Assembly (NCBI RefSeq): GCF_964355755.1
Contig: NC_092670.1
Location: 34,457,795 to 34,521,794, forward strand
DNA length: 64,000 bases
Reading direction: 5' to 3'
From: Antedon mediterranea
Taxonomy: Eukaryota > Echinodermata > Crinoidea > Comatulida > Antedonidae
Translations under genes and position numbers: made by a program
Notes under the pieces: model-generated
The model's input: only the letters and a program-made list of their open reading frames with translations
Told to the model about the DNA's origin: nothing
Database searches by the model: none
Shown: piece after piece, positions 1-64,000 of the stretch
Layout: each line of letters begins with the position of its first letter
How positions within the stretch are numbered: position 1 is the first letter of the stretch

Positions 1-21
1 GTGTGTAGTTCAGATAGATTA

Positions 22-228
22 TACTGTACATGATTACTAAATATCCAGAGAGGTTTAGGACAATTCTTAGGGGAGGGGGAAATAGCAATTGTATACACAT
101 GCCTGGATGATGGTAATCAGCACTTATTAACATTCAGTGTTACATACGGTACATGATTACTAAATATCCAGAGAAGTTTAGGAACATTCTTAGGGGAGGA
201 GGAAATAGCAATTGTATACAAACCGTAG
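22..228. repeat. Tandem duplication upstream of short receptor copy 1
   Basis: Two direct copies of a roughly 80-bp segment (about 22-105 and 145-228) share the run from ACATGATTACTAAATATCC to AGCAATTGTATACA with a few substitutions. The homologous region upstream of copy 3 (about 28700-28875, opposite orientation) has a single unit, so the doubling is specific to this copy. It may contain promoter sequence; no motif is clear enough to name. Confidence 0.75.
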
Positions 229-889
229 AATGTAAGAGTTTGTGTACCATACTGGTGAATCATTCTAAAGGTTTACCAACAATTTGAAACTTTGAAAAGA
301 CACTGATGGTAGCGAACATTGCAGTGTGGCGGTTAGAGAATTTGATAAAAGACGTCTAATTTGAATGGAAATGGAAATGAAAAGATACGTTATAGTGTCT
401 GATGAATTTGTACAACTTTTAATAAACTTAATTTCTTTCGAATTTTAAAAGTAAAAACAACAATGAACTCTAGTGATGTTGGCGTGTCAACAGAGAACAT
501 GGTGACCGGCACTTATCGAACAAAATGTAACTCGTCAAACGATATATTGAGCATATTCAATTACGATGAATATTTAAAAGATGTTGTCATTATAATACTT
601 GGAATCCTGTTGCTGGTTGTTATTATTGTATTGCTTGGTGTACTGAAAATATTCTACAATAATAAATCAAAAATGGGAATCAAGAACAAAACAAAAGTCA
701 AACACCGAAGAGACGGCTTTACAGCAGATGATGAAGATCAACCTTCTCTAAGGAAACATAGGCCTACAGAAGCATTGCGATTAAAGCAAACAAATAAGAA
801 ACCTCTCTCACAGAAAGTAGGCCTAAATAGTAGGCATATAAATCAAACAGAACAAGTTGAGCTATTTACAAATGATTGTTACGGCCACA

Positions 890-2215
890 GAGGCGCAGCC
901 AGCAAAGAATTAAAGGGGGGGTCAACCAAATATGTGAGTATTTTGCGAGCGAAGCGAGCAACCATGGGCTGGGGGCCAGGGGGCCGCCAAGGGCCCCCGG
1001 TCGGGGTCCAGGGTCCAAGCTTTGGCGGTCTAGCGCAATCTAGATCATTTGAATCGGTTTACGCACACACAAATATGACAATGTTAACACTAATAAACTG
1101 AAACAAAGAAAACAAAAAACAACTCTCATTTTCATTACAGAAAATTTTTATATTCCAGGCTGCCACAGACAAACACTTTTTTTCTTGCTTGTTTGTTGAT
1201 TTGTGTAGAGAGGCTGTAAACTCAGAGGAGGAATTATTTGAATTCCTCCCTTTTCACCATACAAAAGTTGCATGAAATGAACGTAGAGTTACAAAAGTTT
1301 GAAAAAATAAATTAGAATGATAGCATGGAGTGATATTATTAAATGAGAACCGTAAGTTTAGAGTTCATACACTGTGCAAGTCCAAGAAGCTATCTTGGCT
1401 CCGTGTGTATGTGAGACGCTTATCATACCCAGTACATACAATATTTTGTTTAAAAATATACCTATTTTGTTCGAATGTATAGTATAGGTGATAGCTTATA
1501 CATAATTGTAATAACTAACTTCTAAATTATTATCATACATTTTACGTTAGTTACTATAACGGCGCTCTAGACATCGCGTGATGCATCTTTAAACACATAA
1601 GTTTGGAACATTCTTCTTGGCTTGGAGACAGAATTCGCGAATGACATTCTCTGTATTAATGTTCATGTTAAAGTGTATGTTCATGAGGCACAGTCCCGAA
1701 AGCTGCTCATAAGACATGTGATTTCGCAAACAGGTTTTCGTTCTCCACAACGTCGAAAAACTCCACTCAGCTTCAGCAGACGTTACGGGCATAGGCCTAC
1801 GCGATTAGAAGAAGTGCACGCACATTCGGGAACACATCTGGATCCGCTAATTTTACACAGTCGCTTCCATCACTGAAGCTCGGAATGAAGATGTTCGTGT
1901 CTTGGCAGATCATCGTACCAAATTCAAGTTCCTTGAAGACTTCTTCAACATTACACTTCACGATAGACTCGGGTGCTACGCCAAATATTTTAAAGCATGG
2001 CCTGTTATCGGCAGAAAAACGGGTTTTTAACTCGGTTTGTAAATGATCAAGAAGTTGATTTGGTAATACTGCTCGGTAGTAATCTTCCACAGTATCTCCA
2101 GGATGATTTGATCTGTATTGTTGTCTCATGTTTTTATTTATTTTTTTCTTTAAAAAAAGGGAGGGTCAGGACCCCGTGACCCCCCCCCCCCCTCCCCCCA
2201 CTTGCTGCGCCCCTG
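890..2215 (-). mobile_element. Non-autonomous hAT-type DNA transposon
   Basis: The insertion interrupts short receptor copy 1. GGCCACA occurs at 883-889 and again at 2216-2222; extending by one base gives an 8-bp duplication with one mismatch, as expected for hAT. The ends are inverted: AGAGGCGCAGC on the left against the reverse complement of GCTGCGCCCCT on the right. The interior holds decayed hAT transposase on the minus strand (1589-2129), and most of the transposase is missing. A poly-C run lies next to the right end. The exact termini are uncertain by about 2 bp because target and terminal bases overlap. Confidence 0.85.
1589..2129 (-). pseudogene. hAT transposase C-terminal remnant, frameshifted
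   Basis: Two minus-strand frames (2129-1797 and 1792-1589) are offset by one base and together cover the end of a hAT transposase. The first contains RQQYRSNHPGDTVEDYYR. The second carries the hAT dimerisation signature, with LPVTSAEAEWSFSTL-type residues followed by a LxGLxLMNIH-like stretch. The frame change between 1792 and 1797 and the lack of the catalytic N-terminal two-thirds show that it is dead. In living elements this domain dimerises the transposase. Confidence 0.85.
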
Positions 2216-2550
2216 GGCCACACTAGTTTCAATGTAACCAATGAATCTCAAATAAATGAAAAGGAGTCGGACTACATGCAACACATTGAAAGAACGCAGA
2301 GAAATAACAATATAATATATAGTACAGATGACAACAACGATGATGATTATGATTATGTAAATATAAATATGGCCTAATCATGATTATGGTATGCAGTCTA
2401 TCTATTATATTTGAAAGTGAATTAGCACATCTTTTAAGAGTAGGCATCGGCGAAGATAATTCTCGCAAGTGCAAGAAAAATAGTAGATTCAATTGTATAC
2501 TTTCACATTAAACTAAACAATACAACAATTTGTGAAGTTCTTTAATTAAT

Positions 2551-2675
2551 CGCTATATAAACCATTCTCAATTTTGACGCAAGAAATCGTTTAAAATATA
2601 TAATATAAATAATATTACGTCAGTATTATTTTGATACATATTACATTTTTATATTTCATACAGTAAACGTAAACA
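2551..2675 (+). promoter_or_regulatory. Putative promoter of lectin copy 1
   Basis: A TATATAA box at 2554-2560 lies about 116 bp before the lectin start codon. The same block, with a weaker AT-rich box, precedes the intact lectin on the other strand (25468-25790). Conservation between copies supports a shared promoter or 5' UTR; the start of transcription cannot be read. Confidence 0.4.
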
Positions 2676-2840
2676 ATGAAGATTGTGTTTTTAGCTTTAA
2701 CAATAGCTGTATTGTCTATTGGTACTGAGTCATATCCAGTAGGTTTATGTCCCCCATTCTGGACTCATTTTCAAAGCAGTTGCTATCGAATCTTCGGGAC
2801 CAAGCTAACATGGTCTGAAGCAGACAAAAGCTGTAACACT
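2676..2840 (+). pseudogene. Truncated C-type lectin, copy 1 (exon 1 only)
   Basis: The signal peptide and first part of the lectin domain (GLCPPFWTHFQSSCYRIF, then LTWSEA and the third cysteine) match exon 1 of the intact lectin at 25467-25292. Similarity stops at about 2840, just before the Polinton-like element. The open frame reads on to 2891 into unrelated sequence and there is no second exon on this strand. Element insertion or a rearrangement with it probably truncated the gene. No matching exon 2 is seen on the far side of the element, near 16263. Confidence 0.8.
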
Positions 2841-2904
2841 AGTAGTAATATATACAGGTACAGCCCCCGTAGAGGGCGTTTGAGGGGATGACATTAGTTA
2901 ATCC

Positions 2905-3010
2905 TATTATAATTAATACAATGGTAAACAATGGTAAGGAAGTAAAACAATGGAGATGTTATTTAATTTGAAAAAGACAATGGTTAACGATGCTAAGGAA
3001 GTAAGACAAT
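2905..3010. repeat. Terminal ACAATGG-rich motif of the inverted element
   Basis: The left end has repeated ACAATGGTAAACAATGG and GTAAGACAATAGAG-like words. The reverse complement of 15765-15830 and of 16190-16245 carries the same words in similar order. This marks both outer ends of the element as inverted relatives, beyond the well-conserved arms. The words may be binding sites for element proteins; that is inference. Confidence 0.5.
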
Positions 3011-3211
3011 AGAGTTGTTTGGTTTTGGAAGTTAATCAATGACAACAATAAAAAGACAAGAATATAATGAAGTGATATTTAAGTATGTCTTGATTGAACT
3101 ATACCAACATGTACTTAATTTCTTCCGGAATTTTAACAATGGAGCTTCGCAATGAAAGATTGGTGTAACGTGAAGCAAGATGTTAAGTTTCACTATTTTT
3201 CAAAAAATGCA

Positions 3212-3260
3212 ACAATAATAATAATAATAATAATAACACTAATAATAATAATAATAATAA
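3212..3260. repeat. (AAT)n microsatellite
   Basis: ATA/AAT triplets run with one interruption. It lies in the part of the left arm that has no counterpart in the right arm. Confidence 0.9.
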
Positions 3261-3454
3261 GCTTTATTTAATCACCGATACTTAACTCAACTAAAAGTTG
3301 TTTTTCAGTAAGACCGTGCTCAAAGGAAAACACCAACAATAATAAATGTAAAAAGCAGATATCAAATCAAATAATAAAACAATTACAGAAGCAAAAAACA
3401 AAAGCAGATAATAAAACAATTACAATGAAATAAAATGAAACAAGGATATGACAA

Positions 3455-3640
3455 TGACAATTGGCTGAAAAAAATTGAGTAAATGCCGAATGTAATCCTT
3501 TGACTGTATATAACTCTCGAATATTTTGTCATCTTTACCTCATTCCACAACGCTACAGCCTGACAGACTTAGCATATTCAACCAAAAACCAACAACTAGT
3601 TACTATGGGTTCCGTGATTGATCTTACTATGGACTGTGTG
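3455..3640 (+). repeat. Partial tandem duplication of the SIM-protein 5' region
   Basis: This segment repeats 3710-3900 almost exactly, including the frame that reads TVYNSRIFCHLYL. It lacks the first base pairs of the SIM block and stops after the DLTMD codons. The right arm has only one unit, so the duplication arose in arm A after the arms separated. It does not add a usable start codon. Confidence 0.8.
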
Positions 3641-3859
3641 GGGAAGCTACTTAATGAAACAAAAGATACACGGCGCTTCGACACAATGTTCCGACAGGAA
3701 ATACAACAATGACAATTGGCTGAAACAAATTCAGTAAATGCCGAATGTAATCCTTTGACTGTATATAACTCTCGAATATTTTGTCATCTTTACCTCATTC
3801 CACAACGCTACAGCCTGACAGACTTAGCATATTCAACCAAAAACCAACAACTAGTTACT

Positions 3860-4312
3860 ATGGGTTCCGTGATTGAAATCATTGATCTTACTATGGACTC
3901 TGATGTCGAAGAAGAAGTTATAGATATAACCAATGATTCAGAATCTGAAGACGAAGACATACCAGCTATGACTGGTGCCTATTTTACAGCAGAGGAGGAG
4001 GAAGAGATGGAGGATATGACGTGTTTACTGACGATTCAACCCCCACCTCCAATGAACGTTGATTTAAATAATGTATCTATTATGTATACTGAAGAAGACG
4101 ATCATTATAGATCGAGAATAATTTCTGACGAGGAGAGGATTGTATATGGTGACACGTCATCGGTAGGTGACTACCACCTATTTTTGGCAAGAAAAGCAGA
4201 TGTAAAAGATGAGGTAGAAGATGAGGTGTTTAAGGAAGAGTACCTGAACCCTGTGCTGGAGGCGGAAATTAAGAAAGAAACTATACTACCGAACTTAAGT
4301 ACAAAGAAATAA
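3860..4312 (+). CDS. Acidic protein with tandem SUMO-interaction motifs, arm A
   Basis: The frame is open from 3716, but its first ATG with good context (A at -3, G at +4) is at 3860, giving about 150 residues; a stop lies at 3710-3712. Right after the start come two SUMO-interaction motifs, IIDLTMDSD and VIDITNDSESEDED, each followed by acidic and serine residues of the CK2-site type. The remainder is strongly acidic, with a run of six glutamates and a proline stretch. No RING finger, LxCxE motif or membrane segment is seen. Known SIM proteins bind SUMO-modified partners, often at nuclear bodies; a host-nucleus role for an element protein is inference. It overlaps the next ORF by one base. 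The same gene is intact in arm B, which argues that it was maintained. Confidence 0.65.
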   Translation: MGSVIEIIDLTMDSDVEEEVIDITNDSESEDEDIPAMTGAYFTAEEEEEMEDMTCLLTIQPPPPMNVDLNNVSIMYTEEDDHYRSRIISDEERIVYGDTSSVGDYHLFLARKADVKDEVEDEVFKEEYLNPVLEAEIKKETILPNLSTKK

Positions 4313-4584
4313 TGAGAACAATTGAGGTTTTCATAGAAGAATTAATATTCATTCTGAATGACATGGTTGAATGTTATAACTTTCACGGCTCAAGATATGA
4401 GCAACTCCTAACATTTTTTCGACCAATTCTGGCATTGAAACTTGTGGACAATAGCGCTACCCATTTTGAATTGGCGCTAAACTACTTTCATTTACGTTGT
4501 ATCAATGTTGATGCGTTCGATAAAGCCATAAAGTTGATTACAAATGATTCAGAACTGTTTAATAAGATTCTTAACCAATTGTAA
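4312..4584 (+). CDS. 90-residue helical ORF overlapping the SIM gene, arm A
   Basis: ATG at 4312 shares its A with the TAA stop of the preceding gene (TAATG). The product is short, rich in hydrophobic and aromatic residues and predicted by eye to be mostly helical; no family is recognised. Arm B has the same ORF and the same overlap, with only two residue differences (L11F, V66F). The one-base overlap resembles stop-start coupled translation, but a joined protein made by splicing or frameshift is equally possible. Confidence 0.55.
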   Translation: MRTIEVFIEELIFILNDMVECYNFHGSRYEQLLTFFRPILALKLVDNSATHFELALNYFHLRCINVDAFDKAIKLITNDSELFNKILNQL

Positions 4585-4599
4585 TTTGTACAAATTTAA

Positions 4600-5960
4600 A
4601 TATTATCTTAACACTTTTAATTAATGTTATATATTTTTATAATTCTTATTTCTTTTTTGGTAAATTTATTATTATTATGGTTGTAAAATATATTGAAATA
4701 GAATGTGTGTTAAAATAAAGGTTGTGTTTTTTTTTAAAGCAACAACGAAAATGAAATTTGATCTTTACGTGTTATTTAAGTATTTGATTTATTTTTTTAA
4801 ATTTTCATTTGGGTGAATGAGGGTAATGAGTATGGATGAGTACATAAGAAAAGTATATTACGATCCTAAACATCCTGATAGTTTTGGTGGTGTGGACCGA
4901 CTTTATCAAAATGTAAAAGACGATTTAAATATTACCAAGAGACAAGTTCAAGACTGACTGAACAAGCAAGATACATATACATTACACAAATCCATTCAAC
5001 GTAAATTCAAACGAAACTGGGTACTTGTAAGTGCTATTGATGAACAATGAGAACTGGATTTGGAAAAATAACGTGTATAAATTTTGATTCAGACAAACTG
5101 TTTGCAAAATCAAAGGTTTGACTTTAAATTTCCCAAAATCAAAGGAAGTCAATTTTGAAATAGTTGGTAGCATGGTACGAGGAATCGGACTGGAAAAAAT
5201 AACAACTAATCCTAACAAAATAACCCGTAAACCAAAATCTCGCTTAATATTTATTTTATATTATAAATTTGTTAAAGTAGTTACCCTATTTTAATTCATG
5301 GTAAATTTATTTTTCGAATTAATTTAATTTGTTTTCTTTTCTGTTGAATTTTTATTATTATTATTATGTTTTGTAAAGTGTATTACAATAGAATGTGTAT
5401 TTCAATACATTTTGTTTTTAACATCAACAACAAAAATGAAATTTTATCTTTGCGTGTTGTTTAATTTGTGTATGATGTTTTTCTAATTTATTTATACAAA
5501 AAAAAATATTGACTTTAAATTTCAAAAATTCAAAGGAAGTCAATTTTGAAATAGTTAGTAGCATAGTACAATGAATCGGCACGGAAAAAATAACAACAAC
5601 TAATTTAATTTAATTCTTCTTTTCTGTTGAATTATTATTATTATTATGTTTGTGAAGTGTATTGCAATAGATTTGTTTAATGAAATAAGTTAATTATGTT
5701 TTGACTTATTTTATGTCAGTGTAAATTTGTAAAAGTAGTTTTCCTATTTTAATTCATGGTAAATTTATTTCTTGACTTAATTTAATTAGTTTTCTTTTCT
5801 GTTGAAATATTATTATGTTTTGTAAAGTGTAGTGCAATAGAATGTGTATTGAAATAAATTTTGTTTTTAACAGCAACAATAAAAATGAAATTTGATCTTT
5901 GCGTGTTATTTAACTCCTGTATGATGTTTTTCTAATTTATTTCTACAAAAAGAAAACAAG
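4600..5960. repeat. Diverged tandem units with polyadenylation-like signals, arm A
   Basis: A unit of about 200-250 bp recurs about four times (near 4610, 5271, 5560-5700 and 5730). Each unit contains a TTATTATTATTATG-like stretch, AATAGAATGTGTATT, an AATAAA-like hexamer, then AACAAAAATGAAATTT and ATCTTTGCGTGTT. The last part opens a tiny ORF beginning MKF. A second shared block, TCAAAGGAAGTCAATTTTG, follows two of the units. This looks like repeated 3' ends of one ancestral gene. Arm B has the same array at 13000-14440. Confidence 0.7.
4826..5071 (+). pseudogene. Polinton-type integrase N-terminal fragment, arm A
   Basis: The frame from ATG 4826 encodes residues typical of the Polinton/adintovirus integrase N-terminal region, including YYDPKHPDSFGGVDRLY and QDTYTLHKS. 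It is cut by TGA at 4955-4957 and 5048-5050 and ends with TAA at 5071. The catalytic DDE core is absent. Arm B shares the first TGA but has TGG at the second site, so that lesion is private to arm A. In full elements this enzyme inserts the linear DNA into the host chromosome. It follows the SIM and 90-residue genes on the same strand. Confidence 0.85.
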
Positions 5961-6464
5961 TTTTTGAATTTGTTAAATGTAATTGCAAACACACATAATA
6001 AATGATTGTGATTAAAAATATTCTGTTTACTTCTTTTTATTTTAAACAGTAGGTCTATAATGTAAAGTTATATTTTATATATAATAAATAATATTACAAA
6101 AATAAACATACACAATGTATAAAGCATATATTTATTAAATTTAAATACAATTTTTTTATTTCAAAATGAATTTCATATTCTACGTGATTTCAATTTTAAA
6201 TCTTTTAAGAAAGACACAATACGTACTGCTAAAAAAAAACACGCACACAAAAGAGAACAAATTTGAGACGCACGATGTGCAACGACGCTTTCAATAAGAA
6301 GGCATATTATAAATGTATTTTACAAAATTTATAAAGTGAAGGTAATATTGAGAAATATACATTTTAGATAAATTATAACACATCTAAAATTAATTAGAGA
6401 GATCAATACAATATGGTGATTATATTAATTTGTTTTGATGACTAGAAGAAACATATGAAGACAT

Positions 6465-6965
6465 TCAACGAAATGCAAGCGTTAACACCATACTAGTAAC
6501 TAAGAATGCTACTACTCTGAAAAAAGCATCTCCCTTCCTACACAGAAACAAAATAAAATTAATTAGTAAACGAAACACGCGCATTATTAATAAAATAAAT
6601 AATTTAAGAATATTTGTTCAACTACCCACGAACAAAAAAAAGAAACATACTAACCGATTCATCGTCATTACGAAGTTCAAATAACGAAAACTTTTCCTTG
6701 AAAAATCCACAGGAGACACGTTTTACATTTTCTAACTGCAATTCAGTGTCACATTGTGTCGCAACACATGTACATAAAAGAGTCCTGTCACAAGTCTACC
6801 GACGTTTATATTTCTATCGCTCATCATTTGTTCTAATACATAATACAGCGTTTCCGAAGAAATATCTTTACACAAATCTAACACATTAAAATTGTTTTCC
6901 AACTCTTTACAAGCACGAATAGTACTCTGGAGGATGGGTGAATCCAAAACAACTAACCCCGTCAA
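6465..6965 (-). pseudogene. Bcl-2-like gene, arm A copy, broken
   Basis: This is the inverted counterpart of the gene at 11856-12402. It keeps the BH3-like and BH1-like regions, but the Helitron-like insert at 6966 removes the start and the BH4-like helix. Compared with arm B, one base is missing just after the BH1-like segment, shifting the frame. The downstream exon with the hydrophobic tail is still recognisable at about 6533-6465. The gene is convergent with the integrase fragment. Non-functional by these breaks. Confidence 0.75.
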
Positions 6966-8372
6966 TCTATATATAAATTTACGTAAGGGCAAAATTCGGT
7001 AAATCGTGCCTTACTTTTAGAATGTTTACTCGATGGTATATAAAGTTGGTTCGTACTTTCGGTACTGATTTTAACCACCTGATTTAACCCTATTTACTAA
7101 TTAAATTAAGTTAGATAATTAGTTATTGACGATTAAAACGAATTTAGGTTCAACGATTTGCCCCAAAGAGGGGTGTTTTCCGATCGTGGTATACACTGTA
7201 TAATGGATGTCCATCTTGAAAAATACCCACCACAAAAATGCGAGGAGGCTTCGCATTTTCCTATCTCCTCCTACGATAATTGTTTTTAATAGCTGAAAAC
7301 CGGTTGAACAGCTAGAGTACAGCATCATAATGTTGAAGACAGGCCGATTTTCTTTAAAAAATACTATTTTGATAGATTTAATATACGTTTATACAAATGT
7401 ATTGATTTACGATGAATGGAACATTCCAATCTCTTTTCCACAAATGTCTATTCCCTCAGGCGTCGTAAAGGTAAGTACTGTATACTCATAACAGAAATTT
7501 GATCCATTTTTTTTTCAATCTGTGCTGCAGAGGTTGGATATACATTTTTTTTAAATGGATAATGAGCTAGCGTTTTCAGTCGCCGTATATTATGTACAAA
7601 TCTTTATTATTGCAGTTAAACCACCCACATCATCACCCTTCCCTCACTGGCATGAGTAGCGTTGTAAAGCCAGTAGGCCTAGGATAGGCCTACGGTGCAT
7701 CGCATGCCCTAAACGCAGAACAACTTTGGTGGGTAGGGTAGGAACCAACTTAAGTATGAATTGGCTCTAAGAAACAATTGAAAACCATTAGGCCTACTAA
7801 TTAAGTTGAGTTAGATAATTTAATATTTTCCCCGAATAGAGGTGGTTTTCACAAATTGTTTTACATTATATAAACATACACGTCGTAGTTATGTATCGTT
7901 ACATGTACTGTACTATTTCAATCAACTAGGACGGTGATAGTTTCAACAAAGTATTACATCGCAATGTTTTACTGTGTTTAGTGGTATATTTGTAGAACAT
8001 GAAAACAATATTTCGTTACTAAATGGATAAAGAATATATTTAAAAATTGTTCCTCTTTTGACCCATCCTCTTCCCCATCCCTCAGCCCTAATGTTACATA
8101 CAAAACACAAATTAGGTTTGTTTTAATTTAACTTAAACAATTGGTCTTATTTTGTGACAAGTTTCTCTTTCGGAAGTAATTCCCAGGGTGCTAATTTTAG
8201 TTGAGTACATACATCAGTGTCTATTTATTCGTTCCTGTAAACGACATGTATTATTGTACGTAGGCCTACATTTGAAATCGCCAGTTTTTTAACGCTGAAA
8301 TTATTATGTATTCGAGAACCATCTGTGGGCACGATCTAGATGGTACGCGAGCGAAGCGAGCGTACCATCTAG
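6966..8372 (+). mobile_element. Non-autonomous Helitron-like element
   Basis: The empty site is preserved in arm B: GTCAA followed directly by TTTATATTC. Here that site is split between A and T by 1,407 bp that begin TCTATATATAAATT and end CTAG. The 3' terminus is a perfect 13-bp hairpin (8336-8348 with 8360-8372; loop GAGCGAAGCGA). A TC start, CTAG end, A/T insertion point and no target duplication fit Helitrons, although the hairpin reaching the very end is unusual. No RepHel ORF is present. An internal segment near 7095 is imperfectly repeated near 7797. Confidence 0.8.
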
Positions 8373-8769
8373 TTTATATTCAATGTATGCTAAAACTACT
8401 TCCTCTAAATCAACCATAACGCTCGACAAAACAAATGATAATGGATGTAATTACCAAGAAAGTTCAACTTAAAACATTTATTTTTGTTTTTAAAAAGAAG
8501 TTGTAACATAGAAACTAATTTTGTCAAGATAGTTGTCAAAAATAAATAAATTATATTATACTGAATTTACTTTGTACATTTATTTAATTTAGGCCGTAAT
8601 TAGGTTTGTTGTTCATTTATGATTGTGAAAAGAAAATACATACGAATAAAACAGCTATATAAAAAAAAAATTTAAAAAAATAATGATTCAGTGTTATAAT
8701 TTTATTTACCTGTCATTATGTTAATAAAACATATTCTAAATTTAATTTATATCATGTTAGATATATTTT

Positions 8770-9465
8770 CAAGGACATTTTTTACATAAAAATAAATTTG
8801 TAAAGAAATTTGTTACATAAGATAAATTTGTTAAGAAGCTTGTTTCATAAACATATTTGTGTAGATAAATTTGTTACATAAAAATAATTTTGTAAAGAAA
8901 TTCGTTACATAAATTTATTTTTTACAAGAAGTTTGTAACAGAAAATTATTTTGCAAAGAATTAGTTGCATCAATTGATTTTATCAAACGTATGTAACATA
9001 AAAAATTATGTTGTTGAAAAAAATAGTTTGTAATTCAGTCCATTTACTCAGTAGTTTGTTTAAGTTGTTATGTCTTGTTTGTGTAATATTCTTGTAAATA
9101 AAAGAATTTATTTTTAACCTTTGTAACTATTTTGTAAATATCATTTATAAATTTGTTGTTGTTGTAAATAATTGAATTTATTTATACTTTCTGTATGGAA
9201 ATAATTATACTAATTTTAAATATCATTATTTGTTTATAAATTTAATTGTGATTTTAGATTTCTTCTTTATTTATTATGTCGATTAATTCAGAAACATGTT
9301 ACACAAGAAACAAAAATTGTCATGAAATTCGTTACATAAAAAATAATTTATCAAGAATCTTTGTTTACATACATTTAATGTTATCATTAAATTTGTTATA
9401 AAATTTATTTTTGTCATTAAATTTGTTACATAAAAAATAATTGTTTCATGATTCTTGTTACATTT
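8770..9465. repeat. Degenerate GTTACATAAAAATAA array
   Basis: A loosely repeated 30-45-bp unit, roughly TTTGTTACATAAAAATAAATTTGTAAAGAAA, recurs more than ten times with substitutions and indels. The part up to 9070 is shared with arm B (10900-11180); the rest lies in the spacer. Function is unknown; it could be an old tandem array of the element. Confidence 0.6.
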
Positions 9466-9509
9466 TTTCCTTTTGTTCAACTACTTATATGAAAATTCAA
9501 GTTAAGAAC

Positions 9510-9725
9510 GCAATGACATTGACTGGGCGTTTAGTGTGATTTCCGGACCGCTTTCCTCCGGTAAATTGGTATTTGTTAACAATCTTTTAGAGAATAATTA
9601 CTTTGACAAGTCGTTTGATGATATGACATAGTGTTATGACAAATATCAAACTTACTTTACGGAACTAATTACTGCAACATCTGACATAAGTTTTACGAAG
9701 GGTATACTTATACATTGGATGTTTT
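9510..9725 (+). pseudogene. Packaging ATPase (FtsK/A32-like) fragment
   Basis: The plus-strand frame reads DWAFSVISGPLSSGK, then VFVNNLLENN. After a TAG at about 9630 it continues as CYDKYQTYFTELI. A Walker A loop, a following helix and a CY..YQ..F.EL stretch are characteristic of the Polinton and virophage DNA-packaging ATPase N-terminal half. Walker B and the remainder are missing. It lies in the spacer just inside arm A, as expected if the spacer is the collapsed core of the element. In intact relatives the enzyme packages DNA into capsids. Confidence 0.7.
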
Positions 9726-9809
9726 CGATGTTAGTAAATAACACAATAGTGAATAACTAGATGTTTATTTACACCTTCACTGCTATAATTACAGTTAGAA
9801 TGTCATAAA

Positions 9810-10015
9810 GGGTAAATCGGTATTCTTTAAAGAATTAGGCCTATAAAACAATTAACTTGTCGAGTTGCTTGACGTTAGAGAAGTAAATGTTGTTTGTGTT
9901 TACATGTGTGTTATAGTAGAGAATGAATTATAAAATCATTACATTGTCGAGTTTCTTGACGTTAGAGAAGTAAATGCTGTTTGTGTTTACATGTGTGTCA
10001 TAGTAGAGTTTGTAA
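9810..10015 (+). repeat. Two degenerate copies of the ATPase segment
   Basis: GGTAAATCGGTATTCTTTAAAGAA followed by ACTTGTCGAG...CTTGACG resembles the Walker A region at 9555-9625. The second half is tandemly repeated: 9830-9920 and 9921-10010 share ATTGTCGAG, CTTGACGTTAGAGAAG and TGTGTTTACATGTGTGT. Unit one has TAGGCCTA where unit two has only TA. Confidence 0.6.
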
Positions 10016-10675
10016 TTACGTTTTTTTTACACAACTATCGACAAATACATTTATATTGAAAAAAAACCCCGTAAATATTGTGTCTAAGTGTGATTGGATA
10101 GTGTTGTCGGTAGATTGTTGGAGTAAGTTTATGTTATAGTCTCCCACAAGGTAAGCTTTCTTTTTTTCTAGATTAATCATTTGCATTACACATGTTAATT
10201 CATCATCAAACTTTTGCAAGGAACGTGAGGGTGGTCTATAAACTATACCACAAATAACATTATTTCCTGATTCTAACTCAATCTCAATAAAAATAGTCTC
10301 TGCTTCAGTCATACAAGATGACAGATCATTTCTAATAATGTATGTTAGTTTGTTGGTAACATAGAACGCTACCCCACCACCTCTCTTATCTTTCCTATCA
10401 TTGTGAATCAAACTGTAGCCTGGTAACTGGTATAGATTAATATTATCTTTTTCGGTTAACCAGGTTTCACTGAAGGCAATGACGGAGAAGGCATGTACGA
10501 GTGAGTCTAAATAGTTTGAGATTAAGTCAAACTTATTAACAACACTACGACAGTTTAGTCCAAATATAGAAAAGTTTGATGATAAATTAGAATGTTCAAG
10601 TAAAGAAATTAAGTTATCTTCGTTAAAATATTCTGTGCTCACATTTACATTATCAAAAAGGTCACATTCAAACAT
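10016..10675 (-). pseudogene. LINE endonuclease fragment
   Basis: The minus-strand frame encodes the apurinic-type endonuclease of a Jockey/CR1-group LINE. Landmarks are FGLNCRSVVNKFD near the start, AFSETWLTE, RGGGVAFYV, GIVYRPPS and LVGDYNINLL in order. The frame ends with no reverse transcriptase after it. LINE copies usually lose the 5' end, so a 5' fragment alone suggests a later deletion. It lies in the spacer between the inverted arms and is not part of the Polinton-like gene set. Confidence 0.8.
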
Positions 10676-11436
10676 TTAAATTAGACAGAAAAGGAAATGA
10701 CAAATGAATAAAATTGAGCAAGCTGCTTACAGCAGAGAATAGTTAATATAACACTATATAGCCTAAGTTAACAAGTATGTACAATAAATTACAATATATA
10801 CAATGTAATATGAATTGTTTTATCATGACATACCAACAACAACTAAACGACAGGCAGTGAAACAATAATGATGATTATGGACTTAACAACTTAAACAAAC
10901 TACTGAGTAAATGGACTGAATTACAAACTTTTTTTTTCAACAACATAATTTTTTATGTTACATACGTTTGATAAAATCAATTGATGCAACTGATTCTTTG
11001 CAAAATAATTTTCTGTTACAAACTTCTTGTAAAAAATAAATTTATGTAACGAATTTCTTTAAAAAATTATTTTTATGTAACAAATTTATCTACACAAATA
11101 TGTTTATGAAACAAGCTTCTTAACAAATTTATCTTATGTAACAAATTTTTTTACAAATTTATTTTTATGTAAAAAATGTCCTTGAAAATATATCTAACAT
11201 GATATAAATTAAATTTAGAATATGTTTTATTAACATAATGACAGGTAAATAAAATTATAACACTGAATCATTATTTTTTTATATTTTTTTTTATATAGCT
11301 GTTTTATTCGTATGTATTTTTTTTTCACAATCATAAATGAACAACAAACCTAATTACGGCCTAAATTAAATAAATGTACAAAGTAAATTCAGTATAATAT
11401 AATTTATTTATTTTTGACAACTATCTTGACAAAATT

Positions 11437-11745
11437 TAATTCTGTTATACGGTATTTACTCTATTCAAACTGTGTCATCCTTTGTAAATGTCATTAGCTT
11501 CTGTCGAAACAATGGGTTTTTTCTTTTCTTTGATCATGTGGATTTCCAATTTCAATCCATTTCTATGTCTAATCTGCAATCATTAATTTCCGTTCGCTCC
11601 TTTTTTGTTTATAAAATCTCTCATTATACTAAGGATTAAAAATTACAATCGGCTCCGTATATTCACATTTTTTGACCAAATTAAATGTTAATGTTGTAAC
11701 TTTCTAAACACAAATAAATCACATAAATAATAAAAACACATTTCC
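11437..11745. mobile_element. 309-bp insertion with 10-bp target duplication
   Basis: TGACAAAATT occurs at 11427-11436 and at 11746-11755, while arm A has it once. The inserted sequence has no ORF and no obvious terminal inverted repeat; its right part is A-rich. A long target duplication without inverted ends suggests a short retroposed sequence or a diverged DNA transposon. The family is not recognised. Confidence 0.7.
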
Positions 11746-11855
11746 TGACAAAATTAGTTTCTATGTTACAACTTCTTTTTAAAAACAAAAATAAATGTTT
11801 TAAGTTGTAACTTTCTTGGTAATTACATCCATTATCATTTGTTTTGTCGAGCGTT

Positions 11856-12402
11856 ATGGTTGATTTAGAGGAAGTAGTTTTAGCATACATTGAATATAAA
11901 TTGACGGGGTTAGTTGTTTTGGATTCACCCATCCTCCAGAGTACTATTCGTGCTTGTAAAGAGTTGGAAAACAATTTTAATGTGTTAGATTTGTGTAAAG
12001 ATATTTCTTCGGAAGCGCTGTATTATGTATTAGAACAAATGATGAGCGATAGCAATATAAACGTCGGTAGACTTGTGACAGGACTCGTTTTATGTACATG
12101 TGTTGCGACACAATGTGACACTGAATTGCAGTTAGAAAATGTAAAACGTGTCTCCTGTGGATTTTTCAAGGAAAAGTTTTCGTTATTTGAACTTCGTAAT
12201 GACGATGAATCGGTTAGTATGTTTATTTTTTTTGTTCGTGGGTAGTTTAACAAATATTCTTAAATTATTTATTTTATTAATAATGCGCGTGTTTCGTTTA
12301 CTAATTAATTTTATTTTGTTTCTGTGTAGGAAGGGAGATGCTTTTTTCAGAGTAGTAGCATTCTTAGTTACTAGTATGGTGTTAACGCTTGCATTTCGTT
12401 GA
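11856..12402 (+). CDS. Bcl-2-like protein encoded by the element, arm B
   Basis: ATG 11856 (G at -3 and +4) opens a frame with the order of a Bcl-2 protein. A BH4-like helix, EEVVLAYIEYKL, is followed by a BH3-like IRACKELENNF and a BH1-like NINVGRLVTGL, where the usual tryptophan is valine. Exon 1 probably ends at 12212 before GTTAGT. A second exon at about 12334-12402, after an AG, would supply a short BH2-like start and a hydrophobic C-terminal tail of the tail-anchor type; this intron is inferred. The intron position near BH2 matches a position conserved in animal Bcl-2 genes. Family members control mitochondrial apoptosis, and element or viral copies usually block it; activity here is unproven. 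About 141 residues, short for the family. It is convergent with the integrase and SIM genes. AATAAA signals follow at 12707 and 12731. Confidence 0.65.
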
Positions 12403-12706
12403 ATGTCTTCATATGTTTCTTCTAGTCATCAAAACAAATTAATATAATCACCATATTGTATTGATCTCTCTAATTAATTTTAGATGTGTTATAATTTATC
12501 TAAAATGTATATTTCTCAATATTACCTTCACTTTATAAATTTTGTAAAATACATTTATAATATGCCTTCTTATTGAAAGCGTCGTTGCACATCGTGCGTC
12601 TCAAATTTGTTCTCTTTTGTGTGCGTGTTTTTTTTTAGCAGTACGTATTGTGTCTTTCTTAAAAGATTTAAAATTGAAATCACGTAGAATATGAAATTCA
12701 TTTTGA

Positions 12707-12736
12707 AATAAAAAAATTGTATTTAAATTTAATAAA
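12707..12736 (+). terminator. Polyadenylation signals for the Bcl-2-like gene
   Basis: Two AATAAA hexamers (12707-12712 and 12731-12736) lie about 300 bp after the stop at 12402, with nothing else coding on this strand between them. Arm A has the equivalent on its minus strand. Confidence 0.4.
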
Positions 12737-12999
12737 TCTATGCTTTATACATTGTGTATGTTTATTTTTGTAATATTATTTATTATATATAAAATATAAC
12801 TTTACATTATAGACCTACTGTTTAAAATAAAAAGAAGTAAACAGAATATTTTTAATCACAATCATTTATTATGTGTGTTTGCAATTACATTTAACAAATT
12901 CAAAAACTTGTTTTCTTTTTGTAGAAATAAATTAGAAAAACATCATACAGGAGTTAAATAACACGCAAAGATCAAATTTCATTTTTATTGTTGCTGTTA

Positions 13000-14440
13000 A
13001 AAACAAAATTTATTTCAATACACATTCTATTGCACTACACTTTACAAAACATAATAATATTTCAACAGAAAAGAAAACTAATTAAATTAAGTCAAGAAAT
13101 AAATTTACCATGAATTAAAATAGGAAAACTACTTTTACAAATTTACACTGACATAAAATAAGTCAAAACATAATTAACTTATTTCATTAAACAAATCTAT
13201 TGCAATACACTTCACAAACATAATAATAATAATAATTCAACAGAAAAGAAGAATTAAATTAGATTAGTTGTTGTTATTTTTTCCGTGCCGATTCATTGTA
13301 CTATGCTACTAACTATTTCAAAATTGACTTCCTTTGAATTTTTGAAATTTAAAGTCAATATTTTTTTTTGTATAGGCCTAAATAAATTAGAAAAACATCA
13401 TACACAAATTAAACAACACGCAAAGATAAAATTTCATTTTTGTTGTTGATGTTAAAAACAAAATGTATTGAAATACACATTCTATTGTAATACACTTTAC
13501 AAAACATAATAATAATAATAAAACTTTAACAGAAAAGAAAAATTTAAGTCAAGTCAAGAAATAAATTTATCATGAATTAAAATAGGAAAACTACTTTTAC
13601 AAATTTACACTGACATAAATTAAGTCAAAACATAATTTATTTATTTCATTAAACAAATCTATTGCAATACACTTTACAAACATAATAATAATAATAAAAA
13701 TTCAACAGAAAAGAAAACAAATTAAATTAATTCGAAAAATAAATTTACCATGAATTAAAATAGGGTAACTACTTTAACAAATTTATAATATAAAATAAAT
13801 ATTAAGTGAGATTTTGGTTTACGGGTTATTTTGTTAGGATTAGTTGTTATTTTTTCCAGTCCGATTCCTCGTACCATGCTACCAACTATTTCAAAATTGA
13901 CTTCCTTTGATTTTGGGAAATTTAAAGTCAAACCTTTGATTTTGCAAACAGTTTGTCTGAATCAAAATTTATACACGTTATTTTTCCAAATCCAGTTCCC
14001 ATTGTTCATCAATAGCACTTACAAGTACCCAGTTTCGTTTAAATTTACGGTGAACGGATTTGTGTAATGTATATGTATCTTGCTTGTTCAGTCAGTCTTG
14101 AACTTGTCTCTTGGTAATATTTAAATCGTCTTTTACATTTTGATAAAGTCGGTCCACACCACCAAAACTATCAGGATGTTTAGGATCGTAATATACTTTT
14201 CTTATGTACTCATCCATACTCATTACCCTCATTCACCCAAATGAAAATTTAAAAAAATAAATCAAATACTTAAATAACACGTAAAGATCAAATTTCATTT
14301 TCGTTGTTGCTTTAAAAAAAAACACAATCTTTATTTTAACACACATTCTATTTCAATATATTTTACAACCATAATAATAATAAATTTACCGAAAAAGAAA
14401 TAAGAATTATAAAAATATATAACATTAATTAAAAGTGTTA
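13000..14440. repeat. Diverged tandem units with polyadenylation-like signals, arm B
   Basis: This is the inverted counterpart of the array at 4600-5960. The unit at 13373-13380 has TAGGCCTA where the arm A unit (5493-5494) has only TA. Confidence 0.7.
13978..14223 (-). pseudogene. Polinton-type integrase N-terminal fragment, arm B
   Basis: Inverted copy of 4826-5071. It shares the first in-frame TGA (14094-14092) with arm A, so that stop predates the duplication. It keeps a tryptophan codon where arm A has a second TGA. The frame ends at TAA 13978-13980 and the DDE core is absent. Confidence 0.85.
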
Positions 14441-14464
14441 AGATAATATTTAAATTTGTACAAA

Positions 14465-14737
14465 TTACAATTGGTTAAGAATCTTATTAAACAGTTCTGA
14501 ATCATTTGTAATCAACTTTATGGCTTTATCGAACGCATCAAAATTGATACAACGTAAATGAAAGTAGTTTAGCGCCAATTCAAAATGGGTAGCGCTATTG
14601 TCCACAAGTTTCAATGCCAGAATTGGTCGAAAAAATGTTAGGAGTTGCTCATATCTTGAGCCGTGAAAGTTATAACATTCAACCATGTCATTCAGAATGA
14701 ATATAAATTCTTCTATGAAAACCTCAATTGTTCTCAT
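14465..14737 (-). CDS. 90-residue helical ORF, arm B
   Basis: Inverted copy of 4312-4584, starting at the ATG that overlaps the upstream stop by one base. It carries phenylalanine at residues 11 and 66 where arm A has leucine and valine. It is unrecognised by family. Retention of length and overlap in both arms is the main evidence that it is or was a gene. Confidence 0.55.
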   Translation of the reverse strand: MRTIEVFIEEFIFILNDMVECYNFHGSRYEQLLTFFRPILALKLVDNSATHFELALNYFHLRCINFDAFDKAIKLITNDSELFNKILNQL

Positions 14738-15189
14738 TATTTCTTTGTACTTAAGTTCGGTAGTATAGTTTCTTTCTTAATTTCCGCCTCCAGCACAGGG
14801 TTCAGGTACTCTTCCGTAAACACCTCATCTTCTACCTCATCTTCAACATCGGCTTTTCTTGCCAGAAATAGGTGGTAGTCACCTACCGATGACGTGTCAC
14901 CATATACAATCCTCTCTTCGTCAGAAATTATTCTCGATCTATAATGATCGTCTTCTTCAGTAAACATAATATATACATTATTTAAATCAACGTTCATTGG
15001 AGGTGGGGGATGAATCGCCAGTAAACACGTCATATCCTCCATCTCTTCCTCCTCCTCTGCTGTAAAATAGGCACCAGTCATAGCTAGTATGTCTTCGTCT
15101 TCAGATTCTGAATCATTGGTTATATCTATAACTTCTACTTCGACATCAGAGTCCATAGTAAGATCAATGATTTTAATCACGGAACCCAT
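14737..15189 (-). CDS. Acidic protein with tandem SUMO-interaction motifs, arm B
   Basis: Inverted copy of 3860-4312. The frame is open back to 15333, but the first ATG in good context is at 15189. Both SUMO-interaction motifs are retained (IIDLTMDSD and VIDITNDSESEDED), although the linker and flanks have changed, for instance E to V between them. About 14 of 198 codons of the open frame differ from arm A, yet the SIM cores and the acidic run are unchanged. Role as for arm A: probable binding to SUMO-modified host proteins, by analogy only. Confidence 0.65.
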   Translation of the reverse strand: MGSVIKIIDLTMDSDVEVEVIDITNDSESEDEDILAMTGAYFTAEEEEEMEDMTCLLAIHPPPPMNVDLNNVYIMFTEEDDHYRSRIISDEERIVYGDTSSVGDYHLFLARKADVEDEVEDEVFTEEYLNPVLEAEIKKETILPNLSTKK

Positions 15190-16262
15190 AGTAACTAGTT
15201 GTTGGTTTTTGGATGAATATGCTAAGTCTGTCAGGCTGTAGTGTTGTGGAATGAGGTAAAGATGACAAAATATTCGAGAGTTATATACAGTCAATGGAAT
15301 ACATTCAGCATTTACTAACTTTGTTTCAGCCAATTGTCATTGTTGTATTTCCTGTCGGAACATTGTATCGAAGCGCCGTGTATCTTTTGTTTCATTAAGT
15401 AGCTTCCCCAATGTCATTCAATTTACAAAATGTCCGTTCCAAGATTATCAAACCGTTTTCCAAAAGATTATATTGTAATTACGGGAACTGTTTTAACCAA
15501 TCGTAATTTTGTAAGTGGGGAAACGACGAACCGCGACACATAACTTTAAAAAAACCGCCACTGTAAATTATACTAACATACCTTTTGTTTAAATCTTTTA
15601 AAATTACCGCCACTGTAACTTATATAATACACCTTTTGTTTATATTGCAGATGTTCCTATTTGTTAAAATTTCTCGGAATTAATCAAACAAACGCATATG
15701 TACTACAATAAGCATACTTACCCTCATTTAAATTACCTCCACTAATTCAAATATACATTGTCTAACTTTCTTACCATCGTTAACTATTGTATTTTTCAAA
15801 TAAAATAACAACTCCATTGTCTTACAGTCCTTTTTTGTTTTATTTTAAAAGGAAACAAAGAATTCTTTATGTAAAACGTAAACCATTTAAATGAAAATGA
15901 AACTTAATTTTAAAATTTCCGACAATACATGACGTCATGTAATCAAATTAAATAATACCTATATTGTTATATATCCGAAACATCACACATATTTTATACT
16001 ATCACAACAACTATTGTTTTATTCTTCCGTAGTCATTTACTCTTCAGTACTTTGTACAGCTAGCTGACTAATATTCACAATTTTGTAAAAACAGTATTTT
16101 TATTTATTATTTAATAATTTTATATTATAATGTATATTAATATATAACAATTCTATATAACAATTCTAGTGAAATGATATACTCTATTGTCTTATACTAT
16201 CCCATTGTTAACCATTGTTATAATCACGACTGACTAGACCTTCACCCCCACTACTAACGTCT

Positions 16263-17208
16263 GAGCAGTTTTTGAATTATTAAATCGTATGTATAATAAT
16301 TGTTGTATCAGGTACGAAAGCAAGCTTCTAAACTAAATGGCTATCCACATCAAAAACATAAACTTTCGCATGATACACAATAGAAATAGAAAGCATAGAT
16401 GTTTTGTTTTAAGTTGTTTTTAGTTTGGATTTTTATTCATTTTTAGTTTTTCCAACTATCGATACTTTTCTATTGATTCATACGCGCATGCGCCACATCG
16501 TAGTTTCTGTAAAGTTGATTTTAAAAATGAGTAAATTTCGATCCTAGAAAGTCAAGTCAAAGATATTCGACGGCACCAATATTTAAAATCAAAGTTTATT
16601 ATTTGTATGTACCTTCTCCAACAAAATGATTCTTAAACAACAAAGAAACTAATAGAAACATCAATCAACAGAGTTCAAGATTTAATAAAAAAAATTGTAC
16701 ATAATAAAACAATAAAGCATTTTCACGATTCGAAAAAAGATTAGATCCAAAAATAAAAATTTCACTTAAAAATGATTGGCTAATATATCCTCAATAATTG
16801 AGTTAGCGGTTACAAGTAGAACTCTTTGTGTATTACTAAAATAATATATGCTATACAATATTTACATTAAGTAGTATAGGGCTACTACTGATAATTGAAA
16901 GAACGAACGAATTAGAGAAGAGAGTAAATAAAAAAATCCCAGAACAACATGCAATAAACAATATTCATCATTTTTAATCGTCAAGACACACAGTTTACCG
17001 GAACTGTGAATGATAGATGGCGGAATACTGCAATATTTGCCTTTAGAATAGACCGTACCTATCACTTCAGTTTTGAAAGGTTATTGGAACTGCATCCATT
17101 TAAATGTTATTGTTTAGTCTTTTTACATGTTTTTTTTTTAATATAGCCCAATCACTGATCGCATAATAAGCTTTATAACAATTATTGTTAAGTATGCTTA
17201 TATTATTT
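16263..17208. other. Intergenic region downstream of the large receptor
   Basis: No gene is seen. A stretch at 16360-16560 resembles 29870-30215, including CTTTCGCATGATA and ATAGAAAG words. This extends the segmental duplication that includes the two large receptor copies. Confidence 0.55.
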
Positions 17209-19911
17209 TCAAGTATCATTATCATTGTCATTGGTTCTGTACATTGTTTTCAATGGCTTGAAGCAGTCATCCACTTTATCATCTGATTTCATGTTTTCGG
17301 TTGATTCATTGCTCACTTTGAAGTTACAGTCATAACATTCATTTCTAAACCGTTCAACATGTTCCAAATTATTTGTAACTTTGTGCGAGAGAGATACCTT
17401 ATCTGCTTCATCATCTTTATTACTATCATCTTTAGATTGTCCAACGTTGGCATATTTCATCGTAGATTCAAATGGTTCATTATCTGTTGTCTTGTGTTTC
17501 ACTGCTTTCGTCAGCCTACTTGTTGAAGGCAAGTCACTTTCATCAATAATTGTAAACACATCTTTAGTTTGTGCTACTTTTGTAGGCCTACTTTTCTTCG
17601 CAGACTCAAATGGATCATTGACTTTTTGCTTGGGTCTCGGTATTTCCGCCAGCCTACTTGTTGAAGGCTGATCACTTTCTGTAATACTTGTAAACACATC
17701 TTTAGTTTGTGCTACTTCTTTAAGCCTACTTTCCTTCGTAGATTCAAATGGTTCAGTATCGTCTTGATTGAGTCTGACTACTTTCGTCAGTCTACTTTCA
17801 TTAATACTGGTGGTACATAAATCTTCATCTTGTTCTAATGTCATGTTTTCTTTCGGAAATTGTAATGATCCATCTGCTGTCTTTGGTCTCGCATCTTCTG
17901 CCTGTCTAGTTGAAGGTTGATCGTCGTCATCATCATCAGCAACAACGATATAATATACGTCTTCAAGTGGTTCCACTTTTGTATTTTCTTCCGTAGATTT
18001 AGCTGATTTATGGTCCGTTTGCTTTGATCCTACAACATCTGCCTCCTGACTGTAATAATATGTTGAGAGTTGATAATCATCACCTGCAGTGCTATAGTAT
18101 ATGTCTACAGATTGTTTCACATTCTTGTTATCTTTCGCCTTGAAGGATTCATCTGCTTGCTTTGGTCTAACAGAATCTACTTGTCTATTGGTTGAAAGTC
18201 GATTATCAATATTTCTAATGACATAATATATGTCTTCAGGTCGTTGGGTTGGGTTTTCCTTTTTAGATCTGGACGGCTCGTTGTCTGCTTGATTAGGTCT
18301 CACCGCTTTCTCATGTCTCCTTGTTGAAGATTGATATTCTTCAATGCTATAATATATATCTTCAGATTGTTCCTCTGATTTACTATTATTAGAAACTAAA
18401 GGATTTGAAAATGATTTGAAAGATTCAGTATCTGATGCATTTGGTTTCACATCCTCTGCTTGTTTACTTGCTGAAGTCTCATCATCACCATCATTTTTAT
18501 TTCCATGATATACGGCTTTTTGTTGCATTACTTTTGTTTTTTCCGTTTTCATTCCAGTGTTTGACTTCTCATCGTGGAATCTTTTAAGTACATAAAGCAA
18601 TACAACTATAACAACCAGCAACAGGAGTCCAAGTATTATGATGCTGAAATCTTTTAAATCTTGATCGCAATTTACTTTGTTGAACTGTTGGAATGTATCT
18701 GTACGATGATTGCAAGATACCATTTTGTCTGTTGGCTTACCGTCATTCCCAGAGCTTGTTTGTATCTCATTCACTTCAAATTCTACATAATCTGAGGTAG
18801 GCCTATGCTGAATAGTTGTACGATGGTTGTTAGTTACCATTTTGCCTGTCGCTATACCGTCATCCCCAGAAGTCGTTTTTGTTTCTGCTGGTATAATATC
18901 GGTTACTTCAAATTCTACAGAATCTGAAGTATGCTGATTTTCAGTAATCACCAGACACGTAACACTGTAAATACCAACAGACAAATCTTGAAAGCATGTC
19001 TCTTTGCCAGTATTGTCAACGTTTCCATTCAATATCCAGATATACGTTCTTTGACCAATTCCAGCCGTAGCTACACAATAAAAGCAATGTTCTCCACCAC
19101 CAGCGTTCAAAGTTTGGATTTTCACCACTAACCGCGAGTAAACTTTTACAATTAATGCATAACAATTATTTCTATATTCTGTGTCATTTAGGTTCTCTCT
19201 GGAAGAACAGTAAAAGAAAATACCATCCGGGCCCAATTGAAAGCCTTTGAAAGTTTGATTAAAACTCACTGTCATTGAGGTATCATGCAAACTGTACGAC
19301 TGTGTAATTTTATTTGAACCTTGGATCCATCCTATTGTTATTTCATATGCAACGTCGTTAGAGTTTCTAAAAAATGTATATTCCAGCTTGCAGGCAGTTG
19401 TTACTTCACCTCCCTCTATGATGTACTCTACTAACTCTTCACAGATTATTTTCCATTCACCGTATGTACGCGGATGTATTTTACCATAAACGTCACCAGC
19501 GGTAATCATAAAATGTTGATTATCCTTATTCTGACATGTGTATATTCCTTTATCATTGTTATTATTGAAAGTTAGTAAGAACTGACATTTTACTTCTTGA
19601 AAATTTGTTTCAGAAAATGTTTTGTAGTAATATAACACCGAATAGCTACTAGCGATATAGCTTAAAGCTTGTCCATGTATGCTGTACGTTTTATTTGATG
19701 GAATGACTTTCACGGGTTGCTGGTCTTCTGGGCCATAGGTAACAAAGTAAAAATCAAACTTAACGAGCTGTTCTTCTGCAGTTACAGATCTGAAAATCAG
19801 CAAACTTATCATAAGAATTAGACACAGATTAAAACACGACATAGTGTACCACCTGAGTAGACGTAAACCTACCGTACTGTTGTACAAAGCTTGTGATAAT
19901 TTCTTCTTCAT
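17209..19911 (-). CDS. Single-pass Ig-like receptor with repeated Tyr-x-x-Ile tail
   Basis: An intronless frame of 900 codons. A leader hydrophobic region at residues 24-45 acts as signal peptide; translation could start at Met1 or at Met24 (19842), which has A at -3. The ectodomain has three divergent Ig-like units, each ending in a G-I-Y/F-C type motif: KGIYTC (121-126), DGIFFYC (229-235) and VGIYSVTC (312-319). Trp195 and Trp292 sit at the expected places in the last two. A stalk repeat (SDSVEFEV..., SDYVEFEV...) covers 329-404. The membrane helix is about 422-443. The 457-residue tail repeats every 40-45 residues an acidic-Tyr motif: EDIYYSI, EDIYYVI, VDIYYST, EDVYYIV. It then degrades to KDVFTSI and KDVFTII, with Tyr replaced by Phe. 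YxxI/L motifs recruit SH2 proteins in immune receptors, so a phosphotyrosine signalling role is inferred. The ligand is unknown. Confidence 0.8.
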   Translation of the reverse strand: MKKKLSQALYNSTVGLRLLRWYTMSCFNLCLILMISLLIFRSVTAEEQLVKFDFYFVTYGPEDQQPVKVIPSNKTYSIHGQALSYIASSYSVLYYYKTFSETNFQEVKCQFLLTFNNNNDKGIYTCQNKDNQHFMITAGDVYGKIHPRTYGEWKIICEELVEYIIEGGEVTTACKLEYTFFRNSNDVAYEITIGWIQGSNKITQSYSLHDTSMTVSFNQTFKGFQLGPDGIFFYCSSRENLNDTEYRNNCYALIVKVYSRLVVKIQTLNAGGGEHCFYCVATAGIGQRTYIWILNGNVDNTGKETCFQDLSVGIYSVTCLVITENQHTSDSVEFEVTDIIPAETKTTSGDDGIATGKMVTNNHRTTIQHRPTSDYVEFEVNEIQTSSGNDGKPTDKMVSCNHRTDTFQQFNKVNCDQDLKDFSIIILGLLLLVVIVVLLYVLKRFHDEKSNTGMKTEKTKVMQQKAVYHGNKNDGDDETSASKQAEDVKPNASDTESFKSFSNPLVSNNSKSEEQSEDIYYSIEEYQSSTRRHEKAVRPNQADNEPSRSKKENPTQRPEDIYYVIRNIDNRLSTNRQVDSVRPKQADESFKAKDNKNVKQSVDIYYSTAGDDYQLSTYYYSQEADVVGSKQTDHKSAKSTEENTKVEPLEDVYYIVVADDDDDDQPSTRQAEDARPKTADGSLQFPKENMTLEQDEDLCTTSINESRLTKVVRLNQDDTEPFESTKESRLKEVAQTKDVFTSITESDQPSTSRLAEIPRPKQKVNDPFESAKKSRPTKVAQTKDVFTIIDESDLPSTSRLTKAVKHKTTDNEPFESTMKYANVGQSKDDSNKDDEADKVSLSHKVTNNLEHVERFRNECYDCNFKVSNESTENMKSDDKVDDCFKPLKTMYRTNDNDNDT

Positions 19912-20024
19912 ACCAAATGATCAATGTAGATATGAACAAAACTAATCAAAGAACTAGTTAGACCGACATTCAAACACAACCTTTCAAATGATAAACAATC
20001 AGAAATAAAAAGTATACAAACTTG

Positions 20025-20038
20025 GTTTTTATAGATCT
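20025..20038 (-). promoter_or_regulatory. TATA box of the large receptor gene
   Basis: On the minus strand GATCTATAAAAACC lies about 115 bp before the start codon at 19911. The same box and flanking GATAAACAATCAGAAATA word are preserved upstream of the pseudogene copy (33240-33290), supporting a functional promoter. Confidence 0.55.
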
Positions 20039-20039
20039 A

Positions 20040-20700
20040 ATGTATTCTAAAATGTAAACATACATTCAATCTTGCTCTCTACACAAAGAGATTATATTCC
20101 GTTAGTGCTAATTAACATTAAGATTGCATAAACTTGTAAGCGATACTAATACTATTACTACTTCTCTGTCTTTGGAAATAAATTAATTAAAATATGGTGT
20201 GGAAGGTATAGATCTCTTTATTTAGATAATAATAAAATAATTAATAATAAAATAAATAATGATAAATCCCTTCAATTTCCCCTATTACAAATTGTGCATA
20301 CGAGTTCAACGCGAGGAAATTGTGCAGCCATTTACCCGATTATACTTTTAAGTTTAGGATCAAGCCTTACATTGGTTAGCAGCGTCATTAGTTAAATGTG
20401 TAAAAAGTTTTTGAATGTGGCTATACTATACATTGAACTTGTTGAGCAAGCCAAACATCTTCAATGCCATACCGGTACAGCCAATCTTTGATATCTAAGT
20501 CACAGCATGCTCGACCGTGCATTTGGTAGGCAATGTACAGCAGTGCTCCACCCATCGATCGCAAACACGATCTCTATCGAAAAATACTGTATTGTGTAAC
20601 TGTAGCATGTAACTATACTAACATTTATTTTATAATAGCAGGAATTAAATTTAACTAATTTTAAAAAGAGTTCCAGAAGGTCTTAGGTCCTTCAAATATA
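20040..20700. other. Upstream flank shared with the receptor pseudogene
   Basis: There is no gene. Words such as CCTATTACAAATTGTG and GAGCAAGCCAAACATCT with CAATGCCATACC recur in the same order at 33535-33830, upstream of the pseudogene. This marks a direct segmental duplication that includes the promoter. Confidence 0.65.
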
Positions 20701-20982
20701 ATAGATAGACTGCTTACCATAATCATGATTAGGCCATATTTATATTTACATAATCATAATCATAATCATCATCGTTGTTGTCATCTGTACTATATATTAT
20801 ATTTTTATCTCTCTGCGTTGTTTCAATGTGTTGCATATAGTCCGACTCCTTTTCATTTGGTTCGGATTCATTGGTTACATTGAAACTAGTGTGGCCATAA
20901 CAATCATTTGTAAATAGCTCAACATGTTTCATTTTATTTGTGTGTCTACTATTTAGGCCTACTTTTTGTGAAAGAGGTTCCT

Positions 20983-23905
20983 ATTTGTGCGTGGTACACT
21001 CAGCTAGCCCGTCTCGGTACTGGCATCTCCTCGATGGCTGTCCGTTACTTTACTGCTGACCTAAAATCTTTCAACCAGGGTAAATGTTTCTACGATAATC
21101 CATCTTTCTTCAACATTGCTAAGGAGCTCCGGATATTGAGAAAACCGAGAGGTTCTCGTGGTGGCAGAAATAAAAGTCGTAAGATTAAAGTCGTTATTGG
21201 TAATGGGCGTAGGCCTAGGCCTACCACCATGGCCGCCCTCAACAAAAGTGGCTCTTCTCGAAATAATCTGGTCACAATTAAACTACGTAGATCAAGAGTT
21301 TCTTGTCCGAGACTTTTCCTTGCTAATGCCCGCTCTGTTAAAAATAAGATTGATGAATTTGAAGCCACCATTTCCAAATTCAAAGTTGATATAGCTGTGT
21401 TAACAGAGACTTGGCTGAATGATGCTACTATTGATTTTGTGAATTGTTCCGGTTTTAAAAAGTTCACGAAAAATAGATGCAACAAGAGAGGTGGTGGTGT
21501 TGCTATTTTTGTTGGTGATGATTTTGCAAGTTGTTAACTTCGCTACACGAAAGGATGCCCTGTTGGACAAGATATTTTTGAGTCGTGCTGATCTTTACCA
21601 TCTTCCGCAACGCTTAGCGCCACTGGGTCGGAGTGACCATAATGCCATCCTATTGGAACCACTGATTGAATTACCTCAGCACAAGCGTCTATCAGTGCGT
21701 TCTCAGCCATATCGTGACTCCTCTGTTTTGTCCTTTGGTCAATGGGTTACAACCCATGAGTGGAATGATGTGCTGAATATTGAGGACGTCAATCGAAAAA
21801 CCAAAATGTTCTCTTCAATTTTGAATGGTGCTTTTAACAAGATATTTCCTGTGCTGAGTAGGAACAAGCGCACTGCTGACAAGCCCTGGATGTCCGACAA
21901 GATTCGAAGATTAATTGACTCTAGACAAAATTTGTTTCGTAGGTTTGGTAGAACGGATGAGTGGCGTTCAATTCGCAACTTAGTCCAAGATTGTATTAGA
22001 AAGGCTAAAAACAAATATTATTGTAATTCCTTATTAAGTCTTAAACGTAACAACCCTGCCATGTGGCATAAAGGTATTAAACAACTATGTAATCTTAAGA
22101 CTAAAAATACTAATTTCACCTTGCCTGGGCTGTCCAAAGTTGAAACTGCCTCTGAGATTAATGCCCATTTCTCTAGTGTTTGTAATGCCATCCCTCCTCT
22201 TAATTTAAACGATTTGCCTGCTTATCTCCCAGCCCCTGGGCCACCACCTTTAATATATGCTGGTCAGGTCCTAAAAGCCCTTTGTAATCTTAAGCCTAAC
22301 AAAGCTGGCCATCCAGATGAACCTCCTATTAAACTATATAGAGATTTTGCTCCTGAACTTGCTGAACCTGTTGCGGATATCTTCAATCATGCATTGAAGG
22401 ATGGTGTTTTCCCCGACCTTTGGAAAAGGGCTACTGCAGTTCCCATTCCTAAAACAGTGAATGCTAGTTCTGTCTCTGACCTTAGACCTATTTCCCTTAC
22501 CTATGTTCTTGCCAGGGTATTTGAATCTTTTATTGTTAAGTGGATTCTTGAAGATATTAAGGGTAAATTAGATTCTCGTCAATTTGGTAGTAGGAAAAAG
22601 GCTTCCTCAACTCACTATCTTGTTAGTCTTATTGACTCTACACTCAAAGATGTTGAGAAGGGTAAATGTTATGTTAACCTATGTGCCACTGACTTTACTA
22701 AAGCTTTTGATCGTGTTGATCATAATGTTATTATTATAAAGTTGATTGAACTGGGTGTGAGGTCGTCCATAATTCCCATCGTCTGCAGCTTTCTCACTTC
22801 CCGTTCTCTCAACACCAAGTTTGCTGGGATTTTGTCATCTTCAAAGTCACTGACTTGTGGTGTCCCACAGGGGACATTGCTTGGCCCTGTACTTTTCCTA
22901 GTACTTATTAACGATGCTTGTGTTGATTGCTGCAGACGATGGAAATATGTGGATGACCTCACCCTTGGGGAGGTCGTTCGCAAAGGTGATTTGCCTTCCA
23001 TGCAATCCCTGTTAGATGATCTGAGTGTTTGGTGTTCATCCAATAATATGATACCCAAACCCTCCAAATGCCATATCTTGGTTGTCAATTTTCTTAAGGA
23101 CAAGTCGGATGATATTATATCGCCTTCTTTTAGTCTGAGTGGTTCCATTTTACAAGTAGTTGATCACATGACGCTTCTTGGTGTAATCATTCAAAATGAC
23201 CTGAAATGGGAACTTAACACTAATAATATTGTGTCTAGAGCTTCTAGACGTTTATTTTCCTTGTGCATTTTGAAGAAAGCAGGAATCTTAATTAATGATC
23301 TGTTGACTGTTTATATGGCGTATATAAGACCTATTTTAGAATATGCTGCCCCTGTTTGGCATGGCGCTATCACTAAGGACATGTCCAAGTCTATTGAAAA
23401 GGTACAAAAGAGAGCATTGCGTATCATGCTAGGTAACAACTATTTGTGCTATGATCATGCATTGTCTGTTACTGGTTTACCTACTCTTGTAGAGAGAAGA
23501 AACAAACTTGTGTTGTCCTTCGGGGAAGGCTTATTAAAATCCGAGCTGTTTAGAGAAATACTTCCCCCTCTTCATAAGCCAGCTCGGTCTCTCAGAGTCA
23601 ACCGCTTTCTTGAAGTACCTCATTGTAAAACCAGCAGACTTAGGTCGTCTCCAGTTCCCACCATGGTGGATATAATTAATAGGCACCACTAGCTCTTTTT
23701 TAGATATGTAATAAGTGAATGTTTTAAGGTTTTTTATTCATGTATGTTTTTAATTGTATGGTACGATATCTAATTTTATTAAGATGTTTCTATTTTTATA
23801 GCAATTTTAACTAATTTTTAGTCATTTGTAATACATTTCATTTCAGTCCTTGACTGTCGTTTTGTAATATATTTTTATATACCGAATAAATAAATTTAAA
23901 AAAAT
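20983..23905 (+). mobile_element. LINE (Jockey/CR1-like non-LTR retrotransposon)
   Basis: This is inserted in short receptor copy 2. The 3' end is an A-rich tail, ATAAATAAATTTAAAAAAA, directly before host sequence ATGTGCTTGC. The 5' end follows host AAAGAGGTTCC. A target duplication is not clear. It contains an endonuclease remnant and a full reverse transcriptase on the plus strand. The doubled palindrome TAGGCCTAGGCCTA at 21210-21223 lies in its coding region. Confidence 0.85.
20998..23692 (+). pseudogene. LINE ORF2: endonuclease remnant and reverse transcriptase
   Basis: The first frame (to 21537) carries a basic linker and endonuclease residues LFLANARSVKNKIDEF, VLTETWLND and RGGGVAIFVGDD, then stops. 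A second frame (21525-23692) begins in the last part of the endonuclease, LAPLGRSDHNAIL. It continues with the reverse transcriptase: DFTKAFDRVDH, GVPQGTLLGP and the catalytic KYVDDLT, then a thumb-like region with RALRIMLG. The middle of the endonuclease is missing at the frame junction (about 21525-21540), so an internal deletion has inactivated the copy. In active elements the protein nicks the target and copies its RNA into it. Confidence 0.85.
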
Positions 23906-24663
23906 CATGTGCTTGCTTTAATCGCAATACTTCTGCTGTATGTTTCCTTAGAGAAGGTTGATCTTCATCATATGTAACGCCGTCTCTTCGTTGTTTGACT
24001 TTTGTTTTGTTCTTGATTCCAGTTTTTGATTTATTATCGTAGAATATTTTCAGTACACCAAGTAATACAATAACAACAACCAGCAACAGGATTCCAAGTA
24101 TTATAATGACTAAATCTTTTAAATATTCATCGTAATTGAATATGATCAATATATCGTTTGACGAGTTACATTTCGTTCGATAAGTGCCGGTCATCGTGTT
24201 CTCTGTTGGCATGCCAATATCACCAGAGTTCGTATTTGTTGTCATTTTTACTTTTAAAATTCGAAAGAATTTAATTTTATTAAAAGGCCTAATTATGATA
24301 CGCCATGTGTGGCAAAATATATCCTCTTTACGAATACTAATCTAAGTCTAAGAAATCAGAATATGTTGTCAGGTCAGAGGCATAGTCAGTTTAAAATCTG
24401 CTATATTGTATATTGGCTAAGCAGTCATCTGTATATGTCTAGTCAAGTTTGAGGGTACTGTAAGATCTTTATTCATTCATTTGATTAAAATTGCCTTCAG
24501 GTTCACCCCAAAACACAAACATAATGTTTCCGTTTTTCATTCTATGTATTTATTATACCGCAAAGTAATTAACTTACATATTTCTTCCCAAAATGAGGCG
24601 AAGAAGCCATTAAATGAGTAAATTACGTGAAATTAATAACATCAAGCTTAGAGATATAGCGAC

Positions 24664-24776
24664 GCAACGCAAGGACGAGATGCAATGCAAGCCAGCTGAC
24701 CAATCCAACCAATTCGAATGATCCATCGCTTGTGATTGGTCAAATCACTTACGTTTTGCTTACGTCCTTGCGTTGC
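24664..24776. mobile_element. Small MITE just downstream of the lectin gene
   Basis: GCAACGCAAGGACG at 24664-24677 is matched by its exact reverse complement at 24763-24776, giving a 113-bp hairpin-forming unit. It contains no ORF. It sits 5 bp beyond the lectin stop codon and so probably lies in the 3' UTR. Confidence 0.65.
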
Positions 24777-24780
24777 CTTT

Positions 24781-25467
24781 TTATTGGCCACTATTCTGTG
24801 GAAGCTCACATGCATAAAATAGTTGATAGGAACATGGCGCGTCGTTCCATGTTGTGACTGAATTATGCATGTTCCATAGATGACCACAGTGCTCGTTGTG
24901 ATTAGCATTACCATTGTCTGGCTGGTTATTACCCCAGTTTGTGTAAGTCACCAACTGGTTGTTTTCGCTCCATCTCCAAGAACCTTCCAAAGCTGCATCA
25001 GTCAAACCAAGCCAGATGGTAATGAGAAAGTTAGTTACTGACATACCACCTGTAGCTGAATTCCAAAGTAGTGCAATAAACTGGTTTTCATCATCAGTTT
25101 GGATTGACACCAAATGTCCCATTGCAGCCCTTTGATTAGATTTAAGAATATTCACATTTAAGTTTAACTCGCACATATTATCTACAATGACACTGTTCTC
25201 AATTCATTTACATAGGCCTATTGGTATTGTTTTAACGAAATTATGTAATAATATTATAAGGAACACCGATAAACAAAACTAAGGTACAAACCCATTGAAG
25301 TGAGTGTTACAGTTGTTTTCTGCTTCAGACCACGTTAGCTTGGTCCCGAAGATTCGATAGCAACTGTTTTGAAAAGGAGTCCAGAATGCGGGGCATAAAC
25401 CTACTGGATATGACTCGGTAACAATAGACAATACAGCTATTGTCAAAGCTAAAAACACAATCTTCAT
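24781..25467 (-). CDS. Secreted C-type lectin, two exons
   Basis: Exon 1 (25467-25292) encodes a signal peptide and the start of a C-type lectin domain: GLCPAFWTPFQNSCYRIF and LTWSEAENNC. The likely intron is 25291-25130 (GTTTGT...AAAG). Exon 2 (25129-24781) gives MGHLVSIQTDDENQF, IWLGLTD, GSWRWSEN, then NNQPDN and TWNDAPC, with final cysteine CELP. QPD with WND is the calcium-site pattern of galactose-type lectins, so it probably binds galactose-type sugars outside the cell. Six cysteines fit a long-form domain. The acceptor has a weak pyrimidine tract; the frame makes it the best choice. The length, about 174 residues, is normal for a single-domain lectin. It sits inside the receptor cluster and has a truncated twin at 2676. 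Confidence 0.85.
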
Positions 25468-25790
25468 TGTTTACGTTTACTGTATGAAAATTAAAATATA
25501 CAATTATAATTATCTAATCTTTACGTATTAAAATGAAATATGTATAGAAAATAATACTGGCGTAATCATAAAATTAAGTTTTTAAACGATTTGATATCTC
25601 ATCGTGCGTCATAATAGCAACATTGAGAATGGTTTATTTAGAGATTAATTAAACAATGGTTGTATTGTTTAGTTTAATGTGAAAACCTACAATGGAATCT
25701 ACTATTTCTCTTGCACTGAGAATTATCCTCGCCGATGTTTTTATAACGCCCGCGTCGACTCTACCTAGGCCTACTCTTTAAAAAATGTGC
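25468..25790 (-). promoter_or_regulatory. Upstream region of the lectin
   Basis: This is homologous to 2404-2675 upstream of lectin copy 1. Shared words include TTTAGTTTAATGTGA, ACCATTCTCAAT and CAGTAAACGTAAACA directly before the start. About 30 bp around 25740-25775 (GTCGACGCGGGCG) is present only here. The core promoter position is not certain. Confidence 0.45.
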
Positions 25791-25799
25791 TAATTTACT

Positions 25800-27120
25800 A
25801 GGCCAAAATGGAATATATAAAAGGTAATAAATAAATGAAAATGAAATTTCACTGCATTATACATCTAAAAACAATACCATGATTGAAAATGTAGGCATTC
25901 AACACTTTCATTAGCAGTTTTTAGGACAAGTGAGAACTCTCATCACCTTTGCCGACACATTTCACAAAGTTAATGTGCATTGAATTAAATTGACTCATAA
26001 AGTGCATTTAAGCGTCATGAACCATATTCTAAAGTGGTTTAAATATAATGCTGATTACTACTGTTTTCTATTGAAAAGACATTGTTGGACAGACTACAGT
26101 ATGTCCAGAAGAAACACGGCCGGCTTACAAAATGCTGGCGCGCAGGGGAAAGATCACCAAAAACCCCGTGCTTTAAACCAAACCAGAGTAACCGTATCTA
26201 AAACTGCCAGACAGCTTCATCTTCACTCCACTCCACTGGAAAACCTGGCTTGTCAAGATACCAGTCAATTTCTGATAAAAACTGTCTCACAAATAAAGAA
26301 TTACCATTCCAACATTACTAACTACACAGTTAGTGTGCTAATTTGAGAAAAGAAGTAAACGGTACTTACACGTGAATTATCAAGACTTTAGCAATATACT
26401 CAGTATAGCATAGGTAGGCCTAAAATGTTGTCGTCTCACCTCTCGGGCAAATCTTGGTTTTATGTAATTGGTTGGGGAACTTTACAGATGTATTAGTGGC
26501 TTTTCTCGAAATCCAAATGTTACGTTGATAATTTTATTTAATCCTCCCATTTTGTTTAGAAGAAAAGTAAATTAACTTATGATAATTATGTAATTGGCTG
26601 TTTTATAAGTCTCACGGCTAGCAATTGTTAATCTATGTATTTAGAGAGATCGTTTCGATTACTTCACAGATGTTTTATAATGTTTTGAAATCATTATTTG
26701 AACAAAGTATCTGTTAGTAGTTATATTTATGTTGCTAATTGATTTCGTGACACCCAGTGTGTAATTAACTTCGGCAGATGGATCGGCGTCATGATAATCT
26801 TAAACACGTCATATCATGAACACAAACCAAATAACAAGTAATGAAAATGATAAAAACTGAAATGATGATTTTGTCTTGGAAACATCATCTTCATAGACCT
26901 ACTTACAGCAATTTTTTTTAAATTGCCAAAATATCACTTTTCAAAATTCGATTATTATTGTCATCAAAAATAATAATGTCGAAATTTGCCCATTTTTTGA
27001 CGAAGTCCCTGCGTATATGTTTTTTGATGGTGAAAATATTCACTTTAAAAAGAAGAGACAAAATTTACAGCAAAAAAAAATTCTTCAAATAGTTGTAGAT
27101 TCGACATCATTATTATGTTG
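25800..27120. other. Non-coding stretch between lectin and LINE fragment
   Basis: No supportable gene. The longest frame (25990-26346, plus) has no recognisable domain and no homologue in the window. This segment and the LINE after it are absent from the equivalent place in the inverted copy (about 2380-2404), so it was inserted here or deleted there. Confidence 0.5.
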
Positions 27121-27124
27121 ATTT

Positions 27125-27830
27125 CATTTTATTCTATTATTTATTTATTAAACGTTATCAATGCATACAGAGACAGCAAAAAGAAAGGGATGAACAGGTG
27201 ACAAGCACCTCTATCCACATCCCCCCTTAACATATACATAACAGTAACAAAAATACATACAAACAAACATACCAACTGAACTATTGATGCCTGCATCGGT
27301 AGCATCGGCAACGTTATATCCACGTGCATGTATTATTTGGGTCAAAATTGTTTTTAAATTTTTCACTGTAAAATTTACAAACAGGCTTATTGAAAAGTAA
27401 ATGAGAATTGATAGACCTGATTCGATACGGTAACTGATTCCAAATGGGGATAATCCTTTGAAAATATGATAATTTATGAAATTCAGTTTTACACTTTTCG
27501 TACATAAGAACATGCTGGTCAGATGCAGTTCTTGTAATTCGACAACCTTCGCTAGAAGAATTAAATTTTACATAGTTATCAATTTGAATATCGTAATGGC
27601 CATATTTGCACTTGTAAAAAAGCTTGAGATCAGCTACTTCTCTTCTGAAAGAAAGCGGTAGGAGATTAAGCTCGTCAAGTCTTTGTTTGTAATCGGATTC
27701 GGGATAGTAAAGGATAAATTTAGTGGCCCACCGTTGAATTCGTTCCACTTTAATCAAATTACGTTTAGAGGTTCCACTCCAGATAGAGCTACAATATTCA
27801 AAATGCGGATAAATTAATTTTTACTCTTAA
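27125..27830 (-). mobile_element. 5'-truncated LINE fragment
   Basis: The minus-strand frame encodes the end of a LINE reverse transcriptase: HFEYCSSIWSG, VERIQRWATKFI, LLPLSFRREVADLKLFYK and WNQLPYRIR. The 3' side runs into an A-rich AATAAATAAATAATAG tail near 27145-27155. It lacks the polymerase core. The family differs from the LINE at 20983. Confidence 0.8.
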
Positions 27831-27930
27831 AAGAATTGAGACCAGTAGTTTATTTAATGTCTATCAGTAAAGCATTCCAGATTTTAGGTCTTTCAAATAT
27901 AATAGATAGACTGCATAACCATAATCATGA

Positions 27931-28524
27931 TTAGGCCATATTTATATTTACATAATCATAATCATAATCATCATCGTTGTTGTCATCTGTACTACATATT
28001 ATATTGTTATTTCTCTGCGTTGTTTCAATGTGTTGCATATAGTCCGACTCCTTTTCATTTATTTGAGATTCATTGGTTACATTGAAACTAGTGTGGCCGT
28101 AACAATCATTTGTAAATAGCTCAACTTGTTCTGTTTGATTTGTATGCCTACTATTTAGGCCTACTTTTTGTAAAAGAGGTTCCTTATGTGCTTGCTTTAA
28201 TCGCAATACTTCTGCTGTATGTTTCCTTAGAGAAGGTTGATCTTCATCATATGTAACGCCATCTCTTCGTTGTTTGACTTTTGTTTTGTTCTTGATTCCA
28301 GTTTTTGATTTATTATCGTAGAATATTTTCAGTACACCAAGCAATACAATAACAACAACCAGCAACAGGATTCCAAGTATTATAATGACTAAATCTTTTA
28401 AATATTCATCGTAATTGAATATGCTCAATATATCGTTTGACGAGTTACATTTCGTTCGATAAGTGCCGGTCACCATGTTCTCTGTTGACACGCCAACATC
28501 ACTAGAGTTCATATTTGTTGTCAT
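27931..28524 (-). CDS. Short single-pass membrane paralogue, copy 3 (intact)
   Basis: ATG 28524 begins a 197-residue protein; the open frame extends upstream only through non-ATG codons. Residues 1-44 resemble the last stalk repeat of the large receptor (EN/DKMV...RT). A hydrophobic helix spans about 45-66, very like the receptor's own. A basic segment follows, then an acidic tail ending DDDYDYDYVNINMA. There is no signal peptide or ectodomain, so the helix would have to serve as signal-anchor. YVNI combines a YxxI motif with the YxN pattern bound by Grb2-type SH2 domains; adaptor-like signalling or a decoy of the receptor tail is inference. Copies 1 and 2 are each broken by a different transposon. 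Confidence 0.7.
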   Translation of the reverse strand: MTTNMNSSDVGVSTENMVTGTYRTKCNSSNDILSIFNYDEYLKDLVIIILGILLLVVVIVLLGVLKIFYDNKSKTGIKNKTKVKQRRDGVTYDEDQPSLRKHTAEVLRLKQAHKEPLLQKVGLNSRHTNQTEQVELFTNDCYGHTSFNVTNESQINEKESDYMQHIETTQRNNNIICSTDDNNDDDYDYDYVNINMA

Positions 28525-28875
28525 TTTTACTTTTAAAATTCGAAAGTAGTACAAACTCACCAGACACTAACGTATATTTCCATTCAAATTAGATGTCAAA
28601 CTCTCTAACCACCACACTGCAATGTTCGCTACCAACAGTGTCAAATCAAAGTTTCAAATTGTTGGTAAACCTTTAGAATGATTCTCCAGTATGGTACAAA
28701 ACTCTTATATTCTACGGTTTTTATACAATTGCTATTTCTTCCTCCCCTAAGAATTGTCCTAAACCTCTCTGGATATTTAATCATGTAGGCCTACAGTATG
28801 TAACACTGAATGTTAATTATATAAATAACTGCTGATTACCATCATCCAGGCATGTGTATACATCTTATTCATTAT
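28525..28875 (-). promoter_or_regulatory. Upstream region of short paralogue copy 3
   Basis: This region matches 1-462 in the opposite orientation, with one unit of the 80-bp repeat that is doubled there. It carries TAGGCCTA at 28786-28793 where both units of copy 1 have only TA. No TATA box is clear. Confidence 0.5.
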
Positions 28876-29079
28876 TGTTTCATTTTCATTTTGTTATTTT
28901 GATAATATTTTTGATTGGTTTTAAAAGTTTACTGAGTTTTGTTCAGAAAATAGTAATTATAGAGATTTGTTTACCTTAAAAATGGAATCATATTTGTAAA
29001 AAAAAATGTTACTGTATAATGACAGATTGTAAAGATACATTGGCTTTATGGTTTCGGAAAGATAAAGTAACAGAAATGT

Positions 29080-29620
29080 TAAAGTTTTACAAATTTAGTC
29101 TTGATAACTTTTGAATTTTCAACAGTTGAAACTTGAATAATCTTTTTTAGATTCAAAGTAGGCCTACAAAAATTGTATTGATCCGGCATCTGTTTGGTAT
29201 TTAACGGTTCTTTTTTGTCTGTTTGCATTCGAAGCTTACTTTTGTCTCTATAATTTAGGCATACCTTGAACCAATTTTCAGTACTCGCCAGATGCTCCAC
29301 TGTAATAACTAGTTGACAATCCATAGCACATCTCACTGCAATGTCTTTTGAATTCAAACTGTAGCTACACAATAAAAGCAATGTTCGCATCCATGTGTCT
29401 CTTTGTTAAAGTCTTGATTTTTTGCCAGTTAGGCTATAGTTGGCTTTCATGGCCGCTGCTCCCTTTGTGATGTACTCTACAGTACACACATACAATTCTC
29501 AATGTGCGCTCAGTTTATTGTATAATGTCTTATTGTAATCACAATCATAAAATGATCTGCAGTAAAATTTTTGACAATCAGTAAACTGATCACCAGAAGA
29601 CTTTTTAACCTTGTTTTTCA
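29080..29620 (-). pseudogene. Large receptor ectodomain scrap
   Basis: Minus-strand GAACATTGCTTTTATTGTGT with following GTAGCTACA matches the third Ig-like domain of the large receptor (EHCFYCVAT), then hits a stop. An adjacent piece near 29450-29480 (GAGTACATCAC, GCCAACTATAG) matches the second domain, with the intervening sequence lost. The leader-like AATCAGTAAACTGATCA piece at about 29575 is also related. It is a third, heavily deleted receptor copy, now just upstream of short copy 3. Confidence 0.65.
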
Positions 29621-30930
29621 TCCATTTATTCATAATAAGGTTAGGCAATCTAACATTTTGAGTGAAACAAATTGCAAACAGAGATTACAGGGTAACCATA
29701 TCTCAAAAACTACTAGTCAGGGAAAATTGATATTTTCAATGATTTATTCAAAATGTGTATATTTATATTTACTCTAATAAACCATTTTTACGACAAAATG
29801 GCCGGTAGTACGACATTTGACCATCGACACAAAATGTATGTAAAATACAGAACTACATTGCAATAGATTTTTACATGATAAAGACACACTTTCGCATGAT
29901 AAGCAACCAAAATAGAAAGTAGATATATTGTCTTTCTTATTGATGATATAGCTTTACTTCATAAACACAGCGTGATAAACAATAAGCAATAACAAGTACA
30001 TGCATTTTGTTTTTACACATTTCCAATAGGATCCATTTTTCAACTAGTTTCATCGATATATCGGTCATTCATGCGTTCATAGTAATATAAGTGCATTAAC
30101 ATTGATTACGTCATAGGCTATTATTGAGATGTTTTCGAGAGAAACCGTAAGACTTTGGGAGTAATTTCTAATGAAAAACAGGCAAATTTCGAGCTAGATT
30201 CGAATGGACCGATAGTTTAAATTTTGTTTTTAATGCACATTTTCAAAGAAATCGAATTATACATATTATATTAATTTATTTATTTATTTTCAATCTTTCT
30301 ACATAGCAAAAAAAACCAAACATATAAGTATAATTTCATCTTGTGATGTGCTTTACCAGCCCCTGTCAACTTGAACGATACAATAAAACCGACATTTAAC
30401 AAATTTAGAAAAATACATAGAAAAATATGGTATAATAAAATGTTAACAAAAGTGTTATAAAAATGCAATTGCTATCTGAACAATCTGATTGTGTAAAAGT
30501 TAAAAATTCTGATTAATTTAATTTTTAGTAAACATAGTTTACAACTTGCTTTGTATTGAAACGATATATAGTCAAAATAGGGATATAAACGTTTTCGATC
30601 ATCGAAACGGTCGCATTTTGACCAATCACGTTATCGAATTTACATATGGCCAAGTTATAATATAATTATGATACGAAAATAAACTGAAATGTTTGCCTTT
30701 AATCACATAAGTTTCGAGGATATTGGACATATTGTATCCGTCAAAAAACCGAACATAAATAATTATCATCTTCACATCTCTTTTGAGAGAATACATTTAA
30801 ATGTCAGTTTATTATTGAATGTATTATTGTTCCGCATTCTTATTCAGATGATATTTCAAAATATTGTATCATTATCATTGCGTCTGTACAACTATAGTGT
30901 CGTCTTTATCCTCTATTTCTTTTTTTGGCA
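29620..30930. other. Non-coding flank with receptor-cluster duplication
   Basis: No gene is seen. The interval 29870-30215 is related to 16360-16560 downstream of the large receptor. A short A- and T-rich run at 30265-30300 followed by CATCTTGTGATGTGCTTTACC may be a retrotransposon end, with low confidence. Confidence 0.45.
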
Positions 30931-30932
30931 GT

Positions 30933-33165
30933 TTAGGATTCATTGGTCACATTGAAGCTACAGCCGTAATATTCATTTGTGAAGAGCTCAAAACGTTCTG
31001 TGTTATATGTTACATTTTGCGAGGTATGTACCTTATCTGCTTCCTCATCTTTAATGCTATATAGGCCTACACCTTCAGATTGTTCTACCTTTATACTTTC
31101 CTTCGTAGATTCATTATCTTGCTTCGGTCTCATTACATTTGTCAGTTTACTTGTTGAAGGCTGATCACTTTCATCAATACTTGTATAGACATCGTTAGTT
31201 TGTACTACTGTTGTAGGCCTACTTTCCTTCATAGACTCAAACGATTCATTATCTTGCGTTGGTCTCACTACGTTTGTCAGTTTACTTGTTGAAGGCTGAT
31301 CACTTTCATCAATACTTGTATATACATATTTATTTTGTGCTACTTTTGTAGGCCTACTTTCCTTCATAGACTCATATGGTTCATTGTCTTCTTGCTGTCT
31401 CACTACTTTCGTCAGTATACTTTCATTAATACTGGTATATACATCTTCAGCCTGTTCAACATTAAGTTCTATTGGAAATTGTGCTTTTGCCTTTTTATTT
31501 GTTGAAGGTTGATGGTGATCATCATCATCGTCAAAAACAACCATATAATATACGTCTTCAAATGGTTTCACTTTTGTATTTTCTTCGGTAGATTTAGTTG
31601 ATTCATTATCTGCTTGATTTGGTTTTGCAACGTCTGGCTGACTATGATATGTTGAACGTTGATAATCATCATCTGCAATGCTATAGTATATGTCTTCAGA
31701 TTGTTTCACATTCGTATTGAAGGATTCATCTGTTTGCTCTGGTTTTGCAGTATCTACCTGTCGATTGGCTGAAAGTCGATTGTCACTGTTTCTAATGACA
31801 TAATATATGTTTTCAGATGGTTCTTCTTTTGTGCTTTCTTTTTTAAATCTGGACGGCTCGTTGTCTGCTTGATTAGGTCTTACCGCTTTCTCATGTCTCC
31901 TTGTTGAAGATTGATCTTTCTCATCTGAAATTCTATAATATATATCTTCAGATCGTTCCGCTGATTTACTATTATTTGAAAGTAAAAGATTTGAAAATGA
32001 TTTAAAAGATTCGTTGTCTGCTGCCCTTGGTTTCACAACCTCTGCTCGTCTACTTGCTGAAGTTTCATTATCACCATCATCTTTATTTCCACAATACCTG
32101 TATACGGATTTATGATGCTTTACTCTTGTTTTGTCGTGGTTCATTCCAGTGTTTGTCTTCTCATCGTGGAATCTTTTCAGTACATAAAGCAATACAACTA
32201 TAACAACCAGCAACAGGAGTCCAAGTATTATGATGCTGAAATCTTTTAAATCTTGGTCGCAATTGACTTTTCTGAACTGTTGGAATATGTCTGTATCATG
32301 GTGGCCTGATACAGTTGTCTCTGTTATATTGTTTACTTCAAATTCTACAGAATCTGTATGATGGTTGGCGGTTATCATTTTGTCTGTTGGCATAAGTCTA
32401 CCCTCATTCCAAGAGCTTGCCTGTATCTCTGTTATATCGTTTACTTCAAATTCTACAGTATCTGACGTGTGCTAAATAGCTGATGTAAGATCTGGGTTAG
32501 CAGTTATCATTTTGTTGGTACCGTCATCCCTGGGGTCGGTTGTGTAATGGCTTAATGGTGATTTGGAGTAACACTTTAAATACCAACAGACAAATCATGA
32601 AAGCATTACTCTGTGGCAGTATTGTGAAAGTTTCCATTCAATATCTATTTATACGTAGGCCTACTTTGACCAACTCAAACCATAAAGCTACACAATAAAA
32701 TATGCTCTCCACCACCAGTTTCTTAAGTCAAATTGTTACCACTAATTATTTCTATATTCTGAATCGTTTAAGTTCTCTCCAGAAGAACAATAAAAGAAAA
32801 TTCCATCGGGGTCTTTGAAAGATTTAACATTCACTGTCATTGAGATATCTGTGTAAGTTGATTATCCTCGTCCCGGCCTATCTATATTCCTTCATCGTTA
32901 TTTTTATAGTGAAAGATGGAAAGTACGTATTTCTTGAAAGTTTTTTTCAGAGAATGTTTGGTAGTAATTGAATAGCTATAACCATCTTGTCCATTTATTC
33001 CGTACGTTTTATGTGATCGTATGAGCCATATTTAACAAAGTAAAAATCAAATTTTAACAGGCTTTTCATGTTCTTCAGTTATATCTAACAATCAACTGAT
33101 CAGAAGACACAGATTAAACACGATATATTGTAGAACGTTGTAGAGCATGTGATAATTCCTTGGTT
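30933..33165 (-). pseudogene. Large receptor paralogue with decayed ectodomain
   Basis: The tail and membrane part form an intact frame (ATG 32393 to stop 30933, 486 codons, open back to about 32470). Upstream, the ectodomain is recognisable to about 33165 but carries stops, frameshifts and deletions, and the leader no longer reads through. The membrane helix matches that of 17209-19911. The tail keeps seven tyrosine motifs: EDIYYRI, ENIYYVI, EDIYYSI, EDVYYMV, EDVYTSI, YVYTSI and DVYTSI. The last three positions are Phe or lost in the intact receptor. Near the C-terminus a further motif is interrupted by an inserted Gly-Leu coded by TAGGCCTA (31062-31069). A secondary promoter could still express the membrane-plus-tail part, as in the short paralogues; no evidence shows this. 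Confidence 0.8.
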
Positions 33166-33273
33166 TCGTGTCCATCTGATCAATATTGATATCAAAATAA
33201 ACTTTTCAAAGAACTATTTACTAAGCAAAATCTTTCAAATGATAAACAATCAGAAATAGAAAGTATAAACTTT

Positions 33274-33285
33274 CTTTTTATAGAT
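33274..33285 (-). promoter_or_regulatory. TATA box of the receptor pseudogene
   Basis: The minus strand reads ATCTATAAAAAG, in the same place and context as the box at 20025-20038. It is a relic of the duplicated promoter. Confidence 0.45.
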
Positions 33286-33880
33286 ATTTATGTATCAATC
33301 AATCAATTAAATAAATTAGACATAACTTCAATCTTGTTCTCTGCTGAAAGATTCTATTCAATTAGTGTCAATTAACATGATGATTGCATACGTCACGTGT
33401 CCATCATTTGAAAGTGATACTATTGTTTCATTTTGTAATTTCTTTGGATAAGTTTTGTGGAAGGTATCGATCTTTGTATTTTATTGATATTTGTAGTTGA
33501 TAAACTAATAAAATAAATGATTATAAAAACATTCAAATTCCCTATTACAAATTGTGTCGCTATGAACTTTCACAGATATTTATAGTCCTTAAAGTTCTGG
33601 CACAAGCCTTACTTTGGTTACAGCATCATGGATGTATTAAAAAATATTTTAATACACCAATGATAAATAGTTTTCATAATTGTAATAAAAATTGTACTGC
33701 GGGTAAAATTAGATTTTCACACAACCTCTGGAATTCGATATCTTTACACATTTGTATGAATATTACAACGAAGTTGTTATACATTGAACACATTGAGCAA
33801 GCCAAACATCTACAATGCCATACCTGCCATTTCACATACAGTACTGACGGGTCCTAAGCTCACGCAAGGACTCGAAGGAC
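33286..33880. other. Upstream flank shared with the intact receptor
   Basis: Direct repeat of 20040-20560, ending near CAATGCCATACC. It contains no supportable gene. Confidence 0.6.
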
Positions 33881-34189
33881 GTATTTTTATATTTAAGGTA
33901 TACAAATTATATTGTCAGTTAGTTCTATTCATAGCGTCAGAATCAATCACACTAAAACAACTAAAAAACACTAAATTATAAATGGTTTCGAAAAATAAAC
34001 TTAGGCCTAAGCATTAGATTAGAAAAAAATATTTGTAAGCCTAAATGATAAAGATGACACAAATAAAATATGACATTACATATTAGGTAAACCGAAACAT
34101 TTACAGATGGACTACGAATACAATTATACTTAATTAAACAGCCATTAAATCCATTAATCTAGACATTGACGTTACGCTTAAACAAAAAG

Positions 34190-34480
34190 AAAAAATATAT
34201 TTATTTATTTATTTTTTATTTCAAAAATATTACGAGGGTGGTCTATCCACCCGACGCTCATTAGGGACCTCACAAAAATACAATATGACGAGACATAAAC
34301 ATGTATTAGTCACTCAGGTGATATTACAGCTCATGTGTTTTGATATACACAAAATGTAAAAATATAAAAAGTAAAATAAATAAATAAATAAATGCGATGG
34401 ACACCGCAAACGAAAACAAGATTAACAGTAGTTCCACCGCCTTACATCGACCCGTCAACGGAAAACAATATAAGCCTATT
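34190..34480. repeat. Possible retrotransposon end
   Basis: A TTTATTTATTTATTTTTT run is followed by GGGTGGTCTATCCACCCG (a short palindrome) and later (AAAT)n. The layout resembles a minus-strand LINE 3' end with an A-rich tail, but no protein-coding part is present. Confidence 0.3.
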
Positions 34481-34879
34481 CTATTAAGAATGTGAATTAA
34501 ATTTAATATTTCTAATATATTGTATCATTATTTATGACTAATCATATTTTGCGTGATAGCAACTGATCGCGTGCTGACTGGATTAAAACAAGTGTTTTTA
34601 TGGCTTCTCATGACGCTGTCTGGGCCACACAGGCCCGCCCTATCACACCGCCTCTTTACGCACGTCACATGATGTGAAATCATAACAATATTAACATCCT
34701 GAATATCAAGGTTAGTGATTGGAGGATGTATTTGTTATATCCTGGTATTGCAATGAAAGGAGGCGGAGTTATCCTGGAATAATGAAATATGTACACGCTT
34801 GGTGATGATTTAATATTTCAACCATGGAGAAAAAAGTATTTCTCTATGTTTCAACATAGTGTGATCACCACAGATATAG

Positions 34880-35290
34880 TTTTAATTAGAAAGTTTAGTG
34901 ATTACGTATTAAGAAAAATAGGTCATGTTACCTATATTATGCCTAACCTATATTATAAGTCACGACTATCATACAAACAAACCTTGTAGCCTATAGGGCC
35001 TATACAAAACTATAATTGACAAATTAGTTTAAATTAGAAAGTTTAGTGATTACGTATTAAGAAATAGGTCATGTGACCTATATTATATATAACCTATATT
35101 ATAAGTCACGACTAACATACAAACTTTGTATAAGGCCTATACAATAATTGACAGATTAGTTTAAATTAGAAATTTTGGTGATTACGTATTAAGAAATAGG
35201 TCATCTTACCTATATTATATATATAGACCTATATTATAAGTCACGATTAACATGCAAATAAACTTTGTTAGGGCCTATACAACTATAATT
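34880..35290. repeat. Three tandem units of about 130 bp
   Basis: Units near 34885, 35030 and 35160 each contain TTAGTGATTACGTATTAAGAAA (with one substitution in the third), TAGGTCATG, ACCTATATTAT, TATTATAAGTCACGA and GGCCTATACAA followed by ATAATTG. They diverge by small indels, especially around the TATA-rich part. No ORF is shared between units. Confidence 0.8.
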
Positions 35291-36335
35291 GGCAAATTAT
35301 GAAAATGATTAATATGGTAACGAAAAGCCAATGGTAATAATATTACCATTGATTTTTAGTGACCATTATTAATCATATTACAGTACTGGGGCCTACATAA
35401 TGAATATCAAGAATATACAGTTGTAAAGAGGATTCTAAAAAGAGAGTTCTTTCTCTTTCTTATTTAAGTAAATACGAATAATAGTTAAATAATATTCTAA
35501 ATTAAAAAAATAAGAAATAAAACCCACTTTTGAAAGACAATATTTTTTTTTAAGTGTGCGTGTAAATTTGGTTCAACAGAAGATAAAACAAAGCCGCAAA
35601 ACATTTTAGTAATGAATGCTTCAACAAACAATTGCTTAAAATTACCAAAAAAATACTTTTTTAATTGTTAAAAAAGTTCACGCTTCCTTATTGAATTACA
35701 ATGCTTCCAAAAATAATATGCTATAAATATAAATTATACGACGAAATTGCAACTAAAAGTAAACGATACAAATATTAAACTAATAATTAGTATCAACAAT
35801 TGTACTGTTTCGAAGAAAACTCTCACAATCGCTAGTACGGTCATGACTTTTCAATCGATTTCTCTTCCGTGTTGAAGCCGAAACAGAAGATATGATGGAA
35901 AACTTAAAAAATGAAAAAAACATAGTAACCTGCAACGATTACGCGTTTACAGGTCTAGTACTACGTCATCAAACCAATGTAATTATGAATAGTTTGGTTG
36001 AACAAACAACGGCAGAATAATAACCTCTGTTTATTAATAATAAAGTTTAGCTTACCCGGTTGTTCTTTCCACTACATCATAGACTACAAGGTACAAAACA
36101 ACAACAAAATGATAGAATGCATGGACAGCTAAAACAAAGGCACCTGTCATCTATAGAAATGCAAATGAGCTTTCCTAAGCGAAGAAAGCAGAAAGGTGGC
36201 AGCAAACTATCTCAAGGAGTGAACTATATTAAATGTATACAATTTTAAAGCCAACAACATCAAACAATTTTAGCTCCAACAGTTACATTATTATTCATAA
36301 TATGTAATAATGTATATTCTTATTGTACTTTATTT
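35290..36335. other. AT-rich non-coding stretch
   Basis: I see no gene, RNA or clear repeat here. The frame at 36060-36248 has no recognisable features. Confidence 0.5.
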
Positions 36336-37030
36336 ACCTCCGCCAAAGAGGTATATGTAATCGATCGCGTGTGTTTGTCTGTTTGTTTGTTAGCAGGATT
36401 ACTCAAAAATAATTACAAGGTCTTTACCAAAATGAATTTACAGATAGATATGTGGTCAAGGACCATTCCATTAAATTTTGGGACCATTTCGGACCACGGT
36501 CCCAATTCTGAACCCCTTTTTAGTATACTTTTCAGACCTGCTAGTGTTAAAAGATAGGACAAAATTTTTCAAAAGCCGGCGAGCAGTCTTAAAGTAACAA
36601 GTAAACTGTAATTGCATTTTCTCGAAAACTACTTGTCCAAAAAACTTCATTTTTGTACAAGAAGCAAGAGTTATAATTTCTGATTTGTAATTTTAAAACA
36701 TAATTTTATTTAATGTGCACGTTTTTTTATGCGAGTAGTTTAAAAAACCTATTTCTTTTCAAATTCACTCGTTTGATTTTCGCGTTGCTGTTCTATTGTT
36801 AGCCAACTGAAGCTATTGTTGTTGAAAGGCTTGTTACATAACCATTTCACCAAACTCGCATACACCATGGAGGTATACCTCCATGCATACACATGCTTGT
36901 ATTTAAATTAGCCTAAATCAGAAACAGCATTAAGACACACACAAATATATAAATATATATATATCTTTTTTACCGGAGAAATCTTATGGAGAATTTTACA
37001 GTAGGCACTCTCGGAGTGTCTTTCTAGTTA
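36335..37030. mobile_element. Dispersed-repeat-like segment
   Basis: It begins with TACCTCCGCCAAAGAGGTAT, then GTGTGTTTGTCTGTTTG and AGCAGGATTACTCAAAAAT. This arrangement resembles a repeat common in marine animal genomes, recalled and not checked here. It includes a palindrome CCATGGAGGTATACCTCCATG at about 36867 and ends near GGCACTCTCGGAGTGTC. Terminal repeats and target duplication were not established. Confidence 0.35.
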
Positions 37031-37915
37031 TTGTCATTTATTTGTCTTCATCATTAATATAGCTTAATTAAATAAATTTCGTAGCTTAAGTTAGTTAAGA
37101 TAAAAGGTACCAAGCTTGATTAGCTTCGGCTATACCTTGGCTACCTTTTGTATTAAAATTGTTTTGTTTGATACAATAAAGAAGAAGTACTGTACTCTGC
37201 AGAACCATTCCATGGAAAGTCTGAGTTTATGAAGATAATCTTATTTGGTTCATGTTTCGTTTTAGGCATATTATGTTTGATGAAGCAAGTGAATTGATTG
37301 TTTGAATTTTGTTTATAGAAGCCCTATATTTTCATAGAAAATGGACAGCGCCACCTATATATTGAGTTATACCTTTATTTGTTTAGTAAAGTATTATAGT
37401 TATTACCGGTGATGATATGAATAATTGTAAGCAACAAACAGGAAGTGACATCAACCACAAAATATAATCCGAATAAATATTTTTAATATCATAAGCCTTG
37501 CACAATATTGTATATTTATTTGTATAGTTTACATATAGTATCAAGGACAATACACAATAATACATATTATAAAAAATAAATAAAAAGCAGACTTTACCAA
37601 TAAAAACAATTGGAAAATACAATAGTATTATAATAAAAATAATTATGAAATATATAGCACAGGAATTAGTAATAAAATAATAATGTATTTGTATACAGTA
37701 TATTCATATTTTATCACTTTTTATATCACTTGCTGAAAAGCTTACAGCTTATGTGACCAATCGCATGTCATATACAAGTTGTCTTTTCTGCTGGGAATGC
37801 AATAGAGAATTATGTATGTAAATATATTGGAAAAATTATTGTTGGAAAAAGAATGAAAGTATAAATGTGTAAAAACATGTTAAATGTCCTTTACTTGAGG
37901 TATCTTATCTAATTA
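37030..37915. other. Non-coding stretch
   Basis: No supportable gene. TGTTTGATACAATAAAGAAGAAG near 37167 could be the 3' end of a retrotransposon; no coding sequence accompanies it. Confidence 0.4.
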
Positions 37916-38310
37916 AGTAATATAAAAAGCAAAGGATAAAAGAAAATATAAAAATAAATTTAATCATATAGTGTTACAAAAATACTATGTGACACTAGAT
38001 TAAGAATATAATATCAAAATCCTTAAGTTTATTAATGGACCTATATATCTATGGTTTATTCAATATGGCAGTGTATAATAATGTTCCATTGTTCCTATAC
38101 AATATATATATGGTACTATAATAGTTTACATAATTGAACAACAATAATATAATAACAATATTAATAATTATAATAACAGGTGTCACTTTTTTACACACTT
38201 TTTGTAGTATAAAAAGCAAAGGATAAAGAAAATATAAAAATAAATGTGATCAAAAAGTGTAAAAAGACTATGTGACACTAGATTAAGAACATAAATATCA
38301 AAATATTAAG
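37915..38310. repeat. Direct repeat of about 105 bp
   Basis: A segment beginning TATAAAAAGCAAAGGATAAA and ending ACACTAGATTAAGAA is present at about 37920-38025 and again at about 38208-38300. Confidence 0.75.
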
Positions 38311-39260
38311 CTTTACTTAATAATGGCAGTGTGTAATGTTGCATTGTTTCTCATAATTTTAATTAATCCATTATAGTATAGTAATACATCTTACATTTGT
38401 AATTGACCAATAGCATAATAATAAATAAGTAAGTAAGTCTCAGGTTGTCCAGTTTCTGGAGAGTTAACAGTACTGTGAAAGTAAAATGTTAAGCTAATAA
38501 ACGGGTCATGATAGGGTGGAAGAATAAAAGGCAGAAGAGCATTCAAAACTGCCATTTTTATAATACAATCCCACTCCCCCTGCTTTTGAATTAAAAAATC
38601 CATTTTCAAATTATTTTCTCTATATGTTGATATAAAGTTTGCGGTGTAAATTATTTTTAACAACTGCGTGGAAAGAACGCCACAAAATTTATAATATCCG
38701 TCCATAACACAATCTTTTACTTTTCGCTCAAATGTATTAAATGTATTTTTATAACCTAATGTGTATATACTTTTTAATGTAATAATTTATAATGTTTGTA
38801 TTTGATTGTGTAGTAAGATAAGTCCATATTTATTTTTTTTTTGTTGCACATCTCTTGAGAATTGTGCCTCTGTTATAAAAGAGAAAAAATAAAGTTATTA
38901 CATTATTATTACCACATATAGTTCTGAAAAGAATTGTTGAGTTTCTCAACGTTTCGATCAATATGCTTTGATTGTCCCCAGGAGTGAGAATTAACTAAAA
39001 TACGTGGTGTAAATTTGAATTCGCCATGCAAACCTTCAAACAATATTTTCTATATACATACATGTCAAATTCAGATCTCTTGTAATTCGATATAATATTT
39101 TATTCATGCTATTAAGCAGACACAAATATATAATATATGACAACTTTTAGACAGGTCCTACATAGAGAAAGCAAACAACCCAATTTGACCCAAGCATATA
39201 CCTTCACCCCACTACTGTAGAACGCAAAATTGTTTCAAGTTTGAGAGATAATAAGCTTTA
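38310..39260. other. Non-coding stretch beyond the 3' end of the hydrolase gene
   Basis: A 104-codon minus-strand frame (38705-38391) has no recognised domain and no paralogue here, so I do not call it a gene. Nothing else stands out. Confidence 0.4.
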
Positions 39261-39261
39261 A

Positions 39262-39498
39262 GCCCAATTCACACAAACAAGCGGCAACAGTAATAAAAAT
39301 ATAGAATCAATTTTCAAGCCAGAGTCCTTGACAGAATAAAATAATTGAATTGAATCTATGTTATTTCTTATGACCATGTACACAAAACGCGGAGAGGATG
39401 GGTAGTTTCCACTTAAGGATAGACACATATTCTACGTGGGACAAGCTACGCGGTTTTCCGCTTAACATTACCGCTCGTCTGTGTAAATTGGCCTTTAT
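39262..39498. mobile_element. Harbinger-like MITE, copy 1
   Basis: The ends are inverted: AGCCCAATTCACACAAACAAGCGG on the left and CCGCTCGTCTGTGTAAATTGGCCT on the right. TTA flanks both sides (TTA-AGCCC and GGCCT-TTA), fitting the 3-bp TWA target of PIF/Harbinger. No ORF. A relative lies at 44993-45172. Confidence 0.6.
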
Positions 39499-39679
39499 AC
39501 TGCACATACTGTAAGGGTCAAATGTTGTTTGACCTGTATTCACATTATTCCTTTCCAAATTTTGAGGTGAAACTTATGTTATACCTCACAGTGGGCTTAT
39601 CCTCAAGTACTGTATATATAGTTTAACAATACAATGTAGGCCAAATGTTTGCCAAGTGCCCTAGTGTTTGGCATTGACC

Positions 39680-42600
39680 TTATAGTTTGTAGGAATACTT
39701 ATCCTTTCGTGTGCGTAATTCTTCAAGAGCTTTTGCACGGATTGCTTCTTTGTCCTTACACTCGTCGTCAATTTTAAGTCCAACAATTTCCAGAATTGAT
39801 TCTGTATGGGTCCGAAGGAAAGGGTTATATTCCATTTCTTCTTTCAAAGTTGACGGAATCTAGACAAATTAAATATAAACACATTTAAATTGTTTTTAAC
39901 TTCAAATAGTAATTGCTATATTTTCCTGCATGTTACACAAAGTTTAAGGTCAAAACTGTTTAGAAAATGGTTCTGTATGAGTCCTAATGTATGAGTTCTT
40001 GGTTTTTTTTTTTTCTTAATTTCATAATGTATGAGTTCTTGGTTTTTTTTTTTTCTTAATTTCATAATGTATGAGTTCTTGGTTTTTTTTTTTTCTTAAT
40101 TTCATAATGTATGAGTTCTTGGTTTTTTTTTTTCTTAATTTCATAATGTATGAGTTCTTGGTTTTTTTTTTTTCTTAATTTCATAATGTATGAGTTCTTG
40201 GTTTTTTTTTTTTCTTAATTTCATAATGTATGAGTTCTTGGTTTTTTTTTTTCTTAATTTCATAATGTATGAGTTCTTGGTTTTTTTTTTTTCTTAATTT
40301 CATAATGTATGAGTTCTTGGTTTTTTTTTTTCTTAATTTCATAATGTATGAGTTCTTGGTTTTTTTTTTCTTAATTTCATAATGTATGAGTTCTTGGTTT
40401 TTTTTTTTTCTTAATTTCATAATGTATGAGTTCTTGGTTTTTTTTTTTCTTAATTTCATAATGTATGAGTTCTTGGTTTTTTTTTTTTCTTAATTTCATA
40501 ATGTATGAGTTCTTGGTTTTTTTTTTTCTTAATTTCATAATGTATGAGTTCTTGGTTTTTTTTTTTCTTAATTTCATAATGTATGAGTTCTTGGTTTTTT
40601 TTTTTCTTAATTTCATAATGTATGAGTTCTTGGTTTTTTTTTTTCTTAATTTCATAATGTATGAGTTCTTGGTTTTTTTTTTTTCTTAATTTCATAATGT
40701 ATGAGTTCTTGGTTTTTTTTTTTTTCTTAATTTCATAATGTATGAGTTCTTGGTTTTTTTTTTTCTTAATTTCATAATGTATGAGTTCTTGGTTTTTTTT
40801 TTTTCTTAATTTCATAATGTATGAGTTCTTGGTTTTTTTTTTTTCTTAATTTCATAATGTATGAGTTCTTGGTTTTTTTTTTTTCTTAATTTCATAATGT
40901 ATGAGTTCTTGGTTTTTTTTTTTTCTTAATTTCATAATGTATGAGTTCTTGGTTTTTTTTTTTTCTTAATTTCATAATGTATGAGTTCTTGGTTTTTTTT
41001 TTTTCTTAATTTCATAATGTATGAGTTCTTGGTTTTTTTTTTTCTTAATTTCATAATGTATGAGTTCTTGGTTTTTTTTTTTTCTTAATTTCATAATGTA
41101 TGAGTTCTTGGTTTTTTTTTTTCTTAATTTCATAATGTATGAGTTCTTGGTTTTTTTTTTTTCTTAATTTCATAATGTATGAGTTCTTGGTTTTTTTTTT
41201 TTCTTAATTTCATAATGTATGAGTTCTTGGTTTTTTTTTTTTCTTAATTTCATAATGTATGAGTTCTTGGTTTTTTTTTTCTTAATTTCATAATGTATGA
41301 GTTCTTGGTTTTTTTTTTTCTTAATTTCATAATGTATGAGTTCTTGGTTTTTTTTTTTTCTTAATTTCATAATGTATGAGTTCTTGGTTTTTTTTTTTTC
41401 TTAATTTCATAATGTATGAGTTCTTGGTTTTTCAAGGTTTTTTTTTCTTAATTTCATAATGTATGAGTTCTTGGTTTTTCAAGGTTTTTTTTTTCTTAAT
41501 TTCATAATGTATGAGTTCTTGGTTTTTCAAGGTTTTTTTTTTCTTAATTTCATAATGTATGAGTTCTTGGTTTTTCAAGGGTTTTTTTTTCTTAATTTCA
41601 TAATGTATGAGTTCTTGGTTTTGTTAAGGTTTTTTTTTTTTCTTAATTTCATAATGTATGAGTTCTTGGTTTTGTTAAGGTTTTTTTTTTTTCTTAATTT
41701 CATAATGTATGAGTTCTTGGTTTTTCAAGGTTTTTTTTTTCTTAATTTCATAATGTATGAGTTCTTGGTTTTGTTAAGGTTTTTTTTTTGTCTTAATTTC
41801 ATAATGTATGAGTTCTTGGTTTTTCAAGGTTTTTTTTTTCTTAATTTCATAATGTATGAGTTCTTGGTTTTTCAAGGGTTTTTTTTTCTTAATTTCATAA
41901 TGTATGAGTTCTTGGTTTTGTTAAGGTTTTTTTTTTTTCTTAATTTCATAATGTATGAGTTCTTGGTTTTTCAAGGTTTTTTTTTTCTTAATTTCATAAT
42001 GTATGAGTTCTTGGTTTTGTTAAGGTTTTTTTTTTTTCTTAATTTCATAATGTATGAGTTCTTGGTTTTTCAAGGTTTTTTTTTTCTTAATTTCATAATG
42101 TATGAGTTCTTGGTTTTGTTAAGGTTTTTTTTTTTTCTTAATTTCATAATGTATGAGTTCTTGGTTTTTCAAGGTTTTTTTTTTCTTAATTTCATAATGT
42201 ATGAGTTCTTGGTTTTTCAAGGGTTTTTTTTTCTTAATTTCATAATGTATGAGTTCTTGGTTTTGTTAAGGTTTTTTTTTTTTCTTAATTTCATAATGTA
42301 TGAGTTCTTGGTTTTTCAAGGTTTTTTTTTTCTTAATTTCATAATGTATGAGTTCTTGGTTTTGTTAAGGTTTTTTTTTTTTTCTTAATTTCATAATGTA
42401 TGAGTTCTTGGTTTTTCAACGTTTTTTTTTTCTTAATTTCATAATGTATGAGTTCTTGGTTTTTCAAGGGTTTTTTTTTCTTAATTTCATAATGTATGAG
42501 TTCTTGGTTTTGTTAAGGTTTTTTTTTTTTCTTAATTTCATAATGTATGAGTTCTTGGTTTTTCAAGGTTTTTTTTTTCTTAATTTCATAATGTATGAGT

Positions 42601-45600
42601 TCTTGGTTTTTCAAGGTTTTTTTTTTCTTAATTTCATAATGTATGAGTTCTTGGTTTTTCAAGGGTTTTTTTTTTCTTAATTTCATAATGTATGAGTTCT
42701 TGGTTTTTCAAGGTTTTTTTTTTCTTAATTTCATAATGTATGAGTTCTTGGTTTTGTTAAGGTTTTTTTTTTTTTCTTAATTTCATAATGTATGAGTTCT
42801 TGGTTTTTCAAGGTTTTTTTTTTCTTAATTTCATAATGTATGAGTTCTTGGTTTTGTTAAGGTTTTTTTTTTTTCTTAATTTCATAATGTATGAGTTCTT
42901 GGTTTTTCAAGGTTTTTTTTTTCTTAATTTCATAATGTATGAGTTCTTGGTTTTTCAAGGGTTTTTTTTTCTTAATTTCATAATGTATGAGTTCTTGGTT
43001 TTGTTAAGGTTTTTTTTTTTTCTTAATTTCATAATGTATGAGTTCTTGGTTTTTCAAGGTTTTTTTTTTCTTAATTTCATAATGTATGAGTTCTTGGTTT
43101 TGTTAAGGTTTTTTTTTTTTCTTAATTTCATAATGTATGAGTTCTTGGTTTTTCAAGGTTTTTTTTTTCTTAATTTCATAATGTATGAGTTCTTGGTTTT
43201 TCAAGGGTTTTTTTTTCTTAATTTCATAATGTATGAGTTCTTGGTTTTGTTAAGGTTTTTTTTTTTTCTTAATTTCATAATGTATGAGTTCTTGGTTTTT
43301 CAAGGTTTTTTTTTTCTTAATTTCATAATGTATGAGTTCTTGGTTTTGTTAAGGTTTTTTTTTTTCTTAATTTCATAATGTATGAGTTCTTGGTTTTTCA
43401 AGGTTTTTTTTTTCTTAATTTCATAATGTATGAGTTCTTGGTTTTTCAAGGGTTTTTTTTTCTTAATTTCATAATGTATGAGTTCTTGGTTTTGTTAAGG
43501 TTTTTTTTTTTCTTAATTTCATAATGTATGAGTTCTTGGTTTTTCAAGGTTTTTTTTTTCTTAATTTCATAATGTATGAGTTCTTGGTTTTTCAAGGTTT
43601 TTTTTTTCTTAATTTCATAATGTATGAGTTCTTGGTTTTTCAAGGGTTTTTTTTTTCTTAATTTCATAATGTATGAGTTCTTGGTTTTTCAAGGTTTTTT
43701 TTTTCTTAATTTCATAATGTATGAGTTCTTGGTTTTTCAAGGTTTTTTTTTTCTTAATTTCATAATGTATGAGTTCTTGGTTTTTCAAGGTTTTTTTTTT
43801 CTTAATTTCATAATGTATGAGTTCTTGGTTTTTCAAGGTTTTTTTTTTCTTAATTTCATAATGTATGAGTTCTTGGTTTTTCAAGGGTTTTTTTTTCTTA
43901 ATTTCATAATGTATGAGTTCTTGGTTTTTCAAGGGTTTTTTTTTCTTAATTTCATAATGTATGAGTTCTTGGTTTTTCAAGGGTTTTTTTTTCTTAATTT
44001 CATAATGTATGAGTTCTTGGTTTTTCAAGGGTTTTTTTTTCTATTTCATAATGTATGAGTTCTTGGTTTTTCAAGGGTTTTTTTTTCTTAATTTCATAAG
44101 CATCCAAAAGCATTCTGATGTATGAGTTCTTGTTTTTTTTCAAGTTTTTTTTTTTTAAATTTCATAATGTTCTTGGTTTTTTTTAAGGTTTTTTATTTCA
44201 TAATGTACGAGTTCTTGGTTTTTTTAAGGTTTTTTTTTTCTTAATTTTATAAGCATCCAAAAGCGATAAACTTCCCAATTACAGGATGCATAAACTATAT
44301 ATATCATGTTCATTTGAGGCTATAGAGTGGAGTAGAAAGATTCATTGAATTGATGAAATGTAAAAATAAATATAGTATTAATAGATTTGTTTAACAAATC
44401 TTGTGGTTATACTAATTAACAATTAATACATCATTAAAGAATCAAATAGTAAAGAATTTAGATAGCTACTTTGTCTTATTTTCTTGGCCATTGTGTACAT
44501 AAATGAAGATGAAAGAGAAGTAGGGGAGGGGGTGTGGAGTCATCTCCTGTGTTCAACATGGTAGGGGAGGGGGTGTGGGGTCATCTCCTGTGTTCGACAT
44601 GGTAGACACACACAATACCATACCCATCCACAAAATTACAAAATTAATGCAATCCATACCGTCATTTTTCTCTCTTTTCTTTGTTCAATTACCCAGTCTA
44701 GTTTTTTCTACAAAAGAACAAAATACAAAAAACATTAACATCTGAAAACAAAGGGATAATTAACTTTGTACTATCATCCACTATATATCTTTTTGGCAAA
44801 CTGCAAATATATGTAAATTTCTTTCTGTCATAAGCATGTGACCTATTTGGTTGTTTACAAAAAAAATGACCAATGACAAAATTTGAAACTGTTGGGAAAA
44901 AAAATAAAATGACTGAAATTATACTTGATGCAACTTTAGAATGTGAATTTATAGTACTTTATAGTTGGTTTTTATAGTCGTTTTCAGATTGTGGGCTTCA
45001 CACACGGTAACGGTAAGCGAAAAAGCCGTGTAGATTCTCCCACGTAGAATCTGTATCTATTGTCAGCAGAAACAAGTCTGCGTCGCGCTGTGTGTAAATG
45101 GTAATAAGGAATAACATAGATTCTATATTTTTATTACCGTTACTGCTTGTTTATGTAAATTGGCCTTTAGTCTGTTTATACAGCAATATAATACATTTGG
45201 GGATTACAGATTTCAACTGTCTAGAAAGTCGTTTTAATTATATAACCAGTTTGGCTGATCTCCTAGTTTGAACTTAAATGTAATGGTAGGCTTATCCAAC
45301 AGTTCAAATCATTAAATCAACAGCGTAAATAAAGACTTTATCACCCACTATAGCGGAAGTTACCATACCTAGCCTAGCAATTCCACAGTGGCAAAATCTA
45401 ATATCTCATACACACACATACTGGGTAATAGACCCTATACTGATGTTCTGTAGTTTTCGTAACTCCTCTCAAAATCTAATCTGCCATTTAGTAGAAAGAA
45501 ATATTACTGTATTTAACACTTTTACATAACAATTTAACTTGTATTTGAAATTATTAATACAAGATTAGCTTCAGCAAACATTTAGAAGAAACTATGTGTA

Positions 45601-48600
45601 AGCATTGTCAAATTAGAACCCTCAACAGTGTATTATGATTTCATCCCCAACTCGATTGTAGACTTCTGCTATTTCCCTTACTAACTAAAAATGATTTTTA
45701 TATAACAATAAGATTTGTTAAATGTATATATTCACGTCAGGGAACTTGTGGAAAACCAAAGAAAAAACTGATGTATAAACCTACACAAAACTACCAAATC
45801 TTGACAAAAAATTAGCACACATAACCATATTTGTTTTTACATTCATTAAATCCTTTGATAAAAATGAACTTCCATTATGAGAAACAATTTTCTCTATTAT
45901 TGTACTATATACAATGGTGAATGTATAAAAAAAGGTTACATTATGTTTTAACAATACATTGTGGTTAAACTTCCTAAGGTCCATAGGCACAGTCTAGGGT
46001 AGATGCTTGTTGGAAACAATGTATCAGACTTATATTGCGTTTCCCACTAATGATATATACAGTCATGGTTCTTAAATGTCTATCCCCCTTTTTGTTCTTG
46101 TTCTTGTTCTTGTTCTTTGAATTTTACTTTTTACTTTTAACAATATTGAAGATTTTGTTAAACTTTCCAGTGAACTGTGCTTTTGGCAAATTACAAATGT
46201 AGCTGCTTGTTTTCAAAGTTGAAAACAAAATACTGACTTATATACACGTGAACTACTGCAGAAGTGTACATAGTAAGAAGTGAGAAAAAACTCAACATAT
46301 TGTGAAATCACTATATGCCCTGCTTTTGTTCACAAATATTATTATCCAGGGTCCAAAAAAATAATTGCGGCTTAGGAAGGCGTGAATTAATAAAAGATTA
46401 TACATGTTTTGTTTTGATATGTGTTGTTTAATTACATGTAATTTCGCGCTCTTTCCTCAAATCATGGTTGATAAGGAAGTGTTGTTCACGTGAACGTGTC
46501 TTACCACCAAGGCCTTGGTTCAATCCAGTGCAAGGTCATCAGAAAACAAAGTAAATTCTTGTTTATAACAAAGACATCTTTCAACAGTCACTATTAATAA
46601 TATGTAATGAAGTCTGCATTTCGTTTCCAATTACATTTGTAAATATCATTGTAATTATGTTAAACACAAAGACTATAATTCTAGTTAACATTAATACATA
46701 TTTTCATTTCTAAGTCATAAAAATCAAATTACAACAATTTGTTCAATATTTAATTCTGATAAAAGTAATATAGTGAATTCTTTTATCAGACACAAAGGAC
46801 TTTTATATATGTAAATCCTTTTGTATTGTTTAGAATACAATAGACAGTCCCACAATATGAAAGTGCATTGACACAAATTAATTGATTTTTGTTGTGAGAA
46901 CATTAAAAATTAAATAAAGCTTCAAACAAAGAACATTAATAGAGAAGGCTTTTAAAGTGCATTTTTCATTTCTTTGTCGTGTTTTAATTAAATATTCAAC
47001 TAGCTTATAATAGCTTAAAATAACATTGGATTATACCAAGCTGGATTATTTGTGTAAACTTTCTTTTTGAAAAGTTGATTTTAATTCTATTTATAGTGAA
47101 TTGGTTGCAGGTATTATAAATTAAATGATATCTATCTACTATCAAACAATGGAGAACTTATTTCTCCATGATCAAACCAAATGAACAAAACAATTATAAT
47201 TTCTAATTCCAAGTCAAATTTTATTTATCTCAGAAATTGAGAAAATCATTTATCATATGACACAAAATACGATTGAAAAGGGCAAATTTCAAAAGTTTTT
47301 GTCACACGCATGGATGTTCAAATAATGTTGTCATATATGAGAAATGGAGTATGTAAATTTGTAATAAACTCAACGTATCTAAAATGGAGGTTATTGACAA
47401 CAGAATCATGTTTTAACAAAACAAGTTCAATCAGTGAAATATATAAACAGTTATTTGTTTTCTTTGTTGTTTAAGTTCATATAAGATCTTGGTCAGGGGG
47501 AAATTTACTGAGGCAAATCTGTTAATATAAATCTGAAATCACATTTTATGTTATAGTATTATGTACTCAAATAATGTTTAAAGTGTTGTTTCATAGCAGG
47601 TTAAAAATGAGTGGATTGGAGACCTCTTGAGTTCCGAGGCCCTGTTTTTAGCTAATGAGCACTCATAGTCTTTATACCATTGCTAATCCTCAATATTTAA
47701 ATATATTTCATCTAAAAGGAACTTTGCACGTAAACTGACATAGCCCATTTATTTGTGTACTTTTCATGACACTAAATTGTTTCACAGTAAAAGTCCTTTT
47801 ATCGGCTTGTTTTACTAGTTACTACTATATTTTGCATATCATACATAAATAAGTAATATTGAGAGTAAAAATAATAAACATATCTATTAAACACTTTAAC
47901 ATTTCCTGGACAAGTTACACATACATACAACAATCTATTGTTTTCTATGATACATCAAATTTTACCTTAACTTTGTCATTGCTTGGTTCTATATGCTGTA
48001 CAAAAGTTAGATTACTCTTAGCATACTCATGTCCTGTGTAAAAAAAACACATGCTATTTATTAAACCAACACTTAAAATATCATTGTTGTTTTTACATGG
48101 CGAATAAACAGGTTTGTGGTATGCTACCTGTTTCCATAGGGAAATATAGTTAGGTTTGGTAACCTAAATTCACTAATACTGTATTATTTTTATTATTAAG
48201 CAATTCCATTTTGTTATTTTTATTATTTGTGCTATTTGGCAAACAGCTTTCTTTGTTTTTGTTTTTTTAATTACATTAATGTTTATTACCTGGCCATATA
48301 AATGTATCATCAGCAAGTTCACAAACTTTGTCTAAAGATTGTAACATTTCCATCGCTGAACTTTCAAACATTCGACCTAAAAAATACAAAAAAATATTAT
48401 TATCTAAATTATCTATATATTCAATTCAAGTTTATTTAACCACGGAGGCCCAGATCAACACGTGCACATACAAAAAATACAAATACAATTTCAAAAATGT
48501 TTCTACAATATTATTATGTACAGTATATAAATAAATATTTAAAAGTTTTAATCAAGTTTATGTTTAAATGATTTTAGGGTCGTAGACGAGTGAATGTCAA

Positions 48601-51600
48601 CACCTTAACCTCTATAATTAAATTTTTTTTATTTTTTATTTTATGTACCTTCACTTTTATATATTTATATTTTAGTCTACTACGTAGCATTGTTACTATA
48701 CTTATAGGCCTACGGAAGTCACGACTTAAAGTTCAGTGAACTTACTGTGACCACCATCCACCCACATTTAATATATGTATACTCATGTTTGTTCAAATTA
48801 TATATATAAGTGAGTGGAAAAATAAACGAAACGAAAACCGAAACGAAACACCAACCTTATAGGCGAGAGAAGGGTAGAGTGGAGGAAGCGGGAGTTTTTA
48901 GCATGGAATTGGAGATGAGAGGAATGTCGGCCATTTCGAAGGGACAAAAACAAATTTGGAAGATGGAAGAAATGGATTAAGAGGATGAAATGTTAAAAAT
49001 AAGATTCTTCTTGAAACAAATGCCTCATTTTGATGATGATGATTTCTATTTTTTTAATACAAATAAGTAGAGACGAGAAATTTATAAAGTTGCTCCACTT
49101 GTATTTAAGAATTTCACATCTAATACTAATTTTATACAAGACTGGAACATTTAGTAAAAGAAATATGAAATGCTGGTACAGATTTAGCTCTCGTGAAAAT
49201 TCAGTTTTATATAACAGACCATTAAATGGGAATCACTTAATTTCATTTTATCGTTTCATCACATGCTCCTTTTGTTTAAAGTTTTTAGTTTGACCGTATA
49301 AAATCAAACAAATCTGAGCAAATCATAAATGGATAAAAGAAAGGTTACAAGATGTTTTCAGAATAAAAATGGTAATAAAGTTTTAATGATTGTAAAATCA
49401 TAACATACTACTACATTAAACATTTGAGATTTCATTCAGTCTTTGTCTTATATTGTTTAACATTGCAGGTTGTTATGTGGTAGATTAAAAGAACACATGT
49501 TCTATTTATAGATGCCTTGGTTCGAATCTTCGCTCCTCTTAAAAAAATGTTTATTCCATTCCTACTTTTAATACTAAAACATATGGCCTAAGCACCTTTT
49601 AATTCTGAGCTCTCTCATACACTGTGCCTTTAATCACTTTGACTCACTGTTTGAATTGGCGCATTACAAATTCGTATTATTGTTATTACTATATGTGTAT
49701 GAAATAATAACATTTAAAACTTTTTTCCATATTTCATTCGTCAGGCTAATGATGATGGATTAATTTGTCAATACTTAGAATGTGAAAACAATAATTAGAT
49801 GATCTCAACCTCAAATAATTCTATATTACTTTTACCATCAAACAAATCAATTGTAGGCAAATATGATAAAGATAAAGTTGAAGATCCCACCCTGACCCTA
49901 AAACAAATGCAAATGAAATCTGAAATCATTTTAAAATTAGCTCAATTTAACCATGAAAAATCTAGGAACGGTTTTTTTCTTCTTAAATTGCATTTAAACA
50001 AGTTTCAACGTGTGCATCAATACCATCCCACACAGACCAATTCGGTAACTTGACCTTGGTCTACCCTTTATACTGGAGCCGATACGCAACATGTGACGGG
50101 CAGCGATGAAAAGTACTTTAAGCCAAATGTATAAAGACAATTCAAAAGTATAAATCAGAAATCCTTCATTTCGATCCACATTACTTCCTGTATCCATTGC
50201 AACCTATAAAACAACTTCCTTTAACCCTCACTTAAATAAAGAATTTATAGTTTATAACTACCCAAGTGAAATGCTTAAGAAAACAAATACATACGATTAC
50301 AAGTTAATTTCGACATAAGAAAATATTATTTCAAACTATATTGAAAACACTATTGACAAAAAAAATTAATGGCTGAGGTTCCTGGCAAAGCTCATATACT
50401 GCGAACTGTTCATGTTCATGTTATATTTTGTTACTACTGTAGCAATAAGTAAAACTTAGAAACTGTTCATGTTCACATTTCATTCCTTGCAACAAGCAAA
50501 CCCTAGAAACTGTTCATGTTCACATTTCATTCCTTGCAACAAGCAAACCCTAGAAACTGTTGATGTTCACATTTCATTCCTTGCAAGAAGCAAACCCTAG
50601 AAACTGTTTATGTTCACATTATATTTTGTTCCTTGCAATAAGCAAACTCTAGAAACTGTTCATGTTCACATTATATTTTGTTCCTTGCAATAAGCAAACT
50701 CTAGAAACTGTTCATGTTCACATTATATTTTGTTCCTTGCAATAAGCAAACTCTAGAAACTGTTCATGTTCACATTATATTTTTTTCCTTGCAATAAGCA
50801 AACTCTAGAAACTGTTCATGTTCACATTATATTTTGTTCCTTGCAATAAGCAAACTCTAGAAACTGTTAATGTTCACATTATATTTTGTTCCTTGCAATA
50901 AGCAAATCCTAGAAACTGTTAATGTTCACATTATATTTTGTTCCTTGCAATAAGCAAACCCTAGAAACTGTTCATGTTCACATTATATTTTGTTCCTTGC
51001 AATAAGCAGACTCTAGAAACTGTTCATGTTCACATTATATTTTGTTCCTTGCAATAAGCAAACTCTAGAAACTGTTCATGTTCACATTATATTTTGTTCC
51101 TTGCAATAAGCAGACTCTAGAAACTGTTCATGTTCACATTATATTTTGTTCCTTGCAATAAGCAAACTCTAGAAACTGTTCATGTTCACATTATATTTTG
51201 TTCCTTGCCATAAGCAAACTCTAGAAACTGTTCATGTTCACATTATATTTTGTTCCTTGCAATAAGCAAACTCTAGAAACTGTTCATGTTCACATTATAT
51301 TTTGTTCCTTGCCATAAGCAAACTCTAGAAACTGTTCATGTTCACATTATATTTTTTTCCTTGCCATAAGCAAACTCTAGAAACTGTTCATGTTCACATT
51401 ATATTTTGTTCCTTGCAATAAGCAAACCCTGGAAACAGTTTGCTTTATAGTTATATTTTTTTCTAAGAAATTAGTCAGAGTAATTTTTAGGTTATTTGCT
51501 CACATAACAGCACAAACAAGCACTAAGAAGTCATATCTAAAAGTCAACACAGGGTTATTTTTTCTAAGGATTTGTGAACTTGTTAAATTATTCATATTTT

Positions 51601-54600
51601 CTATGATCTTCAGTTTTGACTGTATATACAAGAGGTTCCAATCGCATTTTAGAAGGCATGATTTTTTATAGAATTTTCTGTTTTATGACTAATAATGAAA
51701 TGTTAGCATTATATGATGAGGTCTTCACTGGTCAAACAAACACACGTCTACTTTAAAAAAGAAGTGAATATCACTGCTCGTGCCATATGGAATAGTTGCA
51801 ATAAAAATTTACAATAGCAATAAAAAAATATTGTGGTATCTTTGTGATAATATCAAATAAAACTAGATTTAGTTCGTCGCTATGACGAATTATAGGTTAT
51901 ATGCATTGATTTAAATAAAGATAATTGATTTTTAAAAGATATTTTGATTGATTGATTTTCTCAGATTCTTTAATTATTTATAATATATGATAGGACCTTG
52001 CTAACGCGAATACAATAGCCGGTATCACAATCCGACAAAGATTCCTCTGCGTATAATTTCATAAACCACATTTGTTGTTACATAATAATAAAGACATAAG
52101 TTACTTTTTATCTAGATTTCATTATAAATCATGTGTATAATATATACATTAAGAAATAAATTTGAACAAACAATACGGATAATAAAAATAAAATCTTATT
52201 TCGTTTCCCAAGGTGAGACTCGATCTCGGTACCTTGAGTGCCATAAACACGAGCACAGACCACCGAGCCATACACAACTGACTAAAAGTTGTATAAAAAT
52301 TCCTCCGTGTATTTACTATGCAGTAACCACTTTGGTGCAGATAGATTATTACATACCGCAATGAATTATAATTTTTTACTATGATGACATCTCTAAAAAT
52401 GTACAAAAATGATGCACTGTCAAACTATATACTTTTAACTTTAATATATGAACTTTTGAAGGAAGAAAGTTAATGTTAATTTTGTTATTATGGCCTAAGA
52501 AAATGTCATAATTTGTTTGATTGTCGAAATGAATTTTTTTTTATTTAATATGCAATTAATTATGGCTTAATCAACTTTTGTTCACTTAGTTTAATATTAA
52601 ATCATACATAAGATACATACACTTCAAGAAAATGAAATAAAAAATATGTGTTCCCGAGCATTCTGACGATCTATATTAATTTTAAAATTTAGCATATTTT
52701 CACCATTTTGTTAACTTACACGTGCTCGTATAAGGCAATTTCACGTTGAAAAGTGAATAAAATATGATGATATTATTAAAGAAAGGTTGTACAACCGAAA
52801 TCGGACAAAAAGAGTGTGCATTAACGTATAACGCGCAGTGCGCGTGCAAAAATCTGCGCACTCATGGCAATTTTTTAAACGCTTAAAATTGCCTGAAACG
52901 TACTCTAATTTCATCGAAAATAAATTTTGACAATTTTGAAAATTTTAAGCGCGCGTACGCATGCGTTATATGCGCTACGCACGTAATTATATTGCCATAT
53001 GATGAAATATGACCTGAAATTTATGGGTACCAAATTTTGTTTAAAAGTGATTCATGATTGTGAAGATATGATTACAAACGTGATTTCGTGAAATCGCGCG
53101 TAGACCGCGTAATTTGTGATTGCGCACCGTGAAAACATAACCACATCGATTCCTGGCCATAAGGAATAAACTCTGAAAAATTGACTTAGCTAGATGAAAC
53201 TGATATCAAGATAATTGACGGACAAAATAGTGCTAAGGAAAGAATAAATAAAGGAATAAATAAATAAAGATTCTGACAGAATCAAGAGGTTATATGCATG
53301 ATAATGCATATAACCTAAAAAGTTGCTATAGATTCAAATCTCAAAGCCAAACAAAGCAATTTTAATGTACATACTATGAAAAGTAATTTGAAACCGTACA
53401 ATGACCAATTGTAATCCCATGTTCGAGTATAATCCCACCCCCTATTAGGCTAAATTTGAACACAACAAATTGGTAATTCTACATAATTACAATAATCAAA
53501 ACGTAGATCCTCAACAACCCTAATTCTGTAGGCTTTTCCACCTTCTTAAAGCTCTATCAAACTTTATGTAATGTGCCCATATTTGGACACGAAATCATAT
53601 ATTACTACCATATTTTGGGCACGCACTTTTTTTGTCAAACTGGTTTGGACGTGTTACAGGGTTTTACAATAAACTCACCTAACTAACTACTATTTCTGTA
53701 CAAAAGCAGATCTTCTAGCGTAATTAAATTTGTTTTTTCATACATTTTGAAATGGTTATTAATTCTAAAGGTGGATGAAAATAGCCATTTTTTTGTAGAA
53801 CGTTATTGAGTTTGACCCATAACCTTTATGAAAAGGTGTTTCCAGATAAGGTGGGACTCATCCTGTCTGCATATACTAGCCTCCACAATCCATGTTGCAG
53901 TCACCTGAATGTTGCAATGCCACCAATTGAAGAGCTAACACAATATTCAACAGACTTTATGAAAAAGGTGTTTCCAGACAAGGTGGGGCACTCCTGTCTG
54001 TGCTCTCTGCAATCCAGACTACGTGCCATTTTGCATTACCATCAATTGAAGAGCTAACCCAGTAATGTAAAATGTTGAGTGGTCATGTGGTTGGAGCATA
54101 GTTAAATCTTCTTGGAATTTTGCAATACCAGCAATAGTAAAGATTTCTAATCATTGAACAAAATTTTAAGAAAAAAAAAATTTTCAAAACAAGGTAGGGC
54201 ACTAATCCTGTCTGGACACACTAGCTTCTGCATTCCAGGAAGCCTGAAATATCTTTATATCATAGATTATTATTATGCTCTTCTCCCTGTGAGCACAAGT
54301 ACCCTACTCATCTTGAAAGATAAACTGTGCACACAAACACAAGTGAGTGCACACTATTGAGGTGCACACACGTGATGTACACACAAATAAGGTCACACAA
54401 GTGAGGTGCACACAAGTTAGTGCACACAAACAAAGTACACACAAGTGAGGTGCACACAAGTGAGATGCACACAAGTGAGGTGCACACAAGTGAGTGCAAA
54501 CTAAGTAAGTGCACACAAGTGAGGTGCACACAAGCAAACTACACACAAGCGAGGTGCACACAAGCAAACTACACACAAGCGAGGTGCACACAAGCAAAGT

Positions 54601-56763
54601 ACACACAAGTGAGGTGCACACAAGTGAGGTGCACACAAGCAAAATATACACTGGTACTTTTTTGTATCCGAAACATTTTAATTATCATCATGCTCTAATC
54701 TAAGCACTAATTTCTGCACTTTATAAATCTACAATTACTGTTATTACTATTATTAGTCCTTATCTATGAAGATTATCCTCATCTGTCATTCATCTCTGTC
54801 AGACATCAAGAGGAAATGGATGTAGAACAATAGACAAGCAAACAAACTAGAGTAGGCTTATCACTTACCCGTTCCAGCCATGAACAGAAGGTCGCCGGTA
54901 AACACATGACCAGGAGATTGATATCGGCTAGCATCAAGGATGTAAATTGTGTGGCCTAAAAGTGGGACAAATAGAATATCACCATTGCGAATCTATAACA
55001 ATTAGATTTTTTTTCTACATATCGGTTCTTGTTTTTATTTATTTAGCGCCATTCCAACATAGTCATTGTACATGGACAAATGTTTTTCTTAGAAAAAAGA
55101 TTCATTAAAACATACATCAATCCCAATGTTAATGTGATGATCTAATAGTCTTTGCCACTGTTCGGTATGTGGGCTAACATTAAAATAGTTATATAAATAT
55201 AACACAATTACCAATAGTGTGACCAGGAGTAAATCGAGCAGTAAACTTTAAACAACCTACAGTAAATTGTTCTCCGTCATTGAGATTACTGTTGAAAAAA
55301 AAAAAATAAATAATTTCATTAAATTAAAGTCTGATAAAAATGCAATTAGTACATTAATTCAGCAAAGCCGACTCAAATCGATGGAGCATAACAACATTGG
55401 TTAGTAGTAGGCCTACTGTACATATGTTTAGTATATCAATTTCTTCAAAGTACAATAAAACCAATATAGATGAAAGAAGCTTTTCAGACAAAAAAACCCT
55501 TAAAAAAACAGGTACTAAACCATCTAGCTATGCATGCAAATGTACTGGGGCCTCAGTAATTTTGCTATTGGCCTATCATTGGAAAAATGTAGTTGACCAA
55601 AGGGGGACCAAAGGGGGGCCAAAGGGGATGTATGTGCCCCACTAAAAAAGGCTACTGTATGCAATTAGGAATGTTATTGTAATGCTACCTTACAGTACAA
55701 AACCTGATTAAAATTAATAGATTATATGTCTACTTCCAAGTAGTAACGAATAGTACCGGTATAAATGACCTACATCCATTTTCTTGACCTAGTTTCTTAG
55801 TCCAAGGTGTGTTGTGAGTCACGATTACAATATAACTTCATTATATTTTACAAGATAAAGTGTATCATGAAAATAATTAGTAATTCTTGTATCTTGTAAT
55901 TAGTCAATTGTTCTCTATTGTTTTGTAATTAGTTAATTGTTCTCTATTGACTTGTAATTAGTCAATTGTTCTCTATTGTCTTGTAATTATTCAATTGTTC
56001 TCTATTGTCTTGTAATTAGTCAATTGTTCTCTATTGTCTTGTAATTAGTTAATTGTTCTCTATTGTCTTGTAATTAGTTAATTGTTCTCTATTGTCTTGT
56101 AATTAGTTAATTGTTCTCTATTGTCTTGTAATTAGTTAATTGTTCTCTATTGTCTTGTAATTAGTCAATTGTTCTCTATTGTCTTGTAATTAGTCAATTG
56201 TTCTCTATTGTCTTGTAATTAGTCAATTGTTCTCTATTGTCTTGTAATTAGTTAATTGTTCTATATTGTCTTGTAATTAGTTAATTGTTTTCTATTGTCT
56301 TGTAATTAGTTAATTGTTCTCTATTGTCTTGTAATTAGTTAATTGTTCTCTATTGACTTGTAATTAGTCAAGTGTTCTCTATTATCTAGTAATTAATCAA
56401 TTGTTCTGTATTGTCTAGTAATTAATCAATTGTTCTGTATTGTCTAGTAATTAATCAATTGTTCTTTATTGTCTAGTAATTAATCAATTGTTCTCTATTG
56501 TCTTGTACTGTAATTAGTCAATTGTTCTGTATTGTTTTGTAATTCTGCTGTATCTTATCATGATGTCATTCCAATCTGTAAGTTATATATTATAAGAGAT
56601 GCATTTCTGTTCATCAATAATAGGTGTTTTGTTTGGTCATATTGCAGTAAAATAAACGTAGTACACTCACTTTGTTAAAGCTGGTACATTATCTACGTTG
56701 CTCCCATAGACAAGTAAATCTGGATACTTGCTCTTTAATTCAGAGTTTCCACCCGAGTGGTCC
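39680..56763 (-). CDS. PNKD: PNKD/glyoxalase II-type metallo-beta-lactamase-fold hydrolase, 3' seven exons
   Basis: Seven exons join in frame with GT-AG borders: 56763-56671, 55288-55212, 54955-54869, 48376-48290, 48033-47966, 44707-44660 and 39859-39680 (stop TAA 39682-39680), 212 residues. Metal-site landmarks appear in order: DHSGGN (second half of the HxHxDH motif), FTPGHTIG, FTGDLLFMAGTGR and WPGHEYAKSN. The C-terminal part, IPSTLKEEMEYNPFLRTH then LEELRTRKDKY, matches PNKD better than HAGH, which differs there. HAGH hydrolyses S-lactoylglutathione; the catalytic role of PNKD is less clear. The 5' exons with the first metal ligands are not found up to 64000, so the gene is partial. Introns are large and packed with tandem arrays. 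PNKD, HAGHL or a shared ancestor is possible; the fold and family are nearly certain. Confidence 0.85.
39985..44265. repeat. 4-kb minisatellite in the last PNKD intron
   Basis: About 95-100 units of CTTAATTTCATAATGTATGAGTTCTTGG plus a poly-T run. Three unit types exist: plain poly-T (about 39-40 bp, 39985-41415), CAAGG-containing (about 45 bp) and GTTAAGG-containing (about 48 bp). From 41420 to 43600 the latter two alternate in a five-unit higher-order pattern (C, C', G, C, G), where C and C' are CAAGG and CAAGGG types and G is the GTTAAGG type. From 43600 to 44095 only CAAGG types occur, then units decay to 44265. Long frames on both strands are by-products of the period and poly-T and are not genes. 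Confidence 0.95.
44520..44602. repeat. Two-copy tandem repeat
   Basis: GTAGGGGAGGGGGTGTGG with following GTCATCTCCTGTGTTC occurs twice in tandem with two substitutions. Confidence 0.8.
44993..45172. mobile_element. Harbinger-like MITE, copy 2
   Basis: The reverse complement aligns with 39262-39498. Shared words are AATAAAAATATAGAATC, ATTCTACGTGGGA and the GTAAATTGGCCT end followed by TTA. The other end is diverged (GGGCTTCACACACGG). It lies in a PNKD intron. Confidence 0.6.
45172..47960. other. PNKD intron, mostly unremarkable
   Basis: AT-rich sequence without supportable genes, apart from a tRNA-like sequence at 46468-46530. GTTCTTGTTCTTGTTCTTG at about 46094 is a short microsatellite. Confidence 0.5.
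46468..46530 (+). repeat. tRNA-like pol III box pair (SINE head or tRNA pseudogene)
   Basis: GGTTGATAAGGAAGTG resembles an A box and TGGTTCAATCC a B box at tRNA-like spacing. The cloverleaf does not close convincingly, so it is not called a functional tRNA. Confidence 0.35.
48418..48456 (-). repeat. LINE 3' tail
   Basis: TTCAATTCAAGTTTATTTAACCACGGAGGCCC is, on the minus strand, a typical LINE terminus with short TTGAA repeats. No coding part is recognisable. Confidence 0.4.
48600..50390. other. PNKD intron, non-coding
   Basis: No gene is supported. A tRNA-like box pair lies at about 49470-49552 (GTGGTAGATTAAAAG, then TGGTTCGAATCTTCG), probably a tRNA-derived repeat. Confidence 0.4.
50400..51435. 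repeat. 52-bp satellite in a PNKD intron
   Basis: About 20 tandem units of GAAACTGTTCATGTTCACAT, then TATATTTTGTTCC, TTGCAATAAGCAAACTCTA. The first few units are a 47-bp variant with TTCATTCCTTGCAACAAG. Differences between later units are single bases (G/T in the TTTTGTT run, A/C in CAATAAG), implying recent expansion. Confidence 0.95.
51865..53325. mobile_element. Candidate non-autonomous element
   Basis: Both ends contain GGTTATATGCAT. The right end also has the palindrome TATGCATGATAATGCATA, and AAGATTCTGACAGAATC precedes it. The interior (52800-53100) is rich in CpG words such as GCGCGTACGCATGCG unlike its surroundings. No ORF, and terminal repeats are not proven. Confidence 0.35.
52205..52275 (-). 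repeat. tRNA-like sequence
   Basis: On the minus strand TGGCTCGGTGGTCTGTG resembles an A box and GATCGAGTCTC a B box, about 40 bp apart. It is probably a tRNA-derived repeat inside the candidate element. Confidence 0.4.
53806..54245. repeat. Three diverged tandem units
   Basis: Units contain TTATGAAAAAGGTGTTTCCAGA, AAGGTGGG, CCTGTCTG, then CCACCAATTGAAGAGCTAAC. The third (about 54140-54245) is the most decayed. Confidence 0.75.
54325..54650. repeat. GTGCACACAAGTGAG minisatellite
   Basis: About 20 units of 15-17 bp, ACACAAGTGAGGTGC with variants AAGCAAACTAC and AAGCGAGGTGC. Long frames on both strands come from the period and are not genes. Confidence 0.9.
55880..56545. repeat. 29-bp minisatellite in a PNKD intron
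   Basis: About 22 units of TTGTAATTAGTTAATTGTT plus CTCTATTGTC. Two variants (TTAGTCAA and TTAGTTAA) occur in blocks, and a CTAGTAATTAATCAATTG variant forms the right end. Confidence 0.95.
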
Positions 56764-57451
56764 CTGTAGGGTATAATAAATAACATTGAATTAGCTACAA
56801 TTGGTCTAGTATGAGGTAATTTACTTCTACTCTAAATTAGGGTAGGGGTTAGAAGATTATCTGAGCTGGTTGGGATTTCCCATGAGATAGATTATACTCT
56901 GCAGCTAGATCATACAGACATCTTGATAGATTCCAAGGCTAGCCATTGTCTGTATCAGTTAACCATTTTCACAAGTACCTTCTACAACGTGTACGCAAAT
57001 TTTGATTTGCTTGAAAAGTCATTTTAGTTTTTTCTCGTGATCTTAGTAGGATGACATTAAGTTTTAAGCATCACATGTTTCAGTATTTACGGGTACGAAA
57101 TATAATGCTTTATCTTTTAACAATGAACAATATAAATCAAAACTATTATATAATATTAAACGATATAAAAAGATTATTATCAATACAACAATGCCACTAA
57201 ATATTTACATTCTAAACTGAGGCTGATGTTTATCAATATAAAAAAGAGTGAAAAGAAGAATAAACTATTAAATTAAAATACTAAATCTTTTGATATACCA
57301 TGATGCACTCTGATCTTGAGACATTTCAGGCTGCACCTGCATGTCCCTTCACAGGTAAACTCATTACCTTTTTGAATATTATATAGAGAATATTTTGCAG
57401 GGTTTTCAACACAGATTATTGCTGTATACTATTTAACCCATATTTTTTGGA

Positions 57452-57720
57452 TTGGGATGAGTCAAGTGGCCGAGCGGTTAAGGAAGGGGCGTCGTTTCCG
57501 TACCTAAAGAGCCAACAATATCGGCAAGGGGTCGAGGCCGATTCACTATTAGTTCTGGAACAAGTCTTCTCGGATAGAGGACTATAAACCGAGGTTCGTT
57601 GTACAGTTATTACCCGTGTGCACTTTAAAGAACCCAGTTCATCATTCTAGATGAGTGGGAGGTTACCCCGGATGAAGCCGATTCATAAAATAGCCCAGGG
57701 AGATTACCACTTATCTAATA
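57452..57720 (+). mobile_element. tRNA-derived SINE, copy 1
   Basis: The head, AGTGGCCGAGCGGTTAAGG, resembles the A box of a Leu/Ser-type tRNA. GGGGTCGAGGCCG resembles a B box. The body has TCTTCTCGGATAGAGGACTA, GTGCACTTTAAAGAACC and GAGTGGGAGGTTACCCCGG. Two relatives follow at 57955 and 59305. Confidence 0.7.
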
Positions 57721-57954
57721 TAACAGTGATTCATTTACTACGTAATACCGACCTAAAGACATAAAATAAACCAAGATGGGTGCCAAGCTACAATGCATTA
57801 ATTAAGCATACCACTTTTCTAATGAAAGTAATTCAATGTATGGCATAATAATATGCAGAGTGTGGCATCGAACCAATAATCTTCAGAATTAAAGACGAAC
57901 ACCAATTTACAAAACCAGTTGATAACTTAAAGATCAGAAACACAATCTTTAGAT

Positions 57955-58230
57955 TTAGTGAGTTGAGTGGCCGTGTGGTTGAGACAGTGGAACCGTAATT
58001 ACGTAACCATAACATCGGCAGGGGTTCGAGGCTCACTCACTCCATGGTTCTGGTGGTAGAACGAGTCTTCTCGGATAAGGACTATAAATTGTAGGTCCAG
58101 TGTGCACAACTAGCTCATGTGCACTTTAAAGAACCTAGTACATCTTTCGAGACGAGTAGGGGGTTACCCCGGTGTATTAGTACATCACCAACTGGGCCAT
58201 CTGGGAGACCAGTCTTTGACTGAAGAGGTC
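57955..58230 (+). mobile_element. tRNA-derived SINE, copy 2
   Basis: Head GAGTGGCCGTGTGGTTGAGA, B box GGGGTTCGAGGCTC. The body shares TCTTCTCGGATAAGGACTA, GTGCACTTTAAAGAACC and GGGGGTTACCCCGGTG with copy 1. Confidence 0.7.
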
Positions 58231-59304
58231 GGCCAGTATATTTATAAAACAAAACAAAAAAGCAACACAAGTAATTTAGGCAATTACAAGCTAGAGTTCA
58301 GAAGATTAATCATTTGTAATTGGACAACCAACTTGTGGCACATACGTTTTATTGCGTTGCGTCCAAGGGGAACCATGTTTAAAAGGAATTGCTAAATAGA
58401 ACATTGAACCTACTCTTTAAAACAAAGGTTAGCATCAGTATAATACCATTGCTAATAAAGATCAAACTGTGGACCTGAAACTGTATGATGACATTTTATG
58501 ATACTGTAACTAACTTTCAAATAAACAAGGTCTTTAAATATTATGACATTATGTAATAGAGCACTGGTAGTTGAATCACCACTTTATATTATAAGCTTTT
58601 TGTTTACAAAAACTACATTTATGATGGTAGAACCAAAAGCCTAGAAGAGAAGAACACAAAGACAATTAACGCGGTATCATGTGTTAAAATGATATCATAT
58701 TTAGGCACACGGTGACCTAAAGAGTTGATGCGTGAGAAACACTGATAATGATACTGTAATTATCTCCTTCTTTTTCATTTAATTACAAAGAAGTAACAAA
58801 ACATTATAAATGAATTAATGTATTGATAAAAAATCCACATAACAGGTTCATCAAATAGGAATAAAAATCACTGTCAAGTAGCTCACTAAAGTCGAAAGAA
58901 TAGAAAAAAAAAATAGACATTTTTTTTTTAAATACTAAATATCCTTAAAGGGTATATCCAGGTTTAAAATTTCTATTATATAAACATTGAAAAAAACCCA
59001 ACTTATTATTATATTACACAGCATTGAAGCAGTAACCAGTAACCACTTTTTAAAAGATACTACAGACTTTTTTAATGTTGTTTAAATTTTATAAACAATA
59101 GAACAACAACAGACCTACTACCATTCAATTTGTAATTAATTCTTTTTCAAAATTCTTGGTAATGCATACTTGTTCTTCAGTGTCATCATTCTCAATATTT
59201 TATAACTTTAATGTTGGGGCTCTAGACATAAATATCTTCTTATATAAATATCTGGTTATTAAATTGATACATCTATTTCTTTACAACAAAAAAGGTTATT
59301 TTCC

Positions 59305-59425
59305 ATGACAGTGGAGCCATGTAGCCATAAAATTGACAAGGGTTAGAGGCTCACTCGCTCCATGGTTCTGGTGGTGGTGGTAGAAAGAGTCTTTTCAGAT
59401 AAGGACTATAAACCATAGGACCTGC
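59305..59425 (+). mobile_element. SINE fragment, copy 3
   Basis: Partial copy with AGGGTTAGAGGCTCACTCGC, CCATGGTTCTGGTGG and TCAGATAAGGACTATAAACC in the same order as copy 2. The 3' half is missing. Confidence 0.65.
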
Positions 59426-59429
59426 AATT

Positions 59430-62400
59430 TTTGACATTTTGTTAAAACAATGCATATACTGTATGTATGTAACGTTAAAAACATTAAACCAGGTCTTTAC
59501 TTTTCTTATGCGTTCTAATTTTAATTATGGCAAAAAGAGAAAAACAATGCACTACCTAAGTAGATTGCATCGAAAGTTCTCTCGTAGACATTTCTAGCTT
59601 AGTTAGGCTTAGTTTTGTAGGCCTACTGTAGCTGGTACGAACATCGTACGCTAGCTATAGGCCTAGCCTGACGTTGTCGCATTGCTGAATTAGTTGTTAT
59701 TCGTTTTTTGGCAGAATCCGTTGATACAAAAAATTGGGGAAGACCTGGTATTTTAGCGGTTCTTTTATTTGTTTACCCTTTCACACGATTGATAAAAGTG
59801 GGTGCATCACATCACAATATGAAAATATCAATCCGTGCATGATGCATGTTGGGATTTATAGCGGGCCGCTAAAATGATTAGAATCAGAACAATTTTTGCA
59901 ATAGGTCCATATAGTGTTTATAAGATGTAGTGTGTGATTTTAAATTAGGTTGAAAAAATGTAGGTCTAGTGCCTTTAAACAACAGGTTTCTTTGTTGCGA
60001 ATTTCTAAAAATCATAAAACAAAACTATAATATAAATAGTAAAAACCACAAAAACTATGTTTTTTTTTTCCAGCGCTTCAAGCTTTGCAAAATGCGGATA
60101 TATTAAAGTATATTTTTGATTGACACTTGCTGAGTATATCATAAACTAAAGATAAGTTATTAACACAATCAGATTAAGACAGGTGCAATCGTACCAACCC
60201 TGTTTCTTGCAAAAAAAGATTGCGATTCATAGAATTTGAACCATATGTTTTTGTGGTTTTCATATTGTTAACTGAGCTCTGTACACAATAGTAAACTATT
60301 AAACTTATCTGAAAATATAGTTGGTGGTTTCTTTTATTAAATATATTTAATAGAAAATTCAATCGTTTTTATTATTTTTTTATTACCAAAGTGAAAGAAA
60401 CCTGTTGTTTAGTTTAATCATAACTAATGTGAATAAGCTGCTGTTGGAAAATAAAATACTATATATTGATAAGAACATCTGAGTTGTTATTATTTGTAAC
60501 ATGAAAAATAGTTATTATTATCATTATTAATTATTATTAAAATAGTTTCATTATTATTGTTTGAAAGACAGGATAGACACGAATATGATACAAAATTGTA
60601 ATTAGAAAGATCCTAGTTTTGCTCTTCAGTTAAAAAGATTGAGCTAAAATTGATAAATACCATTTCTACTTAAAGATGTATTGTCCCCCTGAAAAAATAA
60701 TTCTTAACAAAATTGTTGTTAAATAATATGCCATTTTAATGTAACGTAATCATTATCTACTTTTACCAAATATTGGATCGAAAAAAAAATGTAATTACCT
60801 GAAAAAACTGTCATTTAAACCAAAAAAAGATCAAATTTGCTGCCAGCCAAGGGGTTTTTGGTTGATTTAACCATTTATTTTTTTGTCATTTTATAAGTGG
60901 AAATGTTATTCTTTTTTCGTTTTTGTTTTCTACGTAAGTGATTAACTTTATTAAAACTACAAAATAACCTATTCAAAGTTTATTTAATTAATTTTTCATG
61001 TTTTTGGGAAACAATACAACTTTAACAGTCTAGATAGTTAAGAAGTGCAAAAGTAAAAGCTTTATCAAACCAGTTTTATGGTATTGCTATACTCAAATAT
61101 GATAATTGATGTGACATCATCATGTTCATATATTGGCACATTAAATTACAAAAAAAGATTGACTGAAATTGTATGTTAACCTTTTTGTATCAATTTAACC
61201 TAGATTTTCTAACTAGCATAAATCTCAAAGTATTAATGACTGTCATTTATTATGTGCTCTTGTTCTATTATAAAATGATCAGTGTCATGCAGACAAAGGA
61301 AGATATAAACTAAAATTACACTACAAAATACAAAGGAAAGTTGAATGTTTTGCTAATATCAAATACTTTGTACCTGGAAATAAGCAAGAATCATTAGCGT
61401 GAACAAAGCAATTTACATCCGAGTTGGCCAAAAATAATTTCTGCAAGTAATATATATTGTGAGTAATAATTGTAAGTAGAGTGGTTTAGGGGTTATGATG
61501 CTTGGCTACCAATCCAAGGGTCCTGGGTTCAAGCCCTGTCATATGTCAGGATTTTTTCTAATAACAAATTAAAACTCACTCCCAAAGACTTCTATTCTAA
61601 TACGACTTTGTTTATGTAGAGCATCTTGTGTATATGTTTGTTTTTGTCTTAAGAAGGGTATTATTAATTAATTGGCTTATGGTTATCCTTGGCAATTCGA
61701 CTAAATATATACAAAAAAAAAACAAAAAAAATATTGAGTAATACAACAATTACATAACATACTGGTGTTAAATCAGCATTAGAACTGCTTTTGGTGCCTA
61801 CAACCTGGTACCTACAACCTTTTGCAACAATTGGTACAGTAGAAATAACACAGTTGCTGATGAAAGTCATGGATATACAATTTTCTGATTGTGTTGCATC
61901 GATTAAAAATTGCTACACAAAAATCGATTTTGGTGAATGACACCAGAATTAATTAAGAGTTTTCCAACTGATTTATTGAAAGATCGGTTCTTTATTATTT
62001 CAAAAGGAACAAGAGTATTATTTGTTAAAAAAATATGATATTAAATCCATTGTTTAAATTTTCATTAGAAACCAGGTCAAAGGAGCTTAGTTAATATTAA
62101 TGAAAACTATCAATTACAATCTTAACAATTTGTAAAGGTGAAAATAACATGCCTTTTACTGTGCTCGATAATGAGAAACAGTACAGTGATTAGGAATACA
62201 CTAACAGACATACTAACTAACAAAGAGATGAAATTTTAAAATTGATGATGATGAGGAGGATCCTTTGTACTGTTGGACATCTGCAGCGAGAAAGGTGGTG
62301 AAACAGTGTTGCGTTTCTAATCCTAGAATGATCTTAAAGTGCGGTAGTATTCATAAAAGATTAAGAGTTTACCGTAACCATTGACATAAGACTGGACCAG

Positions 62401-62700
62401 CCATGATTTATGAGAATGGATCAATTTGGTGTAGAATAGATCTCTTCAATTAATCAATCAAAACTCTCAACTGCATGGGGATAAAATTCGTACAAAATTG
62501 TTCAATAAAAAAAGAAAAGGCTATAAAAATATTTTATATTATTGTATTCCTATTGTATTTTTTCTTATTTTATTAATAAATCATAGATATCAAAGTTTTT
62601 AAATTAAAAAAAAAAGTTTGTTTTTGGGGTGAAAACTCAATGCTTTACCCTTTTTTTCAATGTAAGTTAATTATGTAAGTTTTTACGGTGGCCCACAACT
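59430..62700. other. Presumed 5' intron of PNKD or intergenic region
   Basis: No convincing exon was found. A short exon-like piece on the minus strand (61445-61380) is open between TTGCAG and an AG/GTAC border but lacks a clear family match. Otherwise AT-rich. Confidence 0.4.
61485..61550 (+). repeat. tRNA-like sequence
   Basis: TGGTTTAGGGGTTATGATGC has an A-box form and GGGTTCAAGCCC a B-box form, with a short TTGG/CCAA stem between them. The acceptor stem does not pair well, so it is probably a pseudogene or SINE head. Confidence 0.4.
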
Positions 62701-62724
62701 GTCACGCACACTATATAAATCATA

Positions 62725-63085
62725 TTCACACAATTAAAGAAGGAATCACACAATTAAAGAAGGAATCACACAATTAAAGAAGAAATCACACAATTAAAGA
62801 AGGAATCACACAATTAAAGAAGAAATCACACAATTAAAGAAGGAATCGCATATAAACAAAAGAAAGCATGAAAATATAAAAAGAAATGCACAAATAAAGA
62901 AGAGCTAAGCACAATTAAAGAAGTCCGCAACAAATTCGAAAGCTCCTCGCACAATTAAAGAAGTTCGCAACAAAATCAAAAGCTCCTCGCACAATTAAAG
63001 AAGTCCGCAACAAATTCGAAAGTACCTCGCACAATTAAAGAAGACCGCAACAAATTCGAAAGTACCTCGCACAATTAGAGTACAG
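62725..63085. repeat. Two adjacent minisatellites sharing CACAATTAAAGAAG
   Basis: About seven 20-bp units of AATCACACAATTAAAGAAGG (62725-62850) are followed, from 62880, by about five units of roughly 40 bp: GCACAATTAAAGAAGTCCGC, then AACAAATTCGAAAGCTCCTC. The longer unit contains the shorter, suggesting that one arose from the other. Confidence 0.9.
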
Positions 63086-63124
63086 TAGTCCATATGGAAC
63101 GCCATCGCTGCCTCCGGCAGCAGC

Positions 63125-64000
63125 AAACTTTAATTCTATTCGGCTCTTTTACCATTACGTTCGGCTCTTTTACCATTCGGCGCATTTCTATTCGGCCTTT
63201 TTACCATTACGTACGGCTCTTTCAGCATTCAGCTCATTTCTATTTGGCCCATTTTTTACCATTACGTTCGGCTCTTTCAGCTTTCGGCTCTTTTTTATTC
63301 GGCCAATTTACCATTACGTTCGGCTCTTTCAGCATTCGGCTCTTTTTTATTCGGCCCATTTAACATTACGTTCGGCTCTTTTTGATTCGGCTCTTTCTGC
63401 ATTACGTTGGGCTTTTTTTAAATCGGCATTTTTTTATATGGCGCAATTAAAATCTAACCTTTGACATGGGTCAAATGGAAGAAAATCAACGACTGGAAAT
63501 GAGTCTATGAAAAGTTTACAAACATTTCATCATCATGGCGCCAACCATGAGTAGCCAACCGATTAAAGATGTGTTGAATAACCTAAATTAATTCATCTTT
63601 TAACAAATTTTGAGAGAGAAAGGGTAAATTATTATTATTAAATGTTTGGCTGACACTAGGCGAGGCCTAGCTAGCCTAGGCCATAAATCAAACCTTTTCT
63701 CTCTCAAAATGGTCAATAAGGTAGGACAATTGCAAGTTCTCTAACTAACACATTAATCATGTCAATAAAATGATTTAGTTATATTGAAATAGCCTTCAAA
63801 TTCATTTAATTCAACCAACCAAACACTCTACATGCTGCATCTATATGTTTTGTAAACTTTTCATAGACTCATTTCCAGCCGTTGATTTTCTTCCATTTGA
63901 CCCCATGAAAAAGGTTAGAATTTAATTGCGCCCCGCATAAAAAAGGGCCAAATCAAAAAGAGCCGAACGTAATGCAGAAAGAGCCGAATAAAAAAGGGCC
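63125..64000. mobile_element. Foldback-type element with repetitive inverted ends, cut by the window edge
   Basis: The left side has many short units of CATTACGTTCGGCTCTTT and TTCGGCCCATTT. The right edge (63930-64000) has the complementary units. Between them, 63431-63530 and 63835-63930 are inverted copies (GAAAATCAACGACTGG, GAGTCTATGAAAAGTTTAC). In the centre a second hairpin pairs TTTTGAGAGAGAAAGG (about 63610) with CCTTTTCTCTCTCAAAA (about 63694). No ORF encodes a transposase. Confidence 0.75.

What the first reader, a model, noticed from the sequence alone, without database searches (positions are those of the whole stretch)
11856..12402. Bcl-2-like gene carried by the mobile element
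The frame has BH4-, BH3- and BH1-like segments in correct order, and a probable second exon with a hydrophobic tail. The inferred intron sits near BH2, where animal Bcl-2 genes also have one, suggesting capture of a host gene with its intron. The BH1 tryptophan is replaced by valine. The gene lies in both arms but is broken in arm A. Apoptosis control by a Polinton-like element would parallel what large DNA viruses do.
Basis: partly seen in the sequence, partly recalled or inferred. Interest (0 to 1): 0.9.

Follow-up and report, generated by a model that had tools for sequence, protein, structure and literature searches.

The report
Diverged Bcl-2-like gene, feather star
A feather-star (sea lily relative) genome holds a short, strongly altered gene of the cell-death-controlling Bcl-2 type in both halves of a mirror-image repeat; one copy is broken, and nothing found shows that the repeat is a Polinton-type virus or transposon.

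Summary
The frame at 11856-12212 is probably a real, highly diverged Bcl-2-like gene: Pfam Bcl-2 E 8e-5 (23.6 bits, below the cut-off of 31.4), 0 of 8 shuffled or reversed controls matching; the only PDB sequence match is Bcl-2-like FPV039 (E 0.17). A low-confidence model gives Bcl-2-like helices. Pairwise tests against Bcl-xL are weak (4 of 10 at the 5% level). The inferred intron falls 47 residues after NVGR; in Bcl-xL the conserved GGW border lies 49 after NWGR. Splice borders are ambiguous; no RNA was seen. The gene lies in both arms of a 12-kb inverted repeat (98-99% identical apart from gaps); the arm A copy is broken by a Helitron-like insert and a frameshift. The host is an Antedon-like crinoid. 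The Polinton claim is not supported: no hallmark gene in the frames scanned, no end motif, no target duplication. A fast-evolving host gene in an inverted duplication and an unknown viral or mobile unit both remain open; copy number could not be tested. Viral Bcl-2 genes, one with intron in inverted repeats, are known.

The parts
11856..12212 (+). Bcl-2-like frame, inferred first coding exon (119 aa), arm B
   Evidence: Pfam PF00452 E 8e-5, 23.6 bits against cut-off 31.4; only PDB match at E 10 or less is Bcl-2-like FPV039, E 0.17
11865..11903 (+). BH4-like segment, residues 4-16
   Evidence: my reading against fetched Bcl-xL rows; no Pfam BH4 match
11934..11978 (+). BH3-like segment, residues 27-41; usual Gly-Asp pair not kept
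   Evidence: my reading of the alignment
12036..12092 (+). BH1-like segment with NVGR (W replaced by V)
12213..12333 (+). inferred intron; an alternative acceptor ends it at 12329; TACTAAT branch-like site at 12299
   Evidence: no RNA data
12334..12402 (+). inferred second coding exon with hydrophobic tail (22 aa)
   Evidence: 15-residue hydropathy 2.47, reached by 26 of 1246 control stretches
10880..15410 (.). arm B of the inverted repeat (4.5 kb)
3639..9074 (.). arm A of the inverted repeat (5.4 kb with its insert)
6465..6965 (-). arm A Bcl-2 copy, main part (broken: one-base frameshift)
6966..8372 (.). 1407-bp Helitron-like insert in the arm A copy (TC...CTAG, A|T target, 3' hairpin)
   Evidence: Helitron end rules recalled
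8373..8417 (-). N-terminal piece of the arm A Bcl-2 copy, cut off by the insert
14737..15189 (-). P1, acidic 150-aa frame of arm B (twin 3860-4312 + in arm A)
   Evidence: only Pfam match below cut-off (DUF3244)
14465..14737 (-). P2, helical 90-aa frame whose start overlaps the P1 stop (TAATG); twin 4312-4584 + in arm A
   Evidence: only Pfam match below cut-off (SopA E 0.15)
9075..10879 (.). spacer between the arms, with a LINE endonuclease fragment 10016-10675 (-)

Best explanation
A fast-evolving, pro-survival-type Bcl-2-like gene of a feather star, built like ordinary animal pro-survival Bcl-2 genes (one exon for the helical bundle, an intron at the BH2 position, a last exon for the membrane tail), duplicated with its neighbours P1 and P2 as a 12-kb inverted repeat. 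Inferred mechanism: a small tail-anchored helical bundle on the outer mitochondrial membrane whose groove binds BH3 segments of death-promoting relatives and so delays apoptosis. Shown: profile match, frame, two arms, broken arm A copy. Inferred: splicing, membrane tail, direction (pro-survival rather than pro-death), host rather than viral ownership.
Against: Score below the curated cut-off. Mean pLDDT 40, and the model includes ten residues read from the inferred intron; Foldseek E never under 0.9 in PDB; in the viral library the leaders are unrelated phage and virus proteins. hhalign against ten Bcl-xL rows: probability 1.6%, 7 of 300 shuffles as high (similar). Pairwise against ten Bcl-xL: best case reached by 11 of 2000 shuffles, but six of ten by more than 150 of 2000. 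No relative among 5 candidates in a protein collection that includes named Antedon mediterranea proteins, which fits an old host gene poorly. BH2 lacks GGW. Overlapping, apparently intronless P1/P2 frames would be unusual for a host locus (recalled).
Confidence: 0.5

Rival explanations
1. The arms are the inverted terminal repeats, or a head-to-head junction, of an endogenised DNA virus or unknown mobile element that captured a host Bcl-2 gene with its intron; P1 and P2 are further accessory genes. The protein blocks apoptosis of the infected cell.
For: Gene present in both arms; P1-P2 stop/start overlap (TAATG) in both arms; arms 27-29% GC (one short stretch 21%) against 32-35% in three of four flanking stretches; short loop-less protein; departures from NWGR and GGW, as reported for some viral Bcl-2 proteins (PMC7199394, passage); no relatives found. 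Precedents: HVT vNr-13, two copies in inverted repeats, two exons and an intron; anti-apoptotic homologues and/or candidate oncogenes in most mammal-associated adintoviruses (PMC11071296, passage).
Against: No viral hallmark family in the scanned frames; no end motif or target duplication; the fourth flanking stretch (44300-50300) is 29.7% GC, so base composition is weak; copy number untested.
Confidence: 0.33
2. A Polinton/Maverick-type element carries the gene.
For: Only the inverted repeat and the total length of about 12 kb.
Against: No polymerase B, integrase, capsid, ATPase or protease family in the frames scanned; arms of 4.5 kb (B) and 5.4 kb (A with insert) against terminal repeats of 46-1,447 bp, commonly (AGT)2 ends, and 6-bp target duplications in intact vertebrate Mavericks, whose genes have no introns (PMC8097293, passages); these not seen here.
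Confidence: 0.05
3. The frame is a chance open frame in AT-rich DNA or an unrelated helical protein; the Bcl-2 match is spurious.
For: Match below the curated cut-off; hhalign probability 1.6% and six of ten pairwise tests unremarkable; a frame this long arises in 12 of 500 simulated arms.
Against: E 8e-5 in a scan of 24,736 models with no match for 8 controls, PDB sequence match and fold ranking both point to Bcl-2, exon border position.
Confidence: 0.12

Closest known systems
Pro-survival Bcl-2 genes of animals (Bcl-xL, Bcl-2; PF00452)
   Same: profile match, order of BH4/BH3/BH1-like segments, inferred exon border at the BH2 position, hydrophobic tail on the last exon
   Different: no long loop between helices 1 and 2, NVGR for NWGR, no GGW, no GD in BH3, very low identity
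HVT vNr-13 (herpesvirus Bcl-2 homologue, PMC7199394, passages read)
   Same: two copies in inverted repeats, two exons, one intron, BH domains and membrane tail
   Different: vNr-13 is 64.4% identical to chicken Nr-13 and lies in a whole herpesvirus genome; here no virus genes and no close relative were found
FPV039 (poxvirus, recalled) and GIV66 (grouper iridovirus) Bcl-2-like proteins
   Same: only PDB sequence match and row 9 of the fold re-alignment
   Different: weak scores; no evidence of common viral descent
Burro giant Gypsy elements of planarians (BCL2-like motif; PMC6431247, passages read)
   Same: a BCL2-like domain on a mobile element
   Different: part of a retrotransposon polyprotein; nothing of the sort found here
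Polintons/Mavericks and adintoviruses
   Same: inverted repeats; most mammal-associated adintoviruses said to carry anti-apoptotic homologues and/or candidate oncogenes (PMC11071296, passage read)
   Different: no core gene or terminal motif found here

Membership tests
Bcl-2 family (PF00452) | significant profile match | tested here: inconclusive
   E 8e-5 but 23.6 bits against the curated cut-off 31.4
Bcl-2 family (PF00452) | helical bundle fold with the BH3 groove | tested here: inconclusive
Bcl-2 family (PF00452) | BH1 with NWGR | tested here: inconclusive
   NVGR; some known viral members also depart from NWGR (PMC7199394)
Bcl-2 family (PF00452) | BH2 with GGW (not universal: not conserved in human adenovirus, murine herpesvirus and poxvirus members, PMC7199394) | tested here: not met
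   LRNDDES at the expected place
Bcl-2 family (PF00452) | pro-survival gene structure: exon border at BH2, tail on the last exon | tested here: inconclusive
   position 47 against 49 residues; junction ambiguous, no RNA
Bcl-2 family (PF00452) | binds BH3 peptides, controls apoptosis | not testable with these tools
   needs protein
Polinton/Maverick | protein-primed PolB, rve integrase, capsid proteins, ATPase, protease | tested here: not met
   18 of 29 stop-to-stop frames of 60+ aa overlapping 3000-16500 and 19 of 28 of 100+ aa in 16500-64000 scanned against Pfam; none matched such a family. Shorter or broken remnants were not tested
Polinton/Maverick | terminal repeats with (AGT)2 ends and 6-bp target duplication | tested here: not met
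   no AGTAGT/ACTACT within 60 bases of the outer ends; outer flanks differ
Helitron (insert 6966-8372) | 5' TC, 3' CTRR with hairpin, insertion between A and T without duplication | tested here: met
   the hairpin reaches the very end, which is not typical; rules recalled; no transposase sought

The most novel reading that the evidence does not exclude
The 12-kb inverted repeat is the fused terminal repeats of an unknown echinoderm DNA virus or virus-like element that took a host Bcl-2 gene together with its ancestral BH2 intron and kept it beside two further accessory genes (P1, P2), so that an apoptosis blocker was carried in double dose.
Probability: 0.3. Interest if true: 0.65.

Novelty: new member of a known kind. 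Interest (0 to 1): 0.4.

Why it matters
If the gene belongs to a virus or mobile unit, it would be a host apoptosis gene captured with its intron in an invertebrate, and a pointer to an undescribed echinoderm virus group. If it belongs to the host, it is one more fast-evolving Bcl-2 paralogue, useful for studies of how far the fold can drift.

Tried and rejected
Polinton reading: not supported, as above. P2 as a death-fold (CARD-like) protein: I thought of it from a recalled pattern; Pfam gives no CARD match, the model has pLDDT 61 with five helices and Foldseek in PDB gives nothing under E 5.7: dropped. Mitochondrial insertion at 40-44 kb (strong T skew): it is a satellite with 48-bp units. 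Baculo_11_kDa, DUF3244, SopA and similar weak matches: below cut-offs, ignored. Weak PDB matches of P2 (U2AF65, E 0.18) and P1 (E 2.1): ignored. Relatives of the Bcl-2 frame, P1 and P2 in IMG/VR: none; a Bcl-xL alignment in IMG/VR: none. Homologues of the Bcl-2 frame in 5.8 billion proteins: 5 candidates, none with E of 1 or less; this search sees only shared 5-residue words. Rfam and tRNA scans of the window: nothing. Literature: ten searches; no title or abstract start that I saw names a Bcl-2 gene in a crinoid element, but some lists were partial (15 of 29, 10 of 27, 8 of 24,006). The founding adintovirus paper is not held, so what it says of Bcl-2 was not seen. Own genome: the genome search was asked twelve times with the same request and never answered, so copy number and the host's other Bcl-2 genes are unknown.

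Full report
What is there. The frame begins at ATG 11856 and stays open to a stop ending at 12245. Its first 119 residues match the Pfam Bcl-2 model with E 8e-5 and 23.6 bits, residues 36-100 on profile positions 15-79 of 100. The curated cut-off is 31.4 bits, so Pfam itself would not call it. Seven shuffles and the reversed protein gave no match to any of 24,736 models with the limit at E 10 (0 of 8; HMMER's filters drop most matches above 0.1). Over I scanned 41 window stretches, some overlapping, so one match of this strength is hardly chance. Against 177,635 distinct PDB sequences the only match at E 10 or less is Bcl-2-like protein FPV039 (poxvirus, recalled), E 0.17, residues 8-85. A match of that strength alone would mean little; that the single hit is from the expected family adds weight.

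Tests that went against it, or were weak. hhalign with ten vertebrate Bcl-xL proteins gave probability 1.6%; 7 of 300 shuffles scored at least as high (one search gave 1.4%). Pairwise global alignment to ten Bcl-xL proteins with the loop cut out: the score was reached by 11, 58, 83, 99, 171, 401, 409, 645, 720 and 1070 of 2000 shuffles, so four of ten pass the 5% level. So the evidence is a family profile, not close kinship with Bcl-xL. The frame length alone is weak: 12 of 500 simulated arms held one of 140 codons or more; none held one of 199, the length of the P1 stop-to-stop frame.

Gene structure. Pro-survival Bcl-2 genes of mouse, and Bcl-2-like genes of a sponge and a placozoan, have their coding exon border at the BH2 motif GGW; in mouse the membrane tail is on the last exon (PMC8998228, passage read). 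Here 47 residues lie between NVGR and the inferred border. In nine of ten fetched Bcl-xL proteins 49 lie between NWGR (or NWGP) and GGW (or GDW); for the tenth the script caught an earlier NWGR and printed 129, while the alignment shows the same spacing of 49. A branch-like TACTAAT lies at 12299 and a pyrimidine stretch with TAG ends at 12329. The donor is ordinary (6 of 9; 696 of 3759 + strand GT sites do as well or better). The tail's hydropathy is reached by 26 of 1246 control stretches. The intron is therefore likely but its exact borders are open. Arm A gives no independent test because the arms are almost the same there.

The repeat. Arms 3639-9074 and 10880-15410 match with 1722 of 1753, 1688 of 1707, 156 of 157 and 550 of 557 aligned bases in four blocks, gaps apart (the blocks overlap a little). 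Arm B has about 0.3 kb (11437-11742) that arm A lacks. The arm A copy of the gene is broken by a one-base frameshift and by a 1407-base insert with TC...CTAG ends, a hairpin at its 3' end and the empty A|T site in arm B: a Helitron-like insertion (rules recalled). All three base changes in the compared exon 1 part change an amino acid (read by eye). Each arm also carries P1 (150 aa, acidic) and P2 (90 aa), whose start overlaps the P1 stop as TAATG in both arms. Between the arms P1 has 4 synonymous and 9 non-synonymous codon differences (dN 0.026, dS 0.045) and P2 0 and 2: little sign of strong constraint. Neither has a Pfam match above a cut-off. The 1.8-kb spacer holds a LINE endonuclease fragment.

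Host. The LINE reverse transcriptase at 21491-23692 is 95% identical over 52% of the query to a protein of Antedon mediterranea, a crinoid; the top hit, also Antedon, is 63% identical over 98%. Echinoderms have several Bcl-2 genes (PMC8998228, passage).

Carrier. No polymerase B, integrase, capsid, ATPase or protease family was matched. I scanned 18 of the 29 stop-to-stop frames of 60 or more residues overlapping 3000-16500 (four of the other eleven are arm twins of scanned ones) and 19 of 28 of 100 or more residues between 16500 and 64000. Shorter or broken remnants were not tested. Outer ends show no AGT/ACT motif within 60 bases and no shared flank. Intact vertebrate Mavericks have eight conserved genes (seven in Xenopus tropicalis), terminal repeats of 46-1,447 bp, 6-bp target duplications and no introns (PMC8097293, passages read). 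So the Polinton filing fails. Whether the repeat is mobile at all could not be tested because the genome search did not complete (twelve tries). Arms are 27-29% GC (one short arm A stretch 21%), flanks 30-35%: a hint only.

Comparison. Herpesvirus of turkeys carries a Bcl-2 homologue, vNr-13, twice, in inverted repeats, with two exons and one intron, its structure conserved with Nr-13 proteins (PMC7199394, passages read). Planarian Burro retroelements carry a BCL2-like motif (PMC6431247, passages). Most mammal-associated adintoviruses are said to appear to encode anti-apoptotic homologues and/or candidate oncogenes (PMC11071296, passages). A mobile or viral Bcl-2 is thus a known kind; the present case would be a new, distant member in an echinoderm if the carrier could be shown.

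Verdict. Bcl-2-like gene: probable (about 0.88). Standard pro-survival gene layout: likely. Host gene in an inverted duplication (0.5) or unknown viral/mobile unit (0.33): open. Polinton: unlikely (0.05).

Noticed in passing
21491-23692 (+): LINE reverse transcriptase 95% identical over 52% to a protein of Antedon mediterranea: the window comes from a feather star of that genus or a near relative.
   Followed up: yes
6966-8372: 1407-bp Helitron-like insert with TC and CTAG ends, A|T target and a strong terminal hairpin (-24.7 kcal/mol for the last 45 bases), inside the arm A Bcl-2 copy.
   Followed up: yes
14465-15336 (-) and 3713-4584 (+): Acidic frame P1 and helical frame P2 overlap by a TAATG stop/start in both arms; no family match above cut-off.
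   Followed up: partly
463-1101, 17209-19920, 23838-24341, 27931-28566, 30933-32471: Cluster of related transmembrane-type frames, the long ones with repeated tyrosine motifs in the tail (EDIYYSI and the like), possibly immune-type receptors; parts repeat in inverted order left of the 12-kb repeat.
   Followed up: no
24781-25203 (-): C-type lectin domain frame (Pfam E 2.8e-14) between the receptor-like frames.
   Followed up: no
39985-44099: 4-kb satellite with 48-bp units that leaves long hydrophobic open frames.
   Followed up: no
8777-9013 and 10994-11195: About 31-bp tandem repeats near the inner ends of both arms, with related units in the spacer at 9278-9369.
   Followed up: no
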